Shown: in pieces, positions 1 through 33,871 of the stretch
Layout of the letters: the number at the start of each line of letters is the position of its first letter
How positions within the stretch are numbered: the first letter of the stretch is position 1
IMG/VR virus record: IMGVR_UViG_3300017987_000234
Location: 1 to 33,871 of that record
Source of the DNA: a virus
Reading direction: 5' to 3' (one strand)
DNA length: 33,871 nt
Program-made: the position numbers and the translations under genes
The notes under the pieces: generated by a model
What the model was told of the DNA's origin: nothing
Seen by the model: the letters and a program-made list of their open reading frames with translations, nothing else
Databases searched by the model: none

Positions 1-1
1 C

Positions 2-946
2 GCGCGGCAGCGTGTAGCCAGCGATTTGCAGCGCCATCTCGGGATAGATCGCGTTGCTGGTCTTGAGATCGCCCAGCGTCAGCTTGCCGTCGATCACGGC
101 CTCGAGGTCCAGCGTCCCGCAGAAGCCGTGCTCGCGGCTGTACACGACGCGCTCGCTGCTGAGCCAGAGGATGTCGTGTCGCGCGGCCCAGGACTCGAAG
201 CCGTTGACCGCGTTGTGTGCCTGATCCCAGTCCGGGAAGTCCGGGTACTCCACGCTCAGGATCGGCCAGATATCAGCGCTCTCGCCGTGCGGCCTGCCTC
301 TGCCGCCGTTGCGGATCGCATCCTTGACATACAGCTTGATCCAGTGATGGGCGACGGTACCGATGTTCGCCGCCGCGCGCTTGAACTTGCTGTGCTCGAC
401 CCGCCCGTTCTCCAGCAGCAGCAGCAGCCGGATGTCCACGGGCGCCGTCAGTGCGTCGTACCACGCCTCCTTGAACTTGGCCGTGACGTCCAGCTCCGGC
501 ACGCTCACGATCACGCGGCCCGCGGCCTTGGGATCGGGCCTGAACTTCAGCTCGAACCCGGCGTCTCTGATCCGCGGGTACTTGTCCTTGCGACCGATAT
601 GCACGGTGGCGGGCTTCGCCTCCAGCAGGCTCGCGTGTCCGTAGCCGTAGTCGCAGGCCATGCCCACCGCCCACCAGATCAGCGCCGGCTTGCTGAGTAC
701 ATTCAGCGCCGTGGTCACGCCCGGCACCGGCTCATCGCCGCGCATATACACGTGGGTCCGCCGGCCCAGGCGCTCGAAGAAGTCCAGCTGCTCCAGGCCG
801 CCGTACAGGTGATAGCGGGTGCCATCGTAGTCGCGGCTCTTGCCCGGCCGCGAGATTGATTCGCAGCCGCCCGGCGGATCCCAGACGATTTCAGCTGGCA
901 GCCTTCCGCCCGCTTCAGTACTAGCTTTGTCGGTTGCGGTATCCAT
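2..946 (-). CDS. PD-(D/E)XK nuclease, Cas4/RecB-type phage exonuclease (3' end outside window)
   Basis: The open frame starts at ATG 944-946 and stays open to the left edge (315 codons seen, no stop), so the gene is truncated by the window. The C-terminal part carries the RecB/Cas4 nuclease signature in order: GTVAHHW (His near residue 200), GTLD (Asp280), GDLKTS (Asp293 and Lys295) and QIAGY (Gln307). Such proteins process DNA ends in phage recombination, making single-strand tails for an annealing protein; the upstream gene at 1013-2080 is a candidate partner. AAGGAG lies 10 nt before the ATG, in a leader that shares an 11-nt element with that gene. The nuclease fold is clear; the exact substrate is inferred. 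Confidence 0.8.
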   Translation of the reverse strand, partial: MDTATDKASTEAGGRLPAEIVWDPPGGCESISRPGKSRDYDGTRYHLYGGLEQLDFFERLGRRTHVYMRGDEPVPGVTTALNVLSKPALIWWAVGMACDYGYGHASLLEAKPATVHIGRKDKYPRIRDAGFELKFRPDPKAAGRVIVSVPELDVTAKFKEAWYDALTAPVDIRLLLLLENGRVEHSKFKRAAANIGTVAHHWIKLYVKDAIRNGGRGRPHGESADIWPILSVEYPDFPDWDQAHNAVNGFESWAARHDILWLSSERVVYSREHGFCGTLDLEAVIDGKLTLGDLKTSNAIYPEMALQIAGYTLPR

Positions 947-965
947 TGGTGGTACACTCCTTATC

Positions 966-976
966 AGGTTTCCAAG
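966..976 (-). repeat. Leader element CTTGGAAACCT, copy 1
   Basis: On the minus strand CTTGGAAACCT lies just upstream of the Shine-Dalgarno of the nuclease gene. The identical 11-mer sits in the same place before the gene starting at 2080. A shared translational or RNA-binding site is possible; the function is not known. Confidence 0.4.
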
Positions 977-979
977 CGA

Positions 980-1004
980 CCCCCGGCTGCGGGCCGGGGG
1001 TTTT
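980..1004 (+). terminator. GC hairpin with T-run, plus-facing
   Basis: CCCCCGGC and GCCGGGGG form a perfect 8-bp stem with a 5-nt loop (980-1000), followed by TTTT on the plus strand. This is the shape of an intrinsic terminator for plus-strand transcription, yet both flanking genes read on the minus strand. On the minus strand no T-run follows the stem. It may block antisense transcripts or act as an RNA structure between the two genes. Confidence 0.4.
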
Positions 1005-1012
1005 GTTCATCG

Positions 1013-2080
1013 CTAGCCCGTACCCTGCCGGTCCATATCGATCGGCGGGCCTGGGTCCAACTCCATCGCCTCGGCCTTGTAGTGCTCAGGGTGCAGGCCC
1101 TCCTTGAGCACCAACTGCACGGCCATATAGCCGGTGTACTGGTGCGGGTCGGCGCGCATCGTCGCCTGCATCGCGATCTGCTGATCCCAGCACCAGATCG
1201 CGGCGTCATGCTGCTTGCCAGCGTCGTCTTTCCAGGCCGCCCGCCACACGTAGGCCGGGCCGTCGCCGGTCTCCGCCGTCTTGCCGTTGCCCAGCAGCAC
1301 GACGATCCGCTTACCCAGCGGCAGCGCTGGCTTGGGCGGCTCCTGGGACCTGGGCTGCTGCGCGGGCTGCGCTGCTGGCTGTGGCTTGCCTGCGGGCGGG
1401 GACTCCTGCCGGTACTGCTGGGGATCATCCTCGACGTCCTGCGTGAACATGTGGCTCGCCGCGACCGCCGTTAGCACGCCGTCGATCATGGACCGCTTCT
1501 TCGCCATCTTCAGTACGGTGTTGCGCTTGTCGTGCGGGTTGGTCGGGACGTAGACCTGCTTGTCGCTGATCCTCGTCTGGCGGCTGTGCTTGTCGAAGGA
1601 CGTGAGCGGCTCGGACTCCGCCAGCTGATCCGGCGTCAGCGCGTTGCGGTAGGCGCGCTCCCGCCGGTACTTGTTTTCCATGGTAGAGCAGCTGCCGATG
1701 CCCACGCCGACCGTCGCCCCGCTGGCAAGGTGCGTGATCGTGGTAACGACCTCGAACTCGACATGCCCGTCCTCGCCGACAGGCTTCTCGTGCACATCGA
1801 TGGTGGTCACGCCCAGGCCGAATGCTTTGAGCAGCTTTTCGGCTCCGCTCTTGAGCAGTGTCGGCTTGTCGCCGCAGCCCTTGATCGTGTTGTAGTCGGG
1901 ACCGCGCTTTAGTACACGGTGCATGATGTCATCGAGCGCCTGCATCATCTGCACCGTCTGCTCGACCTGGGCAACCAACTCCAGTTGCCGGACCGGCAGC
2001 GGCCCAGGCTGCGCGATCTGCGTTTCGGGTTCCACTACGGCCAGCGCCCCGCTGGTGCCGTCAGTATCTTTCTCTGCCAT
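1013..2080 (-). CDS. Conserved phage protein, putative recombination/annealing function
   Basis: A 355-aa protein starting at ATG 2080 with GGAGG 10 nt upstream. The N-terminal 225 residues hold segments I associate with a conserved phage/plasmid family of uncertain function: DKPTLLKSGAEKLLKAFGL near residues 71-89 and a basic stretch, NTVLKMAKKRSMIDGVL, ending near the phrase FTQDVED. A Pro/Gln/Ala-rich linker (about 220-265) leads to a separate C-terminal domain of about 90 residues with several Trp. The position directly before a Cas4/RecB-like nuclease is where phages often keep a single-strand annealing protein, so that role is inferred. No catalytic motif is recognised. Confidence 0.6.
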   Translation of the reverse strand: MAEKDTDGTSGALAVVEPETQIAQPGPLPVRQLELVAQVEQTVQMMQALDDIMHRVLKRGPDYNTIKGCGDKPTLLKSGAEKLLKAFGLGVTTIDVHEKPVGEDGHVEFEVVTTITHLASGATVGVGIGSCSTMENKYRRERAYRNALTPDQLAESEPLTSFDKHSRQTRISDKQVYVPTNPHDKRNTVLKMAKKRSMIDGVLTAVAASHMFTQDVEDDPQQYRQESPPAGKPQPAAQPAQQPRSQEPPKPALPLGKRIVVLLGNGKTAETGDGPAYVWRAAWKDDAGKQHDAAIWCWDQQIAMQATMRADPHQYTGYMAVQLVLKEGLHPEHYKAEAMELDPGPPIDMDRQGTG

Positions 2081-2100
2081 GGCCTGTCGGCCTCCTGTCT

Positions 2101-2111
2101 AGGTTTCCAAG
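2101..2111 (-). repeat. Leader element CTTGGAAACCT, copy 2
   Basis: Exact copy of the 11-mer at 966-976, again on the minus strand and just before the Shine-Dalgarno of the following gene (ATG 2080). The next bases are also alike (A/G-A-N-A then GGAG). Confidence 0.4.
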
Positions 2112-2145
2112 TGCCGCGTTAGTCCGCCGCGGCGGGCGGGCTGCG

Positions 2146-2349
2146 TCAGGGCAGCTGCCGAACTTCGATGTCGCCGGTGTAGTCGCGGCGCACTTCGAAA
2201 TCGCCGTGACAACCTTGATGATCAAAACCGCCGATCCGCCTGTCCGCCTCCTCAAGCAATCGACGCGCGTCCCAGTGATCGCAGCAGACGCCTTCCCTGA
2301 CCAATTCGTCCTCCTTGCTGAATTGGCTTCGCCAGCTCTCAATCCGCAT
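2146..2349 (-). CDS. Small hypothetical protein (67 aa)
   Basis: I place the start at ATG 2347-2349, which overlaps the end of the transglycosylase gene by 11 nt, with a purine-rich AGAGG/GGCGGG just before it. The open frame extends further upstream, but that part lies inside the preceding gene. The product is polar and charged (rich in Glu, Asp, Arg) with two Cys and several His: MRIESWRSQFSKEDEL at the start, ending in GDIEVRQLP. No family is recognised. Coupled translation in the early operon supports it as real. Confidence 0.55.
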   Translation of the reverse strand: MRIESWRSQFSKEDELVREGVCCDHWDARRLLEEADRRIGGFDHQGCHGDFEVRRDYTGDIEVRQLP

Positions 2350-3019
2350 GTCCCGCCTCTTGTGGCTGAAAGTCCCTGATCTGTCGGTACGTCGCGTGCA
2401 CCGTCTGCGCATAGCCGGTGACCAGTCCGTGCTTGCCGGTGTTGTAGTAGCTGAGCGCCTTCAGCTGCGCCTGCTCGTCGCCGTCGCGCCAGCCGCCGCG
2501 CTCAAACAGCAGGTAGGCGGCGCCCTGGATGTTGCAGCGCAGGTCGCGCAGGTCGAAGTCCGCGCCGAAGCGCTCTCGCATCACCGGCTGCCATTTCATC
2601 AGCTTGTCGTTATGGATCTGTCCGATGCCGATTGCCCCGCCATGATCGCCGCGAATAATCTGCCAGCCGTCCCAGTGCCGCAGCCGGCTCTCCTGGTACA
2701 GCAGCGCCGTCAGTGCAGCGCAGTCGATCAGCTGCTCGTCGGGGAAGTATGTGTCGGCCACCTGCGCGATGGTGCTGGTGAAGATCGGCTCAGCGCCATG
2801 CTCGCGGCACCAGAGAATCCAGCTGGCGGGCATCTGCGGCTCCTGTACGGGGAGAGGTTCGGGGAAGTACGGCTCGACCGCGGGCGCGTCGCTGAGCACC
2901 AGCTGATCGGCGTCGCCGCCGGCGATCAGCATTAGTAGGCCCAGGCCGGCCATGCCGATGGCCAGCACCGCGGCCGCGGCCAGTAGCTCTCGCAGTGATT
3001 TGCCCAGACGTCCTAGCAC
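2339..3019 (-). CDS. Membrane-anchored lytic transglycosylase (SLT/goose-lysozyme-like fold)
   Basis: A 226-aa protein starting at GTG 3019, with GGGAGG 5 nt upstream. Residues 11-33 form one hydrophobic segment (signal anchor), followed by a Pro-rich stretch (45-65). The catalytic domain shows QES (Glu110 as likely acid), GGAIGIGQI (127-135) and ALSYYNTG (188-195), the classic order of SLT-family transglycosylases, which cleave the MurNAc-GlcNAc bond in peptidoglycan. It would act in the periplasm. It lies in the early operon rather than with the endolysin, so it may serve in DNA entry, lysis timing or wall remodelling during early infection rather than being the main lysin. Confidence 0.85.
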   Translation of the reverse strand: MLGRLGKSLRELLAAAAVLAIGMAGLGLLMLIAGGDADQLVLSDAPAVEPYFPEPLPVQEPQMPASWILWCREHGAEPIFTSTIAQVADTYFPDEQLIDCAALTALLYQESRLRHWDGWQIIRGDHGGAIGIGQIHNDKLMKWQPVMRERFGADFDLRDLRCNIQGAAYLLFERGGWRDGDEQAQLKALSYYNTGKHGLVTGYAQTVHATYRQIRDFQPQEAGHAD

Positions 3020-3501
3020 CGCGACCTCCCAGGATCAAATACGGCGGGCAGGCTCGCTGTGACGGCACTGCCCGCCGCCGGAAGAGTTAGGGGTTTCCTA
3101 TGCGGACTCGCCTGTGTCCGCTGGTGATTTGCAGGTGTAGGCGGCGGGTCGTTACTCCCGCCGCCCCTGGGAGGTAGGTTCCGATGAGTCTGCTCCGCCT
3201 GGGAGTTGAGAGCGGGCAGTTCAACGGCTAGCTCGATGCCTGCGCACAGCCGCAGCCGGAGCGGCCGCGGATTGCGCCAGGCGTTGTGAGCACCCCGCGC
3301 CGACCCTGTGGAGGATGTGGCAGCGGGGCGCTCACGGGTACCACCTTGGCTACCGCCTTGGCTACCGGTAGCCTTCATCTGTTGGTGGCGGCTGGCAGCA
3401 GCGGTTGCAGAATGCTCTCTGGGCTTAGAACCGCCGGAGGAACTGCCAGCCGCCGATGGGCTGATATGGGAAGAAGGTGCTTGCTGCTTGGTGGAGGTCA
3501 C
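3013..3501 (-). CDS. Low-complexity Ser/Gln/Pro-rich protein (162 aa), uncertain
   Basis: GTG start at 3499-3501 overlaps the previous stop as GTGA and has a strong GGAGG 7 nt upstream; the stop overlaps the next start by 7 nt. This spacing matches every other junction in the operon, the main argument that it is coding. The product is rich in Ser, Thr, Gln, Gly and Pro with short repeats such as SQGGSQGGT, and looks disordered throughout. No family is recognised. The alternative is an untranslated 480-bp spacer, since plus-strand frames here are shorter and lack signals. Confidence 0.45.
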   Translation of the reverse strand: MTSTKQQAPSSHISPSAAGSSSGGSKPREHSATAAASRHQQMKATGSQGGSQGGTRERPAATSSTGSARGAHNAWRNPRPLRLRLCAGIELAVELPALNSQAEQTHRNLPPRGGGSNDPPPTPANHQRTQASPHRKPLTLPAAGSAVTASLPAVFDPGRSRC

Positions 3502-4157
3502 GCCTGCGCCTCCTGGATGAAGTAGCCGTAAACGCAGCGGGTACCGCTGCGCGAGCTATCGTGGTTGTCGTGGAGCACGCCGTCGATCACTGCGGCCAGA
3601 TGCTTGCTCAGGCGCACGATCAGGCGTCCGGCGGGCAGCTCGTCGGGGCGCAGGTGCACCTGACACCCGCTGCCGATCTGCATGGTGGGTACCCAGCACC
3701 AACCCAGCTGCTCAAGGTAGGGTTGGTAGATGTCGCGCGGGCAGCCCAGGCGGGGGGTGCGGTTCACCCGAATGCCGTCTGCGGCTAGCCGCTTGGCCCG
3801 AATCTGCATTGACCAGCGCAGCTCCGTGTACACCTGCCTGTACGGCAGTCTCGTTGCGATGGCGATTGCCCTGGTAACGCAGTCGCCGGTCTCGCCCCTG
3901 AAGCCAGCCTCGGCCCTGCCGCCGTCGCTATAGCGCCAGCGGATGCCCTCCACGAACTCCAGCGGCGTCTCGTGCCAGATCAGCTCCCGCGTGCCGTCAG
4001 CAGTGCGGCGATACACGATCACGTCAAAGCCGTGGCGCTCCAGCCGCGTCGCCTTCTGCAGCACGCGATCCGCGTCCGCCATAACCTCCATTACGTGCGC
4101 GCCACTACGGGCTACATAGCACAGCTCGTAACGCACTTGGGCGTCGGCAGCGTTCAC
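3498..4157 (-). CDS. Papain-like cysteine peptidase-fold phage protein
   Basis: A 219-aa protein starting at GTG 4157, overlapping the preceding stop as GTGA. The C-terminal two thirds show GDCVTRAIAIAT (Cys near residue 93, start of a helix), then KHLAAVIDGVLHDNHD (His near 185, Asn/Asp near 197) and a closing CVYGYF strand. This order (Cys helix, His strand, Asn/Asp strand) is that of papain-like/C39-type cysteine peptidase folds seen in uncharacterised phage proteins. The first 85 residues look like a separate small domain. A peptidase or ubiquitin-like deconjugating activity is possible but unproven. Located in the early operon, it might act on a host factor. Confidence 0.6.
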   Translation of the reverse strand: MNAADAQVRYELCYVARSGAHVMEVMADADRVLQKATRLERHGFDVIVYRRTADGTRELIWHETPLEFVEGIRWRYSDGGRAEAGFRGETGDCVTRAIAIATRLPYRQVYTELRWSMQIRAKRLAADGIRVNRTPRLGCPRDIYQPYLEQLGWCWVPTMQIGSGCQVHLRPDELPAGRLIVRLSKHLAAVIDGVLHDNHDSSRSGTRCVYGYFIQEAQA

Positions 4158-4483
4158 GCCAGCACCCCCTCCGCCTTGGCGATGGCTGCCTCGGCGGCAT
4201 CAAGAGCGGCATCAACAGCGTCTAGGTCGCCAGTGCGGGCGATACGCACCAGCTCCCGCAGCGCCGCCAGCAGCTCGCCGTGGCTGTTGCAGGCGCGGCA
4301 GATGAACTCGGCGTTGGGGCGGGCGTCGGCATAGTGGATAGAGCCGCCGCCCAAGTATGCCACTGTCTGCCTGTCCCGCTTGCGTTTTGGCCCCGCATAG
4401 ATCGCGGGCGGCGGGCTAGTGGGTAGTACGCCGGCGTCGCTTGGTGCTACCCACCACGGTCCTGGTGTATGCTTGGTCGTCAT
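4154..4483 (-). CDS. Small phage protein of the TPGPW type (109 aa)
   Basis: ATG 4483 overlaps the previous gene as ATGA. The N-terminus reads MTTKHTPGPW, then NAEFICRACNSHGELLAALREL and an Ala-rich C-terminal helix with AIAKAEG. This is a widespread phage family that begins with TPGPW and has an N-A-x-F/L-I ... LL-x-AL core; its function is unknown. The gene at 4698-5027 shares the LLAAL ... AIAKAE pattern, so the two are likely paralogues within one operon. Confidence 0.7.
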   Translation of the reverse strand: MTTKHTPGPWWVAPSDAGVLPTSPPPAIYAGPKRKRDRQTVAYLGGGSIHYADARPNAEFICRACNSHGELLAALRELVRIARTGDLDAVDAALDAAEAAIAKAEGVLA

Positions 4484-4701
4484 GCCGTCACCCCCAGCTC
4501 GCGGGCGCTATACAATGTGCCAACGAGCGGGGCCAATTCGTCGTCAGCCTTAGCAAGCCCGCGCTTCACCAGCGACTGCAACACCCGTTCCGCTTCTGAC
4601 CATGAGCAGCCGAGGGCGATGGCAACGCACCCCGCATTGCATCTGTTGGTTGGTCCGCGCAGATAATCGAGCGCGACCTGTTGACGTTTGCCGAGCCTCA
4701 T
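4480..4701 (-). CDS. Small winged-helix-like protein (73 aa)
   Basis: ATG 4701 overlaps the upstream stop as ATGA. The 73-aa product has a helical N-terminus (RQQVALDYL), a central segment GCSWSEAERVLQSLVKRGLAK resembling the recognition helix and wing of a small winged-helix fold, and a short hydrophobic tail. DNA binding is possible but no named family is recognised. It sits between the two TPGPW-type paralogues. Confidence 0.6.
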   Translation of the reverse strand: MRLGKRQQVALDYLRGPTNRCNAGCVAIALGCSWSEAERVLQSLVKRGLAKADDELAPLVGTLYSARELGVTA

Positions 4702-5027
4702 GCCGTCACCTCCTCCGCCTTGGCGATGGCTGCGCGGGCTCGCCGAATATCGCCGAAGGTAATCAGCGTATCGCCCACTCCGTACATTGGCTCGTCGTCG
4801 CGCTTGTCGTGCGCGTGCTCAATGTCCAGCTCGGCAAAGGGTTTCAGCGCCGCCAGCAGGTCCGGGGCGGCGACGAACAGGCGGGCGTAGTATTCGGCCT
4901 CACCCGCGTCGCGCCCGTTGACCCGCGCGAACGTCCCCGCTTCATCTGCCGCGCTTATCTCTCCGTGGTAACCGGCGGGATTGGGATAGGTACCGTCGTA
5001 TGCCAGCTCCCGTGTATGCTCACTCAT
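4698..5027 (-). CDS. Small phage protein, paralogue of the TPGPW-type gene (109 aa)
   Basis: ATG 5027 overlaps the preceding stop as ATGA. The sequence includes ARLFVAAPDLLAALKPF and the C-terminal Ala-rich ARAAIAKAEEVTA, the same core and tail as the gene at 4154-4483, and both proteins are 109 aa. The N-terminus lacks TPGPW. Likely an old duplication separated by one small gene. Function unknown. Confidence 0.65.
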   Translation of the reverse strand: MSEHTRELAYDGTYPNPAGYHGEISAADEAGTFARVNGRDAGEAEYYARLFVAAPDLLAALKPFAELDIEHAHDKRDDEPMYGVGDTLITFGDIRRARAAIAKAEEVTA

Positions 5028-5269
5028 ACCGTCACCTCTTGCCTTGCTCTGTGCATTAAGGCACCGCAGGCCGGATTCCCCACCCGGCTCCTGTCCGCTT
5101 TCACGCAGCGGGCTTCATCCGCGTCACGAGGGGCGCTGACAGGCGCCTGCTCGCTATCGGCAGTCAATACACCCGCACTGTTGCTACTCGCGGCGTTTGG
5201 GCAAATCTCACAGCCCCGCTGCTCCTTACCCGGCGCTGTCACGCCGCCGCAGTGCCAATATCTTTTCAA
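5024..5269 (-). CDS. Small Cys-containing protein (81 aa)
   Basis: I choose TTG 5267-5269, which overlaps the preceding stop as TTGA and has GAGGAGG about 10 nt upstream. The frame is open further upstream but that part is Arg/Gly-rich shadow of the Cro-like gene. The product begins MKRYWHCGG and has five Cys, including CEIC, which could bind a metal. No family is recognised. The 4-bp overlaps on both sides support translation. Confidence 0.5.
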   Translation of the reverse strand: MKRYWHCGGVTAPGKEQRGCEICPNAASSNSAGVLTADSEQAPVSAPRDADEARCVKADRSRVGNPACGALMHRARQEVTV

Positions 5270-5607
5270 CGTGCCGCTACCTCCTCTGCCCGCTGCTTGC
5301 GGATGCGCTCCGCCGCCGCCCGCACTTCGCCCATCACGATCTCGCGATCGGGCTCGGCCATCCCGAACAGCTCGGCCTCGTTCAGCTGCCACGCCTGCTC
5401 CGCCGTCCCGCCCTGCGCCAGCCTCCAGGCCATCAGCGCGCGGGCATACACGAGCCGGTTGCGGACCGTCCGCGGATCGCTGCTCTCAGGCCGCGTCTCA
5501 ACGAACCTGATCTGGCTTACGCTGAGCGCGCTGGCCGCTGCCAGCACGTCCAGGCTGAGCCCCAGGCCCTTCCGCACTTCGCTTACGTCTCGCGTCTCGT
5601 TCTGCAT
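5266..5607 (-). CDS. Cro-like HTH protein, first gene of the early operon
   Basis: A 113-aa protein starting at ATG 5607. Residues 8-45 (VRKGLGLSLDVLAAASALSV then IRFVETR) resemble an XRE-type helix-turn-helix, followed by a helical C-terminal half ending in a charged helix. Its place, first gene of the leftward early operon facing the XRE repressor across an operator region, is that of Cro or an early regulator. The ATG lies only 9 nt past the -10 box of a consensus promoter, so the mRNA would have almost no leader and no room for a Shine-Dalgarno. An internal GTG at codon 11 is an alternative start. Confidence 0.65.
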   Translation of the reverse strand: MQNETRDVSEVRKGLGLSLDVLAAASALSVSQIRFVETRPESSDPRTVRNRLVYARALMAWRLAQGGTAEQAWQLNEAELFGMAEPDREIVMGEVRAAAERIRKQRAEEVAAR

Positions 5608-5608
5608 T

Positions 5609-5702
5609 CCGCTGACATTATAGCAGCATTCCGCAGATTGTCAACCCCTCGGCGCAGATTGCTGACGGTGCTCAGCGATCCGCTGCGCACTCCGCCGATT
5701 TG
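5609..5702. promoter_or_regulatory. Operator region: phased direct repeats
   Basis: Copies of a CCGCNGATTG-like element occur at 5609 (CCGCTGACATT), 5631 (CCGCAGATTGT), 5652 (GCGCAGATTGC), 5692 (CCGCCGATTTG) and, weakly, 5672. The GAT/GAC cores are at 5614, 5636, 5657, 5677 and 5697, spaced 22, 21, 20 and 20 bp, two helix turns each. An imperfect palindrome GCTGA-N6-TCAGC lies at 5661-5676. The first two copies sit on the early promoter. Probable binding sites for the XRE repressor and/or the Cro-like protein. Confidence 0.6.
5617..5644 (-). promoter_or_regulatory. Consensus sigma70-type early promoter
   Basis: On the minus strand TTGACA (5644-5639) and TATAAT (5622-5617) are both perfect consensus hexamers with a 16-bp spacer. 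Expected start is about 5609-5611, leaving only a few nt before the ATG at 5607. Two operator-like repeats overlap the -35/spacer and the start region. Confidence 0.85.
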
Positions 5703-5711
5703 TGGTATACT
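5703..5711 (+). promoter_or_regulatory. Extended -10 promoter for the repressor gene
   Basis: TGGTATACT matches an extended -10 (TG-N-TATAcT). No good -35 is visible 17 bp upstream. The last operator-like repeat ends one base before it, which fits autoregulation of the repressor. Confidence 0.5.
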
Positions 5712-5719
5712 AGCTGCGG

Positions 5720-5741
5720 ATCGCAGGCGTGATCCTGCGAT
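5720..5741 (+). promoter_or_regulatory. Inverted repeat in repressor leader
   Basis: ATCGCAGG and CCTGCGAT form a perfect 8-bp inverted repeat with a 6-nt centre, at about +3 to +24 of the predicted repressor mRNA. It could be an operator or an RNA hairpin in the leader. Confidence 0.4.
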
Positions 5742-5798
5742 TCCCGTGTTAGATCAAGCGGAATGGGATAGAATGTATGCGTGAGCGAGGAGACCTAC

Positions 5799-6278
5799 GT
5801 GCAGGCCCTGCGTGAGGGGCTACGCAGAGTCATGGAGCAGCATGGGCTTAGGCCGAACAGCTGGGCTCGCCGGGCAGGCGTGGACGGCAGCAGCCTCGTG
5901 CGGTTCATCCGCGGCGAGACGGGCGACATCAAGTGCGGCTACGTCTACCGCCTCGCTGAAGCAGTTGGTCTGCCGGGCCCGGACGCCATTGCGGGCATCA
6001 CCGGCGAAGCGAGAGCGGCCGAGGAGCGCGAGATCGAGTACCTGCGGCTCCAGCGCCGCGCGGAACTGCTGGAACGCATCCTGCATCGGCTGGTACCGGA
6101 TCAGCCCGTACCAGCGCCAGAGAGAGATATCGAGCCCGATATGGCGGCCGACGAGATCGCATCGGGCCGGCGCCATGGAGTCATGCGGTCTGACCTGGAG
6201 AGCGTACTTGATGAGGCCGAGCAGGAACTGACGGATGATGCCCGCAGGGGCGATCAGGCGAAAAAGCAAATAGGCTAG
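5799..6278 (+). CDS. XRE-family HTH repressor, lysogeny regulator
   Basis: I choose GTG 5799 because GAGGAG lies 6 nt upstream; the GTG at 5781 has no comparable site. The 159-aa product has an N-terminal helix-turn-helix (LRPNSWARRAGVDGSSLVRFIRGE) over the first 55 residues, then charged helices and no S24 peptidase-like domain. It would bind the phased repeats at 5609-5702 and hold the leftward early promoter off during lysogeny. With no self-cleavage domain, induction must work another way. The position, divergent from a Cro-like gene, is the typical immunity arrangement. Confidence 0.75.
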   Translation: MQALREGLRRVMEQHGLRPNSWARRAGVDGSSLVRFIRGETGDIKCGYVYRLAEAVGLPGPDAIAGITGEARAAEEREIEYLRLQRRAELLERILHRLVPDQPVPAPERDIEPDMAADEIASGRRHGVMRSDLESVLDEAEQELTDDARRGDQAKKQIG

Positions 6279-6325
6279 CCTCTCCCGAAAACTGACATAG
6301 CAGCGGGAGCGGCAGGAGCAGCGAT

Positions 6326-7234
6326 GTGGGATTAGAGGGGTACTGGACCAGGCATCCGATTAGCGATGAAGCGGAATTTCGTGGTCAGGTCATGGACCTT
6401 GTAGGACAGGCCCATGCCATGTTTCTGAACGGCGACATTGAGAGTGCGGGCGATATCCGACGATGTTTCCAGCGGGCCAGGCCCGCCTGCTGTAACGAGC
6501 CGCTGTCCACTGTCTACGATCACGGGCTGATCCTGTTCGCCCTGCTTTACAGCGGCTACGCCGCGATGCAGCGCTCATGGGCCATCGCGTACCGGTGCGT
6601 CGAGCGAGCGCGGCTGATGATCCCGGCGTGCAATGAGCATCGGCTGGAGCATAGCCGCCAGCCGCGCCAGTTCAGCGAGGCACTGTGGTCCAGCCACCGC
6701 ATCCTCGCTGATATCAAGTGGCAGGCACCCCGCGACGGCCGCGATCGGGCAGCCACCCCGGAGCGGATCATCGCGGAGCACATGCTGGTCAGTCAGCAGG
6801 CCCGCGCGCGGCTGACCGACGACTACCCCGGCGGCCCCGAGAAGGCGCAGCGATTGCTTGGCTCGCTCACCTGGGCAACGCTGGCCGTGATCAAGATGGC
6901 GACCCGGTTCATGGTCACCCGGCGCGTCGCTAAGCTCATCGCCCACTTCGACCAGACGGTAGGCGCCGGCCTGCGCTGTGGCGTCGGTCACTTCCGGGAG
7001 CTCGGTAGTAGCGAGCCATATGGCCGCGCCGCCTACTACTGGGATTATGAGCTAGCCAAGCTGGTACTGGCCGGTGAGCTCAACCAGCATGACCTCGATT
7101 ATCTGCACACAAAGCGCTGCGAGGCCCTGCACGCTGAAGGCCACGCTGAGGTACTCGACCAGCAGGCCCTGCTATTGCAGTACCGCTGGCTGAAGTCACG
7201 TTGCCGGCCGCAGCTGGAGGTCGTCAGTGCCTAG
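6326..7234 (+). CDS. Hypothetical protein (302 aa), lysogeny region
   Basis: GTG 6326 has AGGAG 7 nt upstream. The product looks mostly helical: the first 100 residues (AHAMFLNGDIESAGDIRRCFQ, then YAAMQRSWAIAYRCVERARLM) resemble TPR-like helix pairs, the middle is Arg-rich, and the C-terminus ends QYRWLKSRCRPQL. No family is recognised. It follows the repressor on the same strand; between them a 6-bp inverted repeat (CTCCCG/CGGGAG, 6282-6309) without a T-run is seen. Its stop is one base from the stop of the convergent secreted protein gene. A regulatory or superinfection-exclusion role would be a guess. Confidence 0.6.
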   Translation: MGLEGYWTRHPISDEAEFRGQVMDLVGQAHAMFLNGDIESAGDIRRCFQRARPACCNEPLSTVYDHGLILFALLYSGYAAMQRSWAIAYRCVERARLMIPACNEHRLEHSRQPRQFSEALWSSHRILADIKWQAPRDGRDRAATPERIIAEHMLVSQQARARLTDDYPGGPEKAQRLLGSLTWATLAVIKMATRFMVTRRVAKLIAHFDQTVGAGLRCGVGHFRELGSSEPYGRAAYYWDYELAKLVLAGELNQHDLDYLHTKRCEALHAEGHAEVLDQQALLLQYRWLKSRCRPQLEVVSA

Positions 7235-7235
7235 G

Positions 7236-7532
7236 CTAGCTATCCGGCCAGTTCTCGATGCTCGCCCGCAGGGACTCGTCGCCCTCGAACGGCGGCATCG
7301 GCGTATACATGAGCTCGGCTGTGGCCGCGAGCGCCAGGGGGAAGTCGCTCTCGAAGTCGGAGCCGAAGTACTCCGTAGCGAAGCTGCCGTTGAGGGTGGC
7401 GTTGGCGACGGTGGGAAACGAGTAGTCACCGCACACCTGGTCCCACGCGGTTGTCGCATCGACCGCAAAGCTGTCCGCGAGCAATACGCAGACGAGCAGA
7501 ACGGTAATAGCCATAATACGAAGCTGTCGCAT
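7236..7532 (-). CDS. Small secreted protein (98 aa)
   Basis: ATG 7532 has GGAGG 6 nt upstream; upstream in-frame starts lack such a site. The product has a clear Sec signal peptide (MRQLRIMAITVLLVCVLLADSFA, cleavage likely near residue 23) and a mature part of about 75 residues with one Cys and a Pro/acidic end. No family is recognised. It is a single minus-strand gene inside a plus-strand block and diverges from the lipoprotein gene, as expected for an independently expressed cargo (moron) gene in a prophage. Confidence 0.6.
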   Translation of the reverse strand: MRQLRIMAITVLLVCVLLADSFAVDATTAWDQVCGDYSFPTVANATLNGSFATEYFGSDFESDFPLALAATAELMYTPMPPFEGDESLRASIENWPDS

Positions 7533-7576
7533 CTCACACCTCCGCGAAATACCGGGCCCGCTGCCGCGGGCGCACC

Positions 7577-7590
7577 TATACTTACTATAA
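7577..7590. promoter_or_regulatory. Overlapping divergent -10 elements
   Basis: TATACT on the plus strand (7577-7582) and TATAGT on the minus strand (7589-7584) lie within one near-palindrome between two divergent secreted-protein genes. No clear -35 is seen. A 6-bp hairpin with a 4-nt loop (GCCCGC/GCGGGC, 7556-7571) sits beside it. Confidence 0.35.
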
Positions 7591-7603
7591 CAAGGAGGAG
7601 ACC

Positions 7604-8092
7604 ATGCGAGTCGCACTACTGATCAGTATTATGCTGATCGTGATCATGGCCGCGTGCGGCGGCGGCGGATCGCCCGTCGATCCGGACCCGAATCCGAATC
7701 CCAATCCGCCGCCTGCGGACATCCCGGAGCTGGCTGGCGCTTGGCATCTGGCGAATAGCGCGGCGCCGGACGGCTGGCCGGCGAGCTTCGATCTGACGAT
7801 CAGCCGCTACTCGCCAACCAGCAGCGTCTACCTGATCCCGCTGCCGGCCGAGATCGTCGCCGCCATGACGGGGCTGCCCCAGGATCAGCTGACCGCCCAG
7901 TGGCTGCGCGAGGTTCACAGCGTTTCACTTGACCACACCGTCTACCGCAGCGACGAGTACTTCAGCGCGCCCCAGGTCGACTACTGCTACTACGCCGAGG
8001 TCCATCTATTCAGCGCGGAGCACATCGAGCTGCGCCTGCGCTACGAGGCCGGCGGCGCGTCGGTGATCGTCTACAACGCGAGCAAGCTGTGA
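7604..8092 (+). CDS. Lipoprotein (prophage cargo)
   Basis: ATG 7604 follows an AAGGAGGAG 3 nt upstream. Residues 1-18 are a type II signal peptide with lipobox MAAC (Cys18), then a Gly-rich and a DPNPNPNPPP linker, and a mature domain of about 120 residues rich in Tyr, Ser and beta-type sequence. Expected on a membrane facing the periplasm or cell surface. No family is recognised. It starts a four-gene run ending in the recombinase, and its own promoter is plausible just upstream, so expression from the prophage (lysogenic conversion or superinfection exclusion) is inferred. Confidence 0.75.
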   Translation: MRVALLISIMLIVIMAACGGGGSPVDPDPNPNPNPPPADIPELAGAWHLANSAAPDGWPASFDLTISRYSPTSSVYLIPLPAEIVAAMTGLPQDQLTAQWLREVHSVSLDHTVYRSDEYFSAPQVDYCYYAEVHLFSAEHIELRLRYEAGGASVIVYNASKL

Positions 8093-8580
8093 AGGCGGGC
8101 AACATCATTGGCGGAACTTGCGTAGGCTGCATCGGCCTGCTGGTGCTGGGATTCTGTGCAAGCGTGATGATCGGCCAGAGTGACAGCGGCAAGGCCAGCC
8201 GCAGTACTGCATCGCGGTCAACGGCCAGCAGCCGTACGCAGCGCACGGCTGAAACTCAGCCGCAGCTTGAGGTCTCGGCCCTGGTTCTGTACTCGGCTTA
8301 CGATGCGAACGTGGCGGACTTCGAGTCGCGCTACGGCGACGACCGCACGATCAAGGTGACCGGCACGATCAAGAGCGTGGACGAGTTCGCCGGTGACTTC
8401 ATCGTCCGACTGCGCGGCGAGCAGGGCGAGTATGCCTGGGGCAGCGTCGACTGCTACTTCGATCCGGCACACCAGAGCGCGCTCCGGAAGCTGAGCAAGG
8501 GCAGCTGGGTCGCTATCATCGGCAAATGCGATGCCGGTGTGGGCGGTCCCTTACTTCGGTATTGCAGGCTGGCGCCATGA
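8089..8580 (+). CDS. OB-fold (tRNA_anti-like) membrane protein
   Basis: GTG 8089 overlaps the lipoprotein stop as GTGA. Residues 7-29 form a transmembrane segment, followed by a Ser/Thr/Arg-rich linker (33-58). The C-terminal domain (LYSAYDANVADFESRYG, IKVTGTIKSV, VDCYFDP, WVAIIGKC) matches the tRNA_anti-like OB-fold family found in small membrane or secreted proteins. In this family the fold is thought not to act on tRNA. Probably anchored with the OB domain outside the cytoplasm, together with the lipoprotein encoded before it. Role unknown. Confidence 0.7.
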   Translation: MKAGNIIGGTCVGCIGLLVLGFCASVMIGQSDSGKASRSTASRSTASSRTQRTAETQPQLEVSALVLYSAYDANVADFESRYGDDRTIKVTGTIKSVDEFAGDFIVRLRGEQGEYAWGSVDCYFDPAHQSALRKLSKGSWVAIIGKCDAGVGGPLLRYCRLAP

Positions 8581-8660
8581 CTACCGGGCAGCGACTCCTG
8601 GCGCTGGCCATCCTGACCGCCTGCTGGTGGATTGGCCTGCATCTGGCGGCGGCGCCGTGA
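8577..8660 (+). CDS. Membrane micropeptide (27 aa)
   Basis: ATG 8577 overlaps the previous stop as ATGA, and its own stop overlaps the GTG of the recombinase as GTGA. The 27-residue product is a single hydrophobic helix with two adjacent Trp and a short Thr/Arg start. It may be a true membrane micropeptide or simply a coupling ORF that carries ribosomes to the recombinase start. Confidence 0.45.
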   Translation: MTTGQRLLALAILTACWWIGLHLAAAP

Positions 8661-10426
8661 GACGTCCGCGGGCGATCCTGTATGCAGCGAAGTCGGTAGC
8701 TGACCGCGACGAGCCGCTGGAGTCTCAGCACGAGCGGCTGAGACGCGCAGCCAGTGCGGAGCCCCGGCGCTACCAGATCGTCGCGGAGTACGGCGAGTCC
8801 AATGAGAGCGGTACGACGATGCGCGGGCCGGTGCTGCGCCGGGCCCTGGCGATGATCGAGCGCGGCGAGGCCGAGATCATCATGGCCACGCGCATGGACC
8901 GGCTCGTGCGCAACTGGGACCTCCAGGAGGAGCTGCGGCGCCGCCTGCTGGCCGCGGGCGGCCGCTGGGACCTCACTGATGAGCCTGCGCCGCCAATGGA
9001 CTACGAGCGCCGCCAGGAGCGTCTGAGCGAAGCGCAGCGGGCGCTGTACCGCGAGCTGGAGTCGGCGATGGCCAGCGATCGCATGACGGACGCACTCAGA
9101 GGCAAGTGGCAGTCAGGCCGCTGGATCGGTCCGGCGCCATTCGGGTACCGGCACCAGGGCCGCAGCGGGCTGGTACCGCGAGCCGATGAGCAGGAGGTCT
9201 ACGATCAGTTGGTAGACCTGCTGCTGGCGACCGGCAATGTGGCGCAGACGCTGGACCTGGCACGCGAACACGGGCTTAAGCCCAAGCGGCGGCGCGCGTG
9301 CTGGACACGGAGCAGCCTGGAGGGAATGATGGGTAGCCGCGCCTATCTGGGCCAGGTCTGCCGGACGCTCCGCTGCTACAGCCGCGAGCAGGCTGAAGCC
9401 CTGGTAGCTGAAGATCCCGGCAGCCGTGAGGTCTGCCGCTCGAGCCGTCGCCGTGGCGAGAAGGAGCCGTACAAGCTCTGGGGCTGCAAGGTCTGGCGGG
9501 CGGGGCAGCACGAGCCGCTGATCGAGCCGGAGCGCTGGCAGGCTGTGCAGCGGGTGCTCGCGGCGTGCAGTGGCAGCCGCGGGCGCGGGCGGCGGCGGGG
9601 CGCGCTGGTCTATCCGCTGGCCGGCCACGTGGTCTGCGGCTGCACCACGCTCGACGGCCAGCCCACGCGGTACATCAGCGACTACGTGTCCAGGCGACGG
9701 GCCGATGGCAGCGTGAACAGGATCAGGTACTACGAGCGGGCCGATATCAACAAGCGGCATCACGGCGGGCAGCTGAAGCACACAGGGCCGGAGCCGGGTG
9801 CTCAGCGGGTCAACGCACAGCGGGTCGAGACGTGGGTTGTGGAGCAGCTGAGCCTGATCGCGGGCAGCGACGAGGGCTGGCAGGCGGTAGAAGCATGGAT
9901 CGGCCAGCTGATCATTGACGGCGCGGCAGCCATGGCGGAGATCAGGCGGGATGCGGAGCAGCGGCGGCGGCGGTGCCTGGAGCAGCTGGAGGCTACCCGG
10001 CAGCGGTACCAGCTGATCCTGCTGGGCAGCGATGCGCCGCAGGGCCAGCGGCTGCTGGAGGAGCGGCTGGACAGCCTCGACGCGGAGCTGACCGGCTGCG
10101 AGGAGTGCCTGGCTGATCTGGAGGAGCTGGCGGCGTGGTACCGAGCACTGCCTGCCCACGTCGACGCGGCGCGCGACAAGTACCGGCGGGCGGTCGAGTA
10201 CGGCCACGGCGGGCAGAGCTACCAGCTGCGGGATGTGCTGGAGGATATCCTGCCGGCGGGCGGCGGCGTGACGGTGTATGACCGCGAGGACTGGGAGCTG
10301 CATCTGACGCTCGGATCAGAGCTGGAGCGGCTGGCAACAAGGTTCGGGGAGATCGAGGTTAACTGGGCTTTGCCCAGCATCAGCGCGAACGTAGTTTACC
10401 ACGCTTTGACCCTGCTTGCAGGATAA
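8657..10426 (+). CDS. Large serine recombinase, phage integrase
   Basis: GTG 8657 overlaps the micropeptide stop; the open frame starts earlier but that part lies in other genes. The 589-aa product has the resolvase domain (Ser13 in YAAKS; SGTTMRG near 51; MDRLVRN, Asp81-Arg82-Arg85), the Recombinase domain (GKWQSGRWIGPAPFGYR from about 155), a reduced zinc-ribbon-like segment (VVCGC) and a C-terminal coiled coil (about 440-520). It would integrate and excise the phage. Oddities: the Arg normally two residues before the catalytic Ser (Y-x-R-x-S) is Ala here, and the Cys pairs of the zinc ribbon are incomplete. Still, length and order fit the family well. Confidence 0.85.
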   Translation: MRRPRAILYAAKSVADRDEPLESQHERLRRAASAEPRRYQIVAEYGESNESGTTMRGPVLRRALAMIERGEAEIIMATRMDRLVRNWDLQEELRRRLLAAGGRWDLTDEPAPPMDYERRQERLSEAQRALYRELESAMASDRMTDALRGKWQSGRWIGPAPFGYRHQGRSGLVPRADEQEVYDQLVDLLLATGNVAQTLDLAREHGLKPKRRRACWTRSSLEGMMGSRAYLGQVCRTLRCYSREQAEALVAEDPGSREVCRSSRRRGEKEPYKLWGCKVWRAGQHEPLIEPERWQAVQRVLAACSGSRGRGRRRGALVYPLAGHVVCGCTTLDGQPTRYISDYVSRRRADGSVNRIRYYERADINKRHHGGQLKHTGPEPGAQRVNAQRVETWVVEQLSLIAGSDEGWQAVEAWIGQLIIDGAAAMAEIRRDAEQRRRRCLEQLEATRQRYQLILLGSDAPQGQRLLEERLDSLDAELTGCEECLADLEELAAWYRALPAHVDAARDKYRRAVEYGHGGQSYQLRDVLEDILPAGGGVTVYDREDWELHLTLGSELERLATRFGEIEVNWALPSISANVVYHALTLLAG

Positions 10427-10432
10427 GGAGAG

Positions 10433-10508
10433 TGGAGCGCCAGGGTCGGGTTCGAACCGCCGCCTGCCTACTGGTGTGTAGGCTGTGCTGCCACTACACT
10501 ACTGGCGC
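10433..10508 (-). tRNA. tRNA-like sequence, abnormal anticodon loop
   Basis: On the minus strand 10508-10433 gives an acceptor stem GCGCCAG/CTGGCGC (7 bp perfect), a D arm GTGT/GCAC, an anticodon stem GCCTA/TAGGC, a T loop TTCGAAC with a 4-of-5 stem, discriminator T and encoded CCA. The anticodon loop is 8 nt (CACACCAG) with no T33, and one extra base lies between T stem and acceptor, so the isotype cannot be assigned; the T discriminator is compatible with Gly or Cys. It may be a degenerate tRNA, a phage tRNA with unusual decoding, or a tRNA copy carried at the attachment site beside the integrase. Confidence 0.55.
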
Positions 10509-11238
10509 ATGATCTCGGCTTGCCCTTGTACATGCCGGCACCGGCTTCCTCGATAGCGCTGTATGGTAACTCCGGTACGGTCAGCTTGGCGCGGCAGGCA
10601 GGATCGAGGAAGTAGATATAGCGGAGCTGGAATCCTGGCAATACTCGACCGATGCCCTGCTCCTGCACATAACTGCTCCAATACCGTCCGCCTGGCCTAG
10701 GATAATTGGGATTGTCCGGTGTTTTGGCCGCGACGATCTGTCGTGCTTTCGTTCGGCGCTCAGTGCCGGTACGCAAGCCGATATCAGTAAACACCTCGCC
10801 GTCAAGCTCCATGATGGTGGCGTTGGCACGGATACCAGTCAGCACGAATCCCGCCGCACGATAGATCGTGCCATCGCCGCACTGCGTCCCATCCGCGAAA
10901 CTGACAACCCACTTCAGATGCGGGTAGTGCCGCCTGAGCAGGCGCATGGCAACCGCAATCGCTCTCGATTCACTGTTGCGTGGCAGCCAGTCAGCAAGCG
11001 CCAAGCGGTTCAGCTCCAGGAACTCATTCCACTTGGTATCAGCCACCAGTCCGATGATCTTCCGCTTATCCAGCGACGGCCCAAATTGCAGCGCGCCGCC
11101 GCATTTCCCATCGAGGAAAACGCCTAGGTGAAGCTGGCTGTTCTGTACTACTTTCCCGCTGTAGTGAAGCTGCCTTATGATCCGATTCGCATCCTGGGCG
11201 CTGATCGGCTTGACGCGGATATCCTTAGCCCTGCCCAA
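10468..11238 (-). CDS. mom: Mom-family DNA adenine modification enzyme
   Basis: I choose TTG 11236-11238: GGAGG lies 6 nt upstream and the start overlaps the ParB-domain stop by 14 nt. The 256-aa product matches the Mu Mom family (GNAT fold): HYSGKVVQNSQLHLGVF, GALQFGPSLDKRK, LELNRLA, NSESRAI and SFADGTQCGDGTIYRAAGF occur in order. Mom converts adenine in DNA to N6-(methylcarbamoyl)adenine, protecting phage DNA from many restriction enzymes. The last 13-14 codons and the stop lie inside the tRNA-like sequence, which replaces the C-terminal tail. Late expression fits Mom's known toxicity. Confidence 0.85.
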   Translation of the reverse strand: MGRAKDIRVKPISAQDANRIIRQLHYSGKVVQNSQLHLGVFLDGKCGGALQFGPSLDKRKIIGLVADTKWNEFLELNRLALADWLPRNSESRAIAVAMRLLRRHYPHLKWVVSFADGTQCGDGTIYRAAGFVLTGIRANATIMELDGEVFTDIGLRTGTERRTKARQIVAAKTPDNPNYPRPGGRYWSSYVQEQGIGRVLPGFQLRYIYFLDPACRAKLTVPELPYSAIEEAGAGMYKGKPRSCASSVVAAQPTHQ

Positions 11239-11878
11239 GGTAATCCTCCACGATGCGAGCCAGCGCGTTCCCGTTGCTATTCTCGTTACCGGTGCCGTTG
11301 AATGCACCCGCTGCCTTCGCCTTTGCCAGCGCAGCCTTCACGCACTCGGCCTGGCTATCAGCCAGCGTGAAGGTCATCTGCTGGAACGGCTCGCGGTCGC
11401 CACTGCGCAGCTCAGGCATTTCAGCTTCGCCGACCTCGAACATACCGGCCTGCTCCAGCAGCGCATCGAATCGCAGCTCCGGCACCAGCCCCGGCTGCAC
11501 TGCCTGCACTTCACCAATCAGCGCCTGCACGTCCAGCGTGAACTCGCCCGCAATCGCTGGGTTGTTTAGCGCCAGATTCAGCGCCTTCTCGTCAGTCTCG
11601 TCCAGGTCCACGATCACGACGTCCGCTACATCTACCCCCTCGGCCTGTAGCGCCTTGATCCGCTGGTGGCCGCCTACCACCTGCCCACTGCGCTTGTTCC
11701 AGACGATAGGCTCCACCAGCCCGAACCGCCGGATACTCGCGCGCAGCCCCTTCAGGGCAGCGTCGCTGATCGTGCGTGGATTGTGTGGCGCTGGCTTCAG
11801 CTCCGTCAGCGACATCCGTGTAATCCGGACAGCCTCATCGACGGGATCATCGATGAGGGATTCCGCACTGCTGGACAC
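11225..11878 (-). CDS. ParB N-terminal-domain (ParB/Srx-like) protein
   Basis: I choose GTG 11878 with GAGGTGA 7 nt upstream; upstream in-frame codons read through the leader hairpin. The 217-aa product has the ParB/sulfiredoxin-like domain near residues 20-85: LKPAPHNPRTISD (box I), LRASIRRFGLVEPIVW and GGHQRIKALQAEG (box II). The C-terminal half contains a long helical region and a GNENSNGN stretch. Phage proteins of this type often sit next to DNA-modification genes; here it is translationally coupled to Mom. It could bind DNA, act as a nuclease or regulate its own operon through the palindromes upstream. Confidence 0.8.
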   Translation of the reverse strand: MSSSAESLIDDPVDEAVRITRMSLTELKPAPHNPRTISDAALKGLRASIRRFGLVEPIVWNKRSGQVVGGHQRIKALQAEGVDVADVVIVDLDETDEKALNLALNNPAIAGEFTLDVQALIGEVQAVQPGLVPELRFDALLEQAGMFEVGEAEMPELRSGDREPFQQMTFTLADSQAECVKAALAKAKAAGAFNGTGNENSNGNALARIVEDYLGQG

Positions 11879-11950
11879 GATACGGTCACCTCGTCTACGA
11901 TGTAACCGCTCGTTCCCTTGGTGCTTGACGGTGCTTCCGGAACGAGCCAC

Positions 11951-11971
11951 ACCCCCGCTCTGCGGGGGTTT
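11951..11971 (+). terminator. GC hairpin with short T-run, plus-facing
   Basis: ACCCCCGC and GCGGGGGT (11951-11969) form an 8-bp stem with a TCT loop; on the plus strand TT follows. It could stop plus-strand readthrough from the integrase region before it enters the late genes. On the minus strand it lies in the ParB/mom leader and no T-run follows. Confidence 0.4.
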
Positions 11972-11980
11972 CACTCACAG

Positions 11981-12030
11981 GACCAGTATAGCCAGCCCGA
12001 GCAGTACTGCTCAGCAGCCCAGTACTGGTC
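11981..12030. promoter_or_regulatory. Three-palindrome operator array upstream of ParB/mom
   Basis: GAGCAGTACTGCTC (11999-12012) and CCAGTACTGG (12019-12028) are perfect palindromes; CCAGTATAGC (11983-11992) is a third, imperfect copy. Their centres are 18 bp apart. Outer ends form GACCAGTA...TACTGGTC. A minus-strand TATACT (11990-11985) overlaps the first copy as a candidate -10. Probably binding sites for a dimeric regulator of ParB/mom. Confidence 0.6.
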
Positions 12031-12042
12031 AATGCTAATGCA

Positions 12043-12888
12043 CTACGTCACGCTCACTACCGCGCCCGGATACCGGCTCACCGGCCGCAGCCTGCGGTAC
12101 ACGCCGTCGCCGTCAGCGTCCTCGCTGATGTTCCGCGGGTCGGCGCTGGTGTTGCCCTCGATGGTAGTCAGCTCGCCGTCCTCGCCCACCTGCTCAACCA
12201 GGCCCACGTGGTACCAGCCGCTGCCGCCGCCGGCGAACAGGTACACATCGCCCGGCCGCGCCTCAGCCGTGGGCCGCAGCCGCTTGTTCTGCTCGGCCCA
12301 GCGGTGGATCATCGAGCAGCTCAGCTCCGGCACGCCGGGCGCCACCGGGACATCCGGCATGAACAACCCCAGCAGCAGATAGCCGTAGTCAATGAACGCA
12401 TGCTGGGCTGCCGCGCACCAGGGCCACTGCGAATGATCAGGCGCACCAGCATGATCCAGCAGCGCCTCCACCATCGGCCCGCTATTAGGCCCGCCGACCT
12501 CTCTGATCCGCAGCACATCGCAGGCGTACCGCGCCACGTGCACGATCGACTGCCGCAGCTGGTAGCCCAGGCCGTCAGGCTTGTCCGGTACCACGCGCGG
12601 CTTCGGCGGTACCTCGCCCGCCAGAGTCGCCAGTGTCACCGGGCCCGCGATGCCGTCTACCACCAGCCCGCAGTCCTCCTGGTAGTTGCGCGTGATCTCA
12701 TCGAGCGCCAGGCTGAAGGTGCTGAACTCCGGCTCGTCGCCTTCCGGAATCAGCGCCGACTCATACCCGGCGGCTGCCAGACAGCGGCGGTACAGCCGCA
12801 CATGCCAGCCGGGCCGCACACCAACGCGCAGCATCGGCCGCAGCTCGGGGTCGATTCCCCTGAGTGTCGCAATCGGATCAAACGGCAT
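12043..12888 (-). CDS. Endolysin: PG-binding-like N-terminus with CHAP-type amidase/peptidase
   Basis: I choose ATG 12888, with AAGGAGGAG 3-5 nt upstream; an in-frame GTG five codons earlier overlaps the previous stop. The 281-aa protein has an N-terminal peptidoglycan-binding-like part (ITRNYQEDCGLVVDGIAGPVTLATLAG, about 65-91) and a C-terminal CHAP/NlpC-type domain with WPWCAAAQHAF (Cys158), YHVGLVE (His227) and IEGNTS (Glu244/Asn246). It would cut peptide bonds in peptidoglycan at the end of infection. No signal peptide is visible, so export would need the holin. It closes the late operon. Confidence 0.8.
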   Translation of the reverse strand: MPFDPIATLRGIDPELRPMLRVGVRPGWHVRLYRRCLAAAGYESALIPEGDEPEFSTFSLALDEITRNYQEDCGLVVDGIAGPVTLATLAGEVPPKPRVVPDKPDGLGYQLRQSIVHVARYACDVLRIREVGGPNSGPMVEALLDHAGAPDHSQWPWCAAAQHAFIDYGYLLLGLFMPDVPVAPGVPELSCSMIHRWAEQNKRLRPTAEARPGDVYLFAGGGSGWYHVGLVEQVGEDGELTTIEGNTSADPRNISEDADGDGVYRRLRPVSRYPGAVVSVT

Positions 12889-12899
12889 GGTCTCCTCCT

Positions 12900-14492
12900 T
12901 CACTTCACCTTGACCTTCAGGCTCGTAGGCCCGAAGTGTGCGAAGTCGATCCGAGTCCTCAGGGCTCGGATCAGCTTGTTCGCCGCCCGCACTTTGGCGC
13001 CATACGGCTTGAACGGTGGGCCGTCCGGCGCCTTGTCCACGTGCTGCCAGTGCACCTGCCAGTTGTAGCTATCCAGGCCAACCATGTGGATCGCTTTGAC
13101 CTGCGGGTAGCTCGCGGCCAGCTGAATCGCGCGGAACGCGACCCCCGCGCTGCTGCTGAGCAGCCACGGCTCGAATACCGGATCATCGACCGGCGGCAGG
13201 TGCTTGAAGGTGTGGTAGTCGTAGGGATAGCGCCCGGCGTTCGCCGCCAGCAGGTCGCTCAGCAGGTGCATGCGCCCGCGCAGGTGCTCCCAGATCAGCG
13301 GGTACCGCCAGCAGTTGACGTTCATCAGCATCAGCAGGTCCGGATCGACCAGATTGCAGGCGCTGTTGACGGCGATCACGGTGTAGCCCTTCAGGTTGAT
13401 GTCCCTGGCGCGGTGTAGCGACGGGCCGGTACCGCAGATCAGCACGTGGCTGCCGGGATCGAACGCCTGCCGGAAGCTGTCCAGGTCGCCCAGGCACCGC
13501 CCGCGGACTTTGGGCCGCGGGGCTACGGCCTCGCCGGTCCAGTCGCCCAGCATGTACAGCTCATGCTTCAGGAACAGCTCCGGGCCTAGGCCGTAAACCT
13601 GCCCCTGCATTTCGTTGAGACGGCCGCGCAGCCGGTCTTGGTAGTCGCGGCTCACGTACCGCTTGCCGTCCGCCAGCTGGCCGAGCCTGAAGCAGCCGCC
13701 CGGATGCTCGTGCAGTAGCGGTATCCCGGCGTGGTAGACCGGCACGCCGGCCAGCAGCGACTCATACGCGGCAGTGCTGTTGATCGTCGCGCAGGCGTCC
13801 GCCCACTCGATATCGTCAGCGAGCGTGCGGTTCTGCGAGATCAGTACATCCTCGTCGGGCCAGGCAAGGTACGGGTCGGGGTACCACGTCGTGTCGACGG
13901 TGATCTTGTGCTCGGGGACGGCCCGCAGGGACTCCGGGTGCGGGCGGTACCTGATCTCGGCGTCCGGCAACAGATCGCGGACTTCGCTCATCAGCAGGCA
14001 GCTGTTAAAGCCCAGCCCACCATACTGCTGGGCCTGATCCCCGTGGACCTGCCCGATCACGAGTACCCGCTTGATCGGGCTGTCCGCCGGGATCGCGCTG
14101 GCTGCCGGCAGCCTGTCCGGGCTGGTGGCGTGCCTGAGCCAGGTGTCCGATTCGTACATCGCCCAGTCGATCCGCGCGGTCCGGTAGTGCGCAGCCACGC
14201 CGAGCCCGATGTGCCAGTACCTGAGGCCGGCCTGCCGGAACCGGCGCCGGCGCGCATCGCTGTGGGCCATGTACTCATGCGCCATGAACGTATCGATTCC
14301 CGCGTCCTGGCACTCGGCCAGCAGCTGATCGTCATTCTTGCCGCGCTCGTCAAGCTCGTGGACCTCGGCGAAGAATGGGAACAGCTCGGGCCAGCGGCCG
14401 CGGCTGATCTGCTTACCCAGGAACCGCGATACGGCCAGCCGCCGGTCGATCAGCGGGCTGTCGCGATCGGTGCATGTACTGATCAGCTGCAC
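12900..14492 (-). CDS. KpsC/KpsS-like glycosyltransferase fused to Maf/DUF115-like domain
   Basis: GTG 14492 has AGGAGG 4 nt upstream and overlaps the previous gene by 10 nt. Residues about 60-310 match the Capsule_synth family (KpsC/KpsS, retaining Kdo transferases): DTWLRHATSP, VLVIGQVHGDQAQQYGG, RYRPHP (R183, H185, P186) and ADACATINSTAAYESLLAGVPV (S239, E244). Residues about 345-520 form a second domain (ICGTGPSLHRARDI, SSSAGVAFRAI, ANKLIRALR) like Maf/DUF115 glycosyltransferases that add nonulosonic acids to flagellin. The N-terminal part is paralogous to the gene at 32242. Probable target: a virion protein or host surface polymer (inferred). Confidence 0.75.
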   Translation of the reverse strand: MQLISTCTDRDSPLIDRRLAVSRFLGKQISRGRWPELFPFFAEVHELDERGKNDDQLLAECQDAGIDTFMAHEYMAHSDARRRRFRQAGLRYWHIGLGVAAHYRTARIDWAMYESDTWLRHATSPDRLPAASAIPADSPIKRVLVIGQVHGDQAQQYGGLGFNSCLLMSEVRDLLPDAEIRYRPHPESLRAVPEHKITVDTTWYPDPYLAWPDEDVLISQNRTLADDIEWADACATINSTAAYESLLAGVPVYHAGIPLLHEHPGGCFRLGQLADGKRYVSRDYQDRLRGRLNEMQGQVYGLGPELFLKHELYMLGDWTGEAVAPRPKVRGRCLGDLDSFRQAFDPGSHVLICGTGPSLHRARDINLKGYTVIAVNSACNLVDPDLLMLMNVNCWRYPLIWEHLRGRMHLLSDLLAANAGRYPYDYHTFKHLPPVDDPVFEPWLLSSSAGVAFRAIQLAASYPQVKAIHMVGLDSYNWQVHWQHVDKAPDGPPFKPYGAKVRAANKLIRALRTRIDFAHFGPTSLKVKVK

Positions 14493-15172
14493 GCGGCCTC
14501 CTGCCAGCCGGCGATCTCGGCTTCCGGTACGCGCTCCAGCTCGAGCTCGGGATGTACCGGCGACAGCGACCGCACCCGCGTACCCAGCTCGGCGGCGCGG
14601 CGGATCAGCTTATTGGCGTGCTCGCGGCGAGTAGCCCAGCCGTCGCCCTCGCCATGCCACGTGACCGACCCGTCGAAGTGCGCGCGGCCCATCAGCTCGA
14701 AGCCGCAGGTGATGATCTCGCGCGGGCCGTCCGGGAACTGCTCCAGCAGCGCGTGGTGCAGCAGCGCAATTCCTACACCCCCGCTGCTGGCTCCTTCATC
14801 GAGCGTATCTGCGCCATCCGGCAGGGCGTGGCGCTTGATCGAGTGGCCGCGCATCGTGTACGTGGCCCGCTCATTGCGCATCGGGACTTCGCCGTAGGGC
14901 GGCACGCTGGCCGGGTTGCGGCGCATCAGACTCGGTACCCCGCTGTCCAGTCCGACCGGCCACCAGGGCAGGTCCAGCACGTGCGCGGCGGGCGTGGTAC
15001 ATATCCACAGGCTGAACTTCAGCGGCAGCAGGATGGCGCTGTTGATCGCCGCGATGAAGTAGCCAGCCGGGATCTGATCGTAGTGCGGCCGGCCGCAGGG
15101 CCCGCTGGCCACGATGAAGCTGGGGTTGGTGACGCCCAGCTCCCCCAGATGCTCGAAGATGTCACGGCTCAT
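14483..15172 (-). CDS. Maf/DUF115-like protein (229 aa)
   Basis: ATG 15172; only a weak ribosome site is visible and a GC hairpin lies just upstream. The sequence shows SFIVASGPCGRPH (nucleotide-sugar-binding-like GxGPS motif), YFIAAINSA, SSGGVGIALLHHALL, CGFELMGRAHFDG and HANKLIRRAAELG. These blocks align in order with the C-terminal domain of the protein at 12900-14492 (SS-x-x-GV, G-x-D/E, ANKLIR), so the two are paralogues. The family includes Maf-type sialic/pseudaminic acid transferases and MptE-like enzymes. A role in adding or handling an activated sugar is likely but not shown. Confidence 0.65.
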   Translation of the reverse strand: MSRDIFEHLGELGVTNPSFIVASGPCGRPHYDQIPAGYFIAAINSAILLPLKFSLWICTTPAAHVLDLPWWPVGLDSGVPSLMRRNPASVPPYGEVPMRNERATYTMRGHSIKRHALPDGADTLDEGASSGGVGIALLHHALLEQFPDGPREIITCGFELMGRAHFDGSVTWHGEGDGWATRREHANKLIRRAAELGTRVRSLSPVHPELELERVPEAEIAGWQEAACS

Positions 15173-15182
15173 ATGACGGTAT

Positions 15183-15206
15183 CGGGGCCGGCCACCGCCG
15201 ACCCCG
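15183..15206. other. GC hairpin before the Maf-like gene
   Basis: CGGGG-C-CGGC and GCCG-A-CCCCG pair as 9 bp with one internal mismatch and a 4-nt loop. No T-run follows on either strand. It may hide or stabilise the start of the Maf-like mRNA. Confidence 0.3.
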
Positions 15207-15215
15207 TCCTACGAT

Positions 15216-15482
15216 CTACTCCTGGTGCTTCTCAATCGTCAGATTGACGATGTCACCAGCATTCCAGTCACGCTCTGGGAGGTTGAGCTGAATGATGCTG
15301 GTCGTTTGCAGTAGCGCAATGCTGTACTGCACCGTCTGTACGGTCCCAGGCGACGGCTCTCCTTCGCCCACATATCGGGTACGGATCACCGAGCCAGAGA
15401 CCATGACACCGGTACCGGGCCCGCTAAGGTCCGGTCCACCGATGGTGCAACAAGGTGTTTCGCCGACCATATTACCGGTCAT
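15216..15482 (-). CDS. Small hypothetical beta-rich protein (88 aa)
   Basis: ATG 15482 has GGAGG 6 nt upstream. The product begins MTGNMVGETPCCTIGGPDLSG and is rich in Gly, Thr, Val and Ile with alternating pattern, suggesting a small beta-barrel or a DUF2190-like capsid decoration fold; the latter is a guess. Two adjacent Cys are near the start. It lies between tiny membrane genes and the Maf-like gene. No family is firmly recognised. Confidence 0.6.
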   Translation of the reverse strand: MTGNMVGETPCCTIGGPDLSGPGTGVMVSGSVIRTRYVGEGEPSPGTVQTVQYSIALLQTTSIIQLNLPERDWNAGDIVNLTIEKHQE

Positions 15483-15505
15483 AAGAAACCTCCATACTTA
15501 GATGA

Positions 15506-15637
15506 TTATTGAAAGCCAAAACTCACATGCTGGCAAAGCCAGATGATGATGTCGATTAGTTTCCAGATGGCAAGTGGAATCGCGATCAACGCGGCCGCCG
15601 CCATTACGAATACGCCTTCGAACATGCGCCCATCCAT
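15506..15637 (-). CDS. Small membrane protein (43 aa)
   Basis: ATG 15637 overlaps the stop of the preceding micro-gene as TGATG; AGGGGG lies about 9 nt upstream. The 43-aa product has a long hydrophobic stretch (VFVMAAAALIAIPLAIW then IDIIIWL) that could be one long or two short transmembrane segments, with few charges. A longer reading of the same frame (70 aa) would overlap the upstream membrane gene and is less likely. A small holin- or pinholin-like role is possible because lysis genes flank this region. Confidence 0.5.
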   Translation of the reverse strand: MDGRMFEGVFVMAAAALIAIPLAIWKLIDIIIWLCQHVSFGFQ

Positions 15638-15735
15638 CACCAGAGCCCCCCTGTCAATCTCCATGTCACATAGACCCCGCTGAGAAATGCGCCAAGGATG
15701 GCACCAGATATGAACCAATAGACACGTTCGTGCAT
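15637..15735 (-). CDS. Membrane micropeptide (32 aa)
   Basis: ATG 15735 overlaps the methyltransferase stop as TGATG, with GGAG 5 nt upstream. The 32-aa product has a charged start (MHERVYW), one transmembrane helix (ISGAILGAFLSGVYVTW) with small-residue packing and a short tail. Its stop overlaps the next small membrane gene in the same TGATG manner. Such chained tiny membrane genes are common in phage lysis regions; function unknown. Confidence 0.5.
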   Translation of the reverse strand: MHERVYWFISGAILGAFLSGVYVTWRLTGGLW

Positions 15736-16529
15736 CACTGCTCCCCGCCCGGCTTGCGGGCGTATACTTCCATCATGTTGCGCGGCCACGCGAACGGCAG
15801 CCGCCGGATACCCAGCAGCCGCAGCGCAAACCGCCAGGCGTCGCGCAGCGGCCTCGCATACGGCGTCCCCCTGTACGGATAGTGGACCTCCAGCACGTCA
15901 AAGCCGATGTGCTTCAGGCAGTTCGTCAGCTGCGCGTCGCTCAAGACCACGAAGTTCCGCGCCGGGTCCAGCATCGGCATGCTACCCCAGAGCCGGTAGA
16001 CCACGCTGCCCGCGTTCGGGGTAGCCAGCAGCGCAATCAGCCCGCCGGGCTTCAGCCACTCGTAGCAGTTGTGCAGCGTATCCAGCGGGCGGTCGAGGTG
16101 TTGCAGGCTGCCGCGCAGGATGATCAGGTCGAATTGCTCGGGCTTGCCCTCCAGCCAGTGAAACCGGATGCCCTTCTTGTTGGCGATGGCCCGCGCATGC
16201 TCGCTGATCTCGATGCCGTACTTGTGCCAACCTACGAAGTCAGTAATCGCGCCGATACCTACATCATCCACATTGATGTAGCGGCTGACGTCCACGAAGT
16301 ACCAATCCAGGAATCGGCCCAGGCCGCAACCGATATCGAGCACATGCCCAATCACCGCACTGCCATTCTCGGCCTTCAACGCCCGATCCACCGCAGGCTG
16401 CCAGTACGCGTTAAGCCACTTCTCAAGCCGCTGGTGGAACTCCTGCCGCTGCATCTCGTCGCGCGCCGGATCATCAACGTAGGCCGCGAAGTACTGCTCG
16501 TTATAGAGGCTCTGGTAGTCAGCGGCCAC
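15735..16529 (-). CDS. Class I SAM-dependent methyltransferase
   Basis: ATG 16529 overlaps the upstream gene by 11 nt. The 264-aa protein has motif I VLDIGCGLGRFLD (Asp65, Gly67), a second acidic motif GIEISEHA, and LIILRGSLQHLDRP followed by LKPGGLIALLATPN, the UbiG/Methyltransf_23 pattern. Enzymes of this type in surface-polysaccharide loci methylate sugars or cap glycans. Its place between a DUF4910 protein and Maf/KpsC-like genes supports action on a sugar or glycosylated protein. The alternative, protein or small-molecule methylation, cannot be ruled out. Confidence 0.8.
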   Translation of the reverse strand: MAADYQSLYNEQYFAAYVDDPARDEMQRQEFHQRLEKWLNAYWQPAVDRALKAENGSAVIGHVLDIGCGLGRFLDWYFVDVSRYINVDDVGIGAITDFVGWHKYGIEISEHARAIANKKGIRFHWLEGKPEQFDLIILRGSLQHLDRPLDTLHNCYEWLKPGGLIALLATPNAGSVVYRLWGSMPMLDPARNFVVLSDAQLTNCLKHIGFDVLEVHYPYRGTPYARPLRDAWRFALRLLGIRRLPFAWPRNMMEVYARKPGGEQ

Positions 16530-16872
16530 TGGTATCCGCCTCCCCTGATTGCCGCTCCGCTTCCCTCATCTTCGCCAGCAGCTCCTCGTGCTGACGCCAC
16601 TCCGCGTCGATTTCATCACGGCGGACGTTCAGCAGAACTGGCCGATTCAGCGCGGCGCGCAGATCAAGTACATCCGTATCATGCAGTTTCAGCTGGTCCA
16701 ACTGCAGAGCGGGTTGGCCGTCGCCTCCAAGGACTGGACGCACGGATAGCAGCGCTAGATCAATGCTGCCCTCGCGGCTGTTGACCGCCCTGATCCGCAA
16801 TTCAACCAGGTTGCCTGCATCGTCGCGCTGCTCCATAAAAACGACGTCATGTACATCTTTCAGCTTCTTCAT
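16519..16872 (-). CDS. Hypothetical protein (117 aa)
   Basis: ATG 16872, with AGGAGGCGC 5-10 nt upstream just after the DUF4910 stop. The product starts MKKLKDVHDVVFMEQRDDAG, has a beta-rich middle and a charged helical C-terminus (DEIDAEWRQHEELLAKMREAE). No family is recognised. Being coupled to the methyltransferase and DUF4910 genes it may be an accessory of the same system. Confidence 0.55.
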   Translation of the reverse strand: MKKLKDVHDVVFMEQRDDAGNLVELRIRAVNSREGSIDLALLSVRPVLGGDGQPALQLDQLKLHDTDVLDLRAALNRPVLLNVRRDEIDAEWRQHEELLAKMREAERQSGEADTSGR

Positions 16873-16881
16873 CCGCGCCTC

Positions 16882-18132
16882 CTAGCCGATCAACTCCTTC
16901 TCTCGCATGCGGTAGAGCCACGCCAGCAGCTCCGCCGGGTCGATGCCCACCTGATGGGCGATGTCGATTACCGTGTGCTTGCCGTCGAGCAGGTCCAGCA
17001 CCATCTGCATCTGTATCCCGCGCTCGTGGTCGTCGCCTGGGTCGATCCACAGGTCGTGCCTGCTCAGCATGATCGGCCCGCGGCAGCGCGACTGCGGACT
17101 GAAGTTGACGTCGAGCAGCGTCAGAATCCACTCCACGGCGTCCTGCGCTTCGGCGAGCAGGTCGTAGTCCAGCGCATCCGGCGTGTCCATGCTGCTGTGG
17201 TAGCCCCTGAAGGGCAGCTCGCTCGTCTCTCCCCAGCGCGCAGCCCGCGAAATGCTGATCGTCGGTACTCGCACGCCGACGCTATTAAGCACCCGCTCGT
17301 CGTTGCCGATGACCATCCGATACGGCGCGCACTCGCCGATCACCAGTTCCGCGGCCCTGTCCAGCTGCGTATTGCCACCCGGCGTCAGCTGCGCGATCAG
17401 CCGGTTCGAATTGCCCAGCATGTCCAGCGCGATGCCGTACCGCATCCGATGCAGCAGGTGCTCATTGTGGGCCAGGTAGGCAATGCTGCCGATGGTCTCG
17501 GGGCAGAGGATGATCCGGTAGCTGTACTGGTGCACCGCGTTCCGCAGCTTGTCGGCCAGCCCCATCAGGACGGCGATCCCGCTGGCATTGTCATTTGCCT
17601 GGAACGGGTGGCACAGATGGCCGATCAGCACTATCTCGTCGCGCTCCGCGCCGGGCAGGTAGACCTCGCCGACCTTGAGCCGGCCGGGCTCGAAGCGCGA
17701 GTCGATCAGCACGTCGTAGTACTCGTGGCACAGCTCCGGCAGGCGGTTGTGCTGAAGGCAGAAGGCCCAGTCGTCGCGGTAGTACCTGTAGCCGAAGGGG
17801 ACAGCATCCGCTGCATCGGGCCGCGTGATCAGATGCGCCATCAGCTCGCCGTGGCTCACACGCCGGCGGATCGGCTGAGAGTACGACGCGACGTGCAGGC
17901 CGTGCTGGTCAATGTCGATGATCCGGCGGCCGTCCGGCGCCGCCACCCAGGCCGCGTCCACTTCCCAGCGATCGGGGATGATCCAGTTCCAGACCTCGGT
18001 GCCGCTGGGATAGCCGTGAATCTCCAGCTCGGGCAGCAGCCCAGAGAGATAGCCGAGCGCATTGTCGTAGCCCTGGCTAACGAGATCGCGCCGCTCGCGG
18101 CAAAGCCGCTCGACTATCGCTCTGTGATCCAC
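16882..18132 (-). CDS. DUF4910 aminopeptidase-like (M28-type) protein with C-terminal winged helix
   Basis: A 416-aa protein, the usual family length. Metal-ligand-like residues are all present: GHLCHPFQANDNASG (His175, Asp181), PETIGS (Glu212), NDER (Asp278) and YHSSMDTPD (His312), the zinc aminopeptidase pattern. The C-terminus (GKHTVIDIAHQVGID, then LYRMREKELIG) matches the winged-helix tail of DUF4910/DUF2172 proteins. These occur mainly in bacterial polysaccharide and nonulosonic-acid loci; the substrate is not known to me. Start ATG/GTG near 18132 overlaps the previous gene. Finding it in a phage late operon is unusual. Confidence 0.8.
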   Translation of the reverse strand: MDHRAIVERLCRERRDLVSQGYDNALGYLSGLLPELEIHGYPSGTEVWNWIIPDRWEVDAAWVAAPDGRRIIDIDQHGLHVASYSQPIRRRVSHGELMAHLITRPDAADAVPFGYRYYRDDWAFCLQHNRLPELCHEYYDVLIDSRFEPGRLKVGEVYLPGAERDEIVLIGHLCHPFQANDNASGIAVLMGLADKLRNAVHQYSYRIILCPETIGSIAYLAHNEHLLHRMRYGIALDMLGNSNRLIAQLTPGGNTQLDRAAELVIGECAPYRMVIGNDERVLNSVGVRVPTISISRAARWGETSELPFRGYHSSMDTPDALDYDLLAEAQDAVEWILTLLDVNFSPQSRCRGPIMLSRHDLWIDPGDDHERGIQMQMVLDLLDGKHTVIDIAHQVGIDPAELLAWLYRMREKELIG

Positions 18133-18746
18133 TACGCGCTGACTACCTCCGCATCACCGAATACTGGAGCCCGGCAGATATCCCACGGGCTGTATCGCTG
18201 GGGCTCCACGCGCGCCTCGATGAACATCAGCCTGCCGCCGCGGCGGACCAGCAGCTTCCGGCTGCCGTTCCAGGCCAGGGCGTAGCTGAGCGCGGCGCGT
18301 ACCCACTCGGAGCAAAAGTAGCTGCCGGGGCGCCGCCAGCCGATGAAGCAGCGGAGAACCGCGAATACGAGGCCCCAGATGTTGTAGTAGAAGGACTGTG
18401 ATTTGACGGTGATCTCGGTCAGGCGGTCACTGTCCAGCCGGGCCCGCGCGTCGCCGTCCAGTGGCAGATGCACGATCCCATGCGGGTACTCGGCCAACCG
18501 CCGCTCAAGCGGCGTCAGCCGCATCCCGCCCCGCGGCCAGGGCAAGATGCGAAGCAGCAGAAACTCCGCGAGGAACAACCGTCCCATCCACGTAACGACG
18601 ATGCCGACGTGTACTGCCCGCCACGCGCCGTCATTGTCACCACCGTTCGCCTGCTGAAGCAGCATGATGATCAGGTGGCCGATGTTGCACGGATTGCCGC
18701 CAAAGGCCAGCACGTCACCCTCGCGGATGTCAGCAGCGGTCGCCAT
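18132..18746 (-). CDS. YiiX-like permuted NlpC/P60 peptidase-fold protein
   Basis: ATG 18746, close behind the lipoprotein stop. The 204-aa protein begins with IREGDVLAFGG, then HVGIVV (His46), a hydrophobic region and GSYFCSEWV (Cys145). His before Cys is the order of circularly permuted NlpC/P60 proteins (YiiX/YebB, lecithin retinol acyltransferase-like). Such enzymes cut or transfer acyl/peptidyl bonds; some act on peptidoglycan or lipids. In a lysis region a wall or membrane role is plausible. The end overlaps the DUF4910 gene by one base. Confidence 0.7.
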   Translation of the reverse strand: MATAADIREGDVLAFGGNPCNIGHLIIMLLQQANGGDNDGAWRAVHVGIVVTWMGRLFLAEFLLLRILPWPRGGMRLTPLERRLAEYPHGIVHLPLDGDARARLDSDRLTEITVKSQSFYYNIWGLVFAVLRCFIGWRRPGSYFCSEWVRAALSYALAWNGSRKLLVRRGGRLMFIEARVEPQRYSPWDICRAPVFGDAEVVSA

Positions 18747-18748
18747 GG

Positions 18749-19342
18749 CTACTCACCCCCTACTTCGATGCCCTCGCTGGTATCCACTGGCGGCTCAGCG
18801 GCCTTGGCCGCGTACTTGACGGCATAGTACTCCTCGATGATCGCGCGCGGTGCCAGCTCGGCCAGCTCCTCCAGGTCATCGTCGCTGAACTCGACGCGGA
18901 AGCTGATGTACTCCCCGGTGACAGCCTGATATAACGTCGTTTCGCCCAGGTAGCCCTTGTCGCGCAGCCAGACCTCCAGCCGCGGCCATAGACCCTCTGC
19001 GATCCCGTAGTCGTTGACGCGGTAGATCATCGCGCCGACGGTAGGGTACTCGCGGCTGATCCAGTCGTGGCCCAGGCTGATCGGCGTTTCGCCGGCCGCC
19101 AGCTCCGATGCCTTGTTGAGCAGCCGCGGCGTGAGATAGTTGGCTGCCAGTAGTGCCAGGTCGTGGCCCTCGGTTCCGAGCGCGTCGCGGCACTGGCCGC
19201 TGTTAAGGAAGTCCTCGGCCTCGCCGATCAGTGTGGGCGCTAGCGCTGCCGCCAGCTGCTCCAGCTTGCCGCGGTCGTTCTTGTCACAGCCCGCCAGCAC
19301 TCCCACCAGCAGGGCCATGATCGCTACAACAAACACTCGCAT
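18749..19342 (-). CDS. Lipoprotein in lysis region (197 aa)
   Basis: ATG 19342 has AAGGAG 7 nt upstream, directly after a perfect hairpin. Residues 1-19 are a type II signal peptide with a canonical LAGC lipobox (Cys19). The mature part is mostly helical and acidic, with LEQLAAALAPTLIGEAEDFL and EELAELAPRAIIEEYYAVKYAAK. Located next to a holin-like gene, it could be an outer-membrane spanin component, although it is longer than typical o-spanins and no partner is evident. Surface exclusion is another option. Confidence 0.7.
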   Translation of the reverse strand: MRVFVVAIMALLVGVLAGCDKNDRGKLEQLAAALAPTLIGEAEDFLNSGQCRDALGTEGHDLALLAANYLTPRLLNKASELAAGETPISLGHDWISREYPTVGAMIYRVNDYGIAEGLWPRLEVWLRDKGYLGETTLYQAVTGEYISFRVEFSDDDLEELAELAPRAIIEEYYAVKYAAKAAEPPVDTSEGIEVGGE

Positions 19343-19356
19343 ACGATTGCTCCTTC

Positions 19357-19379
19357 ACGGATTCAGTCACAGAATCCGT
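19357..19379. other. Perfect hairpin upstream of the lipoprotein gene
   Basis: ACGGATTC and GAATCCGT pair in a perfect 8-bp stem with a 7-nt loop. On the minus strand it ends right before the AAGGAG of the lipoprotein. No T-run follows, so control of translation or mRNA processing is more likely than termination. Confidence 0.45.
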
Positions 19380-19396
19380 CACACTATTTGCACACT

Positions 19397-19702
19397 TCAT
19401 TTGGCGATCGCCACCGTCCAGCCGATGACCGCCAGCAGGATCGTGATCGCCAGCACGATCACCGTCCAAGTCGCCCGCTGCCAGCTGTCGCCGCGGCGGG
19501 TCTTGCCATTGCGCACGTCACTAGCGAGGGACTTGAGATCGCCATGCATCAGATCGACCTTGGTCTCGACACTCGCCACTCGCTCCCGTGTGTCGTTCGC
19601 GATCTTGAACAGGTTGTCGCGGTCGCGCTGCTGATCCTCGCGCAGCTCGCCGATCCGACGCTCCAGCTCCGGGTGCTCGTGACTACTGCCTGCTGCCGTC
19701 AT
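19397..19702 (-). CDS. Holin-like protein, XhlA type
   Basis: A 101-aa protein with a charged coiled-coil N-terminal part (LERRIGELREDQQRDRDNLFKI, ETKVDLMHGDLKSLASDV) and one C-terminal transmembrane helix (TVIVLAITILLAVIGWTVAI). This layout is that of XhlA/hemolysin-XhlA-like phage proteins that work with a holin or as membrane-associated lysis factors. It follows the tail fibre gene, a common place for lysis genes. Confidence 0.7.
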   Translation of the reverse strand: MTAAGSSHEHPELERRIGELREDQQRDRDNLFKIANDTRERVASVETKVDLMHGDLKSLASDVRNGKTRRGDSWQRATWTVIVLAITILLAVIGWTVAIAK

Positions 19703-19718
19703 CGCTTAGCCCTCCTGC

Positions 19719-21632
19719 TCACTCCACCCACTGCGTGACCTTGATCCACTCGATGCGCACTTCGTAGGTCCACGTTGTCTGCGGGTCCATGCCGGGGTCC
19801 GCCACGTCCTCGCCAACGAACACCAGCCCGACGCGCAGCGCCTCCTCCGCACCGATGCTCCACGCGCTTACATCCACGTCCGCCTCGATGATGGTCCAAG
19901 CGCCGTTGCTCGTCTGGCCTTGCAGGTCGGCGCTCACCGTGTCGTTGTCCTCGCCGTTGGATTCCGTGACGTAGAACTTGATCGAGTCCCAGTACGTGCC
20001 GCCGGGTGCCGCGCCCTCGGCCGTCGCGCAGTTGACCCAGACCAGCGCCCGCAGCGTGAGGTCCGTGCAGCCGTTGTAGTCGATCTGCCCGCCGGTGGCA
20101 AACTGGCACTGCGCCCAGTTCAGCGCCATCTGCGCCCGCACCGCGTCCCACACCCACTGCCCATAGCTCGCGTCCTGCTGCATGTTCACAAAGTCGAAGT
20201 CATACTTGCGGCTGGCCGTCGCTTCGCAGGCGATGAGGTCTTGCGCGGCGTCCTCCCACGTCTCATCCTCAGTGTCCGCGAGCCACTGGCCTTGGAATAC
20301 GTGGTCAGACTGAATGCTCAGGTCAATCTCGTTACTACTGGAGTCTTTCGCGTAGAGGCGGCTGGTCAGGGTCGTGTCCGCGTAGGTGCGCAGCGTATCG
20401 GCTGGTGGGGCCGTCATGGGGGCGAGGGCGTGCGCCGTGTAGTAGTCGGCGTAGTTGGCGAGGTAGGTGTGTTCCAGTGCCTTAATGGAGTAGTCGTCGT
20501 TTGCCGCGCTCGTTGACGAGCCAACTATTCCATCGTCATTGATGCTCCAACCAAGCACGGCGTAGCCATCCGTGCTGAGCCCCGAGAACGCTTCCCCCGC
20601 TTGCGCAACGGCAACAACGGCGTCGGCGTCGCAGTCCTGCTGTACGCTGAGCGCGTCTTGGTCATCCCCCGCGTTGTCTTGGTGGATCGTTACTACCGGG
20701 CTGTCCGTGCTGCCGCTGGCTAGGTCGCGCTCGACCAGCAGCGTCGGGTCCGCCGTCGTGTCGTTGCCGTCGATGTCCACCAGCGCGTCCGGCGTTGAGT
20801 CGCTGACGCCGATACGGTCGTTCGCGGCGTCCGTACACAGCAGGTTGGTATCGTTCTCGCCCTCGACGGTGAAGTCGATGTCCACGCCGTCGCCGTTAAT
20901 CAGCACCTCGTCCGGCCAGCAGTCCCAGACGTTCTGCAGCGTGCTGCCCACCTGCACCTCGATGGCCAGCCCGCCGTCCTCCGCATCGTGCGTCACGTCC
21001 TCGGCGTAGGCGGTGATGCGCACATAGTCCTCGATGTCGCTGTTGGAGTCCTCGCCGCTGAATTCCAGCACGCCGACCACATCGTTGTCGGCTGGCGTGT
21101 CGGAGTTCAGGTAGAACTCCAGCTTCGGGCCGCTGGCGCCGTTGTTGTCATACTCCAGCATCGCCAGATCGTTGCTCGCCGCATCGCGGACGTGCAGCGG
21201 GCTGAGCGGCGTGTCCTGCCCAATGCCCATCCACTTGTTAGTGTCATCCCAGACCAGCTCGCCCACTTCCGTGTGCTTCCATGTGTCCGTATCCCAGAAG
21301 AGCATCTGGCCGTCAGCCGTTCCGTCCTCCAGCGCGGCGGATACATCGGCCCACGTCAGAATGCCGGCGCCGTCCGTCTGGAGCACCTCGTCGGCGTCGC
21401 CGTCGTCTACTGGCCAGACATAGGTGAAGTTAGCGGCCATGTCGGCGGCGGTGATCTTGAACCACGCGCCGTCAACGTCGAACCACTTACAGGTGCCAGC
21501 GGTGTCGCTGTCGCCCAGCTCGATGTTGCCCTGACCGATGACCACCGGATCGCCCTGGATACGATTCTCGCCAGCCCAAGCGCAGCTCAGCCACAGCGCC
21601 GTGAGCGCGATCATAAGGGTTAGCAGTCTCAT
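19719..21632 (-). CDS. Tail fibre-like protein with N-terminal signal peptide
   Basis: A 637-aa protein, last of the tail genes. Residues 1-20 look like a Sec signal peptide (hydrophobic core LLTLMIALTALWL, AWA before Gly21). The body contains fibre-like repeats of short beta segments: VLQTDGAGILTWADV, MGIGQDTPLSPLHVRD, IGVSDSTPDALVDIDG, as in tail fibres that carry collagen-like or trimeric beta repeats. The end (from about 480) is a globular beta domain likely to bind the receptor. Acidic throughout. A signal peptide on a cytoplasmically assembled fibre is unexpected; a secreted host-surface protein is the alternative. Confidence 0.65.
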   Translation of the reverse strand: MRLLTLMIALTALWLSCAWAGENRIQGDPVVIGQGNIELGDSDTAGTCKWFDVDGAWFKITAADMAANFTYVWPVDDGDADEVLQTDGAGILTWADVSAALEDGTADGQMLFWDTDTWKHTEVGELVWDDTNKWMGIGQDTPLSPLHVRDAASNDLAMLEYDNNGASGPKLEFYLNSDTPADNDVVGVLEFSGEDSNSDIEDYVRITAYAEDVTHDAEDGGLAIEVQVGSTLQNVWDCWPDEVLINGDGVDIDFTVEGENDTNLLCTDAANDRIGVSDSTPDALVDIDGNDTTADPTLLVERDLASGSTDSPVVTIHQDNAGDDQDALSVQQDCDADAVVAVAQAGEAFSGLSTDGYAVLGWSINDDGIVGSSTSAANDDYSIKALEHTYLANYADYYTAHALAPMTAPPADTLRTYADTTLTSRLYAKDSSSNEIDLSIQSDHVFQGQWLADTEDETWEDAAQDLIACEATASRKYDFDFVNMQQDASYGQWVWDAVRAQMALNWAQCQFATGGQIDYNGCTDLTLRALVWVNCATAEGAAPGGTYWDSIKFYVTESNGEDNDTVSADLQGQTSNGAWTIIEADVDVSAWSIGAEEALRVGLVFVGEDVADPGMDPQTTWTYEVRIEWIKVTQWVE

Positions 21633-22135
21633 GCTTGAGCCTCCACGATGATGAAAGTCGCGCGGAAGTCGCAGGCCGCGCCCCGATTCTTAGTAGTCAC
21701 GTTGATCCGCAGGTTGCCGCCGTTGAGATCGGCCGCGATCGGCGCGTCATCGTCCAGGCAGTAGCCGGCGTCCGTGTAGTTGCGGTACGGCCCGACCACC
21801 TCGCCGTTGGTGCCGTCATGCCACACCACACAGAAGCCGCTTTCGAAGTACTCCGTACCGGCGTTGTCCGTGTGGCCGCGGTAGATCAGCAGCGCCGCGA
21901 TAATCAGGCTGGAGCTGCCCAGGATGATGTCGGTCGTCGCGTTGTCGGCGCAGCTCTGCTTAATCTGGCTCATCTCCGCGCCGCCGCCGCCGCCCGGCTC
22001 ATTGTCAGCGTAGACCACAGTACCGGCGCTCACGTCCGCCAGCTCGGTAGCCTCGTAGTCCTGGCCCTGCTTGAGCAGCGCCAGTATCTCGGCCGCCGGC
22101 CGCTTCACCCGCTTGATCTTGCTGTCCTGGGTCAT
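21629..22135 (-). CDS. Tail-associated hypothetical protein (168 aa)
   Basis: ATG 22135 overlaps the tail hub stop as ATGA, and the fibre start overlaps its own stop. The product has a basic start (MTQDSKIKRVKRPAAEILALLKQGQDY), a Gly-rich spacer (GGGGGAE near 50) and a beta-rich C-terminal domain (IILGSSSLIIAALLIYRGHT, GFCVVWHDG). Probably a small baseplate or fibre-attachment protein. No named family is recognised. Confidence 0.6.
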   Translation of the reverse strand: MTQDSKIKRVKRPAAEILALLKQGQDYEATELADVSAGTVVYADNEPGGGGGAEMSQIKQSCADNATTDIILGSSSLIIAALLIYRGHTDNAGTEYFESGFCVVWHDGTNGEVVGPYRNYTDAGYCLDDDAPIAADLNGGNLRINVTTKNRGAACDFRATFIIVEAQA

Positions 22136-24516
22136 TCGATGTCACTCGCGTCGTAGTCGAGCACCCGCAGCTGGTAGGTGCGCTTGCCGGGCCGGATCGT
22201 CGGCTTGAACATCCGGCAGACGCCGGTGTAGTCCGCGGCGCCGCTGCTGTCCTCGTCAATCGCAATCGTGTCGCCCAGCTCAGGCCACGCGCTCAGCGCT
22301 CCGGAGCCGCGATACTGCCGCATGCTGTACAGCTTCAGCGCGTTGCGCAGGTAGGCGCGTCCGATGGTCAGTGCCGCCGCGTCGCTGGCCGGGCCGATGT
22401 TCTTGATGGACTTCACCCGCGGGCAGCCGGCGCTGCCGCTGGAGTTGATCCCCCCGCGCAGTTTCGTATGGGCGCCAACGTTGTAGATGTACTCCGGCTC
22501 TGTCTTGAGCGCGGCGTTATCCGTCGTCTGCACCAGCGCATACTTCGTCACGTTGCCCTGCACGATCAGCTGGTGCACGCAGGCCCAGTACTGGTCGCCG
22601 CCGTCGACCGGTCCGGCCATGTACTCGAACACAATCCGGATCGCGTTGACCTGGCGAACGATGAAGCTGCTCATCTCCAGCTCGACCGCCGTCCCATCGC
22701 GCGACGGCACGCCCATGATCGCGCCGCCCAGCTCGTACCAGACGCCGCTTGTCGGTGCATGCGTGGCGGTATCGTAGTCAGCACAGCCGTCGACGCGGAC
22801 CACGAACTCACCCTCGTCGTTGCGGGTGCTGCGGTCGCTGGTAATCGCGCGGTACGCATTGACCCACAGATCGAGGTAGTCCAGGCGAATCGTCGGCGCC
22901 CCGTCGCCGAACCAGAAGTGGCAGAAGTCGAACTCCCCGCCTGGGTCGTGCTCGTAGTCGGCCATCAGCTTGGTCTCGTTCTTGCCATCCGTGAGCATGT
23001 CCACGCCGAAGTCCGTATCTGCGGGATCACCGGTTGCGTACTCCACATACTCATCCGTATGCCAGTCCTCACCGCCAGCGGTGACCTTGAGCCAGCGGTC
23101 CGGTTGCGCCCCTGCCGCCGCCGGCTCGCAGTGGTAGCTATGCTCCTGCTTGATCAGGTTCGGGTCCTGGTCGTACGTGTAGGCGACCCGAACAGCTGAG
23201 TACACATCGCGCAGGCTCATGTCCGCCTGCACCTGCTGGATACCGCCGGTGATGGTCAGATCAGGTGCACCGGCATTGCCGATCTGCGCCAGCCGGAACT
23301 TGCCCGTCGAGTGCTTGAACCAGAAGCCGATCTCATCCTCAAGCTTGAGCAGCCGGATCAGATGCTGGATTGCGTTCCACGGCGTCTGCGGCCACTTCTC
23401 CGGGTCGTAGTCGATCCGCGTGATGCCGATCTCCAGCGCGTCGAAGTCGCAGTCGCCCGCCGCGAAGCCCGCGCCGCCGTAGGCAGCCGGGCCGGTGACA
23501 AGCACCTGGACCACATCCTCCAGATAGACCACGTTGCTACCCGCGTCCAGGGACTTATCCTCGTCGTACACGCTGTATGTGCCGGTGAAGGTATCCGCGC
23601 CGGCATCAAGGCCCACCAGCACGAAGCAGCCGTATCCCGTGAGAACCTTGTAGTCCTTGTCGTACCGCATCTTGACGGCACCGCCGCCATCATCGCGGTA
23701 GAGCACCGGTGTCTGCGGGCCGATCTTCTTAGCGACCTTCGCGTAGGCGGTGTCGTTGGCGGCGTGACCGGCCGCAGCGGTACCCAGCTCCGCGCGGGCA
23801 ATGGCCTGCGTGCGGTACCGCCCGCCGCCGCCCGTCGCGTCGTAGCCCTCGCAGTAGAACCACTCGGCGTTGATCTTCAGCCAGAACTGCGGCGGGAAGC
23901 CCTGGTCGGTCGCCGTGAACTCGATGTAGAACGGGCAGGCCGCGCCGATCAGAATCTGCGCGTTGATCGTATCTGACGGGCTCTTGGCGTCGCTGATGTA
24001 GCACTTCGCACCCTCGGCGTCGGCGGGATCAGGCCACAGCGTATCGCTGGCGAAGGTGCCGTAGCTGCTGCTGGCCTTAAGCGGCATGGCGCCGGCGGCG
24101 CCCACCTGATAGGTGTCCGTCGCCATGGTCCAGCTCTCGTTGCCGCTGGCATCGGGGCAGACCGCATCGAGTAGCGCGGCTTCGTTGCCCTCCAGCTTCA
24201 CGGAGAGGTACGTGACGGTGTTCCGCTGATCGTTGACGACTCGCACGTGCTTCGGCTTGTCGGCCACGCGGCCGCGGAGCACGGTGCTCCCGTCGACAGC
24301 TACCAGCGCCGTGCTGTTGACCTGGCACGGGTTATTCGCATCGTCCGTCTCCAGCCCGTATTTGCTGCTGACGTCGTGCGCGATCGTCAGAGTACAGCTG
24401 CTGACCACTCCCAGCTCGTAGACCGGCTCCAGAGTGGCCACCGGCACCGCTGCCGAGCAGCCGCCGCCACCGTTGTAGTTCTCCTCAGGGTTGGTGAATG
24501 TGATGGTGATGCTCAT
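22132..24516 (-). CDS. Tail tip/baseplate hub protein
   Basis: A 794-aa protein downstream of the tape measure and distal tail genes. N-terminal beta domain (about 1-120) resembles hub or Tal-type entry domains; the middle (about 330-480) has ITRIDYDPEKWPQTPWNAIQHLIRLL and DMSLRDVYSAVRVAYTYD; the C-terminus (LYSMRQYRGSGALSAWPELGD, then RTYQLRVLDYD) looks like the closing strand set of gp27/J-type hub proteins. It would close the tail tube and position the fibre. Many acidic residues and Cys are present. Confidence 0.65.
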   Translation of the reverse strand: MSITITFTNPEENYNGGGGCSAAVPVATLEPVYELGVVSSCTLTIAHDVSSKYGLETDDANNPCQVNSTALVAVDGSTVLRGRVADKPKHVRVVNDQRNTVTYLSVKLEGNEAALLDAVCPDASGNESWTMATDTYQVGAAGAMPLKASSSYGTFASDTLWPDPADAEGAKCYISDAKSPSDTINAQILIGAACPFYIEFTATDQGFPPQFWLKINAEWFYCEGYDATGGGGRYRTQAIARAELGTAAAGHAANDTAYAKVAKKIGPQTPVLYRDDGGGAVKMRYDKDYKVLTGYGCFVLVGLDAGADTFTGTYSVYDEDKSLDAGSNVVYLEDVVQVLVTGPAAYGGAGFAAGDCDFDALEIGITRIDYDPEKWPQTPWNAIQHLIRLLKLEDEIGFWFKHSTGKFRLAQIGNAGAPDLTITGGIQQVQADMSLRDVYSAVRVAYTYDQDPNLIKQEHSYHCEPAAAGAQPDRWLKVTAGGEDWHTDEYVEYATGDPADTDFGVDMLTDGKNETKLMADYEHDPGGEFDFCHFWFGDGAPTIRLDYLDLWVNAYRAITSDRSTRNDEGEFVVRVDGCADYDTATHAPTSGVWYELGGAIMGVPSRDGTAVELEMSSFIVRQVNAIRIVFEYMAGPVDGGDQYWACVHQLIVQGNVTKYALVQTTDNAALKTEPEYIYNVGAHTKLRGGINSSGSAGCPRVKSIKNIGPASDAAALTIGRAYLRNALKLYSMRQYRGSGALSAWPELGDTIAIDEDSSGAADYTGVCRMFKPTIRPGKRTYQLRVLDYDASDIE

Positions 24517-25385
24517 TCCAGCACCGCCGTTACAGCTGAGATCATGAAGTGCAGCTCATAGCCGCTGCTACTCATCTTGAACGGCGCGATGTGATCACCG
24601 GCGCCCTTGCTGAGCCTGCCGGTGTAGTCTTTCCAGTAGCTCTCGCAGTCGAGATCAGGCGGCGCCGTAGACTGCGCCAGGTCCTCGATGAACAGCGCGG
24701 CGCGGTTCTGCCACCAGTAATGCAGCAGCGCGAGGTTCGGGCCGCCCTTGAGCGTGGTCGGGTGAATCGTCGCCTTGAGCTTGCAGCTGATAGTCAGCGT
24801 GGTGGGCCCGGTATAGGCAACATCAGCGCTCTGCAAATCGTCGCTGATGTCGCGGAACACATTGCCCGCCGGGATCTGTGCCGCCAGCCGCAGCGGTCCC
24901 TGGAGCGTCTGGTTGCGCAGGAAGTTGAGGAAGTTGCCGGTGCCGGTATGGCCGCCGATGCTGGCCCTGATCCAGTATGCTTCTGTGCCGTCAACGGTGT
25001 TCTTACCCCAGGCCGATGCGCCCGGCGGGTCCTGCCACGCCATGAAGCCGTCGACGGTGAAGTCGCTGGTCGAATCGTGGAACGGGTTGCTGCCGTTGAA
25101 GGCAACCCAGCCCGCAGCGCCGTCGCTATACTCCCAGGTGATCGCGCCGATGCTCGGCGCGCTGACCAGCCGCAGGCCCATGGACATGAACTTGGCGTCG
25201 GCGCCGAAGTACATGACGTGTGCCGCGCCGCCCCATAGCGGGTTGCCAGCACCGCTCAGGTCGCCGATGTCACTGTCGTAGTCATCGAAGCCGACGCCGT
25301 TGTCGCGGCGGCAGTAGTCGGGTGCACCGTCCGTCTGCGTGATCCTGACTGTCCTGCTCACAGCATCGCTAGCCAAGATCGTCAC
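24513..25385 (-). CDS. Distal tail-like protein (290 aa)
   Basis: GTG 25385 overlaps the previous gene by 17 nt, and its stop overlaps the hub start as ATGA. The N-terminal half contains a beta domain with WEYSDGAAGWVAFNG, DFTVDGFMAWQDP and EAYWIRASIGG, a pattern known from baseplate and distal tail proteins. The C-terminal part (LRLAAQIPAGNVFRDI, LALLHYWWQNRAAL, HFMISAVTAVLE) is also beta-rich. Place and fold suggest Dit function: joining tail tube to tip. Confidence 0.6.
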   Translation of the reverse strand: MTILASDAVSRTVRITQTDGAPDYCRRDNGVGFDDYDSDIGDLSGAGNPLWGGAAHVMYFGADAKFMSMGLRLVSAPSIGAITWEYSDGAAGWVAFNGSNPFHDSTSDFTVDGFMAWQDPPGASAWGKNTVDGTEAYWIRASIGGHTGTGNFLNFLRNQTLQGPLRLAAQIPAGNVFRDISDDLQSADVAYTGPTTLTISCKLKATIHPTTLKGGPNLALLHYWWQNRAALFIEDLAQSTAPPDLDCESYWKDYTGRLSKGAGDHIAPFKMSSSGYELHFMISAVTAVLE

Positions 25386-25872
25386 CGCCCATCAGGTAGA
25401 TGTCGCTTTGCAGGTCACCGGCGTCAGCGCCGCCCGCCGCGGCCATCTGTAGGCGCTGGAGCTTGGTGGCATTGAGCAGCTCGGTCAGCAGCGACTCGGC
25501 CCGCACATCATAGGTGTACATCGGGTTGCTCATGGACTCGCCGCGCCGGCTGCTGCTACCGCCGCCACCGAACAGGCCGCCGAGCACGCCACCGAACAAG
25601 CCGCCGAATATCCCGCCGACGAAGCCGCCGAACGGCCCCATCCCGCTGAACACCTGGCTGAACAGCTGGCTCATCGTGTTAGCCAGCTCGTCGGCGACGC
25701 CTGACCAGTCGTGGGTGCGGAACGCCTCGCCGATGCTGCGCCCCAGGCTCTCCGTCAGGATGCCGCCCAGCATCGAGCCCTGCTGCCGCATTCCGCGCGC
25801 CGTGTCCTGGGCAACCTGCTGCTGTCCCTGCTGATCCGTACCGAATAGCCCCTCATCCTGAGGGGACGGCAC
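25369..25872 (-). CDS. Glycine-rich hydrophobic tail protein (167 aa)
   Basis: GTG 25872 follows the tape measure stop after one codon. The product has a polar N-terminus, then a striking Gly/Phe/Val hydrophobic stretch (FGGFVGGIFGGLFGGVLGGLFGGGG, about 81-105 split by small residues) and a helical C-terminus. It may be a tape-measure companion delivered into the membrane during DNA injection, or a small tail tip protein. No family is recognised. Confidence 0.6.
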   Translation of the reverse strand: MPSPQDEGLFGTDQQGQQQVAQDTARGMRQQGSMLGGILTESLGRSIGEAFRTHDWSGVADELANTMSQLFSQVFSGMGPFGGFVGGIFGGLFGGVLGGLFGGGGSSSRRGESMSNPMYTYDVRAESLLTELLNATKLQRLQMAAAGGADAGDLQSDIYLMGGDDLG

Positions 25873-25875
25873 GCC

Positions 25876-28452
25876 TCAACCGCCGGGCCCGCAACCGCCC
25901 AGCAGACCAAGGTTCTCCAGACCTGACCGGCTGTACGTAGCCAGCGGATTCTGATACTGCGGCTCGTAGGTGTTGATCATCGACAGCATCTCGCTGATGT
26001 CGACGCCCGCAGCCTTCAACGCCTCGAGACCGGCCATCGTGTACTGCCCGCCCTGCATCAGGATTTCGCCGTTGTCGCCGCGCAGGATACCCTCCTCGGT
26101 ATCGAGCCCCGCGGCCGCGGTCTCCCAGCCGGTACCGCCCGCGATCATCGCCTGATTGGCGGCTTCAACCGCGCCCGCAATCGCATCGCTCAGCTGCTGG
26201 CGCAGCGTGGTCGCCACTCCCGCGACCTGCTGTGCGATTCCGGCCAGCGTTGCCGCCACCTGCTGGCCGGCCCGCTGGAATGCATCCGCCATCGCCCAGC
26301 CCATATGCTCGAAGCTGGCGACCGACGTGTCCTCCAGCGTACGAATCTCGTCCAGGATGTTGCCGCTCATCGTGGATACTTCAGACTCGATGTCAGCTGC
26401 ATAGGCAACCGTGACATTGAGCATCTTGCCCCACATGTCCGGCCAGATCGAGTGACCGACTACCACATCCTTCAGCCACGTAAAGACGCCTTGTACCTTC
26501 TCCTTGAACCACGTCACCTTGTCGACAATCTGCTGGCCCCAGCTTGTGGCTGTATCCCTCAGAGCAGTCCACATGTCATTCCACAACTGCGGAATGGTCG
26601 TCTTGGCATTGGTGAAGAACGCCGCAATGGCATCCAGCTTCTCCTGAATCCAGACATCGGCGACGGTATGGAACCAGCTCGTGTCGTAGATCTCTTTACA
26701 GCCCTGCCAGAACGCGTCCCACTCAGCAGCGATAGGTCCCGTGCCACTGCTGAACAGCTGGGCAATCGCATCGAGCGCAGCCTGGATATCCTTGTCGGCA
26801 GTGGTATGGAACCAGCTCTGGTCATAGACGAGTTTCAGCCCCTCCCAGAGCGATGCAAAGTTCGTCTTGAGCCGGGGAGCCGCGTCCTGCATCGCGTACT
26901 CCAATGCAGCCTCGCCCTTCTGGAAGTCGGTAGCCATATCCCAGGCCGTCTCGCCTTCCGGTCCCACCCGCTCTCGCAGCATTCGCTGGAAGTCCTCAGC
27001 GGCTCTTGCCGATGGGTCCCAGTTCTCGATCGCATACTTGATGTTGATGGTCCAGACAGTTGCCGCCAGCGCTGTAAGAGCGGCGAGTAGGCCGAGCGCT
27101 CCCGCGCCACCGGCCGCAGTCCCCGTCGCCTTCGCCAGCCAGACATTGAAGCCCCAACCAGGACCGGCCAGAAACGCGTTGATGCCCGCGGTAAAGCCAA
27201 CCATGCCGCGTGACAGTGCCGCGATTCCGATGCTCATCTGCCCGATGACCATCAGCGCCGGCCCCGCGATGGCCGCTACTGTTGCGAGCCCAGTGGCAAA
27301 CCGCAGGGTTGCGGGGCTGGCCTGCGCTATCTTCCGGAGATAGTCGGTGAGCTTCGTGATGATCCTGGTGAAATCGTCCAGCAGGCCGGACTCGGAGATC
27401 GCCAGCCCCGCGCCCTGCACCGCGGACTTGAACCGCTCCCACGGCGTCATCATCTCCTCGGCGATCTCTTGCGCTTTGCCCGCGGCGTTTAAGTTGGACT
27501 GTGTCAACTCGTTCAGCGCCTCGCTGCCCTGTGAGATCAAGCCGGCAAACCCCGACGCGGCGCGTTGACCAACCAAGGTCTTCAGAGTGGCCATCTGCTG
27601 AGCCTCGCCCATTTCCCCCAAGCCGATTTCCAGTTGGCGAATGATGTCGACCAGAGGCAGCATGGCGCCTTCGGAATCCATTACCTGGAGCTTCAGCTCC
27701 TTCATGATGGCCGCTGCTTTATCTCCCGGATCAATGAGCGACAGGATGCCCATGCGCAATGAAGTACCGGCCTGGCTAGCCTGAATACCGGCGTTACCCA
27801 TCAGACCTACTGCGGCCGCAATTTCCTCGAACTGCATACCGGCACCCGCAGCAACAGGTGCTATGTACTTCATTGTTTCGCCGAGCATCTCCAGATCGAC
27901 ATTCGCACTAGTGAAGGTGTTGGTCAGCACATCCGACACGCGGCCCATGTCCTTTACTTCCAAATTGAAGCCGGTGAGGATATTGCTCGCGATGTCGGCT
28001 GCGCGTGCCAGATCGACCTGTCCCGCGGCAGCCATGGCAAGCGTGCCGGGCATGGCGCCCAGGATTTCGTTCGTCTTGAAGCCGGCCATCGCCAGGAAGC
28101 CCTGCGCTTCCGCGGCCTGATTGGCCGTGAATACCGTCGTCGCGCCGAGGTCCTTTGCCTGCTGCCTCAGCTGTTCAAACTGCTCGCCGGTGGCACCGCT
28201 GAGCGCCTTGACGCGGCGCATCGACTTGTCAAAGTCCAGGCCCAGCTTGATAATCGCTCCGCCGGCAGCCAGGATCGGCACCGTCACGTACCGGCTCATG
28301 CTGGTACCCACGGCCTTCATCGCCCGGCCGGTCTTCTGGAGGTTGCCGGCGAGGCCGCCGATCTGCCTGTTGGTATTGGCCAGACCGCCGCTGAACTTGT
28401 CGTTCAGCTCCAGCACGACCTCCAGAATCTTCTGTTCGGTATCGCTACCCAT
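25876..28452 (-). CDS. Tape measure protein, TP901 family
   Basis: An 858-aa protein; ATG 28452 overlaps the T frame stop as TAATG. Residues 70-320 match the TP901 core: LGATTVFTANQAAEAQGFLAMAGF, SNILTGFNLEV, LMGNAGIQASQAGTSLRMGI and GFAGLISQGSEALNELT. Hydrophobic segments follow (about 385-470), then two tandem 46-residue repeats with SWFHT and LDAIA, and a helical C-terminus. It sets the tail length and probably joins the channel for DNA entry. Length implies a tail of roughly 130 nm by the usual 1.5 A per residue rule (estimate). Confidence 0.9.
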   Translation of the reverse strand: MGSDTEQKILEVVLELNDKFSGGLANTNRQIGGLAGNLQKTGRAMKAVGTSMSRYVTVPILAAGGAIIKLGLDFDKSMRRVKALSGATGEQFEQLRQQAKDLGATTVFTANQAAEAQGFLAMAGFKTNEILGAMPGTLAMAAAGQVDLARAADIASNILTGFNLEVKDMGRVSDVLTNTFTSANVDLEMLGETMKYIAPVAAGAGMQFEEIAAAVGLMGNAGIQASQAGTSLRMGILSLIDPGDKAAAIMKELKLQVMDSEGAMLPLVDIIRQLEIGLGEMGEAQQMATLKTLVGQRAASGFAGLISQGSEALNELTQSNLNAAGKAQEIAEEMMTPWERFKSAVQGAGLAISESGLLDDFTRIITKLTDYLRKIAQASPATLRFATGLATVAAIAGPALMVIGQMSIGIAALSRGMVGFTAGINAFLAGPGWGFNVWLAKATGTAAGGAGALGLLAALTALAATVWTINIKYAIENWDPSARAAEDFQRMLRERVGPEGETAWDMATDFQKGEAALEYAMQDAAPRLKTNFASLWEGLKLVYDQSWFHTTADKDIQAALDAIAQLFSSGTGPIAAEWDAFWQGCKEIYDTSWFHTVADVWIQEKLDAIAAFFTNAKTTIPQLWNDMWTALRDTATSWGQQIVDKVTWFKEKVQGVFTWLKDVVVGHSIWPDMWGKMLNVTVAYAADIESEVSTMSGNILDEIRTLEDTSVASFEHMGWAMADAFQRAGQQVAATLAGIAQQVAGVATTLRQQLSDAIAGAVEAANQAMIAGGTGWETAAAGLDTEEGILRGDNGEILMQGGQYTMAGLEALKAAGVDISEMLSMINTYEPQYQNPLATYSRSGLENLGLLGGCGPGG
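26575..26850 (-). repeat. Tandem 138-bp repeat within tape measure gene
   Basis: Two units, 26850-26713 and 26712-26575, encode related 46-residue segments: W-x-G-x-K-x-x-YD-x-SWFHT-x-AD, then IQ-x-x-LDAIA and a Trp near the end. The similarity is clear in protein, less in DNA. Such internal repeats change tail length by duplication. Confidence 0.6.
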
Positions 28453-28817
28453 TACCGTCTAAGCTTGCTCTCCATGTCACGGCGCGCGGCCTCCTGCTCC
28501 TCGCGCTGATGCTCCTTCACTACTGAATCCGCCAGCCGCATCGCGGCCAGATACCACAGGGGCTGATCAACAAGACCGCCCGCTCGCAGCAGATGACCCG
28601 TGCTGTAGTAGCCGTAAAGCCGCTGCACGCGCACGGCGAACTCGCTGACGTCGCGGAACGGGCAGCCTGTGGCAATGATGTCCTCAATGGCGTCTCCTAC
28701 GCGTCGCTCTCCGATCTTGAGGAGTCCCTGGAGGCAGTGGTGGGGACAGTCTCGCTCATCTTGTCCTTGGCCTGAGCACTCCCTGGGACACTGGAGGCTG
28801 AGGCTGAGCCTGAGGGA
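28452..28817 (-). CDS. Tail assembly chaperone T part, read by -1 frameshift
   Basis: The frame has no own ribosome site and overlaps the G gene by about 170 nt in the -1 frame, the usual G/GT arrangement. If ribosomes slip at TTTTT (28821-28817), 121 T residues are added to the first 226 of G, giving a 347-aa GT protein. The T part has helical segments LLKIGERRVGDAIEDIIAT and LRAGGLVDQPLWYLAAM, ending in a charged helix. GT coats the tape measure during tail assembly. An independent ATG at 28868 exists but lacks a good site. Confidence 0.7.
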   Translation of the reverse strand, partial: SLRLSLSLQCPRECSGQGQDERDCPHHCLQGLLKIGERRVGDAIEDIIATGCPFRDVSEFAVRVQRLYGYYSTGHLLRAGGLVDQPLWYLAAMRLADSVVKEHQREEQEAARRDMESKLRR

Positions 28818-29494
28818 AAAACCACGTCCTCCACCTCCTCCTCGCTCAGGCCGGTTGCATCGCGGCACGCCTGCATGACCTCCAGCAGCAGCAGCTGCGG
28901 CAGCCGGTCGGCGCAGGCAGTGGTAACGACCCGCACCTTCTTGCCGTCGATGGTGACCTTCTGGAAGCTCAGTTCATAGTCCTTGCCGGTCTCCGGATCA
29001 GTCAGGCCCTCAATGTGAGTCAATGCCACGCGCGCCCAGCTACGCGCCGCCGTCCGAACGTTCACGGTGTCGCCGCTGATATTCAGACCCGCCGCGTACT
29101 CCGCATGCCGGTCGTGCAGCTCCCGAATCTTGAACCGAACGCTCGGCTCCCAGTCGAACACGCGGCCCAGCGACTCAAGCTGCTCGAGCTCCAGCAGCGA
29201 CAGCAGATTGATCAGCGCCGTGTGCCAGTTGCGCTTCCGCTCGAAGTCCACGATCGGGTCGTAGCGGAGCGTATGGTAGAACTCCTCCGGGCCGTGCTCG
29301 ATGTCGAGCTTCAGATCGGCCGCGGCCTCCCGCAGCGCTGCATCGACTTCCGGCAGGCTCTCCAGGGCCGCGCAGAAGGTTCCGTAGAATCCGCTGAAGC
29401 TCTGCTTGGCCTGCTCCAGCAGATGCTCAGGCACATCGCATCGTGCGGTAATCCAACCGCCGGTTACTTTGGGGGGTAAAGCCTTGGCTTGCAT
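28697..29494 (-). CDS. Tail assembly chaperone G
   Basis: ATG 29494 has GGAGG 8 nt upstream. The 265-aa product lies between the tail tube and tape measure genes, where gpG-type chaperones are found. It is mostly helical (AALESLPEVDAALREAAADLKL, TALINLLSLLELEQLESLGRVF), and its last 40 residues after the slip site are low-complexity Ser/Ala (SGSASASSVPGSAQ), as expected for a tail that is replaced in the GT form. Confidence 0.75.
   Translation of the reverse strand: MQAKALPPKVTGGWITARCDVPEHLLEQAKQSFSGFYGTFCAALESLPEVDAALREAAADLKLDIEHGPEEFYHTLRYDPIVDFERKRNWHTALINLLSLLELEQLESLGRVFDWEPSVRFKIRELHDRHAEYAAGLNISGDTVNVRTAARSWARVALTHIEGLTDPETGKDYELSFQKVTIDGKKVRVVTTACADRLPQLLLLEVMQACRDATGLSEEEVEDVVFPSGSASASSVPGSAQAKDKMSETVPTTASRDSSRSESDA
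28815..28823 (-). promoter_or_regulatory. Candidate -1 frameshift site
   Basis: On the minus strand GGTTTTTCC, with G-frame codons GTT TTT CCC. A Phe tRNA on TTT can slip back by one and still pair with TTT; the next codon becomes TCC. It is not a full X-XXY-YYZ heptamer. No other slippery stretch is seen in the overlap. Confidence 0.45.
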
Positions 29495-29535
29495 CTTGCC
29501 AGCCTCCTACAACACTACTGACCCAGGCTCGCGGC

Positions 29536-30435
29536 CTAGGTGTACGTCAACGTCAGCCCGGTGTCGCCCGCGGCATAGCTGACCGCCAGCGGCAGGGTGA
29601 TCTCATGGCGCCCGGCGGCCTGGCTGGGATCGATCTGCTCGCGGAAGTACAGATCAGCCGTGACTGTCAGAATGTTGCCTGCGTCGCTTCCCAGCACCGC
29701 CGACAGCGCCATCTTGGTCTTGCCCGTCAGGTTGTTCCACCAGTTGGACGTCGCCGGCAGCTGGGCGCGGATCGTCGCGTCAACGTGGAATGCGCGCTCA
29801 TAGATCGACGGGTTGATAATCCCGTGCGAGCCGCAGGCGTCCTCGTCAGGCTCCTCCCACTGATTCGGGATGGTGATGACCAGCCGCTTCAGCTTGATCG
29901 TGATGCCGCCGATGGTGATTGCCAGGCCCTTGCAGACCGGCGCCCGCGCCGCCGCCGTCGTCAGCACACCTGTAGAGCTGCCGCTGCTGGGCTCGGTGTA
30001 CGTGCCGTGCACCTGCCAGTTGCAGCGCATCGCCTTGTTCGGCTCGATCACCCACTCAGGCCGTACCACGCAGTTAGCCAGCGCTACCAGCAAGGCATTG
30101 CCGCGCCAGTAGTCGATGTCCACCTTGGTGCCAGCCATCGTCGGATCGCGCGTATACACGACCGATGTCCCGGCGTTGATGGTCTCCGTCATGCCCGCGG
30201 CTTTGATCAGCGGGCCGTCGAACGGCGCTGTACCGGCCGCACCGGAGCCGCTGACGCGAGTCGTGAAGCTGCCCACGCTGTACAGCGCGCCTGGCAGAGC
30301 AATATCGCGATGCTGCTCCGGCGTCTGCGCGTTTGGCTCGTCAAACGAGGCTCGCTCCTTGAAGTCGGCGTTCTCAACGACGATCCTGACACCGCCGACC
30401 TCAACGATGTCCAGCGCTGTGATCAGGTTACCCAT
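29536..30435 (-). CDS. Major tail tube protein
   Basis: ATG 30435 overlaps the previous gene by 8 nt. The 299-aa product is beta-rich (ITIGGITIKLKRLVITIP, AFHVDATIRAQLP, ILTVTADLYFREQIDP, HEITLPLAVSYAAG) and lies between the tail terminator and the chaperone genes, the fixed place for the tube protein in siphoviruses. Many copies stack as rings around the tape measure. Confidence 0.7.
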   Translation of the reverse strand: MGNLITALDIVEVGGVRIVVENADFKERASFDEPNAQTPEQHRDIALPGALYSVGSFTTRVSGSGAAGTAPFDGPLIKAAGMTETINAGTSVVYTRDPTMAGTKVDIDYWRGNALLVALANCVVRPEWVIEPNKAMRCNWQVHGTYTEPSSGSSTGVLTTAAARAPVCKGLAITIGGITIKLKRLVITIPNQWEEPDEDACGSHGIINPSIYERAFHVDATIRAQLPATSNWWNNLTGKTKMALSAVLGSDAGNILTVTADLYFREQIDPSQAAGRHEITLPLAVSYAAGDTGLTLTYT

Positions 30436-30766
30436 GTCTCAGTTCCTCCAATGCAGCTTTACGCTTCGGCTGGCCCATGGCCTTCCACTGCGCAAGGCTG
30501 TGGCTGTGAATCCACTCTCTCGCTTCGTCCTCGGTGTAGCCGCGGGGGATGGTGCCGACATCACCCCTGGTGATCTTCGGCCGGCGGCTCCGGCGCGGCT
30601 GAGGCTTGGGCTGCTCCGCCGCAGGCTCCGCTACCGGCTCCGCCGGTTTGACAGCCTGCTCGGCGGACTGCGGCTCCGCGGCTGCCTCCGGTCCATGCGC
30701 CCGCGTCTTACGCTGAGCCGCGGCCGGGTCCAGCCTCGTCTGCCGTCTTTTCGCTTCAGGTTCCAT
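30428..30766 (-). CDS. Small disordered phage protein (112 aa)
   Basis: ATG 30766 has GGAGG 5 nt upstream. The first 70 residues are Ala/Pro/Glu/Lys repeats (AEPQSAEQAVKPAEPVAEP), probably disordered; the end (RGYTEDEAREWIHSHSLAQWKAM) is a compact helical domain. It precedes the tail tube gene. Its role is not known; a scaffold or tail assembly helper is possible. Confidence 0.6.
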   Translation of the reverse strand: MEPEAKRRQTRLDPAAAQRKTRAHGPEAAAEPQSAEQAVKPAEPVAEPAAEQPKPQPRRSRRPKITRGDVGTIPRGYTEDEAREWIHSHSLAQWKAMGQPKRKAALEELRHG

Positions 30767-30775
30767 CTGCTCCTC

Positions 30776-31207
30776 CTATCCAAAGTCCTGCTGGATCACC
30801 AGCAGCAGCCGGCGCGAACGGACTTTCCTGATATTGGCCGGCGGCCATTGAATCGGCGGCAGGCCCGGCTCCGCCGAGATGTTCATCACGGTGCCGCCCA
30901 GCAGATTCGCAGCCGCGGCCTCGACCACCTTGACCATGCTGTCTGCCATGTCGCGACCGCCGCCGGTGCCGCTCTCCTTGTCGTCGTACACCAGGTGCAC
31001 CGCAACGTGCAGTGAAATCTCACGCTTGCTGGTGGCATCCCGATTGATCTCAGCCTCCTCCAACTCCTCGATCAGCACATAGGGCATCTCGGTCTCACTG
31101 ATCGCGTCAAAGGTGATCAGCTCGGAACTGACCGTCTTAACGCCGGTCACACTCCCCAGCGCCGTCTCCAGCGCCGTGATCGCCGCGTCTCTGGTCTGAT
31201 CAGCCAT
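30776..31207 (-). CDS. Tail terminator/minor tail protein (gpU-like)
   Basis: ATG 31207 overlaps the upstream stop by 8 nt. The 143-aa product shows an N-terminal helix (RDAAITALETALGSV), a strand set (MPYVLIEELEEAEI, REISLHVAVHLVYDD) and a C-terminal strand (RSRRLLLVIQQDF), a size and order like lambda gpU or related terminators. It lies after the neck protein and before the tube gene, which fits. Confidence 0.6.
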   Translation of the reverse strand: MADQTRDAAITALETALGSVTGVKTVSSELITFDAISETEMPYVLIEELEEAEINRDATSKREISLHVAVHLVYDDKESGTGGGRDMADSMVKVVEAAAANLLGGTVMNISAEPGLPPIQWPPANIRKVRSRRLLLVIQQDFG

Positions 31208-31589
31208 CGAAGCTAACCCTCTTGATCACCCGCCGTATCCAGCCGCGGGCGATGCTGCGCATGGGGTTGCCCAGGAACCGCCGAGGCTTGATGCGCTTCG
31301 TGCCGTACTCCAGGAAGCGGGCATAGGCCATCTTGTCGCGCAGCCCGATCTCCCATAGGTCGCCACCTTTGCGGCGCGCAAAGCCCTCGATGCTGCGGTA
31401 CAGATTGCCGCTGATTCGGCCCAGCACCTTGTCGTAGTTCGTCTTGGCCGCACGCTCGAACCTCACCGGCAGCTCCTGGCTCATGCCGGCCACAACCGCG
31501 GCATGGCTCTTGGCCACGCCGCTGATCAAGTCGCTCAAGCGGACGTTGAGCTTGTCGACCCGCACCTGCTCTCGCTGTCCTCGCGCCAT
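31200..31589 (-). CDS. HK97 gp10-like neck/tail completion protein
   Basis: I choose ATG 31589, which overlaps the connector stop as TAATG; the open frame goes on upstream but in connector sequence. The 129-aa product has the gp10 pattern: N-terminal helix with many charges, LPVRFERAAKT, GNLYRSIEGFARRKGGD, YARFLEYGTKRIKPRRFL and a basic end. Joins head and tail. Confidence 0.7.
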   Translation of the reverse strand: MARGQREQVRVDKLNVRLSDLISGVAKSHAAVVAGMSQELPVRFERAAKTNYDKVLGRISGNLYRSIEGFARRKGGDLWEIGLRDKMAYARFLEYGTKRIKPRRFLGNPMRSIARGWIRRVIKRVSFDG

Positions 31590-32242
31590 TACAGCGATGC
31601 CCTCCTGTAGCAGCTCAGAATGGCCTCTACTTCCGCGACAAGGCCGCTCGCCGGGCGGTCCACGATGATCTGCTGCTCGCCGATCACTGTGCGCTTCATG
31701 CCCATCCGCGCCTGCCCGGCGCCCTTGCCCTCGAGCCAGGCCAACATGGCCAGCATCGCTGTTGCCCGCTCCAAGTCGGCCGGCACGTCGAAGCTCGCCG
31801 TGATCTCCGCCGTAGCCCATGCCGTAGTCACGTAGCCCGCCGTATACGTGATCTTGATGCCGTTCGGCGTGGTCGGGTACTCGGTGTACTCGCTGTTGTC
31901 ATCCTGGCCCAGCTTGGGGTAGTAGATGTACGACCGGTCGCCCGGCGGGGTGATCACGTCGAAGTACGCAGTGCTCTCCGATACGAATGTCTCGCTGGTG
32001 GTATTCCAGATGTACACGCTCCCCAGCGCAGTGACCGGCCACTGATGGGGGTACAGCTCGTTCGTGTCGCGCCCGGTGTGCCGCTCGTCGGTGTGGGTAG
32101 TGGACTCCAGTACGCGGCCGGTCTCCTGCTCGACCCTGGCGGTAGCCTCCAGCAGCAGCGCCTTCAGCTCACTATCCAGCGTGCCATCGGTCATCTTCAG
32201 ATAGTTCTTGGACTTGAGCAGCTCGAGCCTGGCCAGCGCCAT
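31589..32242 (-). CDS. Head-tail connector, gp6-like
   Basis: A 217-aa protein; ATG 32242 overlaps the glycosyltransferase stop by one base. N-terminal helices (LELLKSKNYLKMTDGTLDSELKALLLEATARVEQETGRVLE) match the gp6/YqbG connector family, followed by a beta insert (LYPHQWPVTALGSVYIWN) and a C-terminal helix (ADLERATAMLAMLAWLEGKG). It forms the ring below the portal. Confidence 0.8.
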   Translation of the reverse strand: MALARLELLKSKNYLKMTDGTLDSELKALLLEATARVEQETGRVLESTTHTDERHTGRDTNELYPHQWPVTALGSVYIWNTTSETFVSESTAYFDVITPPGDRSYIYYPKLGQDDNSEYTEYPTTPNGIKITYTAGYVTTAWATAEITASFDVPADLERATAMLAMLAWLEGKGAGQARMGMKRTVIGEQQIIVDRPASGLVAEVEAILSCYRRASL

Positions 32243-33366
32243 TACAGCACCACCCCCTGTAGCTCAGGCGTCAACATCAGATTGGCATCCTCATCTCGAC
32301 TGGCCCACTTCAGCCCGTGGCAATTCCGCGCCGTCTGCATCGCCTGCTCGTGGGCGATGAACTCATGGGCGCCGTATACCTGCCCTGGCTGTGACTGCAT
32401 GCTGAGCAGCTGCGCCCGCAGCTTGTCTCTGTAGTCGGTGCTGGGCAGATGCCGGCCCTGCGTGATGTTGCCCAGCAGTGCCATGCCGCCCTGATGCAGA
32501 TCAATCAGCGGCACGCCCGCGATGTAGGCCGTGACGCCTGCCTGTACGCACTCGTAGCAGGCCGTGCTATTGACCATCGCCGCGGCGTCGACCTGCGCGA
32601 GGCTGTCGCCGAGCGAGCCGCCGGCTGTCAGTTGCGCCCGCGGGTACCGGGCCCGAATCGCCGCCATGGTCTCGGCGTCGGTGAAGCGATCCGGTACAAG
32701 CACCGGGATCTTGTCATCGGGATCGAGCAGGTAGCTATCCGGCAGGCTATGCGGAATGCCGACGCGCTCCAGCGTACGCGGATGCGGCCGGTACCACAGC
32801 TCAGCGCGCGGAAGCACCATCCGGACTTCCCGCACCAGCTGCGCCATGGTATAGCCGCGGCCGCCGTACTGAAGCGCCTGATCGCCCGGCACCTGGCCGA
32901 TGATCAGCACCCGCTCCACCTGCTCGCCGGTGTCGACCGCGGGCTCGGACGGCAGCTGCTCCGGGCTGGTTGCCCAGCGCAGCCACGTATCGTCGTCGTA
33001 CATGCCCCAGTCGAAGCGGCTGGTGTCGTAGTGGCTGATGATCCCAAGGCCGTAGTGGTACACGCGGATGCCCGCCTGCCGCAGAACCCGGCTGCGCATG
33101 TTCCAGTGGCTCGCGTACTCACCCACGATGAACGTGTCGATCTCCCGCTCGTGGAACGCATCCGCTAGCCGCCGGTCGGTGTACCGATGCTCGTTGACAA
33201 CCCAAATGTGGCCGAAGCTCGCAAACAGCGGCAGCAGCCGCTCCGCTACCAGCCACCGCTCCATGTGGCAACTGACCGCCAGCGACCGGCCGGCCAGGGG
33301 CGATCCCGCCGGCGGGCTGTCGTGCTTCAGCCTGATATCCTCCACGCTGTTCACGTACTTGTGCAT
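32242..33366 (-). CDS. KpsC/KpsS-like glycosyltransferase in the head gene cluster
   Basis: ATG 33366 has AGGAG 5 nt upstream, and a strong hairpin lies before it. The 374-aa product carries the Capsule_synth motifs: YHYGLGIISHYDTSRFDW, DTWLRWATSP, VLIIGQVPGDQALQYGG, WYRPHP (R193, H195) and MVNSTACYECVQAGV (S267, E272). It aligns over its length with the first 310 residues of the protein at 12900, including QAG-x-R and DTWLR-x-ATSP, so the two are paralogues, but it has no Maf-like domain. Inserted between a capsid-associated gene and the connector, it may glycosylate capsid proteins. Confidence 0.75.
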   Translation of the reverse strand: MHKYVNSVEDIRLKHDSPPAGSPLAGRSLAVSCHMERWLVAERLLPLFASFGHIWVVNEHRYTDRRLADAFHEREIDTFIVGEYASHWNMRSRVLRQAGIRVYHYGLGIISHYDTSRFDWGMYDDDTWLRWATSPEQLPSEPAVDTGEQVERVLIIGQVPGDQALQYGGRGYTMAQLVREVRMVLPRAELWYRPHPRTLERVGIPHSLPDSYLLDPDDKIPVLVPDRFTDAETMAAIRARYPRAQLTAGGSLGDSLAQVDAAAMVNSTACYECVQAGVTAYIAGVPLIDLHQGGMALLGNITQGRHLPSTDYRDKLRAQLLSMQSQPGQVYGAHEFIAHEQAMQTARNCHGLKWASRDEDANLMLTPELQGVVL

Positions 33367-33381
33367 CGCTACTCCTGCCCA

Positions 33382-33409
33382 CGGGGACAGGCCCGAAGGC
33401 CCATCCCCG
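33382..33409. other. Strong hairpin upstream of the glycosyltransferase
   Basis: On the minus strand CGGGGATGGGCC and GGCCTGTCCCCG pair over 12 bp (two G-T) around a TTCG loop closed by C-G, the very stable UUCG tetraloop type. No T-run follows. It may protect or separate the capsid mRNA segment from the glycosyltransferase segment. Confidence 0.5.
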
Positions 33410-33469
33410 CAGGCTTCACCCTCACCCAGCCAAGTGCATCGGCCCTGATCGCGACCTGGCTAGCTTGGG

Positions 33470-33871
33470 TTACGCGTTGACTACGTTGCTCGGCGGGTTG
33501 ATCGACTTGAACCGGTTCACCGCGATGGTGATGATGATCCCGGTGCCGTGCGTGCCGGTGGCTGTGACGACGACCTTGACGTACCGCTTGATGCCCTTGT
33601 AGCCCAGGCTGTACACCGCGCCGTCGCTCGCTGCGTCATCGACAAGGCCGAACTGATCGCTCGTGTTGCCGATCACGTCATCGGCGTCGACGTCCGCATA
33701 CGTCACGTCGTCGTCGGACTCCTGCAACTTGCAGTCCCACTTGACGCCACCGCACAGGCTGTTGCCGCTCTCGCCGAAGATCACGTCGAACCGGGCGCCC
33801 TCGTAGCCAGCCATGTCGGCGGCGTCCGAGGTAACTGTCGCGGTCTTGACAGCCGGCACGGTCAGCAGGTC
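33470..33871 (-). CDS. Capsid-associated structural protein (5' end outside window)
   Basis: The frame is open to the right edge. A GTG at 33859 exists, but sequence before it (DLLT) fits the start of related phage proteins, so the true start is probably beyond the window. The visible part (ATVTSDAADMAGYEGARFDVIFG, DCKLQESDDDVTYADV, YSLGYKGIKRYVKVVVTATGTH) is a beta-rich fold common beside the major capsid gene in siphophages. It may be a decoration or capsid-maturation protein. Confidence 0.65.
   Translation of the reverse strand, partial: DLLTVPAVKTATVTSDAADMAGYEGARFDVIFGESGNSLCGGVKWDCKLQESDDDVTYADVDADDVIGNTSDQFGLVDDAASDGAVYSLGYKGIKRYVKVVVTATGTHGTGIIITIAVNRFKSINPPSNVVNA

What the first reader, a model, noticed from the sequence alone, without database searches (positions are those of the whole stretch)
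11981..12030. Three AGTACT-centred palindromes 18 bp apart before ParB/mom
Two perfect palindromes (14 and 10 bp) and one imperfect copy have centres spaced 18 bp apart, and the imperfect one overlaps a -10-like TATACT. This regular spacing is unlikely by chance and suggests tight control of a toxic DNA-modifying operon, perhaps by the ParB-domain protein itself.
Basis: partly seen in the sequence, partly recalled or inferred. Interest (0 to 1): 0.5.

Follow-up and report, generated by a model that had tools for sequence, protein, structure and literature searches.

The report
Palindromes before a tRNA-linked DNA-modification operon
The palindromes are real and sit in front of a phage DNA-modification operon, and following that operon showed that its Mom gene nearly always carries a small glycine-tRNA-like gene at its end, which suggests that charged tRNA supplies the chemical group put onto DNA.

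Summary
In detail: GAGCAGTACTGCTC (11999-12012) and CCAGTACTGG (12019-12028) are perfect palindromes with centres 18 bp apart, but the third 'copy' is only a half-site (GACCAGTA, 11981-11988). A similar array arose in 4 of 300 shuffles of the window. It lies in the 164-bp gap upstream of parB-mom; operator function is plausible but unproven. No CAGTACTG occurs in 81 distinct upstream regions of related parB-mom pairs. No DNA-binding domain was matched in ParB, and the XRE gene's own promoter region carries other repeats.

The larger result lies downstream. The operon ends in a 76-nt tRNA-Gly-like gene (10433-10508, minus) overlapping mom. A covariance model finds such an element in 128 of 130 viral Mom loci, 120 overlapping mom, and in 0 of 24 ParB-only loci; its stems covary strongly. 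Published bacterial glycine-identity bases are nearly invariant, while the D arm is lost in 21 of 91 and an extra T-stem A is kept in 86 of 91. I infer that Mom takes its glycyl group from a dedicated Gly-tRNA rather than glycyl-CoA. Sixteen Dehalococcoides islands were reported with such elements in 2011; my searches found no such mechanism in print. Ten phages with more distant Moms lack it.

The parts
   Evidence: reverse complement of 12023-12030; not palindromic itself
11999..12012 (.). perfect 14-bp palindrome GAGCAGTACTGCTC, centre of the array
12017..12030 (.). near-palindrome GCCCAGTACTGGTC with perfect 10-bp core 12019-12028
   Evidence: the same 14 bases recur once at 22583 inside an ORF
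11985..11990 (-). TATACT, -10-like hexamer overlapping the half-site
   Evidence: sequence; no promoter called on the minus strand by the consensus scan
11908..11976 (-). two hairpins of the presumed parB leader (arms 11908-11916/11939-11947 and 11944-11958/11962-11976)
   Evidence: minus-strand RNA 11880-12045 folds at z -4.14
11884..11908 (-). predicted hairpin that pairs the AGGTGA ribosome-binding site of parB
   Evidence: single-sequence fold only
11225..11878 (-). parB-like gene, proposed start GTG 11878 (217 aa); ParB_N domain
   Evidence: start inferred from where homologues begin to align and an AGGTGA seven bases upstream; the ORF itself is open from 11974
10468..11307 (-). mom (PF25680; fold of phage Mu Mom 8BV8)
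10433..10508 (-). tRNA-Gly-like gene overlapping the 3' end of mom; GCG...CGC acceptor, U73, CCA encoded, CC in an 8-nt anticodon loop
   Evidence: model R1 66.0 bits, E 2.8e-13; the window was not in the model
12043..12903 (-). endolysin-like gene (CHAP + PG_binding_1) upstream of the array
8531..10426 (+). large serine recombinase, convergent with mom

Best explanation
The 50-bp array is most likely the operator/promoter region (inferred, about 0.5) of a three-part module transcribed on the minus strand: parB-like gene, mom, tRNA-Gly-like RNA. A dimeric regulator, phage or host, would bind the half-site and two palindromes; the leader hairpins may add control of translation. What the module does: the tRNA-like RNA is charged with glycine by the host glycyl-tRNA synthetase, is kept away from the ribosome by its odd T stem, anticodon loop or missing D arm, and hands its glycyl group to Mom, which puts it on the N6 amino group of adenine in phage DNA; the ParB/sulfiredoxin-fold partner assists in an unknown step. 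The known Mu product, alpha-N-(purin-6-yl)glycinamide deoxynucleoside, adds the mass of one glycyl residue to deoxyadenosine and could arise by an intramolecular rearrangement of N6-glycyl-adenine (my chemical inference). Shown: array, gene order, RNA fold, linkage, identity elements. Inferred: co-transcription, expression and charging of the RNA, donor role, operator function.
For: Array. Linkage of the RNA to Mom: a hit at E < 0.01 in 76 of 76 sources (window included) and 52 of 54, so 128 of 130 Mom loci, and in 0 of 24 ParB-only loci. 21 of the 128 loci were the model's own rows; the window was not. By position 120 of 128 overlap the mom ORF (6 on the opposite strand), 5 lie within 100 nt downstream, 3 at 151, 228 and 435 nt. 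Fold: on a sequence-only MAFFT alignment of 21, 99.5% of cells paired and covariation 0.655 against 0.164 shuffled and at most 0.116 slid; on 91 elements fitted to the model, 98.8% and 0.690 against 0.159 and at most 0.122. Identity: of 85 distinct sequences U73 in 85, G71C72 in 85, G1C2G3 in 84, C70 in 81 and a CC within positions 26-42 in 85; CC in the aligned anticodon loop in 90 of 91. These are the bacterial glycine determinants of Table 1 of PMC9976931 (passages). Odd for translation: D arm mostly absent in 21 of 91, an A at the extra T-stem position in 86 of 91, non-7-nt anticodon loops in 25 of 91. Selected as RNA: in 70 same-strand overlaps that I chose out of 114, all three mom frames occur, 51/14/5. 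Cellular genomes: 52 of 63 Mom loci have a hit, 47 within about 150 bp of the end of the Mom match. Psychrobacter phage Y8A, a cultured phage, has two copies in tandem right after mom. Mom has the GNAT fold, yet the stretch where GNATs hold the CoA signature (recalled) reads R-N-S-E-S-R-A, with E113 and R115 at 90% or more in 36 proteins. Product name: reference title in PMC4461284.
Against: No expression, charging or enzymology is available. 10 of 10 phages fetched with more distant Moms, Mu included, have no hit at E < 1 near mom (filters off; best there is 9.5 bits, E 3.3, about 100 nt behind mom in pAEv1818), so a dedicated tRNA is not needed by every Mom; those would have to use host Gly-tRNA. 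L145 lacks the element. 11 of 63 cellular Mom loci have no hit within their 2-kb flanks and 5 hits lie farther off. The models also score ordinary host tRNA-Gly genes, up to 57 bits, so a hit alone is not diagnostic; position and odd features carry the argument. Many elements look less odd: 66 of 91 have a 7-nt anticodon loop, 56 have GG in the D loop, 32 have TTC in the T loop. Published text names an acylated CoA such as glycyl-CoA as donor (PMC7824862, passage). For the array: no conservation, no promoter call, no known binder.
Confidence: 0.55

Rival explanations
1. The 50-bp element is the attP site of the large serine recombinase at 8531-10426: an imperfect inverted repeat of about 50 bp with a central TA dinucleotide, placed between endolysin and integrase as in many temperate phages.
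For: Size and bipartite symmetry (7 inner and 8 outer pairs) resemble serine-integrase attP sites (recalled); the place between lysin and integrase fits.
Against: 1.5 kb from the recombinase with parB and mom between; the central dinucleotide TA is itself palindromic, which would lose direction; 17 of 25 dyad pairs is common. No integrated copy could be examined: a search for close relatives of the recombinase in genome contigs found none.
Confidence: 0.2
2. The array is a weak or bidirectional transcription terminator, or structured RNA, behind the endolysin gene.
For: Minus-strand RNA 11880-12045 folds far better than shuffles (z -4.14), the array forming one long hairpin.
Against: No T run follows on the minus strand, and the terminator scan finds none there.
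Confidence: 0.2
3. The array is a chance cluster of palindromes without function.
For: 4 of 300 whole-window shuffles give as much; no conservation in relatives.
Against: It falls in a gap between genes and holds 4 of the 6 half-sites of a 47-kb record.
Confidence: 0.15
4. The tRNA-like element is an integration target or attP remnant, or a tRNA for translating phage glycine codons, not a partner of Mom.
For: Many elements integrate at tRNA genes (recalled); phages carry tRNAs; host tRNA-Gly genes match the same models, and 66 of 91 elements keep a 7-nt anticodon loop.
Against: 128 of 130 Mom loci against 0 of 24 ParB-only loci; overlap with mom in three frames and on either strand; all four stems kept by covariation, where an att remnant need keep only one end; D arm lost in 21 of 91; tandem copies in Y8A.
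Confidence: 0.15

Closest known systems
Phage Mu mom operon (com-mom, activator C, Dam/OxyR, Com)
   Same: Mom of the same family and fold (8BV8 is the best structural match, Foldseek E 1.1e-18, Z 22.4). In Mu the gene is toxic, late and under layered control (PMC4461284, passages).
   Different: Here a ParB-like gene takes the place of com; no GATC in 11879-12042 by reading (Mu has three Dam sites upstream of mom: PMC7549136, passage); a tRNA-Gly-like gene is attached, and Mu has none near mom.
ssrA genomic islands of Dehalococcoides (PMC3146451)
   Same: Serine recombinase, ParB, Mom and a 76-bp tRNA-Gly-like locus with a DCC anticodon embedded in a module gene; in the 16 modules of that paper (passages).
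   Different: The passages read propose roles in regulation, modification, transfer or maintenance in general and no link of the tRNA to Mom chemistry; here the element is followed through 130 viral and 63 cellular Mom loci.
Non-proteinogenic tRNA-Gly of Staphylococcus aureus and the FemXAB transferases (PMC4052509)
   Same: Glycyl-tRNA variants with features consistent with weak EF-Tu binding supply glycine to an aminoacyl transferase (passages).
   Different: There the acceptor is a peptidoglycan precursor; here the proposed acceptor is adenine in DNA, and the tRNA can lose its D arm.
Phage repressor operator arrays (lambda, 434; recalled)
   Same: Several short palindromes in a row, possibly over a promoter.
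   Different: 18-bp centre spacing with 4-bp gaps, no cognate repressor identified, one site only half present.

Membership tests
Mom DNA-modification family (PF25680) | Pfam model above its cut-off | tested here: met
   176.5 bits against a cut-off of 27.1
Mom DNA-modification family (PF25680) | fold of Mu Mom, a GNAT variant | tested here: met
   8bv8_A Foldseek E 1.1e-18; VIA-align Z 22.4, 198 aligned, rmsd 4.3
Mom DNA-modification family (PF25680) | glycinamide-modified adenine in the DNA | not testable with these tools
   needs mass spectrometry of phage DNA
Mu-type mom control | com gene overlapping mom, Dam sites upstream | tested here: not met
   gene upstream is parB-like; no GATC in 11879-12042 (by reading)
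bacterial tRNA-Gly as GlyRS substrate | U73, G1-C72, C2-G71, G3-C70, C35, C36 (PMC9976931 Table 1, passage) | tested here: met
   window 10433-10508; near-invariant in 85 distinct elements
bacterial tRNA-Gly as GlyRS substrate | glycylation in vivo | not testable with these tools
   needs acid-gel Northern or a charging assay
canonical translational tRNA | 7-nt anticodon loop and a regular 5-bp T stem | tested here: not met
   window: 8-nt loop and an extra A in the T stem; extra A in 86 of 91 elements, but a 7-nt loop in 66 of 91; no Rfam match at E <= 1 in the window
ParB partition protein | central helix-turn-helix that binds parS (recalled) | tested here: inconclusive
   only the N domain matched; much of the C-terminal half poorly modelled
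operator array of a dimeric regulator | binding of a regulator, effect on transcription | not testable with these tools
   sequence only; no conservation
serine-integrase attP | junctions of an integrated copy at the site | tested here: inconclusive
   no close relative of the recombinase found in genome contigs

The most novel reading that the evidence does not exclude
Mom enzymes of the ParB-linked branch are aminoacyl-tRNA-dependent DNA-modifying enzymes: they use a dedicated, phage-encoded Gly-tRNA, sometimes stripped of its D arm but keeping the bases that glycyl-tRNA synthetase reads, as glycyl donor for adenine hypermodification. I know of no other DNA modification fed by a charged tRNA (recalled).
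Probability: 0.6. Interest if true: 0.93.

Novelty: new variant of a known kind. Interest (0 to 1): 0.75.

Why it matters
A published overview writes the source of the group that Mom puts on adenine as an acylated CoA such as glycyl-CoA (PMC7824862, passage). A conserved tRNA-Gly-like gene attached to mom points to charged tRNA instead and makes the question directly testable with a cultured phage (Psychrobacter Y8A) or with plasmids. It would join translation chemistry to DNA modification, and it would mark a class of minimal tRNAs kept for charging rather than for decoding. The palindrome array alone matters little unless its binder is found.

Tried and rejected
Palindrome conservation: the two sister records are identical where compared; upstream regions of 105 related loci, 81 distinct, hold no CAGTACTG and one single AGTACT. 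Whole-50-bp symmetry as evidence: dropped, since 17 of 25 pairs is common. Relatives through the endolysin, the recombinase and the gene at 12900-14492 gave only the sister records in viral contigs, and the recombinase none in genome contigs. XRE and ParB as binders. Rfam: nothing at E <= 1 in the window. Distant Moms (Mu and nine other named phages): no hit at E < 1 near mom; the one significant hit (L243, 491-561) is an ordinary tRNA-Trp. The 11 cellular Mom loci without a hit: a whole-genome search of nine of those genomes gave matches in 8 of 9; 15 of the 20 matched places that I inspected are ARAGORN tRNA-Gly genes. I could not place them relative to mom, so these loci are left as misses. 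A descriptor search of my own found 58 matches in 55 of 153 loci with 0 in reversed sequence; replaced by the covariance model. No aminoacyl-tRNA transferase appeared among the 50 rows shown of each Mom fold search; absence there excludes nothing. Literature: ten searches, some of them capped lists (12 of 175 papers shown, 20 of 56). Of what was listed only PMC3146451 seemed to join phage-type Mom with tRNA-Gly; PMC7549136 holds both words but speaks of Mu mom only in passing (passages). The library lacks bioRxiv and most subscription papers, and I could not see the paper behind 8BV8, so prior publication of a tRNA role cannot be excluded.

Full report
What the window is. It is a 33,871-base IMG/VR virus record. 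Two other records match it without a difference: G002 contains the whole window at 100% and adds 13.4 kb, and G001 is 100% identical over the stretches compared. They say that the phage recurs, and nothing about conservation. The endolysin-like gene, parB and mom are on the minus strand; a serine recombinase and an XRE-like gene (HTH_31, below Pfam's cut-off) are on the plus strand. Ten window proteins were searched against families; the rest of the genes were not.

The array. The best description is a nested dyad centred at 12005/12006: a 14-bp palindrome in the middle and 8-bp arms GACCAGTA and TACTGGTC at the ends. Shuffles of the whole window give a comparable tandem in 14 of 300 and with a third copy in 4 of 300. 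The site lies between genes: judging by where homologues begin to align and by an AGGTGA seven bases upstream, parB starts at GTG 11878, leaving 164 bp to the end of the endolysin gene. The minus-strand RNA of this gap folds into several hairpins (z -4.14), one of which pairs the ribosome-binding site. I take the array as an operator at about 0.5, with attP, terminator and chance as rivals. No relative examined keeps it, so the case rests on sequence alone.

The operon. In 129 of 129 viral loci with a Mom match (of 153 loci examined, found by ParB or by Mom; the self matches left out), a ParB-like gene lies directly upstream on the same strand; none of the loci fetched by Mom lacked it. In cellular genomes 44 of 63 Mom loci have it within 1.2 kb upstream.

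The tRNA. Reading the region behind mom for an attP showed a tRNA-like sequence. ARAGORN calls it tRNA-??? at 10433-10508 with an 8-nt anticodon loop holding ACC. ARAGORN on the 129 Mom loci gave tRNA genes in 14, each typed Gly or, with a 6-nt loop, Glu|Gly; it gave none in the 24 ParB-only loci. From 21 elements of equal length an alignment with strong covariation was made and a covariance model R1. R1 finds the element at E < 0.01 in 128 of 130 Mom loci, counting the window, and in 0 of 24 ParB-only loci. The two misses are L022, where mom runs off the contig, and L145. E-values of such models are rough; the weakest accepted hit is L120 (24.3 bits, E 0.0059). Among the 128 there are 85 distinct sequences: U73 and G71C72 in 85, G1C2G3 in 84, C70 in 81, seven acceptor pairs (G-U allowed) in 84, a CC within positions 26-42 in 85; CCA is encoded in 97 of 128 loci. 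These are the positive glycine determinants of bacteria in Table 1 of PMC9976931 (passages).

Why not an ordinary tRNA. In 91 elements aligned to the model the D arm is mostly missing in 21, an extra A sits in the T stem in 86, and the anticodon loop is not 7 nt in 25. Against this, 66 have a 7-nt loop, 56 have GG in the D loop and 32 have TTC in the T loop, so many keep ordinary parts. The elements overlap mom in three reading frames (51, 14 and 5 of 70 that I chose from 114 same-strand overlaps) and in six loci lie on the opposite strand, so the conservation is of RNA and not of protein. What is kept is what a glycyl-tRNA synthetase reads; what is odd concerns parts that the ribosome and EF-Tu use. 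The latter is inference, by analogy with the S. aureus tRNAs for FemX (PMC4052509, passages).

Breadth. In GTDB genomes 48 of 63 Mom loci have an R1 hit, and the wider model R2 adds four; 47 of the 63 lie within about 150 bp of the end of the Mom match (for L227, L229 and L233 measured to the longer match), 5 lie farther off and 11 have none. R1 and R2 also match ordinary tRNA-Gly of hosts, so position matters. Psychrobacter phage Y8A carries two copies between mom and the terminase genes. Phage Mu and nine other phages with more distant Moms carry none at E < 1 near mom (R2 agrees).

Mechanism. Mom has the GNAT fold, but the segment that in GNATs holds the CoA signature (recalled) is R-N-S-E-S-R-A in the window with E113 and R115 nearly invariant in 36 proteins. 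Charged tRNA as donor fits the constant glycine identity and the constant linkage. The Mu product is named in a 1983 reference title as alpha-N-(9-beta-D-2'-deoxyribofuranosylpurin-6-yl)glycinamide (seen in the reference list of PMC4461284); relative to deoxyadenosine it adds the mass of a glycyl residue, and an N6-glycyl intermediate could rearrange to it. That last step is chemical reasoning of mine without data. A published overview instead names an acylated CoA such as glycyl-CoA (PMC7824862, passage).

Prior work. PMC3146451 reported in 2011 a tRNA-Gly-like element, usually labelled pseudo-tRNA, in 16 Dehalococcoides island modules with ParB and Mom (passages). In the passages I read it was not tied to Mom chemistry. 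My ten searches listed no paper that does so, with the limits told under Tried and rejected.

Noticed in passing
L168 6662-6726 and 6734-6799 (Psychrobacter phage Y8A): Two tandem tRNA-Gly-like elements between mom and the terminase genes, absent from the features listed for that stretch of the record.
   Followed up: partly
L101 2522-2632: Seven GGGAATTCCC palindromes, partly at a 13-bp period, upstream of another parB-mom pair.
   Followed up: partly
L133 1025-1098: A second tRNA-Gly-like copy in front of parB, besides the one at the mom end.
   Followed up: no
window 5604-5661: Repeats GCATTCCGC[TA]GA and CGCAGATTG, 22 and 21 bp apart, between divergent genes, perhaps the XRE repressor's own operators.
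   Followed up: no
window 8531-10426: The serine recombinase reads Y-A-A-K-S where resolvases have Y-x-R-x-S (recalled), so a catalytic arginine may be missing (by reading).
   Followed up: no
ParB-like proteins, alignment A7: A strongly conserved C-terminal segment, PFQQMTFTL...NENSNGNAL in the consensus, got no Pfam match in the window protein.
   Followed up: no
L243 491-564 (phage Melnitz-3): An ordinary tRNA-Trp gene about 0.9 kb upstream of a distant Mom homologue.
   Followed up: no

Follow-up and report, generated by a model that had tools for sequence, protein, structure and literature searches.

A late-gene set with KpsC/WbbB-like transferases and a DUF4910 protein in a metagenomic phage, a candidate virion glycosylation module

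Retaining beta-Kdo transferases of the KpsC and WbbB type (GT107 and GT99) carry QXXXD and HP motifs (PMC10148158, PMC9587256), and the nucleophile role of QXXXD was established in KpsC (PMC10148158). The Maf/DUF115 proteins transfer nonulosonates to flagellin and are able to use host CMP-Kdo or CMP-Neu5Ac (PMC11339370). The CA_C2195-type sugar-locus protein (3k9t) combines DUF4910 with DUF2172 in an M28-like fold, and its family lacks the M28 catalytic Glu and Asp; some cellular DUF4910 genes lie near Pse/NulO genes, with a DUF115 gene also among the neighbors (PMC4000134). Mycobacteriophages encode transferases that decorate the capsid and tail proteins (Freeman et al. 2023, as cited in PMC12619734), and the epaA/epaB genes of Acinetobacter phages act on host-supplied nonulosonate chemistry (PMC12053666).

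The window analyzed here comprises 33,871 nt of the phage record IMGVR_UViG_3300017987_000234. A run of genes on its late (minus) strand at 12900-18132 encodes a transferase fusion, a DUF115-like protein, a Methyltransf_23 protein and a DUF4910+DUF2172 protein. The run is bordered downstream by an endolysin with CHAP and peptidoglycan-binding domains (12043-12903, minus strand; Pfam CHAP E 3e-7, PHROG endolysin) and upstream by lysis/tail genes, the first of which encodes a 204-aa lysis-region protein (18132-18746, minus strand). The ORFs assigned to this run in an initial annotation were borne out by the ORF list, and its description of glycosylation-type genes lying between endolysin and lysis/tail genes held; the capsule, Kdo and nonulosonate context ascribed to these families also stood. 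The family search revealed a serine recombinase, and the phage looks temperate-type and siphovirus-like. It is known from metagenomes only, and no isolate carries the set.

The gene-neighborhood search that the initial annotation had proposed returned one distant phage, IMG/VR 3300031227_000032 (L017, 72.5 kb), with the same five-protein set located between the genes for major capsid protein and head-tail adaptor. Since all five proteins are retained in this second phage, their grouping is not due to chance. The cassettes of the two phages, whose GC contents are 65% and 52%, share 35-48% identity and are about as conserved as the shared virion genes (terminase 46%, portal 36%, capsid 31%, adaptor 43%, tape measure 54%). 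The lysis-region protein flanking the run has a 49% orthologue in L017. The L017 cassette contains a DNA methyltransferase that is missing from the window set; conversely, the 117-aa protein encoded by an ORF overlapping the methyltransferase gene of the window (16519-16872, minus strand) was not found in L017 and has no Pfam or PHROG match. Two further small ORFs lie inside the run (15216-15482 and 15506-15718, minus strand); translation of the latter gives one hydrophobic segment, and the former matched no Pfam or PHROG family.

The fused transferase of 530 aa (12900-14492, minus strand) has a full-length orthologue in L017 (44%) and consists of a KpsC/WbbB-like part (residues ~1-315) followed by a DUF115/MptE-like Rossmann domain (~333-530). 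A second KpsC/WbbB-like transferase of 374 aa (32242-33366, minus strand), 44% identical to the N-terminal half of the fusion and with the motifs kept, lies outside the region covered by the initial annotation and had been overlooked. It is flanked by a capsid-accessory gene (33470-33871) and a head-tail adaptor gene (31589-32242), the two flanks matching phrog_5707 and phrog_442, so that a transferase gene occupies the capsid/adaptor junction in both phages. The KpsC structure 6mgd was matched with a profile of the four phage transferases (E 4e-7) and with the fusion profile (E 7e-6), and a Sinorhizobium KpsC-like protein shared up to 37% identity over residues 141-259. Foldseek run on a weak model of the fusion (mean pLDDT 53) also placed KpsC best, with WbbB and further GT-B folds lower in the list; 6mgd came first, followed among others by 8fux, 6mgb and WbbB (8cse). 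The QVHGD (148-152) and HP (185-186) motifs of the fusion were aligned to the bacterial KpsC-like protein, Q148-D152 and H185-P186 being invariant in all four phage copies. E73 and H94 are likewise invariant in these copies, and their alignment to Glu66 (general base) and His94 (general acid) of KpsC-N is unreliable. The Pfam Capsule_synth cut-off (20 bits) was passed by the L017 copy at 16975-17958 (28.1 bits) and by neither window copy. Unlike KpsC and WbbB, the enzymes are encoded by a phage and occur either as a fusion with a DUF115-like domain or alongside one; they also lack the KpsC C-terminal PFYAGWGLT region. Altogether, the KpsC-like half proposed in the initial annotation was confirmed by the profile matches, and the window transferases are best described as KpsC/WbbB-like, with Kdo transfer itself being a prediction.

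The assignment of the remaining domains to DUF115/Maf was of moderate strength, hence they are called DUF115-like only. The C-terminal half of the fusion resembled MptE-like with E 0.003, below threshold, and the stand-alone protein of 229 aa (14483-15172, minus strand), probably a second transferase domain, had no Pfam match of its own and is named after its L017 orthologue (35-38% identity), which matched MptE-like with E 8e-7, under the curated cut-off. In total, three of the four domains of the two phages showed such similarity, each below the PF01973 cut-off of 34.6 bits (13.7-29.4 bits). Comparison of DUF115-like profiles with the DUF115-type proteins of L032 and L031 by hhalign gave no convincing link, PDB sequence searches with these profiles gave no matches, and a structure model of the 14483-15172 protein (pLDDT 48) was too weak for a usable fold match. 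Profile searches of the kind suggested in the initial annotation supported KpsC and DUF4910 (3k9t). The phage proteins share MptE-like motif segments with the Maf enzymes, and CMP-ulosonate chemistry would be expected of them; in contrast to Maf, they are short, lack the three-domain architecture and have no flagellin partner.

The class I SAM methyltransferase noted earlier (15735-16529, minus strand) belongs to Methyltransf_23 (Pfam E 2e-20), has a 43% orthologue in the L017 cassette and is probably a sugar methylase. Neither NeuB (PF03102) nor CMP-sugar synthase (PF02348) was found in the contigs of the window phage or in the 72.5-kb relative, in agreement with the lack of a sugar-activating gene reported initially. 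Supply of the donor by the host appears workable, because a bacterial Maf O-glycosylates flagellin with CMP-Kdo from the E. coli own pool (PMC11339370). In comparison, CMP-sugar synthase accompanied DUF4910 in five of six other DUF4910-bearing viral contigs and NeuB in three. In other phage types, the T4-like contigs G004, G005, G007 and G008, DUF4910 shared a region with head or packaging genes, in favor of the virion reading given below; in viral contig G009 it lay among DNA-metabolism genes, which counts against that reading. Cellular DUF4910 partly accompanies Pse/NulO genes, and six of nine plasmid loci carried CDP-hexose/exopolysaccharide genes, not NulO genes, also a point against.

Of the 2.9 million IMG/VR contigs, those shown to carry the set by the patterns used belonged to two phage species. 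An adaptor-based search for further relatives returned the same two species, and a degenerate motif scan for more transferase copies returned only the known ones, 11 other loci being chance hits. Among INPHARED phages, tblastn detected no DUF4910 and a single KpsC-like transferase, in Rhizobium phage RHph_X2_30. Scans of cellular contigs with the transferase and DUF4910 alignments gave no confirmed relatives, which, given the poor peptide patterns, is not evidence of absence. The PADLOC matches were limited to generic methyltransferase/ParB-type hits, and a defense-system reading of the set was rejected.

Beyond the observed families, motifs, conservation of the set, late-gene position and missing donor-synthesis genes, we infer a donor, a role for the DUF115-like domains, a DUF4910 reaction and an acceptor. 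We give an even chance to a glycosylation module expressed late in infection, with a CMP-ulosonate (Kdo or nonulosonate) of host origin as its donor and virion proteins as its most likely target. The two KpsC/WbbB-type transferases would use a host CMP-2-keto-3-deoxy sugar acid of eight or nine carbons via a covalent Asp intermediate, the donor being either CMP-Kdo drawn from lipopolysaccharide synthesis or a CMP-nonulosonate of the host. The DUF115/Maf-like domains, of which one is fused and the other free-standing, may be partner transferases or acceptor-binding modules, whereas the DUF4910 protein and the methyltransferase would trim, re-acylate or methylate the sugar. Since all of these proteins appear to be cytosolic and share transcripts with the genes for head, tail and lysis, Ser/Thr residues of virion proteins would be the most likely acceptors during assembly. 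The Ser/Thr content indicated no acceptor, no virion protein having an obvious Ser/Thr-rich tail. The complete version, in which KpsC-type retaining CMP-Kdo/nonulosonate transferases O-glycosylate phage structural proteins with a host-derived acidic sugar remodeled by the DUF4910 metalloenzyme and the methyltransferase, is less likely than not.

The main competitor of virion glycosylation is modification of the host surface, in which precursors of the capsule or of LPS would be capped or altered late at the inner membrane, so that superinfection is blocked or progeny are kept from re-adsorbing to debris; we hold it to be unlikely, though a serious contender. KpsC and WbbB work on glycolipid or O-antigen acceptors, and the acceptors known to us for both are glycolipids or glycans, not proteins. 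The phage looks temperate, which makes lysogenic conversion conceivable. Cellular DUF4910 loci are surface-polysaccharide loci (PMC4000134 among the sources), and Acinetobacter phage enzymes changing capsule nonulosonates are known (PMC12053666, PMC6586298); epaA/epaB differ in targeting the host capsule, while the window genes are late genes encoding transferases. The position of the genes speaks on both sides. Most of the window set adjoins lysis genes, which counts against a virion acceptor; on the other hand, expression just ahead of lysis would leave little time for a surface change, and the set showed no membrane glycosyltransferase, flippase or O-acetyltransferase. The capsid/adaptor position of one window transferase and of the entire L017 set favors the virion over the host surface. 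Still, proximity to head genes argues only weakly for a virion acceptor, because late genes span much of any phage genome.

The DUF4910 protein (16882-18132, minus strand; 48% orthologue in L017) matched DUF4910 (PF16254; E 4e-55, 186.8 bits, cut-off 26.6) and DUF2172 (PF09940; E 4e-28, 98 bits), with a weak HTH_47 match below cut-off, and 3k9t was its closest solved structure (E 6e-70). Five metal ligands (H175, D181, E212, D237 and H312), in what we take to be the peptidase M28 pattern, are all present in the phage clade and missing from most other members compared, which would suit a true peptidase acting on virion or host proteins beside unrelated neighbors. However, Pro211 and Phe177/Met replace the catalytic Glu and the Asp of the HxD motif, and the gene accompanies glycosyltransferases in both phages and sugar genes elsewhere, so we consider such a peptidase very improbable. 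As the ligands are kept and both catalytic residues replaced, the protein is probably not an aminopeptidase, and we predict a sugar (acyl-)tailoring enzyme; the "aminopeptidase-like" label given initially holds for the fold and fails for the function. Compared with CA_C2195-type genes, the phage gene lies in a late operon without sugar-synthesis genes.

It is equally hard to credit that the set is a decaying passenger without present function: rarity (two phage species, no isolate carrier) would fit, but every frame is open, and motifs and roughly 40% identity have been retained over a long divergence in phages of different GC. Glycosylation of modified phage bases by the transferases, together with the Mom-family (PF25680, E 7e-52) and ParB-like genes that follow the set and the DNA methyltransferase of the L017 cassette, is the least credible reading, since the transferase family is, to present knowledge, specific for CMP-ulosonates and not one of DNA glucosyltransferases, the contexts of DUF4910 and Methyltransf_23 are sugar biosynthesis, and that DNA methyltransferase is not common to both phages.

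If the virion is glycosylated as proposed, the system would differ from that of mycobacteriophages, as the latter is presented in PMC12619734, in its transferase class and its predicted acidic keto-sugar. Some tailed phages would then coat their particles with the acidic keto-sugars of bacterial capsules and flagella, taken from the host CMP-Kdo/CMP-nonulosonate pool, and the retaining Kdo-transferase class would gain a protein-directed role. To our knowledge, virion O-glycosylation would provide the first protein acceptor for the KpsC-type class and the first function for a phage DUF4910 protein. It would also make DUF4910, a domain of wide distribution, open to testing in the phage set, which lacks synthesis genes and is the smallest DUF4910 context among those compared.

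The glycosylation-type gene set that the initial annotation placed inside a phage late operon was confirmed, its genes lying in a single late gene run on the minus strand (33871 to 10468) together with head, tail (tape measure), lysis, endolysin, ParB-like and Mom-family genes; one further gene, at 32242-33366, was added to the list. The window is part of an IMG/VR phage record, and two further IMG/VR contigs (100% nucleotide identity over 23.8 and 33.9 kb) both extended it; joining them gave a 51.8-kb sequence in which genes for terminase, portal, protease and capsid lie upstream. The three records come from different metagenomes and represent one phage at 100% identity. Because GGAGG-like sequences precede most late-gene starts inspected and the endolysin combines CHAP and peptidoglycan-binding domains, we infer a bacterial host. 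The run ends with a Mom-family DNA-modification gene (10468-11307, minus strand; PF25680, E 7e-52), just downstream of the ParB-like gene (11225-11974, minus strand). A large serine recombinase on the plus strand (8531-10426) suggests that the phage is temperate, and directly beside it an unusual tRNA-like prediction, whose anticodon has four bases (cacc; 10433-10508, minus strand), is possibly an attachment-site remnant. Just upstream of the tape-measure gene, two minus-strand ORFs overlapping in different frames (28452-28868 and 28697-29494) have the same layout as tail-assembly chaperones produced via programmed frameshifting.

The gene at 12900-14492 (minus strand) encodes a 530-aa protein described earlier as a KpsC-like glycosyltransferase (GT) fused to a Maf/DUF115-like domain. 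The KpsC part held: residues 141-264 matched KpsC (6mgd, E 4e-7, profile of four phage copies), and the predicted fold, a weak model with pLDDT 53, gave KpsC as the best PDB match with WbbB lower in the list. The separate DUF115/MptE-like region (residues ~333-530) matched Pfam below threshold; the second, free protein of this kind (14483-15172, minus strand) had no Pfam match of its own and was recognized via its orthologue in the distant relative phage L017 (IMG/VR 3300031227_000032; MptE-like, E 8e-7, under the curated cut-off). Both were filed as DUF115-like only. A further KpsC-like transferase is the product of the added gene (32242-33366, minus strand); it shares 44% identity with the first, and its gene is flanked by those for a capsid-accessory protein (phrog_5707) and the head-tail adaptor (phrog_442). 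Q148-x-x-x-D152 and H185-P186 are common to all four aligned phage GT copies. In KpsC, the QXXXD Asp acts as the nucleophile, reacting with CMP-Kdo to give a Kdo adduct; other CMP-sugar transferases have the HP motif as well (PMC10148158). E73 and H94, invariant in the phage copies, may serve as base and acid, in a region where alignment to KpsC is unreliable. These GTs were filed as predicted transferases of the KpsC/WbbB superfamily.

The presumed class I methyltransferase was identified as a Methyltransf_23 enzyme (15735-16529, minus strand). The DUF4910 aminopeptidase-like protein (16882-18132, minus strand) is complete, with DUF4910 and DUF2172, and was filed as a member of the DUF4910 family but not as an M28 aminopeptidase. 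It forms a supported clade (100/100) with the proteins of L017, a Solidesulfovibrio nonulosonate locus and viral contig G007 (a long branch); this clade retains H175, D181, E212, D/E237 and H312 and has Pro211 and a non-acidic residue at 177. The five retained residues we take to be the M28 di-metal ligands, with the general base absent; the reaction is probably one of tailoring rather than peptide cleavage. For another DUF4910 protein, CA_C2195, a published analysis reports that both M28 catalytic residues (Asp and Glu) have been substituted, leaving ligands for just a single zinc (PMC4000134). Several neighbouring genes overlap or almost touch (12900/12903, 14483/14492, 16519/16529, 18132/18132), consistent with co-expression.

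The same set was found in L017 (72.5 kb): the fusion (44% identity), DUF4910 (48%), methyltransferase (43%), free DUF115-like protein (35%) and a free GT, whose gene overlaps the free DUF115-like gene. There, the whole set lies between the major capsid/capsid-accessory genes and the head-tail adaptor. The virion genes common to the two phages show about 30-54% identity (terminase 46%, portal 36%, capsid 31%, adaptor 43%, tape measure 54%). Conservation of the set is thus similar to that of the particle genes, and the set has probably been retained since the phages diverged, despite its changed position. The L017 cassette also contains a DNA methyltransferase gene (15843-16994), which the window cassette lacks.

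Only two phage species with these GTs were found by pattern scans among 2.9 million IMG/VR contigs, and none in 50,697 INPHARED records save for a distant KpsC+TPR protein; such scans overlook diverged copies, so the real number may be higher. The exception, a 1177-aa Capsule_synth + TPR protein of Rhizobium phage RHph_X2_30 (11266-14799), is encoded beside endolysin and tail genes and recalls the TPR and transferase layout of the flagellin glycosyltransferase FlmG.

The motifs of the GTs suggest a CMP-ulosonate as the donor. As the initial annotation had noted for the CMP-transferase, neither a CMP-sugar synthase nor NeuB was found in the window phage or L017. Among six other DUF4910-bearing viral contigs, identified by motif, five carry PF02348 and three NeuB, such contigs including G004, G005 and G007. 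The T4-like G004 (32,598 b) encodes NeuB, cytidylyltransferase, formyltransferase, FkbM methyltransferase, DUF4910 and a weakly DUF115-like protein in a stretch shared with major head, protease and portal genes. Nonulosonate-pathway genes and DUF4910 also occur in two ~98-kb contigs, G005 (98,979 b) and G006 (98,106 b); those of G005 (PseG-, NeuB- and DegT-like, with GT2) sit between terminase and portal. Near its terminase, G007 (45,931 b) encodes a strong DUF115/MptE protein (540 aa), DUF4910, a formyl/acetyltransferase, an aldo/keto reductase, a HisF-like protein and, judged by eye, a PP-loop amidotransferase-like protein, a combination reminiscent of acetamidino-nonulosonate synthesis. Cellular, plasmid-borne DUF4910 neighbourhoods fell into two groups: nonulosonate loci (Solidesulfovibrio, Tritonibacter, Halorussus) and six CDP-hexose/exopolysaccharide loci. 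Given GT motifs of the CMP-ulosonate type and no donor-synthesis genes, the phage would need a host-made donor and would draw CMP-ulosonate from its host; a bacterial Maf enzyme draws on E. coli CMP-Kdo (PMC11339370).

Altogether, the interpretation of the set as a sugar-attachment system was partly supported. Modification of the host surface instead of the virion is a serious rival. The evidence for a virion acceptor is no more than moderate, since late genes occupy much of a phage genome and one viral contig, G009, is a counter-example, with DUF4910 among DNA-metabolism genes. Virion proteins are the favoured acceptor, because capsid and adaptor genes enclose one GT in the window and the entire set in L017, because the enzymes are apparently cytosolic, and because in phages of several other types DUF4910 has head or packaging genes close by (the T4-like major head protein and portal in G004, the terminase in G007 and G008, terminase and portal on either side in G005).
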